Shown here: positions 1 to 37,731 of the stretch, piece by piece
Layout of the letters: each line of letters begins with the position of its first letter
Position numbering within the stretch: position 1 is the first letter of the stretch
From: a virus
Strand: one strand, 5' to 3'
DNA length: 37,731 nt
Virus record (IMG/VR): IMGVR_UViG_3300033153_003363
Coordinates: 1 to 37,731 of that record
Made by a program: the position numbers and the translations under genes
The notes under the pieces: generated by a model
What the model saw: the letters and a program-made list of their open reading frames with translations, nothing else
Database searches by the model: none
Told to the model about the DNA's origin: nothing

Positions 1-114
1 TTAAGGCGAAGAAGATATGAAGATAAGTATATTCGTAGCATTAGGGAATATAGGAAATACACCTGACGATTGGCAGTATGCTTGGCGTGAAGCTATTGAG
101 AGTTATTTAGATTT
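1..114. repeat. Terminal direct repeat, left copy (circular closure)
   Basis: The first 114 bases are identical to bases 37618-37731. The repeat lies inside coding sequence: it holds the end of the methyltransferase that starts at 37074 and the start of the glycosyltransferase at 17. Gene continuity across the join shows that the two ends are the same locus, so this is an assembly overlap of a circular or circularly permuted genome rather than a biological end. Confidence 0.93.
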
Positions 115-904
115 TGCAGATGAGGTGGTTATTGTAAGTGGAAATAATGATACCACTAATTTATTTATAAATAATTTTAGTGGCGAGTGTATGCAAAAGG
201 ATAAAATTAAAATTGTTGAAATGCCGTGGAAATATGACTTTAGTTGGGAAACTATTGCACAGCATTTTAACAAAGGGCTAGAAGCGTGTACTGGGGATTG
301 GATTATGAAAATGGATATTGATTATATTATCCACGAAAGAGATATGAAAACATTAAGGGCTAAGATGTTAGAGGGTTGGAAGAAGAATTACCCATTAATG
401 AGTTTTATGAAATTTACAGTATTAAATAAGGACAAAGCATATGAAAAAGTCCACGTACCATTTATCATCAGAAAAGAAAAGCGAGATGAAATTAGATTTG
501 GAATACCAACAGATGACCATAAGAGTGCGTGGGGGTATCCAATTTTGGTTAAAGGTTTTGACAAGAAACGAGGATTACCCACTGGCACGAGTATCCCAGA
601 CAATTATATAATGAGTACCAGTACACGAATATATAACTATGATAATACATTTAGGAATAAAGAAAAAACAGGTGAACACTTTTTGAGGTTTAGTTTAGCT
701 GGGGAAAGGGCTGGGTTCAATAGGAACTGGGGAAGTACAAGAGAGGAAGCGTTGAATATGTTTTGTAGTATGATGTGGAGTAGAATTAGAAAGACGCAAG
801 AGTGTTATAAACCATTAACACTAGCAGACCACCCTAAGTATATAAGGGAAAGAATTAAAGAATTAACGCCTGATTTATTTGGGCATAGTAGTTGGATAGA
901 TTAA
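17..904 (+). CDS. Glycosyltransferase, GT-A fold, family 2-like
   Basis: A 295-residue protein that probably transfers a sugar from a nucleotide-sugar donor. It opens with a beta strand typical of GT-A enzymes (MKISIFVALGNIG), has a VVIVSGNNDT segment near residue 38, and an acidic metal-binding candidate MDIDYI near residues 98-103 after a GDWI stretch, the usual place of the DxD motif. The C-terminal half is rich in Trp, Tyr and Arg, plausible for acceptor binding. The start ATG overlaps the TGA of the upstream methyltransferase (seen at 37634-37637), so the two are translationally coupled. It belongs to the glycan module. Substrate is unknown; the GT-A assignment is from motif layout only. 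Confidence 0.72.
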   Translation: MKISIFVALGNIGNTPDDWQYAWREAIESYLDFADEVVIVSGNNDTTNLFINNFSGECMQKDKIKIVEMPWKYDFSWETIAQHFNKGLEACTGDWIMKMDIDYIIHERDMKTLRAKMLEGWKKNYPLMSFMKFTVLNKDKAYEKVHVPFIIRKEKRDEIRFGIPTDDHKSAWGYPILVKGFDKKRGLPTGTSIPDNYIMSTSTRIYNYDNTFRNKEKTGEHFLRFSLAGERAGFNRNWGSTREEALNMFCSMMWSRIRKTQECYKPLTLADHPKYIRERIKELTPDLFGHSSWID

Positions 905-905
905 T

Positions 906-1226
906 ATGAACTATAAACTAGCAAAACAACTTAAAGACAGCGGGTATGAATTAACCTGTTGTTCGGAAACAAGCAATCATATTCAAATAGGTAATCAACC
1001 TTATTTAATCCCAACCCTCTCTGAACTTATAGATGCTTGTGGGGAAGAATTTGTTCAATTGTATTATTTTAATGGGAGTAAAGATTGGTGTGCGAGTGGT
1101 GGAATAAATATGCTTAGTAAAGAAAATACTGAAAAACTAAGACAAGGAACTACTACTCAATATAGTGAAATGGGCAAAACCCCAGAAGAAGCAGTAGCTA
1201 AATTATGGTTAAAGTTAAATGTATGA
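906..1226 (+). CDS. Conserved phage hypothetical protein
   Basis: A soluble 106-residue protein. It has the layout of a family common in phages and of unknown function: an N-terminal (A)KQLKDSGY helix, a YLIPTLSELIDACG block around residues 33-46, and a C-terminal TPEEAVAKLWLKLN. These blocks are seen directly; the family link is from memory. It starts 1 nt after the glycosyltransferase stop and overlaps the next gene by 4 nt, so it is co-translated inside the glycan module although nothing in it suggests sugar chemistry. Confidence 0.7.
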   Translation: MNYKLAKQLKDSGYELTCCSETSNHIQIGNQPYLIPTLSELIDACGEEFVQLYYFNGSKDWCASGGINMLSKENTEKLRQGTTTQYSEMGKTPEEAVAKLWLKLNV

Positions 1227-1613
1227 ATATTGATTTGGCGTGTGGTACAGATAAGAAGTTCGGTTATCACGGTATAGACATAGTTGATTATGGGCAACAG
1301 TATATTACCGTTCCATAATGAAACTATAAATAGATTTGACGCTTGGCATATATTTGAGCATTTATATTGGGAAGACGCTAGGAACTTATTATTGGAGTGC
1401 CATAGATGTTTGAATAAAGACGGTAAGATACATATACAAGTACCTGACGGTAATGATGACAAGCAACGAAGACCATATCATATAATACTTTATTCTAAAT
1501 ATTCATTTGATTTTATTAAGGGAAAAGATAATGAGTTTTACAAACTGTTTGGATTAGCAAACGTTTATATAAGTAAATACGATTACATTAATTTTATACT
1601 AGAAAAGAAATGA
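1223..1613 (+). pseudogene. SAM-dependent methyltransferase, broken by a frameshift/small deletion
   Basis: An ATG at 1223 opens a frame with a class I methyltransferase motif I (NIDLACGTDKKFGYHGIDIVDYG) that stops at 1316-1318. The rest of the enzyme continues in the +1 frame to 1613, with the segment FDAWHIFEHLYWEDARNLL, then LNKDGKIHIQVPDG. Compared with the intact paralogue at 4427-5077, about five or six residues between GQQY and LPFHNE are missing, so a deletion of about 16 nt, rather than one base, may be the cause. A downstream ATG at 1290 could still give a protein lacking the SAM-binding loop, which should be inactive. Overlaps with both neighbours (4 nt each) show it was a normal operon member. 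Confidence 0.68.
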
Positions 1614-2173
1614 CATTTTGGGAAACACAAATGGCTCATCAGCCAACTAAGGAATACTACGAAGCAATTAAAGAATACTTTGGTGATACTTTTTATAAGC
1701 CAGGATTAGAGGGCAAAAAGGTATTGGAAATAGGAGTGCAAGAGGGTATATCTACTAGGGCATTTTTAGAACTAGGTGCAGACCTACACTCTGTTGACCC
1801 TGACTTATATCCTAACGCTAAAGAAGTTGTTAAAGATACAGGTAAGAAATGGAAGTATCACGGTATGAAAAGTGACGAATACTTTAAGACCTGTAAAGAT
1901 AAGTTTGACTTAATATACATAGACGGTGACCACCATTATAAAACTACTAAGAGTGATTTGAATAATGCTATGAACCATATTAAGACACCAGGCATTATAG
2001 TAGTACACGATTTTTTACATAATCATAACTTTGATTATAAGCAAAAGAAGTGTGTAGCCGAAAAAGGTTATGGTATAACCCAAGCGTGTTGCGAGTTTTT
2101 AAAAGAGAGAAAACATTTAGTGGCTAAGATAATGCCACCTTATCCTGGATTTTTAATAATTTATATAACATAA
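1610..2173 (+). CDS. Class I SAM-dependent methyltransferase (Methyltransf_24/TylF-like)
   Basis: A 187-residue enzyme expected to methylate a small molecule or a sugar. Motif I is KVLEIGVQEGISTRAFLELGA at about residues 38-58, followed by SVDPD (acidic end of the second strand), DLIYIDGDHHY near residues 102-112, and GIIVVHDF near 135. The IDGDHHY plus VVHDF pair is characteristic of the TylF/Methyltransf_24 group, members of which methylate sugar hydroxyls using a metal held by such Asp residues. This fits the surrounding glycosyltransferases. It overlaps the broken methyltransferase by 4 nt and is the last gene before an internal promoter. Confidence 0.8.
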   Translation: MTFWETQMAHQPTKEYYEAIKEYFGDTFYKPGLEGKKVLEIGVQEGISTRAFLELGADLHSVDPDLYPNAKEVVKDTGKKWKYHGMKSDEYFKTCKDKFDLIYIDGDHHYKTTKSDLNNAMNHIKTPGIIVVHDFLHNHNFDYKQKKCVAEKGYGITQACCEFLKERKHLVAKIMPPYPGFLIIYIT

Positions 2174-2198
2174 TATGAGAATAATGATAACTAGGGTA

Positions 2199-2227
2199 TT
2201 TACATAACTGGGTAATAGGGTTATAAT
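2199..2227 (+). promoter_or_regulatory. Sigma70-type promoter (TTTACA-17-TATAAT)
   Basis: A TTTACA box (2199-2204) and a perfect TATAAT (2222-2227) are separated by 17 nt. It lies in the 83-nt gap between the methyltransferase and the HNH gene, about 30 nt ahead of the HNH start. It can supply the downstream half of the glycan module. Confidence 0.75.
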
Positions 2228-2256
2228 AGAATTATCTAATAAATAACGATAAAACT

Positions 2257-2694
2257 ATGAAACCAAAAGACAAAGGGTTTAAAGCATTACTAGGTACAAG
2301 AGATATAGACGGTAGGTTTATAAAGGGTTATGAGCATACTGATGAGTGGAAAGAACAAAAAGCAGAGCAAATGAAAGGCAATAAGAATTGGGATAATGAG
2401 AAAAGCAAGGCAACCCAGTTTAAAAAAGGGCATAAATCAGTATCACCAAAAGCTGGTAAAACCCACCCAAATTATAAATATGGTGCGAGAGGTGGGCGTG
2501 TATGGAACGAGTGGCGTGATAAGGTACTGGAACAGGCAAACCATAAATGCGAGAAGTGTGAGGGTACTAAGGGGTTAATGGCACACCATATAAAACCACA
2601 CGAAGATTACCCTGAATTGAAGTTTGAAACAAGTAATGGTAAAGCATTATGTGGTAGGTGTCACTTTTATACACATTTTAAACGAATATTATAA
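2257..2694 (+). CDS. HNH endonuclease, probable homing enzyme
   Basis: A 145-residue protein with a zinc-binding HNH domain in its C-terminal half: CEKCEG near residue 99, AHHIKPHEDYPELKF near 108, then NGKALCGRCHFYTH at the end, which is the usual Cys pair, His-His, Asn, Cys pair order. The N-terminal half is basic and has short repeated elements (GNKNW, GHKSVSPKAGKTHPNYKYG) resembling the DNA-binding NUMOD3-type repeats of homing endonucleases. It has its own promoter and interrupts a run of sugar genes, as expected for a selfish endonuclease that inserted there. Confidence 0.82.
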   Translation: MKPKDKGFKALLGTRDIDGRFIKGYEHTDEWKEQKAEQMKGNKNWDNEKSKATQFKKGHKSVSPKAGKTHPNYKYGARGGRVWNEWRDKVLEQANHKCEKCEGTKGLMAHHIKPHEDYPELKFETSNGKALCGRCHFYTHFKRIL

Positions 2695-2709
2695 TTAAAA
2701 ACACTAACT

Positions 2710-4215
2710 ATGAAAATATTAATATGTCCTGACGTTGACGATTGGGCTATCGGTGCATTAACCAAGTCAATCATCAAGTATAATCCTAGATTTAATTTTG
2801 AGAAGATTTGTGTACACCCAAGAGGTATGGCACAAAGTTTTATCTATTTACACGACGCTATTAAAGACGGAATAGATTTATGGCACGGACAGTATTGGAA
2901 TAGTGCGTTGAATATAATCAGGGATATACCTGACTATAAGAACGTACCGAGTTTATTAACACATCAGAACCACGAAAGTTTAGAGAAAAAGGATTGGAAC
3001 GTATTTACTGCGTTAGCACACCCTACCCATTACGGAGTTGATTTATTAAGTAAGAAACATAAACGAGTATTCCATATACCACACGGAATTGACCTTGATA
3101 GATATAGTTGGATTGATGAACCGTGTGAAGAAGATAATATAGGATATGTAGGTAGAGTATTACCACATAAACACCTTGCTGATATTTGTATGGCAGCGAA
3201 GAAACTAGATTACAAAGTAGTTGGGAGTGGTTATGTAGAGAAGATTGATTATTGGAACGAAGCGTGTAAGCCATATTTAGAAGCTGGAACACTTAAATTT
3301 ATTGGTGGTGCTGGGCGAGTTAGTATGTCACCAGCGAATATGAAAGATGACCTATATAGGAAGATGAAAGTATTTGTTATGTATTCTACTGGCGAGAAAG
3401 AAAGTGGTACATTACCATTATTTGAAGCTATGGCGAGAGGAGTGCCAGTTATGGCAACCTCACAAGGTTCTGCTAGGGACTTAATAGAGGACGGTAAGAA
3501 CGGTATCATATTTACGGAAGATAATTTTGAGAAGAAATTAGCCGAAATTATGGAAGATAAAGAGTTGCGTATGAAGATTAGGAAGAACGCTTGGCAGACA
3601 ATTAAGAATTATAGCGACCAACGTTTAGCTAGAAGATACGCCAAAGCATATTATGATGTTGCGTTTAATAGTCAACCTGTTGTATCCGTTATAATCCCTA
3701 CGTTTGAGAGAGCAGAACATTTAGCAGATACAATCCTAAGCGTAGAGAAACAGGATTATATTGCTAAAGAGATTATAGTAGTTGATGACGGTAGTGATGA
3801 TGAGGGTAAGACCAAAATGGTTTGTAATGAATTGAAGAAGAAGATTAAAACACCGTTATTATACCTAAATACTAATGATACAAAGCATTACGGATTGGCT
3901 AAAGCTAGAAATATGGGAGTAGTAGAAAGTTTAGGTGAGGTATTATTATTCCTAGATGACCGTCTTAACCTAGAGGACGGTGCGTTAGAAGAAATAGTTA
4001 CTGTACCAAGTGGAGTGTGGAACTATGGTGCTAAAAGAACTAAAACTGGATTATCAACCAAGCGAACATTTATAGAGAACTTTAGCTGGATTAAGAAGCA
4101 CGATTTTGTACACGGTGGTATGTTTAATGAACGTATGGGTTATTACGGTGGTATGAGCCAAATACTCCGAGAACAGTATAGTCAGAAAGTTGAATTTGTT
4201 AGCAGTAAGGGCTAA
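2710..4215 (+). CDS. Bifunctional glycosyltransferase: GT4 domain fused to GT2 domain, frameshifted near the C-terminus
   Basis: A 501-residue fusion. Residues 1-315 are GT-B/GT4: HIPHGIDLDRY, NIGYVGRVLPHKH near 145, and the E-x7-E-type segment PLFEAMARGVPVMATSQGS near 236. Residues 320-490 are GT2: VVSVIIPTFERAEHL near 323, IIVVDDGSDD near 355, LLFLDDRLN near 412 as the DxD position, and HGGMFNERMGYYGG near 470. The frame closes at 4213-4215, but the +1 frame from about 4199 continues with LAVRAKRGRKSDIWKAK to a stop at 4274-4276, the basic tail expected of GT2 enzymes. That stop would overlap the next gene by 8 nt, as usual here. So one extra base near 4199 is likely. The truncation removes only about 20 residues and may leave activity. 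Confidence 0.82.
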   Translation: MKILICPDVDDWAIGALTKSIIKYNPRFNFEKICVHPRGMAQSFIYLHDAIKDGIDLWHGQYWNSALNIIRDIPDYKNVPSLLTHQNHESLEKKDWNVFTALAHPTHYGVDLLSKKHKRVFHIPHGIDLDRYSWIDEPCEEDNIGYVGRVLPHKHLADICMAAKKLDYKVVGSGYVEKIDYWNEACKPYLEAGTLKFIGGAGRVSMSPANMKDDLYRKMKVFVMYSTGEKESGTLPLFEAMARGVPVMATSQGSARDLIEDGKNGIIFTEDNFEKKLAEIMEDKELRMKIRKNAWQTIKNYSDQRLARRYAKAYYDVAFNSQPVVSVIIPTFERAEHLADTILSVEKQDYIAKEIIVVDDGSDDEGKTKMVCNELKKKIKTPLLYLNTNDTKHYGLAKARNMGVVESLGEVLLFLDDRLNLEDGALEEIVTVPSGVWNYGAKRTKTGLSTKRTFIENFSWIKKHDFVHGGMFNERMGYYGGMSQILREQYSQKVEFVSSKG

Positions 4216-4268
4216 ACGTGGACGTAAGAGTGATATATGGAAAGCTAAAGATATAATTAATAAGATAT

Positions 4269-4394
4269 ATGACTAAATCATTTAGTAGTAAAGATAATGA
4301 CGAAAAAGATATAGATTTTGGATTTGGTATTGGTTGGGGATTTACATTAGGTTTAATGGTATTTGCTATTTATTTATTAATTAATCATTTATGA
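4269..4394 (+). CDS. Small single-pass membrane protein
   Basis: A 41-residue peptide with an acidic N-terminus (SSKDNDEKDIDFGFG) and one hydrophobic segment over residues 19-39, ending NHL. The start ATG overlaps the restored stop of the glycosyltransferase fusion (4276). No function can be assigned; it could tether or help a neighbouring sugar enzyme at the membrane, which is a guess. Confidence 0.55.
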   Translation: MTKSFSSKDNDEKDIDFGFGIGWGFTLGLMVFAIYLLINHL

Positions 4395-4426
4395 GAAATA
4401 GAATTTAAATAATTAGAATAGGATAT

Positions 4427-5077
4427 ATGATTGATTATTGCAACTATACTAAAAAAACAAAATTTTTACCTAGAGATACATTAAATGGAAAGCCTTGCTT
4501 TTGGACAGAGGATAGGCATTATCGTTCATTTTGTGCTAATTGTGGTAATTCACATATCCTTAGTTCAATACCTCCTAATTCTCAATTAGTTAAATCACCA
4601 TTTGATGTAGATGAATGTAAGGCACACTTTCCTGATAAGAATGGAGTTATAAATCATATTGGAGATTGTCAAAAAATAAAAAGAATTGAATTAGGTTGTG
4701 GAAAAACACCGAGAGACGGCTATGATGGAATAGATGAACAAGATTTTGGGCAATTATATAAAGCAGATGTATTAGCAGTATTAACTAAATTTAAAGATAA
4801 TAGTGTTGATGAGATATACGCTAGTCATTTTTTTGAACATTTATATCCCGATAAAGTAATTGATACTCTTATCCAAGTGTATAGGGTATTAAAAATAAAT
4901 GGTCAGCTATGGATTATAGTACCTCACAAAGAACACGAAAGAGCTAATGTACTTTGGCACAGAACATTTTTCACAGAGTTTACATTTAGTGATTACTTCA
5001 GAAATGATAAATGGCAGATAATAGAGTTAGTTACTAATAGTAGAAAGGATATACATTGTAAAGTAATAAAATTATGA
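4427..5077 (+). CDS. SAM-dependent methyltransferase with Cys-rich N-terminus
   Basis: A 216-residue protein. Residues 1-75 hold scattered cysteines including SFCANCGNSH, perhaps a metal site. The methyltransferase core follows: RIELGCGKTPRDGYDGID near residue 86 (motif I), KADVLAVLTKFKDNSVDEIYASHFFEHL near 110-138, VLKINGQLWIIVPH near 155. The same EHL plus VP-H pattern occurs in the broken enzyme at 1223, so the two are relatives. Its stop overlaps the next start by 4 nt. A sugar or lipid-linked glycan is the likely substrate given the neighbours; this is inference. Confidence 0.78.
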   Translation: MIDYCNYTKKTKFLPRDTLNGKPCFWTEDRHYRSFCANCGNSHILSSIPPNSQLVKSPFDVDECKAHFPDKNGVINHIGDCQKIKRIELGCGKTPRDGYDGIDEQDFGQLYKADVLAVLTKFKDNSVDEIYASHFFEHLYPDKVIDTLIQVYRVLKINGQLWIIVPHKEHERANVLWHRTFFTEFTFSDYFRNDKWQIIELVTNSRKDIHCKVIKL

Positions 5078-5325
5078 AGAAAATAGAAAAAATGATGCTT
5101 AAAGAAGCAAAAAGACTTAAAAAAACAAAAGAGGTTGAGTATTGTAAACCAAATTGTGTTGAATGTTTAATCGCTACTGCTAAAAGTGTTATTGATGAAA
5201 AATTAGATATTGAAATGTCTACAATAGATTTTGTATATAGTATGTGTGGCGAGGCAACAATGGGAACAGATTTTATAATGCTTGATTTAATAAGAAAGAT
5301 AAAAAGTAGAAAATTAAAAATATGA
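5074..5325 (+). CDS. Small hypothetical protein
   Basis: An 83-residue soluble protein, strongly basic at both ends (KKIEKMMLKEAKRLKKTKE and KIKSRKLKI) with a YCKPNCVEC cysteine cluster near residues 23-31. It overlaps both neighbours by 4 nt. I do not recognise a family. Confidence 0.6.
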   Translation: MKKIEKMMLKEAKRLKKTKEVEYCKPNCVECLIATAKSVIDEKLDIEMSTIDFVYSMCGEATMGTDFIMLDLIRKIKSRKLKI

Positions 5326-6014
5326 TAGGAGTATTTATATTAACAATAGGACAAGAAACCGAGAAAGAAGCAATCGCTAGTATTAAAAATCAAGTTGATG
5401 ATGTTCAGATTATAAGAAATGTATCACCAGCTAATAAAGCAGAAAATTTAGGATTTAAATTAGCTGAAGAATATAACTACGATTATTTTATGTTCTTAGG
5501 TGCTGATACTATACTGAAACCAAATGCTATAAAGGTTATAATGTCTTATATGACAGATGAATTATGGTGTGTAATGGGAAGACTAGAAGATTACTGGCGT
5601 GGCACAGAGGATTATGCTAATCACTTATATAGTCTGAAAGCGTTAAAAGGATACAGGGTTAATGAAACAGATTTAATGTATGACCATAGAATACATTGGG
5701 ATATGGAAAAGAAGGGGTATAAAAAAGTAGTTACTAAAGAGGTTATAGGTAAACATCACCCAGTTTGGACTGTTAGAGAAGCATTTGAAAAACATTTATT
5801 TAGTGGCAAGAGATATAAAGAAAAAGATTTTAAGAAGTATTTTGACCAAGTTGTTAAGCGATATAAGGAAAACCCTTGCGAAGTTAATCGTGCTGCTAAG
5901 ATTGGTTTTCAATTAGGCATAGGTGCTAATGCTGAACCACTAACAAACAAAGAAACTAAAGAGTGGAAAGATAATAAAAAGAATTTTAAAATTAATGATA
6001 AATTAGTATGGTAA
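5322..6014 (+). CDS. Glycosyltransferase, GT-A/family 2-like
   Basis: A 230-residue protein with the start of a GT2 fold (MIGVFILTIGQETEKEAIASI), then NVSPANKAENLGFKLAEE near residues 37-54, where N-x-N/A-x-N-G-F is typical of GT2 nucleotide binding, and YFMFLGADTILKPNAIK near 62-78 where GADT stands in the place of the DxD motif. The second half carries conserved-looking HHP and WTVREAFEKHLF segments. It overlaps both neighbours (4 and 7 nt). Only one acidic residue is obvious at the metal site, so activity may depend on another Asp or Glu. Confidence 0.72.
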   Translation: MIGVFILTIGQETEKEAIASIKNQVDDVQIIRNVSPANKAENLGFKLAEEYNYDYFMFLGADTILKPNAIKVIMSYMTDELWCVMGRLEDYWRGTEDYANHLYSLKALKGYRVNETDLMYDHRIHWDMEKKGYKKVVTKEVIGKHHPVWTVREAFEKHLFSGKRYKEKDFKKYFDQVVKRYKENPCEVNRAAKIGFQLGIGANAEPLTNKETKEWKDNKKNFKINDKLVW

Positions 6015-7057
6015 AGAAGAAACTTAAAATAGTAGCAACTACCTGGCACGTGATGCATTGGTTTGACTTTTTCAACGCATTAAAAGATGACGCACACTTT
6101 TTCTTAATTGATAACCCGGCAAAGGAGTGGCGCAGAGAGGAATACCTAGCTAGTCGTCCTATACCGAATAACGTAACCTTTGTACCATACTACGAAAAGG
6201 GGAAATATGACTTTGCCATTCTTAATGTTGACCAACAATGTATTAATCCTAAACTAGGTAAGTCGCAAGTAGTAATGGATTTGAATGCCGAGATACAAGA
6301 CATTCCAAAAATATTTATAAATCACGCTACACCTGTCTATCCTGAATTTGTATCTGAACCCGATATGACCAAAGAGCAAGAAGAAGAAATTGTTAGGAAT
6401 AAGATTAAACAAATAGTTGGTGATAACTTAATGGTCGTCAATAGCTATAAGGCAGTAGAGGAATGGGGTAGTCAATTTAGAAATGTTGTACCTATTTGGC
6501 ACGGCATATCTGCTGATGAGTGGTTTCCGTTACCGAAAGAACCCAGAGTAGCGACTGCTGTATCTGCTGGTGGTTGTGATGAATACTATAATCGTATGAT
6601 AATGAATAAAGTGTCAACAGATTTACCAATACAAAATGGACATATACTTTGGTGGGCTAAGCGCAATACTTCAAAGTTATTCCGTATGGGTGATACATTT
6701 ACTAAGAGGGAAAACTATCAGAAGTTTTTAGGTAAATCACTTCTCTACTTAGACCTTACTTATCGTACACCTATGAATAGAGGTAGAACTGAAGCTATGT
6801 TATCTGGTTGTTGTGTAGTACAGATTGAGGGCGCACACGACCTAGAGAAATTTGCAGTACATAATGAGAATATGATTATTGTTCCAAATAATATGGAGAT
6901 TATATTAACTACCCTAAATGTATTACTTGAAAGTGAATACGAGAAGTGTGTAGAGATAGGTAAGAACGCTAGGAAGACAGCTATGAAATTATTTAACAGA
7001 GAACAGTACCGTAAAAGTTGGCTTGATTTAATTAACAATAAAATACTAACGAAATAA
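6008..7057 (+). CDS. Glycosyltransferase, GT-B fold (GT4-like)
   Basis: A 349-residue protein organised as a two-domain GT-B enzyme. The N-terminal Rossmann domain starts KIVATTWHVMHWFDFFNAL and includes DIPKIFINHATP near residue 100. The linker has VPIWHGISADEWFP near 160, equivalent to the HGID element of GT4. The C-terminal domain contains TPMNRGRTEAMLSGCCVVQIEG near 255, matching the GT4 E-x7-E region. It closes with EIGKNARKTAMKLFNREQYRKSW, a standard GT4 ending. The 7-nt overlap with the gene before it indicates coupling. Confidence 0.76.
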   Translation: MVKKKLKIVATTWHVMHWFDFFNALKDDAHFFLIDNPAKEWRREEYLASRPIPNNVTFVPYYEKGKYDFAILNVDQQCINPKLGKSQVVMDLNAEIQDIPKIFINHATPVYPEFVSEPDMTKEQEEEIVRNKIKQIVGDNLMVVNSYKAVEEWGSQFRNVVPIWHGISADEWFPLPKEPRVATAVSAGGCDEYYNRMIMNKVSTDLPIQNGHILWWAKRNTSKLFRMGDTFTKRENYQKFLGKSLLYLDLTYRTPMNRGRTEAMLSGCCVVQIEGAHDLEKFAVHNENMIIVPNNMEIILTTLNVLLESEYEKCVEIGKNARKTAMKLFNREQYRKSWLDLINNKILTK

Positions 7058-7061
7058 ATAT

Positions 7062-7202
7062 ATGACTAAATATAAAATATTAATGGGTGACGAAGATGAA
7101 CTAAAAATATTAGTAGAAACAGCTTTAGAAGCAGGGTGGTCGTTGCAGGGTGGGGTTATTTTCTGTCAACATAACACATTCGCACAAACAATGGCTAAAT
7201 AA
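7062..7202 (+). CDS. DUF1737-like small protein
   Basis: A 46-residue protein with the layout of DUF1737: YKILMGDEDELKILVETAL, then EAGWSLQGGVIF, and a C-terminal FAQTMAK. The tryptophan after AG and the GG pair are the recognisable features. Members occur alone or next to unrelated genes; the role is unknown. Confidence 0.62.
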   Translation: MTKYKILMGDEDELKILVETALEAGWSLQGGVIFCQHNTFAQTMAK

Positions 7203-7221
7203 TTAATACTAAAGAAATAAT

Positions 7222-7581
7222 ATGAACGCATACTATGTATCAATAAAATATTATGATTATAGTCAATCTGGTAATTATAATTCACAAAACTATAATGGAC
7301 TATTATCTTCTATGTCAAGTTGTGATGGAAGTATAAGTGGTAAGAATAGTAATATTAAGATTGGTTACTTTAACAAGGAAGACGCTGAAAATGTTATGAA
7401 AGAATACTCTAAAATGCTTAATGATGAAATGATAACGGCTTGTAATATATATGGAGAATTAATAATGTTAAGAAGTAAACAGGTTATTTCTATTTCAGTT
7501 AGTAATAATGAATTTAATGTAACAACAGTAGAACCAGAACCAAAATTAATTAATTCTAAAAATTATTTTAAAAAAATATGA
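7222..7581 (+). CDS. Hypothetical protein
   Basis: A 119-residue soluble protein. Residues 10-50 are rich in Tyr, Ser, Asn and Gly, suggesting a flexible loop, followed by a mixed helix-strand region with KEDAENVMKEYSKML. No family recognised. Its stop overlaps the next glycosyltransferase by 4 nt, so it is co-translated with it. Confidence 0.55.
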   Translation: MNAYYVSIKYYDYSQSGNYNSQNYNGLLSSMSSCDGSISGKNSNIKIGYFNKEDAENVMKEYSKMLNDEMITACNIYGELIMLRSKQVISISVSNNEFNVTTVEPEPKLINSKNYFKKI

Positions 7582-8426
7582 ATGTATCATTTTTAACTTT
7601 CGAACGCTATCACGGAAGAGCTAAAGGCACTATCGGTTCATCACAGATTAGGGCAAGGTGGCTAGTAGAGAAGTGGGACGAAGCTAAGCTATGGACAGTT
7701 GGTCAGAAGTTTGACGCTCTTATTCTACAAAAGGTTTATTGGGAACAGATGATTAATGACTTTAAGGGAGTTAAGATATTAGATTTATGCGACCCTGATT
7801 GGCTCAATGGTGATGTTGAGATAGTAGATGTAATGAAAAGAGTTGACCACGTAACCACATCAACAGAGGGCTTAGCTAAGTATCTTGGTCAGATGACTAA
7901 GACACCAATAACCGTTGTGCCTGATAGATTGAATATGGATTACTTCACAGAACAGAGAGAGCACACAGAGAGAGCAAGAAACGTAGTATGGTTTGGGTAT
8001 TATCATAATGCCAAGCAAGTATTAAACGCACCATTATTACAGAGCTTGAAAATGCGTGGATTAGGATTGACCGTTGTAAGTAATGCAGACTATTTACCAG
8101 CTAATGATATGGGAGTTAATATACAGAATATAAATTGGACACCTGAAAATGCTTATATGGATATTAAGAGTGGTGATTTTGCTATTAATCCACCGAGTAT
8201 GACTAGAGGGTTTAGATTTAAGAGTAATAATAAAACATTAATTGCTTGGGCGTTAGGATTACCTGTTGCTAATACTGCTGATGAAATGGATAAGTTTATT
8301 AATCCTGATGAACGTAACAAGGAAGTTAAAATACGTATGGAAGAAATTAAAAAAGATTGGACAGTAGAAAAATCAATAGAACAATATAAACAAATACTAT
8401 GCAAAGTAGAACAAACGAAGAAATAA
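7578..8426 (+). CDS. Glycosyltransferase, GT-B fold, short GT4-like
   Basis: A 282-residue protein shorter than a typical GT4 enzyme (about 350-380). Visible elements are GSSQIRARWLVEKW near residue 19, LDLCDPDWLNGD near 73, HVTTSTEGLAKYL near 94 and TPITVVPDRLNMDYF near 112, the linker between domains, then VVWFGYYHNAKQ near 136, which corresponds to the G-x-x-x-x-K loop that begins the donor domain. The Glu-rich E-x7-E region is replaced by KSNNKTLIAWALGLPVANT near 214, with Asn-Lys where the first Glu usually lies. It is the last enzyme of the glycan module before the structural block. Confidence 0.72.
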   Translation: MNVSFLTFERYHGRAKGTIGSSQIRARWLVEKWDEAKLWTVGQKFDALILQKVYWEQMINDFKGVKILDLCDPDWLNGDVEIVDVMKRVDHVTTSTEGLAKYLGQMTKTPITVVPDRLNMDYFTEQREHTERARNVVWFGYYHNAKQVLNAPLLQSLKMRGLGLTVVSNADYLPANDMGVNIQNINWTPENAYMDIKSGDFAINPPSMTRGFRFKSNNKTLIAWALGLPVANTADEMDKFINPDERNKEVKIRMEEIKKDWTVEKSIEQYKQILCKVEQTKK

Positions 8427-8575
8427 CAAAAGAATTTTTAGCATATTGCAAGGAATTGGGATTTGGAAAGTTTGAGGTTAATGTGATTGACGGTGTACCG
8501 AAGAAGATTACAAACGTAAAACAAGACGTGAGATTTGACTTGAAAACAGGGTATCAAGATATATCTATGAAATAG
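8399..8575 (+). CDS. DUF2292-like small protein
   Basis: A 58-residue protein overlapping the glycosyltransferase by 28 nt. It ends with a beta-hairpin pattern GFGKFEVNVIDGVPKKI followed by VRFDL, resembling the short DUF2292 (YezD) fold in which a Gly-x-hydrophobic strand, D-G turn and basic strand alternate. Role unknown. The stop lies 3 nt before the late promoter. Confidence 0.5.
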   Translation: MQSRTNEEITKEFLAYCKELGFGKFEVNVIDGVPKKITNVKQDVRFDLKTGYQDISMK

Positions 8576-8578
8576 CCC

Positions 8579-8608
8579 TTGACAAAATTATAAGGATAGT
8601 ATTATAAT
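8579..8608 (+). promoter_or_regulatory. Strong late promoter (TTGACA-18-TATAAT)
   Basis: Both hexamers are perfect sigma70 consensus: TTGACA at 8579-8584 and TATAAT at 8603-8608, spaced 18 nt. The next gene is the portal, about 60 nt downstream, so this is the likely start of the structural operon that ends at the terminator at 26446. A 14-bp palindrome at 8641 lies in the leader. Confidence 0.85.
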
Positions 8609-8640
8609 TAGGGAAATAGACCTACTAATAAACCAAGAGG

Positions 8641-8654
8641 TTGTTAATTAACAA
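8641..8654. promoter_or_regulatory. 14-bp perfect palindrome in the late leader (possible operator)
   Basis: TTGTTAATTAACAA is its own reverse complement. It sits 32 nt after the -10 box of the late promoter and 16 nt before the portal ATG. It could bind a dimeric regulator just inside the transcript or form a weak hairpin; the sequence cannot decide. Confidence 0.5.
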
Positions 8655-8670
8655 TTTTCAGTTTATTATT

Positions 8671-10908
8671 ATGGGTAAAATACAAGAATACATTAGAAGT
8701 GCATTGGGCATTAAGACAGAAACAAAGGAAGCCGAAGTACCTTTTGTACCTATTAATGGTATTGGTACAGCGCAACAAAGTTTAGATAAGTCAGCATTAT
8801 TGGAACAATATAAGGGGTGGACATACGCTGCAGTTAGCAAAATTGCTAGTGATTGTAGTAATGTAGAGGTTACATTAAATAAAATGGACGCTAACGGTAA
8901 CGTAGAGGTAATAAAGCAACACGAAGTATTGGATTTGCTTGATTTTGTTAATCCTTTTTCTACTTATGCAGATTTAGTTGAGACAACTATTATGTATAAG
9001 AAGTTAGCTGGAGATAGTTTTTGGTTATTATTTAAGAAAAACAATAAGCCAGTAGAGATATGGCAATATTTACGACCAGACTTAATGGGAGTAGTTCCTA
9101 GTAAGACTGATTTTATTGCTGGTTATACATATAAAGTGCCAGGCGAGGGGAATATAGTTAAGTTTAATGTAGATGATATTATAATGTTTAAAGACCCTAA
9201 CCCACTTGACCCTTATCGTGGAGTTAGTCCTGTAAAAGCAGCCGAATTTGCTATTGCTACTGATGTTAAGGCGAAAGAGTGGAACTTTACTTTCTTTAAT
9301 AATTCAGCTAGACCTGATACAGTATTTAGTTTTGATGAGGGTATAGACGAAACACAGGCAAAACAACTGAAAACACAATGGGAAAATGCCCATAGAGGTA
9401 CTGCTCACTCCCAAAGAACAGCATTTATTAGTAAAGGTAAGGTGCAACAGGTTGGTATGAGCCAAAAGGATATGGACTTTTTAGAGCAGAGAAAGTTTAG
9501 TAGAGATGAGATATTGGCTATGTTTAAAGTACCGAAAGCCCTATTAGACCCACAGGAATTGAATTTTGCGAGTGCTAAGACAGCTAAGGACGTATATTAT
9601 GAGGGTGTCATTGAACCTGAAATGCGTAGATTTGTTGGTACATTAAATGAATTTCTATTACCGTTTTACGGTGGTGATAGTTTATTTTTTGACTTTGTAA
9701 GTCCGAGAGAAGCTGATAGAGATATGGTATTAAAATCATATGAGGTATTAAGTATGGTTGGTGCTATAACACCTAATGAAATTAGGCAATCAGAGGGATT
9801 TGAACCGATTGAGGGTGGTGATGATATTATGGGAGTTGATGAAACTGAAGTATTAAATGCAGAGGGTAAGGGAAAAAAGAAGAAATATAATATAAGAGTT
9901 AGAAGTAGGAGTACATCTGCCGAAGCGTTAGCTGATATTAAAGAGAAGTTAAGAGATACTGACGCATTTAAGATTAAAGAGAAATTAGTATTAAAACCCA
10001 AGATGAGTAAATCTGAACACGAGAAGTTTGGAGAACGATATTGGACTAAACAAATATATAAACTAGATAAAGAAGAAGAAAAGTTTAAGAAAGAACTTGA
10101 TAAGGAATTTGATAGACAAGAAAAGCAAACATTAAAACAACTTGCTGGTAAGAGTGTTAGTGATGTTAACTTTGATTTAGGCGAGGAAACTAAAATATTT
10201 AGAAAAACATTTAGACCAGCAGTTACAGCTTTGATTGCGTTTAGTGGTGAAGACGCTTTGGGTGATTTGGGATTAGACGGATTTGATGTAGATAAAAATA
10301 TACAGGCATATATTATGAGTGACGGATTAGAGTTTTGCAAAGGAGTAAATGAAACTACTAAAAATAAAATTAATAAACAAATTGCAGACGGTGTTGCCAA
10401 TGGTGAGGGTACTAAAAAGATTGCTAAAAGAATTACTGGTATATATGCAGAAGCTAAGACAAGTAGAGCAAATAATATTGCAAGGACAGAGGTTGCTAAG
10501 TCAACCGAGTATGGAACATTAGAAGCGTGGAAACAGAGTGAGGTAGTTGAGAGTAAAGAGTGGTTTACTGCTTTAGATGAAAGGGTATGCCCAATATGTA
10601 TGCCTTTACACGGTAAGACAACCAAATTAAATAAAGATTTTTCTGCGACTGACGGATTTGGATTAGTTGAAACACCACCAGCACATCAACAATGTCGCTG
10701 TGTAATATTACCTGTAACGATTACTAAGCAACAACAAATGCTTAACTTGAAAAAGAAAGAGAAAGAATTAGAGCAAGTTATTCAGGAAAATAAAGATAAG
10801 ACTGATGAAGCAGTTAAAGAGGTTAAGGTAAATGCTGGAAAAGAATTAGAAGATTTAAGAACAGTTAAAGACAAATTAAATAAGATAGTAGATGAGCAAG
10901 GCGACTAA
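8671..10908 (+). CDS. Portal protein fused to a MuF/SPP1 gp7-like head morphogenesis domain
   Basis: I choose the ATG at 8671 (745 residues, MGKIQEYIRSALG) over a TTG at 8641 that would lie inside the palindrome. Residues 1-390 are an HK97-family portal: YKGWTYAAVSKIASD near 45, DDIIMFKDPNPLDPYRGVSP near 165, RDEILAMFKVPKALL near 280, and ITPNEIRQSEGFEPIEGGD near 365. It makes the dodecameric DNA gate of the capsid. After a charged linker, residues from about 595 on form a MuF domain: NIARTEVAKSTEYG, EWFTALDERVCPICMPLHGKT, PPAHQQCRCVILP. MuF proteins act in head assembly or are injected. A coiled coil ends the chain. The single-chain fusion is less common than two separate genes. Confidence 0.92.
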   Translation: MGKIQEYIRSALGIKTETKEAEVPFVPINGIGTAQQSLDKSALLEQYKGWTYAAVSKIASDCSNVEVTLNKMDANGNVEVIKQHEVLDLLDFVNPFSTYADLVETTIMYKKLAGDSFWLLFKKNNKPVEIWQYLRPDLMGVVPSKTDFIAGYTYKVPGEGNIVKFNVDDIIMFKDPNPLDPYRGVSPVKAAEFAIATDVKAKEWNFTFFNNSARPDTVFSFDEGIDETQAKQLKTQWENAHRGTAHSQRTAFISKGKVQQVGMSQKDMDFLEQRKFSRDEILAMFKVPKALLDPQELNFASAKTAKDVYYEGVIEPEMRRFVGTLNEFLLPFYGGDSLFFDFVSPREADRDMVLKSYEVLSMVGAITPNEIRQSEGFEPIEGGDDIMGVDETEVLNAEGKGKKKKYNIRVRSRSTSAEALADIKEKLRDTDAFKIKEKLVLKPKMSKSEHEKFGERYWTKQIYKLDKEEEKFKKELDKEFDRQEKQTLKQLAGKSVSDVNFDLGEETKIFRKTFRPAVTALIAFSGEDALGDLGLDGFDVDKNIQAYIMSDGLEFCKGVNETTKNKINKQIADGVANGEGTKKIAKRITGIYAEAKTSRANNIARTEVAKSTEYGTLEAWKQSEVVESKEWFTALDERVCPICMPLHGKTTKLNKDFSATDGFGLVETPPAHQQCRCVILPVTITKQQQMLNLKKKEKELEQVIQENKDKTDEAVKEVKVNAGKELEDLRTVKDKLNKIVDEQGD

Positions 10909-12253
10909 AAGTTCCAAGACATTAAACGAATTTTTTGGCGATAAAAGTCAAGATGTTAGGGTTATTATGCCTAAAGCATTTTTGGCTAACCTTAGCACAG
11001 AACTAGACAAATCTAACAAGCGTATATCTGACGCTGTTACAAAAAATGATAATAAGGAATTAATAAAAATATTAATTGAAGACAATCAAGAGTTAAAGGG
11101 ATTGATGACAAACCTAGAGAACGCTATTAGAGAAAGCCGAGTTGACCAAGTAGAAATTTTAAACTTACAAGAGCCACAGGAAATTGAGATACCTGAATAC
11201 CCAGCAGAGATTGATATTAAAAAACCAAAGTGGTATCAGAAATTTGATGATACAGGCTTAAAGACACTTATTAAAAATGGGTTTGAATTTTTAGGGAAAC
11301 AACTGAACCTTGATAAATATAAAGATAAGAAAAATGCATTAGCAGTTAGATTGGTAGATAAAACTGGTAAATCTTTTTATGACGCTATGTTCCAAGCTAT
11401 AAGTGGGAGTGTACCTAATTTTATGGACACTCACTTAATGGCTTATAATGGTGATACTGGGAAATGGCAAGGAGTAACAGGACACGCCTTTAATGGTGAT
11501 ATGACAGTAGATACGTTCCCACACGAAGCAGATACTCACGTACCACTTGGCGAAGTAACTGGACATAGTTCGGTAAATAAGTTTGGTAGAAATAGTAATG
11601 TTGATACTGGCACAACAGAAGAAATTTGGGACGGTAGTAGAGTATACGTATTCCCAACAACAGCTTCAATTACACATATTAGGTCAGCAGTAGATAGTGC
11701 AATTACACAAGGAGTGGTTTGTGAAGTTCAGGGATTAGATACTAATTGGGATTTAGTAGTTCAGAACGTTACAACAGACCCAGCTGATAGTGAAACAGAA
11801 ATAGAACTAGGTACTGCCTTACGTAGAGTATTTAGAGTTAAGGTATTAGATGATACTTCTTTAGACCAAGATATTTGGGTCGGTCCAAACCCAGCTACGG
11901 CAGCAAATTCTAGTGCGATAGTACAAGCTGGTAACAACCAAACCTTAATGGCTATCTATACAGTACCAAATGGAAAGACAGCAGTAATGACTAATTATTA
12001 TATATCAGTTAATCCAGCAACAGGTAAAGACCCAACATCTATGCCTGTTCGTATGTGGGCAAGAGATAATGAAAATGGATATGCACCACAGTTAAAGCAC
12101 GTTCAGGGTTTAGTAGCTGGGTATATACAACAAGAGTTTCACCCACATTATAGATTTAATCAGCAAACAGATATATATTTTGACGCTACACCAGTAGGTA
12201 AACCAGCAGATGTGTCGTTGGGATTTGACTTAATACTAATAGATAATAATTAA
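10892..12253 (+). CDS. Virion structural protein, probable capsid decoration or head fibre
   Basis: A 453-residue protein overlapping the portal by 17 nt and placed ahead of the protease. Residues 1-150 are charged and helical, with IEDNQELKGLMTNLENAI suggesting a coiled coil that could anchor it. Residues 190-450 look like beta-rich virion protein: a conserved-looking NKFGRNSNVDTGTTEEIWDG near 230, VYVFPTTASITHIRS, VQGLDTNWD near 289, LRRVFRVKV near 310, and AGNNQTLMAIYTVPNGKTA near 348. The combination KFGRN-DTGT-WDG, PTTA, VQGLD-W and TLMAIYTVP-GKTA is one I associate with uncharacterised structural proteins in environmental phages. Decoration or fibre function is inferred from position and fold type. 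Confidence 0.68.
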   Translation: MSKATKSSKTLNEFFGDKSQDVRVIMPKAFLANLSTELDKSNKRISDAVTKNDNKELIKILIEDNQELKGLMTNLENAIRESRVDQVEILNLQEPQEIEIPEYPAEIDIKKPKWYQKFDDTGLKTLIKNGFEFLGKQLNLDKYKDKKNALAVRLVDKTGKSFYDAMFQAISGSVPNFMDTHLMAYNGDTGKWQGVTGHAFNGDMTVDTFPHEADTHVPLGEVTGHSSVNKFGRNSNVDTGTTEEIWDGSRVYVFPTTASITHIRSAVDSAITQGVVCEVQGLDTNWDLVVQNVTTDPADSETEIELGTALRRVFRVKVLDDTSLDQDIWVGPNPATAANSSAIVQAGNNQTLMAIYTVPNGKTAVMTNYYISVNPATGKDPTSMPVRMWARDNENGYAPQLKHVQGLVAGYIQQEFHPHYRFNQQTDIYFDATPVGKPADVSLGFDLILIDNN

Positions 12254-12283
12254 AAATATAAATTAATACGTAAAGATAGGTTT

Positions 12284-13072
12284 ATGGAAAAAATTAAAGG
12301 TAAAATAAAACAATTAAATAAGGATACGATAACCGTAGTCGCTTCATCTAATGCAGTTGACCGTGACGGTGATGTACTTGACCCAAAGGGTTGGGATTTA
12401 AAAAACTTTCAAACAAACCCTGTTTTGCTATGGTCACATAATGCTAGTGAATTACCTATTGGTAAAGTGTTAGATGTACATACAGAGGGTGATGAATTAA
12501 TAGCAGAAGTTAAATTTGCTGACCACACATTTGCTGGGGAAGTAGAGAAGTTGGTACGCAACGGATTTATTAATACTACATCAGTTGGCTTTATGCCACA
12601 GGAAGTAGAAGCAAAAGAAGCTTTAACATCTAAACAGGAATTATTAGAACTTTCGTTTGTAAATGTTCCTAGCAATCCTACTGCAACAGTAAGGCGTGAG
12701 TGGAAAGATTTTCAAGCAAAGGTAAAAGACTTTGAGAAAAAGATTGAAGAAGATAAGGAAGACTGTAAGGAAGATTGTGATTGTGAAAAATCAGTAGAAA
12801 AATCAGGACGAGTAATATCAGAAAAAAATAGAAACATTATGAGAGTAGCTAAAGAAGCTATGCAATCCAGTATTGGTGCAATAGATGACCTGTTAGTAAT
12901 ATCAGAACCACAACCTAAAGAAATAACAATGCCTGAAAAAAAGGGCGTTATAAATAAATTCAAAACGGCGTCTAACAAACCTAGTAAGGGTTTACGGATT
13001 GCCAAAATGATGGACAAATTAGCCGAAGCTATGATTGCCCACGAAAAAGAAAGCGAGGTGAAAAAGAAATGA
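12284..13072 (+). CDS. Prohead serine protease (HK97 family, peptidase U35/S78) with C-terminal extension
   Basis: A 262-residue maturation protease that cleaves scaffold or the capsid delta domain inside the prohead. Residues 1-140 form the protease: VVASSNAVDRDGDVLDPKGWDL near 18, WSHN with catalytic His52, NTTSVGF with catalytic Ser100, and LLELSFVNVPSNPTA near 120 with the third acidic position. The remaining 120 residues are charged and helical and include a DCKEDCDCEKS cysteine cluster near 158; they may act as scaffold and be cleaved away. The stop overlaps the capsid start by ATGA. Confidence 0.92.
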   Translation: MEKIKGKIKQLNKDTITVVASSNAVDRDGDVLDPKGWDLKNFQTNPVLLWSHNASELPIGKVLDVHTEGDELIAEVKFADHTFAGEVEKLVRNGFINTTSVGFMPQEVEAKEALTSKQELLELSFVNVPSNPTATVRREWKDFQAKVKDFEKKIEEDKEDCKEDCDCEKSVEKSGRVISEKNRNIMRVAKEAMQSSIGAIDDLLVISEPQPKEITMPEKKGVINKFKTASNKPSKGLRIAKMMDKLAEAMIAHEKESEVKKK

Positions 13073-14409
13073 TAACAAAAGAACAAGAAGAAGCAACCGA
13101 AGAAGAGAAAGTTGAGACTACAACAGAGGAAAAACCCGAAGAAGTAGTTGAAACACCAAAAGAAGAAGAAAAGACTGAGGAAGTTGTTGACGAAGCTGCC
13201 GAAAAAGTTATGAAGTTAGTTGACGCTAAAGTAGCCGAAATAACTAAAGCTAAAGAAGCAAAAGTCGCCAAGAAAGAATTAGTCTTCGCTGATACAGCAG
13301 ATGTTACTGCTAATGACTATGATATGGACTTGTACACGAAAAAAGACGGTACTAAAGTTACAATCAAAAAGTCTGAAGCAGAACATCTAGGTAAATGGTT
13401 TCAAAAGTTTGCTGAATTTGCAACATCAAAAAGTCCAGACGCTTGGGCAGATATGAAGAAAGAGTATAACACTCTAGAAAAGTTTGCAGTTCAACAGAAA
13501 TTAGAACCACTATCAACTGTAACAGCAGCAGAGGGTGGTAATCTCGTTCCAACAATTTTGTTTAATGAAATTATACCTCTATTAGAGGATATGGCAGTAA
13601 TTAGACCTAATTCTAGGGTTATTGATATGAAAGGCGTAAAGACATTAGCTTTACCTTCAGTCAGTTCAAAACCTTACGTATCTTGGAACGCAGAAACTGC
13701 ACAAAAGTCAACCACGTCAGTACAATTCGGTCAAATATCTTTAACACCATACATCTTGGCAGGTATAATCCCTGTAACTACACAGTTGATTGATGACAGT
13801 CCATTTAACGTTGTACAATTAGTATCTGAACTTTTAGCCGAAGCAATTGCTAAGGAAGAAGACAGAGCATTTGTAAACGGTAGTGGTGCTGGTCAACCGA
13901 CTGGGATTACAACTTATACACCAGGATATACTATTGCTGTTGCTGGAACATTAGCTTTCACTGATATTAATAGTTGTTATATGGGATTACCACAGAAGCA
14001 TAGAGCTTCAAGCAAGTTAGCTTGGATTATGCACTCAAACACTCTTGCAACACTATTAAATATGCAAGACGGTAATAACAGACCTATTGTTGATATTCAC
14101 GCGCCATTTAGTGGCAGAGGACTACCAAGTATTAGGGGTGCTAAAGTATTAGAGCAAAATGATGTTAACCAAGATGAGATTTGGTTAGTTGATTTAGCTT
14201 ACTATTGGATTGGTTATTCAAGGACGTTAGGAATTGATATTTCAAGAGAAGCCACGATTGGTGGAAATATGAACGCAGACTTAGGTGTTTATACAGCTGG
14301 TCAGAATATGTGGGAAAGAAATATGATTGCTATTCGTGCTGAAGAAAAAGTTGACGGTGAACTTGTAACAACAAGAGCCGCTGCTTCAATCACTGGTATT
14401 AGGGATTAA
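13069..14409 (+). CDS. Major capsid protein, HK97 fold
   Basis: A 446-residue capsid subunit. The first 100 or so residues are very rich in Glu, Lys and Ala (EEATEEEKVETTTEEKPEE) and look like the delta/scaffold domain removed by the protease upstream. The HK97 fold follows: LSTVTAAEGGNLVPTILFNE near 147 (the N-arm/E-loop entry typical of these proteins), EEDRAFVNGSGAGQPTGI near 264, WIMHSNTLATLL near 323, and NMNADLGVYTAGQNMWERN near 403 followed by an R-A-E/D ending. Order portal, protease, capsid is standard. Confidence 0.93.
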   Translation: MITKEQEEATEEEKVETTTEEKPEEVVETPKEEEKTEEVVDEAAEKVMKLVDAKVAEITKAKEAKVAKKELVFADTADVTANDYDMDLYTKKDGTKVTIKKSEAEHLGKWFQKFAEFATSKSPDAWADMKKEYNTLEKFAVQQKLEPLSTVTAAEGGNLVPTILFNEIIPLLEDMAVIRPNSRVIDMKGVKTLALPSVSSKPYVSWNAETAQKSTTSVQFGQISLTPYILAGIIPVTTQLIDDSPFNVVQLVSELLAEAIAKEEDRAFVNGSGAGQPTGITTYTPGYTIAVAGTLAFTDINSCYMGLPQKHRASSKLAWIMHSNTLATLLNMQDGNNRPIVDIHAPFSGRGLPSIRGAKVLEQNDVNQDEIWLVDLAYYWIGYSRTLGIDISREATIGGNMNADLGVYTAGQNMWERNMIAIRAEEKVDGELVTTRAAASITGIRD

Positions 14410-14460
14410 TTCTTTTTACTTGCTGTTCATCTGCTTCGGACAGGTGGGCAGACGTAAGAA
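14410..14460 (+). other. Strong RNA stem-loop with a C(UUCG)G tetraloop after the capsid gene
   Basis: CATCTGC (14428-14434) pairs with GCAGGTG-like sequence (G at 14439 plus CAGGTG 14441-14446, one bulged A), capped by TTCG. CTG 14423-14425 / CAG 14449-14451 and TTCTT 14410-14414 / AAGAA 14456-14460 extend the stem imperfectly. There is no T-run after it, so it is more likely a 3' mRNA-stabilising or partial termination element below the capsid gene than a full terminator. Confidence 0.65.
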
Positions 14461-14478
14461 TAATTAATTAAGAAATAT

Positions 14479-14688
14479 ATGACTAAAGTAAAGTTAACAA
14501 AAGAATATCTATCAAAAATAAAAGTAAATTCAGACGGAGTTTATGAGGTTGAAGATGACCGTGCAAAAGATTTAGTTGAAGCTGGTAATGCTGAATATCT
14601 TGACAAACCTGTTGAGGTTAAAGAGTTAAAAAAGAAAAAAACAAAAGTAATGAAGCCACGTAAAAAGAGAAAGTATTTTACTAAATAG
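14479..14688 (+). CDS. Small basic protein between capsid and connector genes
   Basis: A 69-residue protein. The first 45 residues resemble the small fold seen after capsid genes in many siphoviruses (VKLTKEYLSKIKVNSDGVYEVEDDRAKDLVEAGNAEYL split by a Gly turn), and the last 24 are almost all Lys/Arg (KKKKTKVMKPRKKRKYF). The basic tail could touch DNA or a capsid face. Function unknown. Confidence 0.65.
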   Translation: MTKVKLTKEYLSKIKVNSDGVYEVEDDRAKDLVEAGNAEYLDKPVEVKELKKKKTKVMKPRKKRKYFTK

Positions 14689-14694
14689 AAAATT

Positions 14695-15321
14695 ATGCCA
14701 ATTAACAACAACGGTCTGACAACGGTGGATAGGGTTAAAACCTTTATCGGAATAACCGTTGCTGACCACGATACATTATTAGAACGATTAATTAATCAGG
14801 TAAGTGATTTTGTAGAACACTACTGCGATAGGACTTTTGTTGAAACCGATTATACTAATGAGATTTATGATGGTACTGGCACAGACAAACTATTTTTAAG
14901 GAACTTTCCTGTATCTTCTACTGATACATTTACATTAGAAAGATTATCTGGTAATCAGAATACAAGTAATTTTGATAGCATAGAAAGTGAACTTTATTTT
15001 GTAGATTTTAATACAGGAATAATTGAAACAACTGGTTGGGGATTTACAGAACGACCTAGAAAATTCAGAGTAACTTATACTGCCGGATATGCGTTTAAGA
15101 ATGATGGCGCACCACTTGTAACACTAGAGAGCTTGAATATAGGGGACTTAGAATTTGCAGTATGGAAGTTAGTAGCTAATGCTTTTGAAATGAGAAAAAA
15201 TACCAGTAACGTATCAGCCGAAACTATTGGGGACTACTCGGTAACATTCCGTAAATCAACTATGGCTGACCAAGAAATAAAAGACATTTTAAACACTTAC
15301 AAAAGACCACATAAGAACTAA
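14695..15321 (+). CDS. Head-tail connector, gp6-like adaptor
   Basis: A 208-residue protein that should form the adaptor ring below the portal. VDRVKTFIGITVADHDTLLERL at residues 8-29 and VSDFVEHYCDRTFVETDYTNE near 37 are the usual opening of phage gp6-like connectors, and FRVTYTAGYAF near 123 followed by LEFAVWKLVANAFEMR is the usual second half. Position after the capsid gene agrees. Confidence 0.85.
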   Translation: MPINNNGLTTVDRVKTFIGITVADHDTLLERLINQVSDFVEHYCDRTFVETDYTNEIYDGTGTDKLFLRNFPVSSTDTFTLERLSGNQNTSNFDSIESELYFVDFNTGIIETTGWGFTERPRKFRVTYTAGYAFKNDGAPLVTLESLNIGDLEFAVWKLVANAFEMRKNTSNVSAETIGDYSVTFRKSTMADQEIKDILNTYKRPHKN

Positions 15322-15325
15322 AAAT

Positions 15326-15541
15326 ATGGACGAAACATTAAAATTATTATACGAATTAGCCCAAGATAATAATTTTCATATCGGGGTTTTAAATGACGAA
15401 CTTGGAGATTTATCTGTTCAATATGCTGCGATAAAAGCACAAGTTGATATTATAATGTGGTTTATTGCCATTAATATTATCACTTGGGTTGGTGCAGTTG
15501 TCGGATTATTTATCAGGAAAATATTTAAGAATGGAAAATAA
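15326..15541 (+). CDS. Small protein with C-terminal membrane segment
   Basis: A 71-residue protein with an acidic helical N-terminus (residues 1-38) and one hydrophobic segment at about 42-65 (IMWFIAINIITWVGAVVGLF) ending RKIFKNGK. The layout, helix then one TM then a basic tail, is that of haemolysin XhlA-like proteins, but its site among connector genes is odd for a lysis gene. Overlaps the next gene by 1 nt (TAATG). Confidence 0.5.
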   Translation: MDETLKLLYELAQDNNFHIGVLNDELGDLSVQYAAIKAQVDIIMWFIAINIITWVGAVVGLFIRKIFKNGK

Positions 15542-15858
15542 TGACCATAGCCGGATTTTTTGACAGAAGAATAGAGATTAGGAGAATTAGAGATATAGGT
15601 GGAGATAAGTCAACTTACTTCGCTACTGCTACTGTGGACGGACACCAACAAAGGATTGACGATAGGAATAGTGAAGTAGAAGCACAAATATTTGGTGCTA
15701 CCCATAAAGTATGGGTGGATATAAGCGTAGATATTAAAGATGGAGATATAGTAGTAATAGATGATACGAGATATGACGTAGTTGCTACTGACCACAAGGA
15801 TTATGGATTTGCTATGAATGTGCATAAAGAAATGTTCCTAAGAATTTACAACGACTAA
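15541..15858 (+). CDS. Head closure/stopper protein (SPP1 gp16-like)
   Basis: A 105-residue beta-rich protein. FFDRRIEIRRIRDIGGDKSTY at the start, VDGHQQRIDDRNSEVEAQIFG in the middle, and KDGDIVVIDDTRYDVV near 75 match the head-tail joining family, where a conserved D/G turn and the R-Y-x-V strand close a small barrel. It plugs the connector after DNA filling. Same position as in SPP1/HK97-like phages. Confidence 0.8.
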   Translation: MTIAGFFDRRIEIRRIRDIGGDKSTYFATATVDGHQQRIDDRNSEVEAQIFGATHKVWVDISVDIKDGDIVVIDDTRYDVVATDHKDYGFAMNVHKEMFLRIYND

Positions 15859-15859
15859 G

Positions 15860-16252
15860 ATGGCTGAAGTTTTCAGAATAAAAAACCTAGATACTTTTGA
15901 AAGAGCATTAGGGCAATCTCCAATAATAGCCGAGAAGATAATTAAGAATGCCTTAAAGGAAAGTATTATCAGTTGGCAGAGAGAAGCAGCTACTAGAACA
16001 CCGGTTGATACGGGACGATTAAGACAAGGTGTAGTAAGCACGTCTTCTATAAGAGTAGATAAGACAAGAGCAATCATTTCACCGAATATAGAATATGCAG
16101 TATATGTACACGACGGTACTTCACGAATGACTAAGCGACCATTCTTCAAATGGGGATTAGACCAAGCTAAAACTAAAATAGATAAAATATTTAAAAACGC
16201 TGGGAATAAATTAATGAATATAATAGCAGCTAAAAGTAATTTAAACTTATAA
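15860..16252 (+). CDS. HK97 gp10-like neck/tail completion protein
   Basis: A 130-residue protein with AATRTPVDTGRLRQGV near residue 50, the signature of the HK97 gp10 family, then IEYAVYVHDGTSRMTKRPFF near 88, the second conserved block. It joins the tail to the head. It lies between the stopper and the tail terminator in canonical order. Confidence 0.87.
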   Translation: MAEVFRIKNLDTFERALGQSPIIAEKIIKNALKESIISWQREAATRTPVDTGRLRQGVVSTSSIRVDKTRAIISPNIEYAVYVHDGTSRMTKRPFFKWGLDQAKTKIDKIFKNAGNKLMNIIAAKSNLNL

Positions 16253-16253
16253 A

Positions 16254-16691
16254 ATGCCCCAAACAACATACCAAATATTAAGGGACGCAATCAGAGATAA
16301 ACTATTGACGATTACAAATTTTCAGGAAGTACACCGTTTCCCTAAGTTAGAGTTTAATGGGTTTCCGGCAGTAGCAGTTGAACCGGCAGATATGGAAAGT
16401 GATTGGGAAACTAATAAAGAACTAGAAAGAACATACGCATTTAATTTATTTATATATTACGAAACAAAAATAAAAGGAAACGATACAGCGTTAGATAGAT
16501 TATTTAATACTATTGACGAGGTGTTAGACGCTTTTGATAAAGACCAAACATTATCGGGTATTTCATTACCGGCTGGTAAGGATATATTAACCATCAATCC
16601 GACACCACAAGGTTGGGAGGGACTATCTGATAATGAATTAATCCAATCAAAAATATTATTAACAATTAAAATATCAACAGATATAAGTTAA
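16254..16691 (+). CDS. Tail terminator/tail-to-head joining protein
   Basis: A 145-residue protein placed directly before the tail tube. LRDAIRDKLLTITNFQEVHRFPKLEFNGFPAVAVEP followed by FNLFIYYETKIKGNDTALDRLFNTIDEVLDAF has the alpha-beta layout of tail terminators that cap the finished tail. Assignment rests on position and size more than on motifs. Confidence 0.68.
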   Translation: MPQTTYQILRDAIRDKLLTITNFQEVHRFPKLEFNGFPAVAVEPADMESDWETNKELERTYAFNLFIYYETKIKGNDTALDRLFNTIDEVLDAFDKDQTLSGISLPAGKDILTINPTPQGWEGLSDNELIQSKILLTIKISTDIS

Positions 16692-16704
16692 GAAAGGAAA
16701 ATAT

Positions 16705-17703
16705 ATGGCAAAAATAATAGGTTCAAGAATAAATTTAGGAGTAGCAAGGGAAGCAACACGTGGTGTTTGCTTAAAGCCTCAACGATGGATACCGTGGGTT
16801 AATATTGGATTTACCGATAAGGTAACACCAGTAAATTCAGGAGAAGCGCTTGGAGTTTTAGAAGATAGCCACGAGAAGTTTGTGGTAGAGAAATATGGTG
16901 AGGGTGATATTACCTTTGAAGTACGTGACCAAAGTTTTGGGTATTTCTTATACGCATTAATGGGAACACTTACAAGTTCAGTTGCAGTTGTAGCTAATAG
17001 CTATGACCACACATTTAATCTAGCAAATACAAATCAACATCAAAGTCTGACGTTATCAACTGAAGACCCAAATGGTGACAAGCAATTCTGTTTAGCTATG
17101 ATTGACCAACTATCATTAAATATGGTATTGGGTGATTATGTAAAATCAACAATCAGCTTTATCAGTAAAGGCTCACACGATACAGCAGTAGATAGTGCTA
17201 CTGGGGACTTTGCAGTAGAGAATAAGTTTAGGGCGCAAGACATAGAGTTTAAACTAGCCACTACAAGAGCTGGATTAGGCGCAGCAAGTTTAGTTAAACT
17301 ACAAAGCCTAACATTAACAGTCAACAAAAACATTCTAAGGAAGCAAATGCTAGGAACTGTGCAACCTGATGACCTAATCAATCAAGGTTTTCAAGTAGAG
17401 GGTGAATTTACACTACCTTACGAAGACCAGACTTATAGGGATTTAATGTTAAACAATACCTATAACGCTATGGAGATTATAATCAGAAATGAAGATGTGA
17501 ATTTAGCTGACGGTGCTGGAGTTAATCCTGCACTAACGATTGTGTTGCCGAGATGTGGATTTATGGACTGGACACCTGATAGACCTAAAGGAGAACTAGC
17601 AGAACAGACGATTGGCTTTAAAGGCTACTATGACTTTGCAAATACTGAAAATGCAATTTTCTCAATAATTCTACGAAACGACAAAACAGATTACACAACC
17701 TAA
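16705..17703 (+). CDS. Major tail tube protein
   Basis: A 332-residue beta-rich protein with an AAAGGA ribosome site ahead of the ATG. VAREATRGVCLKPQRWIPW near residue 13, FVVEKYGEGDITFEVRDQSFGYFLYALMG near 58 and the terminal GFKGYYDFANTENAIFSIIL are consistent with the tail tube family that polymerises around the tape measure. The next genes are the tail assembly chaperones and tape measure, which fixes the role. Confidence 0.8.
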   Translation: MAKIIGSRINLGVAREATRGVCLKPQRWIPWVNIGFTDKVTPVNSGEALGVLEDSHEKFVVEKYGEGDITFEVRDQSFGYFLYALMGTLTSSVAVVANSYDHTFNLANTNQHQSLTLSTEDPNGDKQFCLAMIDQLSLNMVLGDYVKSTISFISKGSHDTAVDSATGDFAVENKFRAQDIEFKLATTRAGLGAASLVKLQSLTLTVNKNILRKQMLGTVQPDDLINQGFQVEGEFTLPYEDQTYRDLMLNNTYNAMEIIIRNEDVNLADGAGVNPALTIVLPRCGFMDWTPDRPKGELAEQTIGFKGYYDFANTENAIFSIILRNDKTDYTT

Positions 17704-17723
17704 TAAACTAATAAAAATAATCT

Positions 17724-17981
17724 ATGGAAAGAGAAACAACGAAAGTGACAACACCTGTTGGTAAGGTTGAGGTTACTTTAAAAGCGTGGTTAAATGCTGG
17801 TGAAAAAATGGATATGGTCAATATTGAAAAGGATAAAGCTATTGATTGGATGTTAAAAACAATCATAGTTAGTCCTGATATTGAAAAGATTAAAGAATTA
17901 CACGGAAAAGATTTTGATTTTCTTTTACTTGAATTAAATAAAGTTGCAGAAGCAAGTAATTGGATTGAAAAAAAAAAGTAA
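17724..17981 (+). CDS. Tail assembly chaperone, short form (gpG-like)
   Basis: An 85-residue protein (KVTTPVGKVEVTLKAWLNAGEKMDM, then a helical C-terminus) that ends just after a run of ten A residues. It is the short product of a two-frame chaperone gene: most ribosomes stop at TAA 17979-17981, some slip -1 on the A-run and make the longer form. These chaperones coat the tape measure during tail assembly. Confidence 0.85.
   Translation: MERETTKVTTPVGKVEVTLKAWLNAGEKMDMVNIEKDKAIDWMLKTIIVSPDIEKIKELHGKDFDFLLLELNKVAEASNWIEKKK
17972..17978 (+). promoter_or_regulatory. Slippery heptamer A AAA AAG for -1 programmed frameshifting
   Basis: In the zero frame the codons read GAA AAA AAA AAG TAA. The last seven bases A AAA AAG form the classic X XXY YYZ heptamer, known to be among the most efficient in bacteria (as in dnaX). 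After a -1 slip the next codon is GTA at 17978-17980. The zero-frame stop is the very next codon. Confidence 0.9.
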
Positions 17982-18199
17982 TTGAACGGCAATACATAAA
18001 CGCAAAACGAATTGGAAGTGGGAACGTTGACCCTAGATTAATGGTACTTGAAGTATGTAGAAATATGAAGTGGGATTATTGGACATACCTAAAGCAACCA
18101 AGTTGGCTCATAGATTTAATATTAATGAAACAAAAAATAGATAGTGAATTTGCAGAAATAGAAGCTAATAAATTAAAATCACAAAATGGCAGACGTTAA
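17978..18199 (+). CDS. Tail assembly chaperone, frameshifted extension (T domain of gpGT)
   Basis: This frame has no start of its own and is read only after the -1 slip. It adds 73 codons: VIERQYINAKRIGSGNVDPR, then NMKWDYWTYLKQPSWLI, then a helical LKSQNGRR end at TAA 18197-18199. The W-x-x-W and Q-P-x-W cluster resembles T domains of other siphoviruses. The fusion protein is about 158 residues. Its end overlaps the tape-measure start by 14 nt. Confidence 0.87.
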   Translation, partial: VIERQYINAKRIGSGNVDPRLMVLEVCRNMKWDYWTYLKQPSWLIDLILMKQKIDSEFAEIEANKLKSQNGRR

Positions 18200-20417
18200 G
18201 TTACAAGCGATACTTACATTAAAGGATAAGATGACTAAGGGATTAAAAACATCCCAAGTAAGTATTAAATCATTAACAAAAATAGCAAAAATTGCTGGTA
18301 TTGCTATTCTTGCTCTTGGTGCTGCCTTTATTGGCGCTTCTCTAAAAGCGGCTGGTAAATTTGATAAATCAATTAGAAATATCGGTACTCTTTTGGGTGA
18401 TACGGCTGCTAATGAAATGCCTAAATTTAAAAAAGGCATTATTGAGATAATGAAAACATTGCCTGTTGACCCTGATGATTTAGGTGCTAGTGCGTATAAC
18501 ATTGTATCTGCTGGTATATCTGATACCGCTGAAGCTATGGAAGTTCTTAAAAGTAGTGCTGAATTAGGTATTGCTGGTTTATCTACCACCGAAGAAGCTG
18601 TAAATATTTTAACTTCTGCCATGAATGTATATGGTGATGAAACCCACGATAGCACGAGATTAGCAGATATTCTTTTTAAGACAGTTAAGAATGGTAAGAC
18701 AACTATTGCTGGATTAGCACAGGGCTTTGGTAAGGTAGCTGGAATTGCGAAAGAAACTGGGATTAGTATTGAAGATTTATCTGCCGCAACTGCTGCTTTA
18801 ACTACCACCGGTATAACTGCTAGTGAAGCACAAACAAGTTTGAAAGCTGTAATTAGTAATTTGTTAAAACCAACAAGTGATGCAGAAGCCGCAGCAAGTC
18901 GTTTAGGAATTGAATTTAATTTAGCAGCACTTCAAGCTGACGGACTTTCAGGATTACTTGCAAATGTAACTGACGCAGCCGGTGATGATAAACAAGCACT
19001 AGCAGATTTATTTGGTAGTGTAGAAGCAGCTAATGCCATATTTAGTTTAACAAGTGAGGGTGGCGGTGAACAATTTAGGAAGATTTTAGCTGACATAGAA
19101 GACCAGACCAATGCTATGGGAGAAGCTGTTGATATACAAACATCAGGTGTAGAAGCAAAAATGCAATTATTAAAAGGTAATTTTGAAGCAATAAAAATAG
19201 AATTAGGCGATAAACTTATACCAGTTATAGTAGATGCAACATCTTTTTTAATTGAAAATTCAGATAAAATAAAAGCAGTTATTGATGATGTATTAAAATT
19301 TTCAGGAGTTATAGTTGACGCAATAGCATTTGTATTTAATGCCGTAAAAGAACCACTAGAAGCTGTGCTAACATTTATTTTGATTGCAAAGGATAAAATA
19401 GAAACTGGCTTTGGAAGTATTACTGACTTTGTTGGTGGCGTAGTAGAAGATGTGGGTAGCTTCATAGAAGATGTGGGTGAAGCAGTTGTTAAGGGGATTA
19501 CAACTGATGAAGAAGCTATTGTAGATATGACAGAGAAAATGGTTGAAGATACTAAAGCTGGGTTTGTTGAATATGAACAAAATGCTTTTAATACATTTGA
19601 CGCTTTTATAGGTAAGCTAGGTGATATGTATGATTGGATGGTAGGTCAGGGGAAGATTGCCTTTGAAACACTAGGTGAATTTCTTGCAAATACAATAGAT
19701 AATGCCGGTAGGATAATTGGTTTATTCTTGGGAAGTTTACTAGTTGTTGTGCTTAATACTGCTAGGTTAATAGGAGAGGGAATAATGCTTATTGCAGAGG
19801 GTGTGGCAAAAGGATTTGAGGTTATGGTTGACACAGTATCGTCATCACTAAGAACTGCTTTAGTTTTTGCTGGTACTCAAATGGAATTATTCAGTAGAGG
19901 GATTGCAAAAGGATTTGAAATAATGGTATTGGAAATTTCAGATGCCTTTGGAGAATTACCAGCACTATGGGACGAATTGATTGCTGGAGTATTGGTTGCT
20001 GGAGATAATATAATTGATTGGTGGAAAAGAACTATGCAAAGTATGAAAGATATTTTTTTAGGTTTTATTAATACCATACCTGACGCCATTGAGGGTGCAT
20101 TTAAAGGTATAGGTAATTTTCTTAGCGGTATAAAAGGTGGAATAGTAGAAGCATTTAATGTTGGCAATATACCAGGATTTGCAAGTGGTGGTTCAGTCAC
20201 GGGTGGACAACCAGTCATAGTTGGAGAGAAAGGTGCTGAACTTTTTGTACCTAATACAAGTGGTAACGTAATACCAAATGATAAACTTGGTGGCTCAACT
20301 ATTAATGTTGATTTAAGAGGTTCTGTCGTCAGACAAGAAAGTGACCTAGAAGATATTATAATGGCAGTCAAGCAATCACTAAATAGGGATTTAAGTATTG
20401 AGAGGTTAGGAATTTAA
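18186..20417 (+). CDS. Tail tape measure protein
   Basis: A 743-residue protein that sets tail length and helps DNA entry. A hydrophobic segment lies near residues 35-58 (IAKIAGIAILALGAAFIGAS). Residues 70-330 are the TIGR01760-type core: SAYNIVSAGISDTAEAMEVL, TTEEAVNILTSAMNVYG, ADILFKTVKNGKTTIAGLAQ, ASEAQTSLKAVISNLLKP. Further hydrophobic stretches occur near 365-390 and 515-540. The C-terminus has GFASGGSVTGGQPVIVGEKG, a Gly-rich motif common at tape-measure ends. At about 0.15 nm per residue the tail would be about 110 nm. Confidence 0.93.
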   Translation: MADVKLQAILTLKDKMTKGLKTSQVSIKSLTKIAKIAGIAILALGAAFIGASLKAAGKFDKSIRNIGTLLGDTAANEMPKFKKGIIEIMKTLPVDPDDLGASAYNIVSAGISDTAEAMEVLKSSAELGIAGLSTTEEAVNILTSAMNVYGDETHDSTRLADILFKTVKNGKTTIAGLAQGFGKVAGIAKETGISIEDLSAATAALTTTGITASEAQTSLKAVISNLLKPTSDAEAAASRLGIEFNLAALQADGLSGLLANVTDAAGDDKQALADLFGSVEAANAIFSLTSEGGGEQFRKILADIEDQTNAMGEAVDIQTSGVEAKMQLLKGNFEAIKIELGDKLIPVIVDATSFLIENSDKIKAVIDDVLKFSGVIVDAIAFVFNAVKEPLEAVLTFILIAKDKIETGFGSITDFVGGVVEDVGSFIEDVGEAVVKGITTDEEAIVDMTEKMVEDTKAGFVEYEQNAFNTFDAFIGKLGDMYDWMVGQGKIAFETLGEFLANTIDNAGRIIGLFLGSLLVVVLNTARLIGEGIMLIAEGVAKGFEVMVDTVSSSLRTALVFAGTQMELFSRGIAKGFEIMVLEISDAFGELPALWDELIAGVLVAGDNIIDWWKRTMQSMKDIFLGFINTIPDAIEGAFKGIGNFLSGIKGGIVEAFNVGNIPGFASGGSVTGGQPVIVGEKGAELFVPNTSGNVIPNDKLGGSTINVDLRGSVVRQESDLEDIIMAVKQSLNRDLSIERLGI

Positions 20418-20418
20418 T

Positions 20419-21216
20419 ATGGCAAGAGTACAAACAAATTATGATGGAGTAAGTCTGCAAACAGCAACGATTACAACACAGGAGTTGCAACACGAAAGTA
20501 TGGATAGCAAGACTTTAGATATTCAACGCCTTGCTAATCGTGATGGTGGTAAATTCTTGGCGGCTACTTTTGCACCCAAGAGAATTATATTAAAGGGACA
20601 GATAAGGGATACGTCTATGGCGTTGCTAGAGGACGAGATAGATGCCTTTAAACAGCTTCTAAATCGCCAAGGCAAGCATTTAGACATAGATTATGGTAGT
20701 GGTACTACAAAAGCAGAATTTAGGCGTTATACGGTTAATTCCAGTAGGATAACCTTATTACGAAGACATTTTAATCACACGTTTATAGACTGGGAAGCCG
20801 AGTTTATTGTGGCTGACCCACCATTCGGAACTGAACTTGATACGACTACTGGAGTTAGTGAGAGCATAGCAAGTGTCGCTACACAGGCATTTAGTTTTGT
20901 GGCTAGTGGAACATACAAACCAAATCCAAAGATAGTAATTACATTTACAGAAGTGTCTGGGGTGGACGGAGTTACAGTTAGGAATACTACTACTGGTGAT
21001 TATATTAGGGTTAGAGTTACAGATGAATTTAGTAATAATGATGTAATAGAAATTGATACACAATTATTTACTTGTACGCTTAATAGTATTGCAGTTAATT
21101 ATGACGGTATCTTCCCAAGTTTTGTAGTAGGTGGAAATGATTTAAGGGTTAGTTTTGAAGACGGAATACATTATAAAGCTACCGTTAGAGTAATTTATTA
21201 CCCACTCTACTTATAG
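20419..21216 (+). CDS. Distal tail protein (Dit-like)
   Basis: A 265-residue protein after the tape measure. The N-terminal barrel is suggested by TITTQELQHESMDSKTLDIQRLANRDGGKFL and the FAPKRIILKGQIRDTSMALLEDEIDAFKQLL block typical of Dit proteins; FIDWEAEFIVADPPFG near 125-140 closes that domain. The last 120 residues form a second beta-sandwich that could bind sugar or the next protein. Dit forms the hub that joins tube and tip. Confidence 0.8.
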   Translation: MARVQTNYDGVSLQTATITTQELQHESMDSKTLDIQRLANRDGGKFLAATFAPKRIILKGQIRDTSMALLEDEIDAFKQLLNRQGKHLDIDYGSGTTKAEFRRYTVNSSRITLLRRHFNHTFIDWEAEFIVADPPFGTELDTTTGVSESIASVATQAFSFVASGTYKPNPKIVITFTEVSGVDGVTVRNTTTGDYIRVRVTDEFSNNDVIEIDTQLFTCTLNSIAVNYDGIFPSFVVGGNDLRVSFEDGIHYKATVRVIYYPLYL

Positions 21217-21219
21217 AAT

Positions 21220-23004
21220 ATGCCACAAAGAAATTATCAAATTTTAAGCACAAATGCTGATTTATATGAACACTCTGGTACTAATAGTGTTACCAATAAT
21301 GGTTCTTTGTGGTTTACTTATAATTCTGTAAATAATTATCCAAAATATCATTATTTAAGATTTATTAATATTGATGTAGCACAGGGTTCTACAATAAATT
21401 CTGCTAAATTAACTTTTACTGGTTTTCAACCACAATGGAGTACGCCAGTTGAAATGGATATATGGGCTGAATTAGCTGATAATGGAACTGTGCCAAGTAC
21501 AACTAATTCATTTATATCAAACTTAGTTAAAACAACTGCTACTGTTGCGTTTGACCCAGCTACTATATGGAGTGAAAGTATTGAATATGATAGTCCTGAT
21601 ATTGCAACAATTATTCAAGAATTAGTTAGCCGTACTGGTTGGGGCAAGGGTAATGCTATTAACTTTTTAATAGAAGTTGATAATACAACTGGTGTTTCAA
21701 GTCAGAATAGAGCTTATTCTTTTGATAGGGGTGCGAGTAAAGCATTAAAATTAGAAATAGATTTTACACCACCAGCTAGTGGTGGAATTACCCAAATTAC
21801 TCAACCTAAAACTAAACAATATTTTCATAAGATATATGATAAGGACGGAACATATAAAGCAACGTGGGGTAAAGATGTTATAATTTCACCTAATTTTAAG
21901 TGGAAGATTAATGGTGGTATGGGCGAACAACAGATATTACTTAAAAGAAATGTAAAAAGTTTCGGTGAAAATGTAGATGTTAAAATGGGGAACAAGATTG
22001 AAACGTGGATACAGGACGGTGACCAAGAAATAGGTAGATTAGTTTGGACAGGCGTGTTAAATAGATATGAACCCAAGATAATCGCTAATGGTGACCAAGT
22101 AATAGATGTGCGTGGAATTTCAAAACTTATTGAATATGAGAAACATATCTATCAAACTGATGCTGGACTTACTACTGACACAAAGGCAAGTAAATCACCT
22201 GATACAATTCTAAGAGAAGTTATTACATCTAAGTATGGTGCGAGTTTATTCCAAGAGGGTGATATTGAAGCGACAGGCACGACAGTTACATTTACATTTA
22301 CTTCTAATACTTATAGGCAAGTATTAGAGAGTATTTTAAATATTTCACCACAATATTGGTACTGGAGATTATTGCCTGACAATACAATAGATTTTAAGAA
22401 AGCAAATTTTGATGAGATTGACCATATGCTTTATGTGGGCAAAGAAGCAAATAATGTGGTAATGACTAAGAGTATTGAAACTCTAATAAATAAGGTTTAC
22501 TTTATGGGTGGTGGCGACCCCAATATGTATCGTGTTTATGAAAGAACTTCTAGCCAAGAAGAATTTGGATTACGTGAGAAGTTTGTTAAAGATGAAAGAG
22601 TTACAGTTGTTGCTACTGCAGAAACTATCGCTACTAGAATACTTGATGATTTTGACCACCCGTTATCTCAAATTGCTATAACTGTTTTGGATAGTAATAT
22701 TGACCCTAAAAATGGATATGACATTGAAAGATTTAAGCCTGGTCAAATTATTCAGATATTACACCCTGAAAAATCATTTGGTTATACGTTATGTGACGAA
22801 GCTGATTGGGACGTAGATTATTGGGATTTTTCTATTACTCAAAGTTTTGGTGTGCCACATCAGATTATAGAAATTGACTATCAGTTTAACCGTGTAATAC
22901 TAAAAGTGTCAGCTAAACTTGAAGATACTAATAAACGGATTGAAGATATTAATAGAAACTTAAACGAAACTGCAAAAATTACAATCCCAGTTAACCCAAC
23001 TTAA
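21220..23004 (+). CDS. Tail hub/Tal-like protein with N-terminal lectin-like (DNRLRE/CBM96-type) domain
   Basis: A 594-residue protein. Residues 1-185 look like a jelly-roll found in carbohydrate-binding DNRLRE-type modules: YLRFINIDVAQGSTINSAKL, then DIWAELADNGTVP, then SPDIATIIQELVSRTGWGKG, GNAINFLIEVD and a final ALKLEIDF strand. After a Pro/Gly/Ser linker, residues 195-580 have the order of tail hub or Tal proteins: KWKINGGMGEQQILLKRN, GRLVWTGVLNRYEP, VRGISKLIEYEKHIY, and QYWYWRLLPDNTIDFKK. The C-terminus is a short coiled coil. The lectin at the N-terminus of a hub protein is unusual and could give a first contact with surface glycan. Confidence 0.72.
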   Translation: MPQRNYQILSTNADLYEHSGTNSVTNNGSLWFTYNSVNNYPKYHYLRFINIDVAQGSTINSAKLTFTGFQPQWSTPVEMDIWAELADNGTVPSTTNSFISNLVKTTATVAFDPATIWSESIEYDSPDIATIIQELVSRTGWGKGNAINFLIEVDNTTGVSSQNRAYSFDRGASKALKLEIDFTPPASGGITQITQPKTKQYFHKIYDKDGTYKATWGKDVIISPNFKWKINGGMGEQQILLKRNVKSFGENVDVKMGNKIETWIQDGDQEIGRLVWTGVLNRYEPKIIANGDQVIDVRGISKLIEYEKHIYQTDAGLTTDTKASKSPDTILREVITSKYGASLFQEGDIEATGTTVTFTFTSNTYRQVLESILNISPQYWYWRLLPDNTIDFKKANFDEIDHMLYVGKEANNVVMTKSIETLINKVYFMGGGDPNMYRVYERTSSQEEFGLREKFVKDERVTVVATAETIATRILDDFDHPLSQIAITVLDSNIDPKNGYDIERFKPGQIIQILHPEKSFGYTLCDEADWDVDYWDFSITQSFGVPHQIIEIDYQFNRVILKVSAKLEDTNKRIEDINRNLNETAKITIPVNPT

Positions 23005-23022
23005 AAAATAAATTAAAAATAT

Positions 23023-23817
23023 ATGACAATACACTCAAATACATTTAGTCCGAATACTAGAATTAGGTCAGCTAGTGTTAATACAAATTTTACTGATATT
23101 GATACTGTAATTCAAGAGGGTTGGACACCAGCAGAAGAAATTTGGACTTGGACAGGTTATGACGGTACTAGATTACAAGGCTCATTTAGTGTGGCAGGGG
23201 TAGATGTAACTGCTAAATATCCTATTGGTTGTAAGATTAAATTTACTCAACCAACTGACGGAGTAAAATATGCAATAATAGTAAAAACAAATTTTAGCGC
23301 TGGTGATACAACTGTAACTATATTTGTTGATACGTCTTCGGATTTTGATAATGAAGCAATTACTTTACCATTTTTTTCAACAGGAAAATCACCACTTGAT
23401 TTTCCACTTGGTCTTGGACACTGGCGATTAACAACTATCAATACAACTGGTGGACTTTTTATAACTTCGCCTGGTGCTGGTACAATACATAATGTTGATA
23501 ATTTTCAAAGAGCAGTTGGTATTGGTGAGTGGAACGTTACATTTAGAGTGGTTGTTAGTTCAAATCTTGCTGCAAAAACAATTCAAGCTGCTGTTTCAGA
23601 CGCCAATAATACATTTTCTAACACTAATGGTGTAGCTGGTTGCCATATTATTACTGATAATGAGAGAACACCATTAACAGCAACTAGTAGGCTTACATTT
23701 ACTTCTGACGGAACAATTTACTTAAATACAAAAGCTGTTACTGCTGGTATAGGTTTTATGTGGAATAATAACGCAGAAGGTCCAGCTTGGCTTGAAGCAG
23801 TTTTAGCTTACGTATAA
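23023..23817 (+). CDS. Probable receptor-binding or tail fibre protein
   Basis: A 264-residue beta-rich protein rich in Thr, Asn and Gly. The start (TIHSNTFSPNTRIRSASVNTNF) resembles the tail attachment segment of small fibres, and the rest (GTRLQGSFSVAGVDVTAKY, AVGIGEWNVTFRVVVSSNLAAKTIQ, ending EGPAWLEAVLAYV) suggests a C1q/jelly-roll-like receptor head. It is the last tail gene. No enzymatic motif is visible. Confidence 0.65.
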   Translation: MTIHSNTFSPNTRIRSASVNTNFTDIDTVIQEGWTPAEEIWTWTGYDGTRLQGSFSVAGVDVTAKYPIGCKIKFTQPTDGVKYAIIVKTNFSAGDTTVTIFVDTSSDFDNEAITLPFFSTGKSPLDFPLGLGHWRLTTINTTGGLFITSPGAGTIHNVDNFQRAVGIGEWNVTFRVVVSSNLAAKTIQAAVSDANNTFSNTNGVAGCHIITDNERTPLTATSRLTFTSDGTIYLNTKAVTAGIGFMWNNNAEGPAWLEAVLAYV

Positions 23818-23852
23818 ACAAAAACAAATAATCTTATTTTTAAGATTAAATT

Positions 23853-23966
23853 ATGAAACTTGAAAAGTTTACTCGGATACTAGCTTTGATTATTACAACA
23901 GGATTTGTTGTAGTAGCTATGCTAGCAATTTATCTTTTTATTCATTTCCTAGTCAGTATGTTTTAG
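23853..23966 (+). CDS. Small membrane peptide or detached signal peptide of the M23 peptidase
   Basis: A 37-residue frame: MKLEKFTR followed by a long hydrophobic stretch over residues 9-35. It looks like the n- and h-regions of a signal peptide. In the -1 frame the sequence continues without stop into the M23 gene and reads YSFPSQYVLAQETIM, ending in a good signal-peptidase context (VLA before QE). A slip or an indel at the T-run 23935-23939 would join the two. As it stands it would make a free single-TM peptide. Confidence 0.5.
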   Translation: MKLEKFTRILALIITTGFVVVAMLAIYLFIHFLVSMF

Positions 23967-23980
23967 CCCAAGAAACAATT

Positions 23981-24607
23981 ATGCTTGAACCAAGTAACTG
24001 GAAAATAACACAAGGGTATGGCTTAACGCCATTTGCAAAGAGCCACCCTAACTTGTATAAGAGCTTTGGTGGTATCCACCCTGGTATTGATTTTATTGGT
24101 GATACAGAAATTATGCCTTTTGTATCAGGAGTAGTGACACAAGCTGGGTGGCAAGACGGTTGGGGATTTTCAGTCACTATTAATGACGGACAATATTATC
24201 ATCTCTACGCACATCTTTCTAAATACTGGGTCAGGAAAGGTGAGAGAGTATCAGCTTGGGAAACTAAGATAGGGGTTATGGGGACTACTGGAACTTCTTT
24301 TGGCGTTCATTTACATTATTCAAAGTATGTTAAGACGTTATGGATTAAGACGTACATAGACCCAACTAATGATTTATTATTTAATGAAACTAATATGTTA
24401 ATACAAAAGCACGTTGATAAAAATAAAAAGGCAGTAGAGGATATATTAAATGGTGTTACTGCTTATGGCTTTGATAAGGGACGACAGCAACCTTATCGTG
24501 TCACAAATGGCGCTAAGAAATATTATAAGACATTTAATGAACTGTTTGCTACTGAATTTCTATTTTGGGTAGAAAGTCAAAAGGCAGACGAAATTCCAAA
24601 CGAGTGA
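23981..24607 (+). CDS. M23-family metallo-endopeptidase (lysin)
   Basis: A 208-residue enzyme that cuts peptide cross-links of peptidoglycan using zinc. Metal ligands are visible: HPGIDFIG near residues 30-37 (H and D), and HLHYS near 109 (H-x-H), with HLYAHLSKYWVRKGERV before it as the usual third block. The C-terminal 80 residues are a separate helical part that may bind wall or protein. The start at 23981 gives a cytosolic form; see the preceding entry for a hidden signal peptide. It may serve as endolysin or as a tail-borne enzyme. Confidence 0.87.
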   Translation: MLEPSNWKITQGYGLTPFAKSHPNLYKSFGGIHPGIDFIGDTEIMPFVSGVVTQAGWQDGWGFSVTINDGQYYHLYAHLSKYWVRKGERVSAWETKIGVMGTTGTSFGVHLHYSKYVKTLWIKTYIDPTNDLLFNETNMLIQKHVDKNKKAVEDILNGVTAYGFDKGRQQPYRVTNGAKKYYKTFNELFATEFLFWVESQKADEIPNE

Positions 24608-24615
24608 GGTGACTT

Positions 24616-24819
24616 ATGCGATGGGAAGCTGGTTTATATTGTAAGCCTTGCCAAGCCAGTACGGTGCATAAAATTCGCCTCTTAGAGAGGGTAAACGGAT
24701 TTTGGCACGTAAACGCAACCTGTCAAATAATGGGGTGTGGAAACCATATGACTGACTGGCTATGTAAGTGTGATTTTCTTTTACTGTTTGAAGCACGTAT
24801 CGGTAAGATACAGAAGTGA
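24616..24819 (+). CDS. Small cysteine-rich protein
   Basis: A 67-residue protein with a GAGGTG ribosome site 5 nt ahead of the ATG. YCKPCQ near residue 8 and MGCGNH, WLCKCDF further on give Cys pairs for a zinc ribbon. No family known to me. Its TGA forms the first bases of a strong inverted repeat. Confidence 0.6.
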   Translation: MRWEAGLYCKPCQASTVHKIRLLERVNGFWHVNATCQIMGCGNHMTDWLCKCDFLLLFEARIGKIQK

Positions 24820-24843
24820 GTTATCTGGAATTTCCAGATAACT
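24819..24843 (+). terminator. Perfect 12-bp inverted repeat (stem-loop) between two zinc-finger genes
   Basis: AGTTATCTGGAA (24819-24830) is followed by one base and its exact complement TTCCAGATAACT (24832-24843). As RNA it makes an 11-bp stem with a three-base loop. There is no T-run, so it is not a classic terminator; it could slow transcription, protect mRNA ends, or bind a protein as DNA. It sits 7 nt before the ribosome site of the next gene. Confidence 0.55.
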
Positions 24844-24859
24844 GAAAGTGAGGTGAACC

Positions 24860-25171
24860 TTGAAATGTACAAAATGTGGTACGCAACTTATTCAAGGTGG
24901 TCACTATGATAGAAGCCCTAGTCACCACCACGTCTATCCAGTACGTTGGTTTGGTAAGGGTAAGCACAATCGCTTGAAGATATTATTATGTGGTTATTGC
25001 CACCGAGAGTTAGAGAGCATTATAAATGGCATAGAGGAACAAATCCTTGCCAAATATATGTTCAACAAAGGGCTTTCACGGCGACCAAATAAATATATGA
25101 TTAAGCGAATATTCCGTAGTTTACGGGATATGTACCTACAACTAGCCAATGACTACGTTAGACTAGAATGA
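24860..25171 (+). CDS. HNH-like zinc finger protein
   Basis: A 103-residue protein starting at TTG, the first possible codon after an in-frame TGA, with GAGGTGA just ahead. KCTKCGTQ at the N-terminus and LCGYCHRELE near residues 51-60 supply two Cys pairs. SPSHHHVYPVRW near 20 is like the HH-x-x-P block of HNH nucleases, though the usual Asn is not clear, so it may bind DNA without cutting. Near the late end of the operon, such small HNH proteins sometimes assist packaging. Confidence 0.65.
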   Translation: MKCTKCGTQLIQGGHYDRSPSHHHVYPVRWFGKGKHNRLKILLCGYCHRELESIINGIEEQILAKYMFNKGLSRRPNKYMIKRIFRSLRDMYLQLANDYVRLE

Positions 25172-25187
25172 GTATTCAGAGGTTTTC

Positions 25188-25224
25188 GGCAGTTTTCCCC
25201 AGTCGCTATGACGAATAAACTGCC
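25188..25224 (+). other. 8-bp inverted repeat forming an intergenic stem-loop
   Basis: GGCAGTTT (25188-25195) pairs exactly with AAACTGCC (25217-25224) across a 21-nt loop that can form a smaller TCG/CGA pair. It lies in the 59-nt gap before the 68-residue gene and ends 6 nt from that gene's ATG, so it could cover the initiation region. Confidence 0.5.
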
Positions 25225-25230
25225 ACCATT

Positions 25231-25437
25231 ATGAAGGATAAAATATACATTGTAGAATGGTATGACCCGACCAATTATGAGGATGAAGAACTGGGATTAG
25301 GATTAACGCATCGGGTCACAGTCGGTAAAATTAGAGAGATTGGCGACCTTGTTTACGTTATACACGGTTGGGACGAAGATAGTTTTGATTACTTAGTAGT
25401 ACATAAAAATTTAATCATTAATAAAAAACAAATATGA
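25231..25437 (+). CDS. Small acidic hypothetical protein
   Basis: A 68-residue protein with alternating strands (KIYIVEWYDP, THRVTVGKIREIGDLVYVIHGWD), perhaps a small barrel. Overlaps the exonuclease gene by 4 nt. No family recognised. Confidence 0.6.
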   Translation: MKDKIYIVEWYDPTNYEDEELGLGLTHRVTVGKIREIGDLVYVIHGWDEDSFDYLVVHKNLIINKKQI

Positions 25438-26189
25438 GTAAGATACTTCTGTTTGATATAGAAACGATGGCAAATGAGGCTTGGATTTGGGGGTACTACG
25501 AACAGACTGCTATTGAGGTAATCAAGCCGTGGTATATGATAACTTTCGCCTATAAGTGGCTGGGTGAGAAAAAGGTACACTCTTATTCCCTACCTGAATT
25601 TAAGGGGTATATTAAGAATAAGCCAAAGGATAAGAGATTATGTAAGGAACTATGGAAACTATTTAATGAAGCTGATATAGTAATGGCACATAATGGCTAT
25701 TCCTTTGATATAAAGAAAGCCCAAATGAGATTTGTTAAACACGGATTTAAACCAACAACACCATTTCAACAAATAGATACACTTAAAGTAGCTAGAAAGC
25801 ATTTCAAATTTGATTGCAATAAGCTGGATAAACTAGCAAGAGAAATGGGAGTAGGTCGGAAGTTGCCACACGAGGGCTGGGATTTATGGAAAGGGTGTGC
25901 TGTTTACAATAATCCTCAATCGTGGCGTAAAATGATACGATATAACAAGCAAGATGTTAGATTATTAGAGGAAGTTTACTATAAATTCAGACCATATATG
26001 ACAGGTCACCCAAATTTAAACTTATTAAATAGTACTCTTGATAAATGTGAGAAGTGTGGTGGAGTTGTAGCTAGGGCTGGAGTAAGACCTTCATTAACCG
26101 GTAAGTGGCAAAGACTTAGATGTACAGAATGTGGGGGAATGTCCCAACAACCAATTATGAAAAATAAACAAGGAATAGTAAGGGGGTGA
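25434..26189 (+). CDS. DnaQ/RNase H-like 3'-5' exonuclease with C-terminal zinc ribbon
   Basis: A 251-residue protein. ILLFDIETMA at residues 4-13 is Exo I (D and E), VMAHNGYSFDIKK near 84 is Exo II, and RYNKQDVRLLEEVY near 168 is Exo III with catalytic Asp. This is the ribonuclease H-like fold of YprB-type nucleases. The end has CEKCGG and LRCTECGG, a four-Cys zinc ribbon not needed for catalysis. It could process DNA ends or RNA. It is the only replication- or repair-like enzyme in the late block. Confidence 0.85.
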   Translation: MSKILLFDIETMANEAWIWGYYEQTAIEVIKPWYMITFAYKWLGEKKVHSYSLPEFKGYIKNKPKDKRLCKELWKLFNEADIVMAHNGYSFDIKKAQMRFVKHGFKPTTPFQQIDTLKVARKHFKFDCNKLDKLAREMGVGRKLPHEGWDLWKGCAVYNNPQSWRKMIRYNKQDVRLLEEVYYKFRPYMTGHPNLNLLNSTLDKCEKCGGVVARAGVRPSLTGKWQRLRCTECGGMSQQPIMKNKQGIVRG

Positions 26190-26193
26190 AGAT

Positions 26194-26370
26194 ATGAAAT
26201 TATTAGAATTATTAGACGGAAAGAAAACTTATATAGTGGTTGCTTTAGCCTTAGTAGTAGTGGTCTTAAATTACTTTGAGGTTCTTGATGCAACACTTTA
26301 TAATCAATTATTAGTCCTACTCGGTGTTGGTGCTTTAGGTGCTACACGTTCTGCGATTGATAAGGTCTAG
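26194..26370 (+). CDS. Holin, small two-TM type
   Basis: A 58-residue protein behind a strong GGGGTG site. LLELLDGKKTYI at the start is typical of a common group of small phage holins. It is followed by TM1 over about residues 13-29 (IVVALALVVVVLNYF), a short turn, and TM2 over about 38-52 (LLVLLGVGALGATRS). It would open the membrane for the lysins. It is the last gene before the terminator. Confidence 0.82.
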   Translation: MKLLELLDGKKTYIVVALALVVVVLNYFEVLDATLYNQLLVLLGVGALGATRSAIDKV

Positions 26371-26372
26371 GC

Positions 26373-26401
26373 TTGACAAAAAAACTATAATGATTTACTG
26401 T
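26373..26401 (+). promoter_or_regulatory. Possible promoter of a small RNA (perfect -35, weak -10)
   Basis: TTGACA at 26373-26378 is followed 17 nt later by TACTGT (26396-26401), a poor -10. A TATAAT at 26386-26391 is too close to the -35 box (7 nt). Transcription from the 17-nt arrangement would start near 26408, exactly where the first arm of the structured RNA begins. Confidence 0.35.
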
Positions 26402-26407
26402 GTAATT

Positions 26408-26477
26408 GAACTTGGGTTACTGCGTGGTAAAAATATCATACAATCGCCCTGACAATCCCAAGTTTTCAGGGCTTTTG
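26408..26477 (+). ncRNA. Candidate small pseudoknotted RNA
   Basis: About 70 nt between a possible promoter and a terminator. AACTTGGG (26409-26416) is exactly complementary to CCCAAGTT (26457-26464), which lies in the loop of the terminator hairpin, so the RNA can fold into an H-type pseudoknot. A small TGGTA/TATCA hairpin can form between. There is no reading frame of note. It may instead be only the 3' leader of the late transcript with an elaborate terminator. Confidence 0.45.
26446..26477 (+). terminator. Rho-independent terminator of the late operon
   Basis: GCCCTGA (26446-26452) and TCAGGGC (26466-26472) make a 7-bp GC-rich stem with a 13-nt loop, followed by TTTTGTT. It lies 75 nt after the holin stop and is the only classical terminator I can see in the window. 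Confidence 0.85.
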
Positions 26478-26493
26478 TTATAAATATATATCA

Positions 26494-26540
26494 TCTAATA
26501 TATTAGAGCGTCTTTAATAAGAAACGCTAATCACTATTAG
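26494..26540. repeat. AT-rich palindromes (TCTAATATATTAGA and CTAAT-CACT-ATTAG)
   Basis: A perfect 14-bp palindrome occupies 26494-26507. An AGCGT/ACGCT pair (26507-26511 with 26524-26528) and a second CTAAT/ATTAG inverted repeat (26527-26531 with 26536-26540) follow directly. CTAAT and ATTAG thus occur twice each within 47 nt, like paired binding sites. Origin, operator or RNA structure are all possible. Confidence 0.5.
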
Positions 26541-26541
26541 A

Positions 26542-26611
26542 TTGAACACTTGTAGCCAGACAAAAATCCGGGCGCTGTTCAACCCCTAACAACCCGGTCT
26601 AGGGCTTGTCT
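26542..26611 (+). ncRNA. Structured RNA element with competing helices
   Basis: Nested pairs AGACAA/TTGTCT (26558-26563 with 26606-26611), CCGGG/CCCGG (26568-26572 with 26593-26597) and TGTT/AACA (26576-26579 with 26588-26591) build a long hairpin. TTGAACA (26542-26548) is exactly complementary to TGTTCAA (26576-26582) inside it, so a pseudoknot or alternative fold competes with the inner helix. No frame here encodes a convincing protein. I do not recognise a known RNA class. Confidence 0.45.
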
Positions 26612-26651
26612 ATAAGTAAAGAGATATATTAAATGAGAATTGCGTGGATAG

Positions 26652-26686
26652 TTCCTTACCCTAGTTAGAGGGGTAGTGGGAATTTT
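26652..26686 (+). terminator. Hairpin followed by four T, possible terminator or leader element of the C5 methyltransferase
   Basis: TTCC/GGAA (26652-26655 with 26679-26682) and ACCCT/GGGGT (26658-26662 with 26670-26674, one G-U) form a broken stem with a 7-nt loop, followed by TTTT. It could end a structured RNA that starts upstream or attenuate the methyltransferase whose ATG is 20 nt away. Confidence 0.4.
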
Positions 26687-26706
26687 AGATAATTAATTAT
26701 TAAATT

Positions 26707-27297
26707 ATGAAGATACTAAATTTATATGCCGGTATAGGTGGAAACCGTAAATTGTGGGGTGATGACCATGAAATAACAGCAGTAGAATATAAACAGGAAA
26801 TAGCTGATATTTATCAAGACTTTTTCCCTAAAGATAAAATGGTAGTGGCTGATGCACATCAATACCTTTTAGAACATTTTGAGGAGTTTGATTTTATATG
26901 GAGCAGCCCTCCTTGTCAAAGTCATTCTAGTTTCAGGCAAAATATATGCGTAAGATATAGAGGAACAAAACCAATTTATCCTGATATGAGATTGTATCAA
27001 GAAGTATTATTTTTAGATAGTAATGCTAAATGTAGATGGCTAGTGGAAAATGTTAAACCTTATTACATACCATTAATAGAACCAAAGTTTGTATTGCAGC
27101 GACATTATTTTTGGACTAACTTTAATATACCATATAAGGAATTTAAGAAAGATAAAATAAGAACAGCACAAATACCTGATTTACAAAAGAAATATGGATT
27201 TGATTTATCAGATTATAAATTAAAAAATAAAAGACAGATATTAAGAAACTGTGTTGAGCCTAAACTTGGATTACATATACTAAGTAAGCTTTTATAG
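26707..27297 (+). CDS. C5-cytosine DNA methyltransferase, short phage type
   Basis: A 196-residue enzyme that should methylate cytosine in DNA. ILNLYAGIGGNRKLWG at the start is motif I (SAM binding), SSPPCQSHSSF near residues 70-80 is motif IV with the catalytic Cys of PCQ, and WLVENVKPYY near 117 is motif VI (ENV). It is far shorter than standard C5 enzymes (over 300 residues) and lacks a clear target-recognition domain, a form common in phages. It could protect the phage from host restriction, which fits the missing GATC and GGCC sites. It is preceded by the non-coding structured region. Confidence 0.85.
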   Translation: MKILNLYAGIGGNRKLWGDDHEITAVEYKQEIADIYQDFFPKDKMVVADAHQYLLEHFEEFDFIWSSPPCQSHSSFRQNICVRYRGTKPIYPDMRLYQEVLFLDSNAKCRWLVENVKPYYIPLIEPKFVLQRHYFWTNFNIPYKEFKKDKIRTAQIPDLQKKYGFDLSDYKLKNKRQILRNCVEPKLGLHILSKLL

Positions 27298-27318
27298 CCC
27301 TGTGCATAACTAGGGGTA

Positions 27319-27347
27319 TTGACAGTATATACCCCATAGTATATACT
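27319..27347 (+). promoter_or_regulatory. Promoter with overlapping operator (TTGACA-17-TATACT plus 9-bp inverted repeat)
   Basis: TTGACA at 27319-27324 and TATACT at 27342-27347 are 17 nt apart. AGTATATAC (27324-27332) and GTATATACT (27339-27347) are perfect inverted repeats separated by 6 nt; one arm covers the end of the -35 box and the other the -10 box, the layout of a repressor site. It drives the early gene run from 27372, which includes a ribbon-helix-helix protein that could be its repressor. Confidence 0.83.
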
Positions 27348-27371
27348 ACCTAATGAAAGGAGAATATTAAT

Positions 27372-27497
27372 ATGTATTTATCAAAAAGCGAAAAGGACTA
27401 TCAAATCAAGTTAATCCTTGAACAATATGCTAAAAGGAAGCTGACCTTAAAAACAGCTAGAACAGCACTTAAATCATTAAGTGAGAAAGGAAACTAA
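27372..27497 (+). CDS. Small helical protein, first gene of the early operon
   Basis: A 41-residue basic helical protein (SKSEKDYQIKLILEQYAKRK, LTLKTARTALKSLSEKGN) behind AAAGGAG, one of the best ribosome sites in the window. Being first after a repressed promoter it may be an early regulator or host-takeover factor; no family known. Confidence 0.65.
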   Translation: MYLSKSEKDYQIKLILEQYAKRKLTLKTARTALKSLSEKGN

Positions 27498-27499
27498 AT

Positions 27500-27715
27500 A
27501 TGGTATTACCAATACTAACTACGTTACTAGCTAAGACATTTAAACAATGGGATGAAGAAGCCAAGAGAGATAAGGTGGCTTTCCTTAAATGGTTAAAGGA
27601 TATGAATAATAAAGGTCGCTACAATCCACCAATGACCAAAGAGCAAAAAGAGGCAGTAGAGCAAGAACAATTAGATAAAGTGAATATGGACATTCACGAG
27701 AAAGGAAAACGGTAA
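27500..27715 (+). CDS. Small helical hypothetical protein
   Basis: A 71-residue protein, 2 nt after the previous stop, with FKQWDEEAKRDKVAFLKWLKDM followed by NPPMTKEQKEAVEQEQ. Charged and helical throughout; function unknown. Its TAA overlaps the next ATG (TAATG). Confidence 0.62.
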   Translation: MVLPILTTLLAKTFKQWDEEAKRDKVAFLKWLKDMNNKGRYNPPMTKEQKEAVEQEQLDKVNMDIHEKGKR

Positions 27716-27870
27716 TGTCACATAAAGGAAATGATTATTTTAATGATTTAGAAAATGAACATAAAGGTTATGGAGAAAGTAGTTGCTGTGGTGCTGGGAC
27801 TTATGGAGATTATTTAATATGTGAGGATTGTAAAGAGCATTGTGAAGATATAACAATTAACGATAAATAA
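27715..27870 (+). CDS. Small zinc-ribbon-like protein
   Basis: A 51-residue protein with ESSCCGAGTYGDYLICEDCKEHC: paired cysteines CC, then C-x-x-C and a final Cys-His, consistent with one zinc site. Starts by coupling to the upstream stop. Role unknown. Confidence 0.62.
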   Translation: MSHKGNDYFNDLENEHKGYGESSCCGAGTYGDYLICEDCKEHCEDITINDK

Positions 27871-27871
27871 C

Positions 27872-28042
27872 ATGAAACCTAAAAGACAAATGTTAAAAGA
27901 TAGAAACCACGTCTTATCAACCTTTACAGTTGAGAGGGCGAGGAAGTATGGTGATTTGGTCGGACACCTACTAGGACAGGTAGATAGCTTGTATAGATTT
28001 AATTGGGTATTAGAGTATGAGAATAAAAGAAAAACAGATTAA
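27872..28042 (+). CDS. Small hypothetical protein
   Basis: A 56-residue basic protein (PKRQMLKDRNHVLSTFTVE, then KYGDLVGHLLGQVDSLYRF). It overlaps the ribbon-helix-helix gene by 26 nt. No family recognised. Confidence 0.58.
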   Translation: MKPKRQMLKDRNHVLSTFTVERARKYGDLVGHLLGQVDSLYRFNWVLEYENKRKTD

Positions 28043-28154
28043 TCTTTGGCTGCCGAACAGAGGTTACGTTGAAGTTAAGAGGTATGCTAAGAAGAATAGT
28101 ATGTCGGTTAATGAGTTTATAAGATTAGCAATTAATAAATTAATAAATAAATAA
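28017..28154 (+). CDS. Ribbon-helix-helix DNA-binding protein (Arc/CopG-like), probable regulator
   Basis: A 45-residue protein. KQINLWLP at residues 6-13 would be the DNA-contacting strand, GYVEVKRYAKKNSMS the first helix and turn, and VNEFIRLAINKLINK the second helix. This is the full size of an Arc-type repressor. It binds DNA as a dimer on inverted or direct repeats, so the 9-bp inverted repeat over the promoter at 27319 in the same operon is a natural target, giving negative feedback. That pairing is inference. Confidence 0.72.
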   Translation: MRIKEKQINLWLPNRGYVEVKRYAKKNSMSVNEFIRLAINKLINK

Positions 28155-28155
28155 C

Positions 28156-28425
28156 ATGGAAAAAACACCAAGAGTAGTCGGCGCAAAGTGTCCCGATTGT
28201 AATGACGGAACATTCGTCAGAAACCCTAAGACAGAAAAAGTATTCTGCGACAAAAAGTGTTTCGCTAAAGGACAGAACCCAGTTCAAAAGTTTGAGCAAG
28301 GACTTAATAAAGAAGTAATGAGTGACCAAATAATGAGGACTGCACTTTCCAAGTCTTTCATTGAAGCTGGGAAAGAGTATAATTTAGATGAGCTTCAACA
28401 ATGGGAAGCTTATATTAAAAACTAA
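28156..28425 (+). CDS. Zinc-ribbon protein
   Basis: An 89-residue protein with AKCPDCNDG near residue 11 and VFCDKKCFAKG near 29, a four-Cys zinc ribbon, followed by a helical C-terminal half ending LDELQQWEAYIKN. It may bind nucleic acid or a host protein. Function unknown. Confidence 0.65.
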   Translation: MEKTPRVVGAKCPDCNDGTFVRNPKTEKVFCDKKCFAKGQNPVQKFEQGLNKEVMSDQIMRTALSKSFIEAGKEYNLDELQQWEAYIKN

Positions 28426-28429
28426 TTAT

Positions 28430-28669
28430 ATGACTACTTATAAATGTAAAAATTGTAATCACAAAGGAAAACAAAAACGGATTTATAAAGGGTCACTAGG
28501 TGCTGAACTTGTAATATGGATTGTTTGTTTAATACTTGCTTTATTTACAGTAGGTATATCAATCATTATTGCAATCATATATTCAGTATGGCGACTTGGA
28601 ACTTCCTTTAATGGTTGTCCGATGTGCCAAAAACCTAATATGGTTAAACAAATAAAAATAAAAAACTAA
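28430..28669 (+). CDS. Zinc-ribbon membrane protein
   Basis: A 79-residue protein starting at ATG 28430. YKCKNCNHKG at the N-terminus and GCPMCQKPN at the C-terminus form one four-Cys ribbon split by a long hydrophobic stretch at about residues 24-53 (LVIWIVCLILALFTVGISII...), enough for a hairpin of two short TMs. The ribbon would thus be brought together at the membrane face. Function unknown. Confidence 0.65.
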   Translation: MTTYKCKNCNHKGKQKRIYKGSLGAELVIWIVCLILALFTVGISIIIAIIYSVWRLGTSFNGCPMCQKPNMVKQIKIKN

Positions 28670-28686
28670 TCCTTAATTAAACAAAT

Positions 28687-29130
28687 ATGTTTAGATTAAT
28701 GAAGAATAAGCACACATCAAAAATGGCTCTTTATATTATCACAATATTCACTCTAACTTTTCTTTTGCTGTATGGGATATTAGCTGGGGAAACCTATGCT
28801 ATTACCCAAATCGGAGTAAATGTACCAACAGGGCAACCTAATGACGATAAGGTTATGTCTGATGTAGAGACACAGATAAGAACCATAGCAAATGAGGAAG
28901 ATTTTGAGTGGGTAGATTATTTAGTCAGATTAGCAAAATGTGAGAGTAAGCTAGACCCAAATGCAATCGGTGATAGTGGTCATAGTAGAGGGTTGTACCA
29001 AATCCATAACCTGTACCACCCAAGCGTATCTGATGAAGAAGCGTTTGATATTGAGTGGAGTACTAAGTGGACTATGGATATGATTAATGACGGTTATCAG
29101 CATTATTGGACGTGTAATCGGCTAATTTAA
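28687..29130 (+). CDS. Lysozyme-like/transglycosylase (SLT-type) with N-terminal signal anchor
   Basis: A 147-residue protein. Residues 13-35 are a signal peptide or signal-anchor (MALYIITIFTLTFLLLYGI). The catalytic domain begins near 82 with LVRLAKCESKLDPNAIGDSGHSRGLYQIH: the Glu in CESKLDPNA is the expected catalytic acid of SLT/lysozyme folds, and GLYQIH is the second signature. The end WTCNRL pairs a Cys with that before the Glu, probably a disulfide. It should cut glycan strands, complementing the M23 peptidase. Being far from the holin, it may be an exported lysin of its own. Confidence 0.8.
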   Translation: MFRLMKNKHTSKMALYIITIFTLTFLLLYGILAGETYAITQIGVNVPTGQPNDDKVMSDVETQIRTIANEEDFEWVDYLVRLAKCESKLDPNAIGDSGHSRGLYQIHNLYHPSVSDEEAFDIEWSTKWTMDMINDGYQHYWTCNRLI

Positions 29131-29140
29131 AAAACCTGTT

Positions 29141-29203
29141 TGCGAGGTGAGTAAAAAAACTTAACATACAAGATATTAGTGAGGGACATACAATACCCTC
29201 GCA
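29141..29203 (+). promoter_or_regulatory. RNA leader with two mutually exclusive helices
   Basis: TGCGAGG (29141-29147) is exactly complementary to CCTCGCA (29197-29203), and GAGGG (29181-29185) is exactly complementary to CCCTC (29196-29200). Both use the same 3' arm, so only one can form at a time. It lies in the 95-nt gap before the Cys-rich gene at 29226. A simple hairpin with a chance alternative is equally possible. Confidence 0.4.
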
Positions 29204-29225
29204 GACGGATTGAACAATAAAATAT

Positions 29226-29396
29226 ATGAAATGGGAAAAGTTTGAAGTAAATATAAAATGTAAAAAATGTGATGGAGTTGGAGAAATAATATTACATGAC
29301 GATGGTGGCTGTAGTGACCCAGAGTGTTGTGGTGGTGCTTCATATAATATAGCTATTGAGTGTGAGAATTGTAAAGAGGAAGAAGAAAATTATTAA
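29226..29396 (+). CDS. Small Cys-rich zinc protein, paralogue A
   Basis: A 56-residue protein: MKWEKFEVNIKCKKCDG, then a DDGGCSDPECCGG block at residues 25-37 shared exactly with the protein at 30441, then IECENCKEEEENY. The pattern is C-x2-C, C-x4-CC, C-x2-C, probably two zinc sites. Function unknown. The duplicated copy 1.2 kb away shows local gene duplication. Confidence 0.68.
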   Translation: MKWEKFEVNIKCKKCDGVGEIILHDDGGCSDPECCGGASYNIAIECENCKEEEENY

Positions 29397-29397
29397 A

Positions 29398-29895
29398 ATG
29401 GCTGATACAACAATAAAAGAAAACTTTGATAAGTGCCTGGAACGTGGAGAGCAGCTAGAACAGGAACTTATAATCTTACTGAAAAAGATTGATGCAGATA
29501 CCCATAAAGACCAAGAGGGTAATTACAAGTGGAACGATATTGTAATGCCAACTATTAAGAAGAAGATTGAATTAAAGGGAGATGAGAAAAGTGAATACAC
29601 CGGCAACTTCGCAGTTGAGATTAGATGTAAAGGTGAACTAAGTGGATTATCAGTCACACACGCAGACTACTTCGTAATGGCTACTAAGGGAACATTCTAC
29701 TTCTTCCGGACAGATGATTTGAAAAGCTGGATTAAAACTCACGCCAAGGAACTTAAAATCGTAATGGGTGGAGATGATATGAATAGTCAACTTATCCTGA
29801 TACCGAAGCTAGAACTTACATTTCAATACTTTACTTACGCTTTAATCAAGACCGGCGTAAATATAAAATACTTAGAGAAATATTTAGTAAGATAA
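29398..29895 (+). CDS. PD-(D/E)XK-like nuclease, putative
   Basis: I choose the ATG at 29398 (165 residues, MADTTIKENFDKCL), 1 nt after the preceding stop; an upstream start would overlap that gene. After a helical N-terminus, residues 75-90 read FAVEIRCKGELSGLSVTHADYF, resembling the E-x-K core and the G-L-S-x-T-x-A-D element found in phage restriction-fold nucleases, with an earlier acidic residue in the DQEGNYKWND segment. It could resolve or process phage DNA. The assignment rests on motif spacing only. Confidence 0.52.
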   Translation: MADTTIKENFDKCLERGEQLEQELIILLKKIDADTHKDQEGNYKWNDIVMPTIKKKIELKGDEKSEYTGNFAVEIRCKGELSGLSVTHADYFVMATKGTFYFFRTDDLKSWIKTHAKELKIVMGGDDMNSQLILIPKLELTFQYFTYALIKTGVNIKYLEKYLVR

Positions 29896-29899
29896 ATTT

Positions 29900-30019
29900 A
29901 TGAATAGTTTTACAAATGGATTAGCCCTATCTTCAGCAATAGTAGTAATGGGAGTAGTAGCTTGGGTAATACTTAAACTACTTTGGCAAGGAATATTATT
30001 AATTTATTATTTAATATGA
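29900..30019 (+). CDS. Small single-TM membrane protein
   Basis: A 39-residue peptide, hydrophobic over residues 8-30 (LALSSAIVVMGVVAWVILKLLW) and again to the end. The stop overlaps the next start by ATGA. Function unknown. Confidence 0.55.
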   Translation: MNSFTNGLALSSAIVVMGVVAWVILKLLWQGILLIYYLI

Positions 30020-30171
30020 GTGTAATATATTGTGAAGATTGTGATAAAAACATAGATTTAGATTTTGATGATGAGCATATTGTACAGCCAAGTGGATTAG
30101 CTGTTTGTGATGAAATATCAGTCCACGATGGACACCTAATAGGTAGTTGTTATCAATGTAAATTAGATTAA
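30016..30171 (+). CDS. Small zinc-ribbon protein
   Basis: A 51-residue protein starting at the coupled ATG 30016. IYCEDCDKN and SCYQCKLD give a four-Cys site around an acidic middle (LDFDDEH). An in-frame start at 29983 exists but lies inside the upstream gene with no ribosome site. Function unknown. Confidence 0.62.
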   Translation: MSVIYCEDCDKNIDLDFDDEHIVQPSGLAVCDEISVHDGHLIGSCYQCKLD

Positions 30172-30188
30172 TTAATTTATTATCTTAT

Positions 30189-30269
30189 ATGAAAGAAGAA
30201 GAATTAGAAAAACAACTTGATAGAATTATTGATTTATTAGAAATGATAGTTAATAAATTAGATAATTAA
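30189..30269 (+). CDS. Tiny acidic coiled-coil peptide
   Basis: A 26-residue frame (MKEEELEKQLDRIIDLLEMI, then VNKLDN) with heptad-like leucine and isoleucine spacing. Coding status is supported by the shared leader and tight packing, not by homology. Confidence 0.45.
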   Translation: MKEEELEKQLDRIIDLLEMIVNKLDN

Positions 30270-30279
30270 CTTATCTTAT

Positions 30280-30426
30280 ATGAGAAGAATAGTGAATAAA
30301 ATAATTTGTTATATTAAAGGACATTTACCTGCTGTAAATCCTATGTATGAGAAATATAAAAATAATCCTACTGTATCTGGGTGGTCACCAGATAGATGCC
30401 CTCGTTGCGAAAAAGCTTTTAATTAA
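30280..30426 (+). CDS. Small hypothetical protein with C-terminal CxxC
   Basis: A 48-residue basic protein. ICYIKGHLPAVNPMYEKYKNN is followed by SGWSPDRCPRCEKAFN, a C-x2-C zinc half-site. Begins with the shared TATCTTATATG leader. Function unknown. Confidence 0.55.
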   Translation: MRRIVNKIICYIKGHLPAVNPMYEKYKNNPTVSGWSPDRCPRCEKAFN

Positions 30427-30440
30427 CTAACTTATCTTAT

Positions 30441-30611
30441 ATGAAATGGGATAAATTTGCAGTAAAAATAAAATGTAAAATGTGTGGTAAAGGAAATGGA
30501 ATACTAGAATTAAGTGATGATGGTGGTTGTAGTGACCCTGAATGTTGTGGTGGAACAAGTTATAATATTACTATAAAGTGTGATAAATGTGACGAAGAGG
30601 AAACAAATTAA
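30441..30611 (+). CDS. Small Cys-rich zinc protein, paralogue B
   Basis: A 56-residue protein (MKWDKFAVKIKCKMCGKG, DDGGCSDPECCGG, IKCDKCDEEETN) that aligns along its whole length with the protein at 29226. The central 13 residues are identical. It begins with the shared leader, while its paralogue does not. Function unknown. Confidence 0.68.
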   Translation: MKWDKFAVKIKCKMCGKGNGILELSDDGGCSDPECCGGTSYNITIKCDKCDEEETN

Positions 30612-30628
30612 TAACTAACTTATCTTAT

Positions 30629-30721
30629 ATGAAAGTAGGAAAACATTTTGAAGTAAAATATATAGAACTTGTATGGATTTGTGCAACAATTATTACTATT
30701 ATATTACTTTTAACTAAATAA
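30629..30721 (+). CDS. Tiny single-TM peptide
   Basis: A 30-residue frame: MKVGKHFEVKYIE then a hydrophobic stretch LVWICATIITIILLL. Preceded by the shared leader. Coding status uncertain but consistent with its neighbours. Confidence 0.45.
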   Translation: MKVGKHFEVKYIELVWICATIITIILLLTK

Positions 30722-30725
30722 ACCT

Positions 30726-30875
30726 ATGACTAACAAAGAGAACCAAAAGTTAGAGGAGGAGTTAGATGAATTAATGCCTGAATTTGGTTTAAGTAAAAAA
30801 TCCTTGTTAAAATTCATACAACAGAACTATATTAGAAGGTCAAAGCTTTGTGATAAATGTAAAAAACATGAATAA
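30726..30875 (+). CDS. Small helical protein with C-terminal CxxC
   Basis: A 49-residue protein (NKENQKLEEELDELMPEFGLSKK split by a turn, then KFIQQNYIRRSKLCDKCKKHE). It overlaps the HNH gene by 8 nt. Function unknown. Confidence 0.55.
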   Translation: MTNKENQKLEEELDELMPEFGLSKKSLLKFIQQNYIRRSKLCDKCKKHE

Positions 30876-31551
30876 AAGAACTATAAAAACACCAAACGAT
30901 TTTGAAGCTAAAGGGGACTATTCCTTGATGAACCTTTATGGTCGTAATGGTGAGTGGAAATGTAGGACAAAAATAGATAATGAAGACATAGAAAGAATTT
31001 CAAAATATAAATGGTCATTAGTAAGAACAGGAGTACAGCGTAGAAAATATGTACAGGGTAATGTTAATGGTGATAGAACAGCAAGATTACATACATTTTT
31101 AATGGGTAAAAAGGATGGTTTATGTATAGACCATATTAATGGAGATGGACTTGATAATAGAAAAAAGAATTTAAGACACGCAACATATTCGGAAAATGCT
31201 AGTAATAGGAGAAGTGATGGAGTTTCCTATGATAAAAATACTGATAAATGGCAAGTGCACATTGAGATTAATGGAAAACAGATTTATTTAGGTGAATTTA
31301 AGATAGCTGATGAAGCAAGAAAAGTAAGACGAGAAGCATTAATATTGGCTTATCGTGATGATTATAAAGTGGTTCATAGAAATTGTATATCAAAAGATGA
31401 GGTAAATAGGTCGTTTATTTCAAAGGAAGAAGTTGAGAAGTTATTAAAAGGTGCTTATAATGATTGGTTTGTTAATAATGTAATACAAGATGTTAATAAG
31501 GGAATGGTTAATTCTTTTTTATCTCAACTCAACCAATTAATAAGGGAATAG
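30868..31551 (+). CDS. HNH homing endonuclease with AP2-type DNA-binding domain
   Basis: I choose ATG 30868 (227 residues); a GTG at 30850 would add six residues. HNH core: RTARLHTFLMG near residue 68, CIDHINGDGLDNRKKNLRHAT near 87-107 (H-I-N-G and N-N-L-R signatures), and SENASNRR. An AP2-like domain follows: GVSYDKNTDKWQVHIEINGKQIYLGEF near 116-142 and ADEARKVRREA. This exact pairing is typical of free-standing phage homing endonucleases. It likely arrived as a selfish gene next to the packaging block. Confidence 0.9.
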   Translation: MNKRTIKTPNDFEAKGDYSLMNLYGRNGEWKCRTKIDNEDIERISKYKWSLVRTGVQRRKYVQGNVNGDRTARLHTFLMGKKDGLCIDHINGDGLDNRKKNLRHATYSENASNRRSDGVSYDKNTDKWQVHIEINGKQIYLGEFKIADEARKVRREALILAYRDDYKVVHRNCISKDEVNRSFISKEEVEKLLKGAYNDWFVNNVIQDVNKGMVNSFLSQLNQLIRE

Positions 31552-31895
31552 TGAAGAAGACACACATAAAAAGAAGTGAAAACGCAGTAACAAACGAAAT
31601 ACTAGAGTGGTTAGCGTGGAAAGGAATATACGCCTGGAAGAATAAGAACATACCAACATACGACCCAAAGACAAAGAATTTTAGACGGCTAGGGAAGTAT
31701 GAGGTAAGAGGTGTATCTGACATTATCGGAATAATGAAAAACGGCAAGATACTATGTATAGAGTGCAAAACAGGATATAACAAAGCAAGTGACGTACAAA
31801 AGGAGTTTATTAAGAACATAAACGATAGTAATGGGGTAGCATTTGTGGCGTATGGAATAGAAGATGTAGAGAAACACTTGACAAAAATAATATAG
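31551..31895 (+). CDS. VRR-NUC domain nuclease
   Basis: A 114-residue protein starting at GTG, overlapping the HNH stop by 1 nt. YEVRGVSDIIGIMKNGKILCIECKTG near residues 50-75 contains the D and the E-x-K of the PD-(D/E)XK fold in VRR-NUC spacing, followed by ASDVQKEFIKNINDSNGVAFVAYG, the Q-x-x-F and GG/AFV elements. Stand-alone VRR-NUC proteins are common in phages near terminase genes and may resolve branched DNA before packaging. Confidence 0.87.
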   Translation: MKKTHIKRSENAVTNEILEWLAWKGIYAWKNKNIPTYDPKTKNFRRLGKYEVRGVSDIIGIMKNGKILCIECKTGYNKASDVQKEFIKNINDSNGVAFVAYGIEDVEKHLTKII

Positions 31896-31906
31896 TTTGA
31901 AATAAT
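31878..31906 (+). promoter_or_regulatory. Promoter of the packaging block (TTGACA-17-AATAAT)
   Basis: TTGACA (31878-31883) lies inside the end of the VRR-NUC gene; AATAAT (31901-31906) follows after 17 nt and matches five of six -10 positions. The next gene begins at 31932. It would drive terminase and then the glycan module. Confidence 0.72.
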
Positions 31907-31931
31907 ATAGATATACAATTAAAAAAAGTGT

Positions 31932-32099
31932 ATGCAAATAAAATTCAAAGGCGAAATTAAAGAATTTAAAGCAACAAAAACAGCTTCTAACGATAAGGTT
32001 AGGCGTCTTGTTATAGTTACAGATGAAGCAGAAGCTAACGCTTTAATTGGATTTGATACAGATAAGCTATATACAATAACAATAAACGAAGATGAGTGA
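31932..32099 (+). CDS. Small hypothetical protein upstream of terminase
   Basis: A 55-residue beta-rich protein (QIKFKGEIKEFKATKTASND, VRRLVIVTDEAEANALIGF) overlapping the terminase small subunit by 8 nt. Function unknown. Confidence 0.58.
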   Translation: MQIKFKGEIKEFKATKTASNDKVRRLVIVTDEAEANALIGFDTDKLYTITINEDE

Positions 32100-32421
32100 A
32101 GAACCAAAAAAGCTAGATAATAGTAGCAAACAACTTGAACGTGATGAAAATGGTAGGTTATTACCAGGTCAAAAGAGTTTAAATCCAACTGGAAGACCAG
32201 AGGGCAGTCTATCATTTACCACTGAAATAAAGAAATACCTTAGAAAAAACCCTGATAAGTTTTATGAGATACTACATTACTACGTTGATAATAAGAAGAT
32301 GAGAGATTTACTTTGGAAGATGATAGACGGACAACCTAAGCAGAACCTCGGCTTTGGTGATGATGAGGACGGTAAGTATGAGGTAGATATTAAGATACGC
32401 AAAAATGAAGATAAATCTTGA
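32092..32421 (+). CDS. Terminase small subunit-like DNA-packaging protein
   Basis: A 109-residue protein directly before the large terminase and overlapping it by 17 nt. GQKSLNPTGRPEGSLSF near residues 29-45 resembles the GRPKGS element at the N-terminus of several small terminase or terminase-associated families, followed by a helical domain and an acidic-basic tail. It would recognise the packaging start. Assignment rests on position and this motif; I do not see a clear helix-turn-helix. Confidence 0.68.
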   Translation: MSEEPKKLDNSSKQLERDENGRLLPGQKSLNPTGRPEGSLSFTTEIKKYLRKNPDKFYEILHYYVDNKKMRDLLWKMIDGQPKQNLGFGDDEDGKYEVDIKIRKNEDKS

Positions 32422-33556
32422 AACTACGGAAGTATTTGAAAAGAATTATACAGCATACCAAAGTGAAATAAGGAACATAGTTAATCAGGGTGGTAGTAGA
32501 AGTAGTAAGACATATTCAATAGCACAACTGTTTCTGATAGCAGCTTTAAAACAAAAGAATATAGTGCTGTCGGTAGTTCGTAAAACGTTACCAGCTTTGA
32601 GAGCTACGGCTATGAGGGATTTTTTTGACATACTAAAGACGGCTGGAATATATAGAGAAGAACGGCACAACAAGACAGAACTGATTTACCGTATGCCTAG
32701 TGGGAGTGAGATAGAGTTTTTTTCAACAGACCAACCGAGAAAGGTGCGTGGACGAACACGACAATATTTATGGCTTAATGAAGCTAATGAATTTACCCTA
32801 GAGGATTATAGGCAGTTGAATATGCGTACTAAGAAACAGGTGTATATGGATTATAACCCTAGCGACCAGTTCAGTTGGATATACGACCACGTGATACCGA
32901 GAAAAGATACTACCGTTATTAAATCAACCTATAAAGATAATCCGTTCTTAGAGAAAGAGATTGTTAAAGAGATTGAGAGGTATAAGGGGTTAGATGATAA
33001 TTACTGGCGTATCTATGGACTAGGTGAGGTTGGTGTATCGGAAACTGTTATTTATAAGAACTGGGAGTATTGCGATAGCTTACCTGAAGAATATGATGAT
33101 GAGTTTTACGGATTGGACTTTGGGTACAATAACCCTAGTGGATTGGTACAGATACGAACCAAAGATAAAGTACCTTATGTTAGAGAGTTGCTATACGAAA
33201 GTTATTTAACTAATAGTCAGTTGATTGAGAAGATGAAAACATTTGATATGGGATATAAGTACATTTACCCTGATAGTGCTGAACCACAAAGGATTGAGGA
33301 GTTGAAGAAAGCTGGGTTTAATTGTAAGTCGGCAGATAAAGATGTAAGTAAGGGAATTGATACGGTTAAGTCACAGAAGTTATTTATAACTAAGGACAGC
33401 GTTAATTTACTAAAAGAAATAAAATCATATTCTTATAAGAAGAAAGATGAATTGGTATTAGATGAGCCAGTTAAAGCTAATGACCATTTGTTAGACGCTA
33501 TGAGATATGGAATACACACTAATAATTTAACAATAAAACCAGGAATATTTATATGA
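32405..33556 (+). CDS. terL: Terminase large subunit (PBSX/XtmB-like)
   Basis: A 383-residue ATP-driven packaging motor and nuclease. Walker A-like GGSRSSKT at residues 29-36, Walker B with catalytic Glu in YLWLNEANEF near 120, and a motif III-like MDYNPSD near 150. The nuclease domain shows GLDFGYNNPSG near 238 (first Asp), YPDSAEPQRIEELKKAG near 283 (second Asp), and ANDHLLDAMRYG near 358 (third Asp). It is a short but complete member of its family. Unusually, the gene after it is not the portal but the glycan module. Confidence 0.95.
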   Translation: MKINLETTEVFEKNYTAYQSEIRNIVNQGGSRSSKTYSIAQLFLIAALKQKNIVLSVVRKTLPALRATAMRDFFDILKTAGIYREERHNKTELIYRMPSGSEIEFFSTDQPRKVRGRTRQYLWLNEANEFTLEDYRQLNMRTKKQVYMDYNPSDQFSWIYDHVIPRKDTTVIKSTYKDNPFLEKEIVKEIERYKGLDDNYWRIYGLGEVGVSETVIYKNWEYCDSLPEEYDDEFYGLDFGYNNPSGLVQIRTKDKVPYVRELLYESYLTNSQLIEKMKTFDMGYKYIYPDSAEPQRIEELKKAGFNCKSADKDVSKGIDTVKSQKLFITKDSVNLLKEIKSYSYKKKDELVLDEPVKANDHLLDAMRYGIHTNNLTIKPGIFI

Positions 33557-33873
33557 AGAACGTAGATATAGAACCAAAAGAGTATTTAAAGATTTTAGAG
33601 GATTTAAAAAAGAATAACAAAAAAGAGATAGTTATTGTAGAGGTACAGCTTGAAATGGGAGTAGAGATGCTAGAGAAAGCTAAGGTAGAAGATGAGAAAG
33701 CCAATAAGGATAAAAAAGAAGATGAGAAAAAAGAGGGTGGTGAAAAGGCAATAGGGATTAAGATGAAAATGGACGCCTTTGAAGCACAAAGACAAGAGAT
33801 GTATATGGGACTAAAATTTATCAATAAAAAGATAGATGAAGTATCTAAGACAATTAAAAACGAAGAAGCATAA
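33553..33873 (+). CDS. Charged coiled-coil protein
   Basis: A 106-residue, Lys/Glu-rich helical protein with EKAKVEDEKANKDKKEDEKK in the middle and a C-terminal helix (MYMGLKFINKKIDEVSKT). It overlaps terminase by 4 nt and the deacetylase by 38 nt, the longest overlap but one in the window. Function unknown. Confidence 0.6.
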   Translation: MKNVDIEPKEYLKILEDLKKNNKKEIVIVEVQLEMGVEMLEKAKVEDEKANKDKKEDEKKEGGEKAIGIKMKMDAFEAQRQEMYMGLKFINKKIDEVSKTIKNEEA

Positions 33874-34498
33874 AGACATAATCATAACTACTTCGTGGGA
33901 CGATTTTACGGAGTATGATGAAAAGCTTTTTGAGTTGTTAAATGAATACCACATACCAGCGACTTTCTTTATACCATATAAGGAAATAACAAAACCAAAG
34001 TCATTAGTATTAGCAAAGAAGATTTTAAGGGATTACGAGATAGGTAGCCATACCATAAATCACCCCCAAGATTTAAAGAAGTTAGATAGTACAGACTTAT
34101 ATGACGAGGTTGCTGGTAGTAAACAATTACTAGAAGATATATTAGGAACAGAGGTAACTAGCTTCTGTTATCCGAGAGGTAGATATAACCAAGAAGTTAT
34201 AGAAGCTATTAAGGAAGCTGGTTATATGAGAGCAAGAACGACTAAGGTAGGTAATACGAATATTGAGTGCAACCCATTTGAGATTGAAACAACCGTACAC
34301 GCATACAGTGGTAGGACAGAATATAAGACATTTGGTAGTTGGATAGAATATGCCTTACCAAAATTAGATTATGTTATGACGTGTGGGGGTTACTTTCATC
34401 TATGGGGTCACTCACTAGAGATTGAGAAACACGGTGAGTGGACAAACTTAAATTGGTTTTTAAATTATTTACACGAAAGAATAAAAGAATATGAGTAA
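33836..34498 (+). CDS. Polysaccharide deacetylase (NodB/CE4 domain)
   Basis: A 220-residue enzyme that should remove acetyl groups from N-acetylated sugars. TTSWDDFTEYDEKLFELL near residue 18 holds the catalytic Asp and the metal-binding Asp, YEIGSHTINHPQDLKKL near 65 has the H-x3-H metal ligands, FCYPRGRYNQEV near 107 is motif 3 (RxxxxG-like), and GYFHLWGHSLE near 185 has the catalytic His. It has no signal peptide, so it acts in the cytosol, on lipid-linked or virion-bound sugars. First gene of the glycan module. Confidence 0.88.
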   Translation: MKYLRQLKTKKHKDIIITTSWDDFTEYDEKLFELLNEYHIPATFFIPYKEITKPKSLVLAKKILRDYEIGSHTINHPQDLKKLDSTDLYDEVAGSKQLLEDILGTEVTSFCYPRGRYNQEVIEAIKEAGYMRARTTKVGNTNIECNPFEIETTVHAYSGRTEYKTFGSWIEYALPKLDYVMTCGGYFHLWGHSLEIEKHGEWTNLNWFLNYLHERIKEYE

Positions 34499-34646
34499 GA
34501 AAGAAATTTCTAACTTCATTAATCTAACGGAAGTATTGTTGGAACAGGACTTGGAAAAGTCCGACCACGAAGACAAAAAAGTTTATAAAAAAGTAGTCAA
34601 CGATATTTTTACTTACATTAATGAAAAGTTAGACAAATATGATTAA
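34491..34646 (+). CDS. Small acidic helical protein
   Basis: A 51-residue protein (SKKEISNFINLTEVLLEQDLEK, DHEDKKVYKKVVNDIFTYI) overlapping its neighbours by 8 nt each. Function unknown. Confidence 0.58.
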   Translation: MSKKEISNFINLTEVLLEQDLEKSDHEDKKVYKKVVNDIFTYINEKLDKYD

Positions 34647-35532
34647 AATACACTTAGCCAACGAGAGCAAACAGGGAATTGGTGGGGGTTGGACATTTCT
34701 TAATAACCTAGAAGAAAGTATGAGGTTATTAAAGGCTAATGTTAAGTTTACTAGTGGTGCTAGTATGGTCACTAGAGAGAGTGTACAACTAGCAAAAAAG
34801 GACGGGAAGAAAATAATATTAAGAGTTGATAACATACCTCGTAATTCAAGGAATAGAAATTGTGGTACAACCCGTTTATATGATATGGCTCAACTTGCTG
34901 ATTGGGTTGTTTTTCAATCGGAGTGGGCGAAGAAGAAAGTGATGCCATTATTGGATAGCTATAACACAGAAATATCTAGTAGGCATAATAAGTATATGTA
35001 TGGGGTTGAGAAGAAGAATAAGTTTTTCTGTGAGTGTACTTCAAGCATTATATTAAACGGAGTTAACACCCACATATTCAAACCAAGTGGTGAAAAGCTA
35101 AAAAGCACATTTAAGAAGCGATACCTAATTGTAAGGTTCAATAGGGACAATAATAAGCGACTTGAAGAAGCACTAGATATGTATTCTGAAAAGTGGTTAT
35201 TAGATACCAATATAGACCTATATATAGTTGGACAATATAGCCGAGAACTTGTTGCTGGTTATTTTGATTTTTATATGGGTGAACGATTTACTATGCACGG
35301 AGTAGTAGAGAATAGGTCGCAACTATCAGCGTTATATCGTAGTTGTGATGTTTTATTATATCCAAGTTATTCTGACGCCTGTCCGAATACCGTACTTGAA
35401 GCACGTGCTTGTGGTTTAGAAGTATGGCACAAAGGACACGCTGGAATACCTGAAGTAATGACGGAAAAGGATATTACATTAGAACGTATGGGTAGAGAAT
35501 ATTTAACCCTTTTTAATAAGTTATTAGAATGA
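34639..35532 (+). CDS. Glycosyltransferase, GT-B fold (GT4)
   Basis: A 297-residue enzyme. The N-terminal part has KQGIGGGWTFLNNLEESM near residue 11, the Gly-rich loop after the first strand of GT4, ADWVVFQSEWAKKKV near 88, and SIILNGVNTHIFKPSG near 136. The C-terminal domain has YLIVRFNRDNNKRLEEAL near 160 (donor-site R-x4-K), RFTMHGVVENRSQLSALYRSCDVLLYPSYSDACPNTVLEARACG near 215-260 with the E-x7-E-like segment, and AGIPEV. All GT4 landmarks are present. Confidence 0.87.
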   Translation: MIKIHLANESKQGIGGGWTFLNNLEESMRLLKANVKFTSGASMVTRESVQLAKKDGKKIILRVDNIPRNSRNRNCGTTRLYDMAQLADWVVFQSEWAKKKVMPLLDSYNTEISSRHNKYMYGVEKKNKFFCECTSSIILNGVNTHIFKPSGEKLKSTFKKRYLIVRFNRDNNKRLEEALDMYSEKWLLDTNIDLYIVGQYSRELVAGYFDFYMGERFTMHGVVENRSQLSALYRSCDVLLYPSYSDACPNTVLEARACGLEVWHKGHAGIPEVMTEKDITLERMGREYLTLFNKLLE

Positions 35533-36307
35533 TATTACTAACAGGACATTTAGGATTTATCGGTAGCCGACTAGCAGAGAAGCTAGATGAATTTGTCGGT
35601 GTTGATATTTTAAGTGGCGAAGACATATTAGATAAGCGCAGAATGGAATTTGTATTTGAAACGGAGAACATAGATACGGTTATTCATACGGCAGCATTAA
35701 CTGGTGTAAGACGTGGAGAATTATACCCTGAAGAATATTTTGATACTAATGTAATTGGAACGAAGAACCTTATTGACCTAAGTGAGAAGTATGGGGTAAA
35801 GAAGTTTATTCACTTTAGTCATCAAGTGTTAAGGGTGATAGTATCTATGGTATGTCTAAACTAGCTGGTGAAACAATAGCAGAAAGGTCAAAGATAGATA
35901 TAGTAAATATCATCAGACCGTTTACAGTTATTGGTTGCAACGGAAGACCTGACCAAGTAATTATGAAGTGGTTAAATAGATTAGCAGAGGGTAAGCCGAT
36001 TTATATTCACGGGTTTGATACAAACAGAAACTTCACTTATGTTGGTGATGTAGTTGAATTTGTAGTAACTGATTTATTATCACCACAGGATAATTATTCA
36101 AGTGATATATATGAACTATGCAATCCGAATAGTATTAATTTAAGAGAATTGTTAGATATATTTCAAAAACATTTTAAAGATATAGATTGGAAAGATATTG
36201 GGTTACAAGAGGGTGAGCCAAAAGAGAGTATAGGAGAGTGGAACGCATTATTTAAGGCGAAAGACAATAGAGAAGTAATTAATAATATTATTAAAGAAAG
36301 TTTATGA
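35529..36307 (+). pseudogene. NAD-dependent epimerase/dehydratase (extended SDR), split by a one-base frameshift
   Basis: The first frame (35529-35864) begins with ILLTGHLGFIGSRLAE, the NAD-binding G-x2-G-x2-G motif, and continues through DTVIHTAALTGVRRGE to KKFIHFS, then goes out of frame at about 35819. In the -1 frame the sequence reads on as SSSVKGDSIYGMSKLAGE, supplying the Ser of the catalytic triad and the Y-x3-K pair, then IVNIIRPFTVIG and NFTYVGDVVEF to the stop at 36307. Inserting one T at 35819 restores a full enzyme of about 259 residues. No slippery heptamer is present. It should make or change a nucleotide sugar (epimerase, dehydratase or similar). Confidence 0.82.
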
Positions 36308-37077
36308 AAAAGAATTATAGAAGTGAAGTTGGGGTAATAGGTACTGGCTTTGTCGGTAGTAGTGTTATTAAGTGGTTTAAGGGTTGTGACTTTTACTCAC
36401 TTAATAAAGGTAATTGGGAAAAGGTAGATAGGCAGAAGTATATTTTTATGTGCTTACCTACACCGTTTGATGAATTTAAAGGATTTGAACTTGGTGCATT
36501 AGATGAAAATATATCACGGTTAAGTCCAGGAAAAAATATCATTATAAAATCAACCATATTACCTGGTACAACGAATATGTTAGCAGAGAAATACCCACAG
36601 CACACTTTCTTTTTCAATCCTGAATTTTTAACTGCACGAATAGCTTGGCAAGATTTTATCAAACCTAAACGTCAGATAATCGGTTACGTAGATAAGAAAG
36701 ATAAGGGAATTGCATTAAAGATACTTGATATGCTACCTATGTCAGATGAAGCACAATACCTATGTAGTGCGAGAGAAGCTGAAATGGTTAAGCTGGTAAG
36801 TAATTGTTATTTGGCTACGAGGGTTGTATTGGCTAATCAATTCTATGACTACTGTGAGAAAAAGGGAGTTGATTATGAGAAGACAATTAAAATGGTTATA
36901 AGTGGTGACAAGCGAATTGAACCTAGCCATTGGGAAATATTCCACGAGGGTTATAGAGGTTATAGTGGTTATTGCTTCCCTAAAGATATGGGTGCTGTTA
37001 TTTGGGATAGTGGAAGTGAGTTATTGAAAAAGGCACACGAAATAAATGATAAATATTTTAAGGGAACAAAGAAATGA
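36304..37077 (+). CDS. UDP-sugar dehydrogenase family, short form lacking the C-terminal domain
   Basis: A 257-residue protein against a usual 390-450. VGVIGTGFVGSSVIKWF near residue 9 binds NAD, IFMCLPTPFDEF near 48 and IIIKSTILPGTT near 80 are the next family blocks, FFFNPEFLTARIAWQDF near 101 carries the catalytic Glu, EMVKLVSNCYLATRVVLANQF near 160 the catalytic Lys and Asn, and GYRGYSGYCFPKDMGA near 219 the catalytic Cys. The third (UDP-binding) domain is absent. It ends cleanly and overlaps the next gene by ATGA, so the shortness looks natural. It may oxidise a sugar other than UDP-glucose or work with a partner. Confidence 0.82.
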   Translation: MKKNYRSEVGVIGTGFVGSSVIKWFKGCDFYSLNKGNWEKVDRQKYIFMCLPTPFDEFKGFELGALDENISRLSPGKNIIIKSTILPGTTNMLAEKYPQHTFFFNPEFLTARIAWQDFIKPKRQIIGYVDKKDKGIALKILDMLPMSDEAQYLCSAREAEMVKLVSNCYLATRVVLANQFYDYCEKKGVDYEKTIKMVISGDKRIEPSHWEIFHEGYRGYSGYCFPKDMGAVIWDSGSELLKKAHEINDKYFKGTKK

Positions 37078-37637
37078 GTAGATACCGTGAAATTTTAGAA
37101 GAATATTTAAGTAAGTTGAATATAGCTACTGAAAAAGTATTAGACGTTGGTGGTGCTTCAAATCCTATAAAAGATAGGGTTAATTCTTGGGCAGTTGATA
37201 ATTATGCTATTGCTGATAATGGTTTAGAGAAAGGTGAGTATGAATTTAAGTTTGACCTTAATGGTGATGATTGTGAGTGGTGGGAGTGTGATATTGTATT
37301 TTGCCTAGAAGTAATGGAATATATTTACAATCCAGTTAAAGCTATGGAAAATTTATCAGCAACAACTAAGAAAGGTGGAACACTTTACATCACGTTCCCT
37401 ACACTCTACCCAGTCCATAATCCATATAAGTTTGATTATCTAAGATACACTAAAGAGGGTGCTATCGTTCTATTACAGAAAGCTGGATTTGATGTAGAGG
37501 AAATAGTGGCACGTAAGATATATGACGCTAAGCTATATGACAAGCACGTTAAAGCAGAGGGGTATAGAGCCAAAGGTGCTACTAAGTCAGGAACGTTATT
37601 TGACGCTGGATATATTATTAAGGCGAAGAAGATATGA
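37074..37637 (+). CDS. SAM-dependent methyltransferase (Methyltransf_11-like)
   Basis: A 187-residue enzyme with KVLDVGGASNPIKD near residue 22 (motif I), AVDNYAI near 42, WECDIVFCLEVMEYIYNP near 69 (the E-V-x-E-Y/H-I block) and KKGGTLYITFPTLYPVHNP near 103. The gene crosses into the terminal repeat, and its TGA overlaps the ATG of the glycosyltransferase copied at positions 17 and 37634. It is thus the link that proves ring closure of the genome. Sugar O-methylation is likely but inferred from context. Confidence 0.8.
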   Translation: MSRYREILEEYLSKLNIATEKVLDVGGASNPIKDRVNSWAVDNYAIADNGLEKGEYEFKFDLNGDDCEWWECDIVFCLEVMEYIYNPVKAMENLSATTKKGGTLYITFPTLYPVHNPYKFDYLRYTKEGAIVLLQKAGFDVEEIVARKIYDAKLYDKHVKAEGYRAKGATKSGTLFDAGYIIKAKKI

Positions 37638-37731
37638 AGATAAGTATATTCGTAGCATTAGGGAATATAGGAAATACACCTGACGATTGGCAGTATGCTT
37701 GGCGTGAAGCTATTGAGAGTTATTTAGATTT
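37618..37731. repeat. Terminal direct repeat, right copy
   Basis: Exact copy of bases 1-114; it contains the end of the methyltransferase gene and the first 98 bases of the glycosyltransferase that is complete at 17-904. Removing it gives a circular unit of 37,617 bp. Confidence 0.93.

Follow-up and report, generated by a model that had tools for sequence, protein, structure and literature searches.

The window analysed here, the whole stretch of 37,731 nucleotides, is a virus record of circular type that begins and ends with the same 114 bases, a 114-bp terminal repeat. Across the circle, positions 33836–37637 and 17–8426 hold a module of about 12 kb that takes up about one third of this small phage genome. 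The module is packed like an operon, on one strand with several 4-bp ATGA overlaps, and its approximately 13 sugar genes code for one deacetylase, five or six glycosyltransferases (GT), an epimerase that is split, one nucleotide-sugar dehydrogenase and four methyltransferases. The genes and both neighbours are given below in their order across the circle. Group counts refer to related loci clustered at 90% amino acid identity, with labels counted in the 45 groups that have at least 9 kb of upstream sequence; L018 is a related contig.

32405–33556, + strand: large terminase (TerL), left-hand neighbour of the module in the window (phrog_2, 5e-46)
33836–34498, + strand: CE4/NodB-type polysaccharide deacetylase (PF01522, 1.4e-21; 26 of 45 groups)
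34639–35532, + strand: GT4-type glycosyltransferase, GTa (PF13692, 2e-10; 32 of 45 groups)
35529–36307, + strand: NAD-dependent nucleotide-sugar epimerase/dehydratase in two ORFs, 35529–35864 and 35852–36307 (PF01370, 1e-18 and 9e-9)
36304–37077, + strand: short UDP-glucose/GDP-mannose dehydrogenase-type enzyme (PF00984, 7e-17; PF03721, 8e-11; 25 of 45 groups)
37074–37637, + strand: SAM methyltransferase, MTa (PF13489, 2.9e-7; 39 of 45 groups)
17–904, + strand: GT2-type glycosyltransferase (PF00535, 2.9e-6, above cut-off; 26 of 45 groups)
906–1226, + strand: small ORF, no assignment (no Pfam match; no relative in the loci)
1223–1613, + strand: SAM methyltransferase, probably frame-broken (motif I; methyltransferase family link)
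1610–2173, + strand: SAM methyltransferase, Methyltransf_24 (PF13578, 8.5e-16; 74% identical in L018)
2257–2694, + strand: HNH endonuclease, likely homing, inside the module (PF01844, 1.9e-4)
2710–4215, + strand: two-domain GT4-GT2 glycosyltransferase (PF00534, 1.9e-17; PF00535, 2.7e-17; 81% identical in L018; label in 45 of 45 groups)
4427–5077, + strand: SAM methyltransferase, Methyltransf_11 (PF08241, 6e-6; phrog_6636, 6e-18)
5074–5325, + strand: small ORF, no assignment (no match; 4-bp overlap with each neighbour)
5322–6014, + strand: probable GT2-type glycosyltransferase (PF00535, 0.0019, below cut-off; few relatives)
6008–7057, + strand: GT6008, GT4-type with GT-B fold, signature gene of the module (Glycos_transf_1 in the family; AF2 model; viral homologues)
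7222–7581, + strand: ORF, no assignment (no match; no relative)
7578–8426, + strand: GT7578, glycosyltransferase-like protein with GT-B fold, signature gene adjoining the head genes (AF2 model; phrog_7162; viral homologues)
8641–10908, + strand: portal whose C-terminal part is MuF-like, adjoining the module on the right (phrog_2662, 5.6e-114)

The protein encoded at 10892–12253 has relatives in the module loci and no Pfam match, and the window also carries a short C5-cytosine methylase-like gene.

Enzymes of the module

A preliminary description of this DNA had recognized a block of sugar genes of about 12 kb continuing across the circle, and Pfam, PHROGs and the relatives bear this out. It had counted five glycosyltransferases in 17–8426, of which those at 17, 2710, 6008 and 7578 stand and that at 5322 is only probable. 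Its two-domain reading of 2710 and its methyltransferases at 1223, 1610 and 4427 are real, the one at 1223 being frame-broken. To call the run of sugar genes almost unbroken was slightly generous, because 906, 5074 and 7222 are unassigned and 2257 is the HNH gene. The deacetylase has a Polysacc_deac_1 domain with the DD, HxxxH and YPxG motifs, read in the sequence as TSWDD, GSHTINH and FCYPRG. The dehydrogenase retains the catalytic-Cys motif GYCFPKD and is 86% identical to its L018 counterpart; a C-terminal substrate-binding domain was not detected in it by Pfam.

The two signature genes, which of all module genes lie closest to the portal, resisted annotation most and were assigned largely by family and fold. 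Taken alone in Pfam, GT6008 matches GT4 at 0.0015, below the cut-off, and family-wide 37 of 39 members match Glycos_transf_1. Its AF2 model (pLDDT 91.6) has a GT-B fold, with a fold match to 7qsg_A (Z 26.1, rmsd 3.8, 301 aligned). GT7578 has no Pfam match and matches phrog_7162 (GT) at 9.9e-9; its model (pLDDT 95.2) is also GT-B, matching BshA 6d9t with Z 22.2 and rmsd 2.7 over 266 aligned residues. Thus GT7578 and GT6008 share their fold with the GT4 (GT-B) enzymes BshA and the methylmannose polysaccharide mannosyltransferase 7qsg, although they are only about 12–14% identical to these and their EX7E motif is absent or incomplete. In GT6008 the second Glu (E262, in RTEAMLSG) is invariant and the first is not conserved as Glu. 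In GT7578 both glutamates are missing, and FKSNNKT..AWALGLPV, a conserved K-S-x-N-K stretch in which K215 and N218 are invariant in 45 sequences, stands in place of the motif. The activity of the pair is therefore not assured. Overall, the HMM searches did not refute the enzyme families first proposed, with 6008 and 7578 rescued by family profile or PHROG together with the GT-B models.

Some of the module genes are interrupted in the window. The epimerase is split by a frame break at 35529–36307 and is a single ORF in the relatives L018 and L178, and for the GT4-GT2 enzyme 2710 the final 25–30 or so residues known from relatives are encoded downstream in a different frame (to about 4273). Of 58 close-relative proteins that match the window well, only these two corresponded to frame-broken genes. 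In the methyltransferase at 1223, motif I (MNIDLACGTDKKFGYHGIDIVDYG) begins at 1223 and the remainder, with EHL...KDGKIHIQVPD, lies in another frame from about 1284, so that on the reading frames this assembly has two frame-broken module genes and probably a third. If real, the breaks would weaken the pathway.

Recurrence and inheritance in related phages

The module, as defined by GT6008 and GT7578, was found in 151 loci that form 101 groups. GT6008 precedes GT7578 in all 92 groups that have both, and the portal lies downstream of GT7578 in 90 of 101, which places these GT genes with the virion structural genes. The median span is 9.5 kb with 8 labelled genes. Accessory genes vary among the loci and include other methyltransferases (FkbM among them), a sulfotransferase, an aminotransferase and a nucleotidyltransferase. 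The preliminary description had the module inserted between terminase and portal. This is true of the window and describes the less common arrangement. In most relatives TerL separates GT7578 from the portal (35 groups); it precedes the module in 4 groups and, in addition, in the window and L018. In portal-based scans, relatives with the module were L082–L085 and L094, and others, mostly more remote, had a plain terL-portal order; these scans, which use only short peptide patterns, therefore gave few relatives.

Divergence of both signature genes follows that of the portal, with a Spearman Mantel r of 0.77 for GT7578 (permutation maximum 0.18) and 0.66 for GT6008 (permutation maximum 0.17). 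Given its recurrence in about 100 phage groups, the module looks like an inherited core trait, a vertically inherited block of a large uncultivated tailed-phage lineage that lies just upstream of the portal-protease-capsid genes. Co-inheritance with the portal is expected of any core gene and is not specific to a virion role.

Phage sugar genes are usually regarded as stray auxiliary genes. Here a sugar-assembly block of about 9–12 kb adjoins the portal, conserved and inherited together with it, in about 100 distinct phage groups. GT6008 and GT7578 had no tblastn match in 50,697 GenBank phage records, mycobacteriophages included, and the GT4-GT2 enzyme 2710 had weak partial matches only. The module was at first called extreme, which applies against GenBank phages, where these two have no homologue, and not within its own uncultivated lineage, where it is normal. 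The open-access literature does report phage GTs and sugar genes of Patescibacteria phages, and this block was not found in it.

One contig of a module phage, L245 (IMG 2626541986), also carries chromosomal genes of Candidatus Magasanikbacteria, which belong to the ultra-small Patescibacteria, that is, an integrated relative. With this link the lineage gains a first host, among bacteria with phages of poorly known biology. A search with GT6008 of 287 genomes of the Magasanikbacteria phylum gave a strong match only in the known prophage; the rest were short and partial, as expected from generic GT4 enzymes.

Possible roles of the glycan genes

We give an even chance to the reading, drawn from gene content, that the module assembles a methylated glycan in the cytosol onto virion proteins, and prefer it to host-surface remodelling. 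The enzymes would act in the host cytosol during infection. Uncommon sugars would be made or trimmed by the dehydrogenase, epimerase and deacetylase, linked by GT6008, GT7578 and the GT2, GT4 and GT4-GT2 enzymes, and capped by the methyltransferases. The resulting short methylated oligosaccharide would be placed on virion proteins during particle assembly, with the variable accessory genes altering the decoration phage by phage around a constant core. The phages would probably gain more stable particles, adhesion, or an outer surface that varies among rival phages and evades recognition. The wider proposal, namely that the whole lineage has a near-complete cytosolic glycan pathway in its head-gene region, that a virus-made, virus-variable glycan is standard on its particles and that some members infect Patescibacteria, is held with somewhat less than even confidence. 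Should the particles carry the glycan, we would know of no more elaborate virion glycosylation in small tailed phages, and the GT6008-GT7578-portal string would serve as a marker for such phages. A fibre between portal and protease was rejected as a general acceptor, since an ORF of at least 100 aa occurs there in only 17 of 56 groups.

A close precedent is in mycobacteriophages, which encode GTs and have been reported to carry glycans on capsid and tail tube subunits (Freeman et al., 2023, as cited in PMC12619734). Annotations of those phages give one or two GTs, with Maravista having two (PMC11256854). Phage-encoded GTs are common to both systems, but the virion glycan of the present one is predicted from genes, its block has about 13 sugar genes including a deacetylase, a dehydrogenase and methyltransferases, and GT6008 and GT7578 are without a sequence relative in GenBank phages. 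Patescibacteriota and groundwater phages likewise carry nucleotide-sugar and GT genes with a link to ultra-small bacteria (PMC12911398; PMC10980836); in the available text of these reports the genes are individual ones, whereas the module forms a single block, syntenic and co-inherited, with a tie to the portal.

Alternatively, in infected cells or lysogens the enzymes may alter an envelope glycan of the host (S-layer or surface polysaccharide), using host carrier lipid and export, which would keep rivals from adsorbing or prevent the re-adsorption of released particles. We consider this rather unlikely, and the most probable of the alternatives. The diversity of the sugar set, with FkbM methyltransferases, sulfotransferase, aminotransferase and nucleotidyltransferase, resembles that of bacterial surface-antigen clusters, and one member of the lineage was found attached to a host chromosome. 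A contig of a Granulicella MAG without recognised phage genes has the order dehydrogenase-GT4-GT6008-GT7578-GT4, hence a cell-type cluster can also harbour the pair. In addition, nucleotide-sugar genes of Patescibacteriota phages have been interpreted as aids to surface adhesion (PMC12911398). Against this, the block is tied to head genes and not to an integrase or attachment site, and the machinery of export was not detected. The module enzymes all look soluble from their sequences: by hydropathy, two or more transmembrane segments are predicted for none of the labelled module proteins, whether in the window or in the 45 groups. The flippase PF01943 and the initiating phosphoglycosyltransferase PF02397 of a Wzx/Wzy-type polysaccharide cluster were each found in 0 of 38 records, with positive controls detected in 13 of 14 and 9 of 14 genomes, respectively. 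The gtrA-gtrB-gtr systems of lysogenic O-antigen conversion are likewise phage-carried GTs, and the GT2 domain of 2710 is similar to GtrB-like PHROGs; however, neither a membrane flippase nor gtrA/gtrB-like proteins such as a membrane-anchored GtrB are among the labelled module genes, and the module adjoins head genes. Missing export genes are not proof, because host carrier lipid and flippase could substitute. The soluble, carrier-free enzyme set leans to a virion glycan.

It is improbable that the module is passenger cargo, a host-derived glycan cluster of auxiliary metabolism with no fixed role in the particle and now decaying in the window. Decay would account for the interrupted epimerase and GT4-GT2 C-terminus, and for the methyltransferase at 1223, which is probably broken too, but the breaks could be assembly indels, and across the 101 groups the core genes are open, in fixed order and with portal-like divergence.

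Glycosylation of modified bases in the phage DNA is very improbable. It is a known activity of virus GTs (cited in PMC12619734), both GT-B models have T4 alpha-glucosyltransferase among their fold matches of lower rank, and the C5-cytosine methylase-like gene would fit. The deacetylase, several small-molecule-type methyltransferases and sulfotransferases, however, misfit known schemes. A route through hydroxymethylated bases was rejected, as the thymidylate synthase/hydroxymethylase family was found in 0 of 38 records and its control was detected in 9 genomes. Tet_JBP dioxygenase was found in 0 of 46 records, with control genomes equally silent.

Finally, an assembly chimera, in which a bacterial glycan cluster was joined to a phage genome, is refuted to near certainty by independent contigs that keep the order, both edges and the circle seam: L018 (terL 77%) has terL-deacetylase-GT4-epimerase-dehydrogenase-MT-GT2-MT-GT4GT2, L100, L101 and L178 have the GT6008-GT7578-portal string, and L018 and L178 cross the seam.

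Layout of the module and the question of a chimeric join

The 37,731-base virus record carries 114 identical bases at both ends and therefore reads as a circle. Sugar genes occupy 33836-37637 and 17-8426 on this circle, flanked by the large terminase (TerL) and the portal, and together make up about 12.2 kb, or one third of the genome. Pfam, PHROGs and structure models identified, from the left edge to just past the seam, a deacetylase, a GT4, a split epimerase, a UDPG/GDPM-type dehydrogenase, a methyltransferase and a GT2. TerL, the features after this GT2 and the portal are as follows.

Features of the window (single positions are gene starts)
32405-33556, TerL
1223-1613, methyltransferase, frame-broken
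1610, methyltransferase
2257-2694, HNH gene within the module
2710, GT4-GT2 fusion
4427, methyltransferase
5322, GT2, probable
6008, GT4 (GT6008)
7578, GT-B (GT7578)
8641-10908, portal with MuF-like tail

Three small ORFs without assignment also lie within the module. Many module genes share 4-base ATGA overlaps, a pattern that would fit a translationally coupled operon. HNH endonuclease genes (2257-2694 and 30850-31551 in the window) recur in and around the module in many loci at varying positions, as expected of homing genes, and such genes might help move module genes. The nucleotide-sugar dehydrogenase at 36304-37077 has the catalytic-Cys motif, but its sequence does not match the C-terminal substrate-binding domain; this short form (257-278 aa) recurs in relatives. 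A short C5-cytosine DNA methylase-like gene (26707-27297, 196 aa) matches only the first 78 profile positions and is perhaps truncated.

The preliminary description had named a chimeric join as one finding that would undo the module. This was checked against independent contigs and ruled out. The separate contig L018, with a terL 77% identical, carries terL, deacetylase, GT4, epimerase, dehydrogenase, methyltransferase, GT2, methyltransferase and GT4-GT2 in the same order as the window, spanning the seam of the circle, and the right end of the module through to the portal is repeated in four further loci (L100, L101, L178 and L179).

In the window, frame breaks or shifts affect three genes of the module, namely the methyltransferase at 1223-1613, GT4-GT2 near 4200 (4195-4275) and the epimerase near 35830 (35529-36307), each seemingly missing a few tens of bases relative to relatives or family. 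Among 58 close-relative proteins matching the window well, a frame change was confined to the epimerase and GT4-GT2; the methyltransferase break was seen from reading frames. These breaks could be assembly errors (indels), decay or phase variation.

Recurrence and linkage to the portal

The weakest enzyme calls, GT6008 and GT7578, were examined through family members. Glycos_transf_1 was matched in 37 of 39 GT6008 relatives, and the GT6008 model (pLDDT 91.6) gave a top structural match of Z 26.1 over 301 residues. GT7578 has no Pfam family in its own sequence and almost none among 45 relatives; its model (pLDDT 95.2) matched the GT4 enzyme BshA with Z 22.2 over 266 residues, and a conserved K-S-x-N-K stretch occupies the place of the GT4 EX7E motif. 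The glycosyltransferase calls made earlier therefore stand on family matches (GT6008) and predicted structures (both), with 5322 only probable and 7578 a putative glycosyltransferase of GT-B fold by predicted structure.

Alignments of GT7578 (at least 80 loci) and GT6008 (at least 78 loci) were used to gather loci from viral contigs, and merging at 90% amino-acid identity reduced at least 151 loci to at least 101 groups. Among the matches listed, GT6008 lay ahead of GT7578 in all 92 groups with both, within two genes in 82 of them, and the portal lay downstream of GT7578 in 90 of 101 groups; nearly all loci were selected by GT6008 or GT7578, so the counts of these two are ascertained, while those of the portal, GT4-GT2 and remaining genes are not. 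Where 9 kb or more of upstream sequence was available (45 groups), iterative HMMs (E up to 1e-4) labelled GT4-GT2 in 45 (a label that may take in single-domain GT4s), the SAM methyltransferase found at 37074-37637 in 39, the GT4-type gene found at 34639-35532 in 32, deacetylase and GT2 in 26 each, and dehydrogenase in 25.

Insertion between terminase and portal, as proposed earlier, is true of the window but is a minority layout. In 35 groups TerL falls between GT7578 and the portal; in four groups, and also in the window and L018, it lies upstream of the module. Because the placement of TerL varies, the portal is the steady neighbour. Three separately modelled TerL groups occur across the loci. 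Divergence of GT7578 tracked that of the portal (Spearman Mantel r 0.77, n 84, permutation maximum 0.18), with 0.66 for GT6008 and 0.68 for GT4-GT2, as would be expected from long co-inheritance. Portal relatives gathered without glycosyltransferase queries carried the module in L082-L085 and L094; it was absent in the others, mostly more remote.

Phage glycosyltransferases, mycobacteriophage virion glycans and Patescibacteria-phage sugar genes are already known (PMC12619734, PMC12911398, PMC10980836). Searches of the open literature turned up no account of a multi-enzyme glycan block that is conserved and portal-linked across many uncultivated phages. GT6008 and GT7578 had no match across 50,697 phage records.

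Putative product and acceptor

Hydropathy predicted two TM segments in none of the labelled module proteins. The Polysacc_synt flippase and the Bac_transf initiating enzyme were found in none of 38 records (control genomes were positive), nor was a thymidylate synthase-type gene. Unlabelled module ORFs include extra methyltransferases (incl. FkbM), a sulfotransferase, APS kinase, aminotransferase, nucleotidyltransferase and radical-SAM/SPASM domains. These absences and the varied accessory enzymes point to a variably decorated glycan that would be assembled in the cytosol. Since the block travels with head genes, a virion protein is ranked as the likeliest putative acceptor, at about even chances. 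The host surface would be a doubtful second, and DNA is very improbable. In L244, a related locus, the protein after the portal (15292-17055) opens with a collagen-like G-X-Y stretch and is possibly a glycan-bearing head fibre of that phage.

Host links

The best anchored relative is the 78.6-kb contig DOQH01000013.1 (L245 / L249-L252) from a Candidatus Magasanikbacteria MAG. Translations read by eye indicated apparent bacterial chromosomal genes, among them ATP synthase subunits, tRNA synthetases, primase and MreB, as far as roughly 43.8 kb. After these comes a phage that carries the complete module together with terminase, portal and tail genes and extends to the vicinity of a tRNA-Gly at 77.6 kb; a single flank is captured. 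This contig gives the lineage its first link to a host. IMG/VR record 2626541986_000002 is 99.98% identical across 15.6 kb and may come from the same data. No further genome among 287 of the Magasanikbacteria phylum gave a strong GT6008 match. Further MAG matches (Nitrospirae, Granulicella) lie on contigs that are not clearly anchored to a host. The contig from the Granulicella MAG (L243, PLOU01000082.1, 12 kb) carries dehydrogenase-GT4-GT6008-GT7578-GT4 adjoining an RHS-repeat protein, with no recognised phage gene; this string may be a cellular version, possibly one that gave or received the core GT6008-GT7578 pair.
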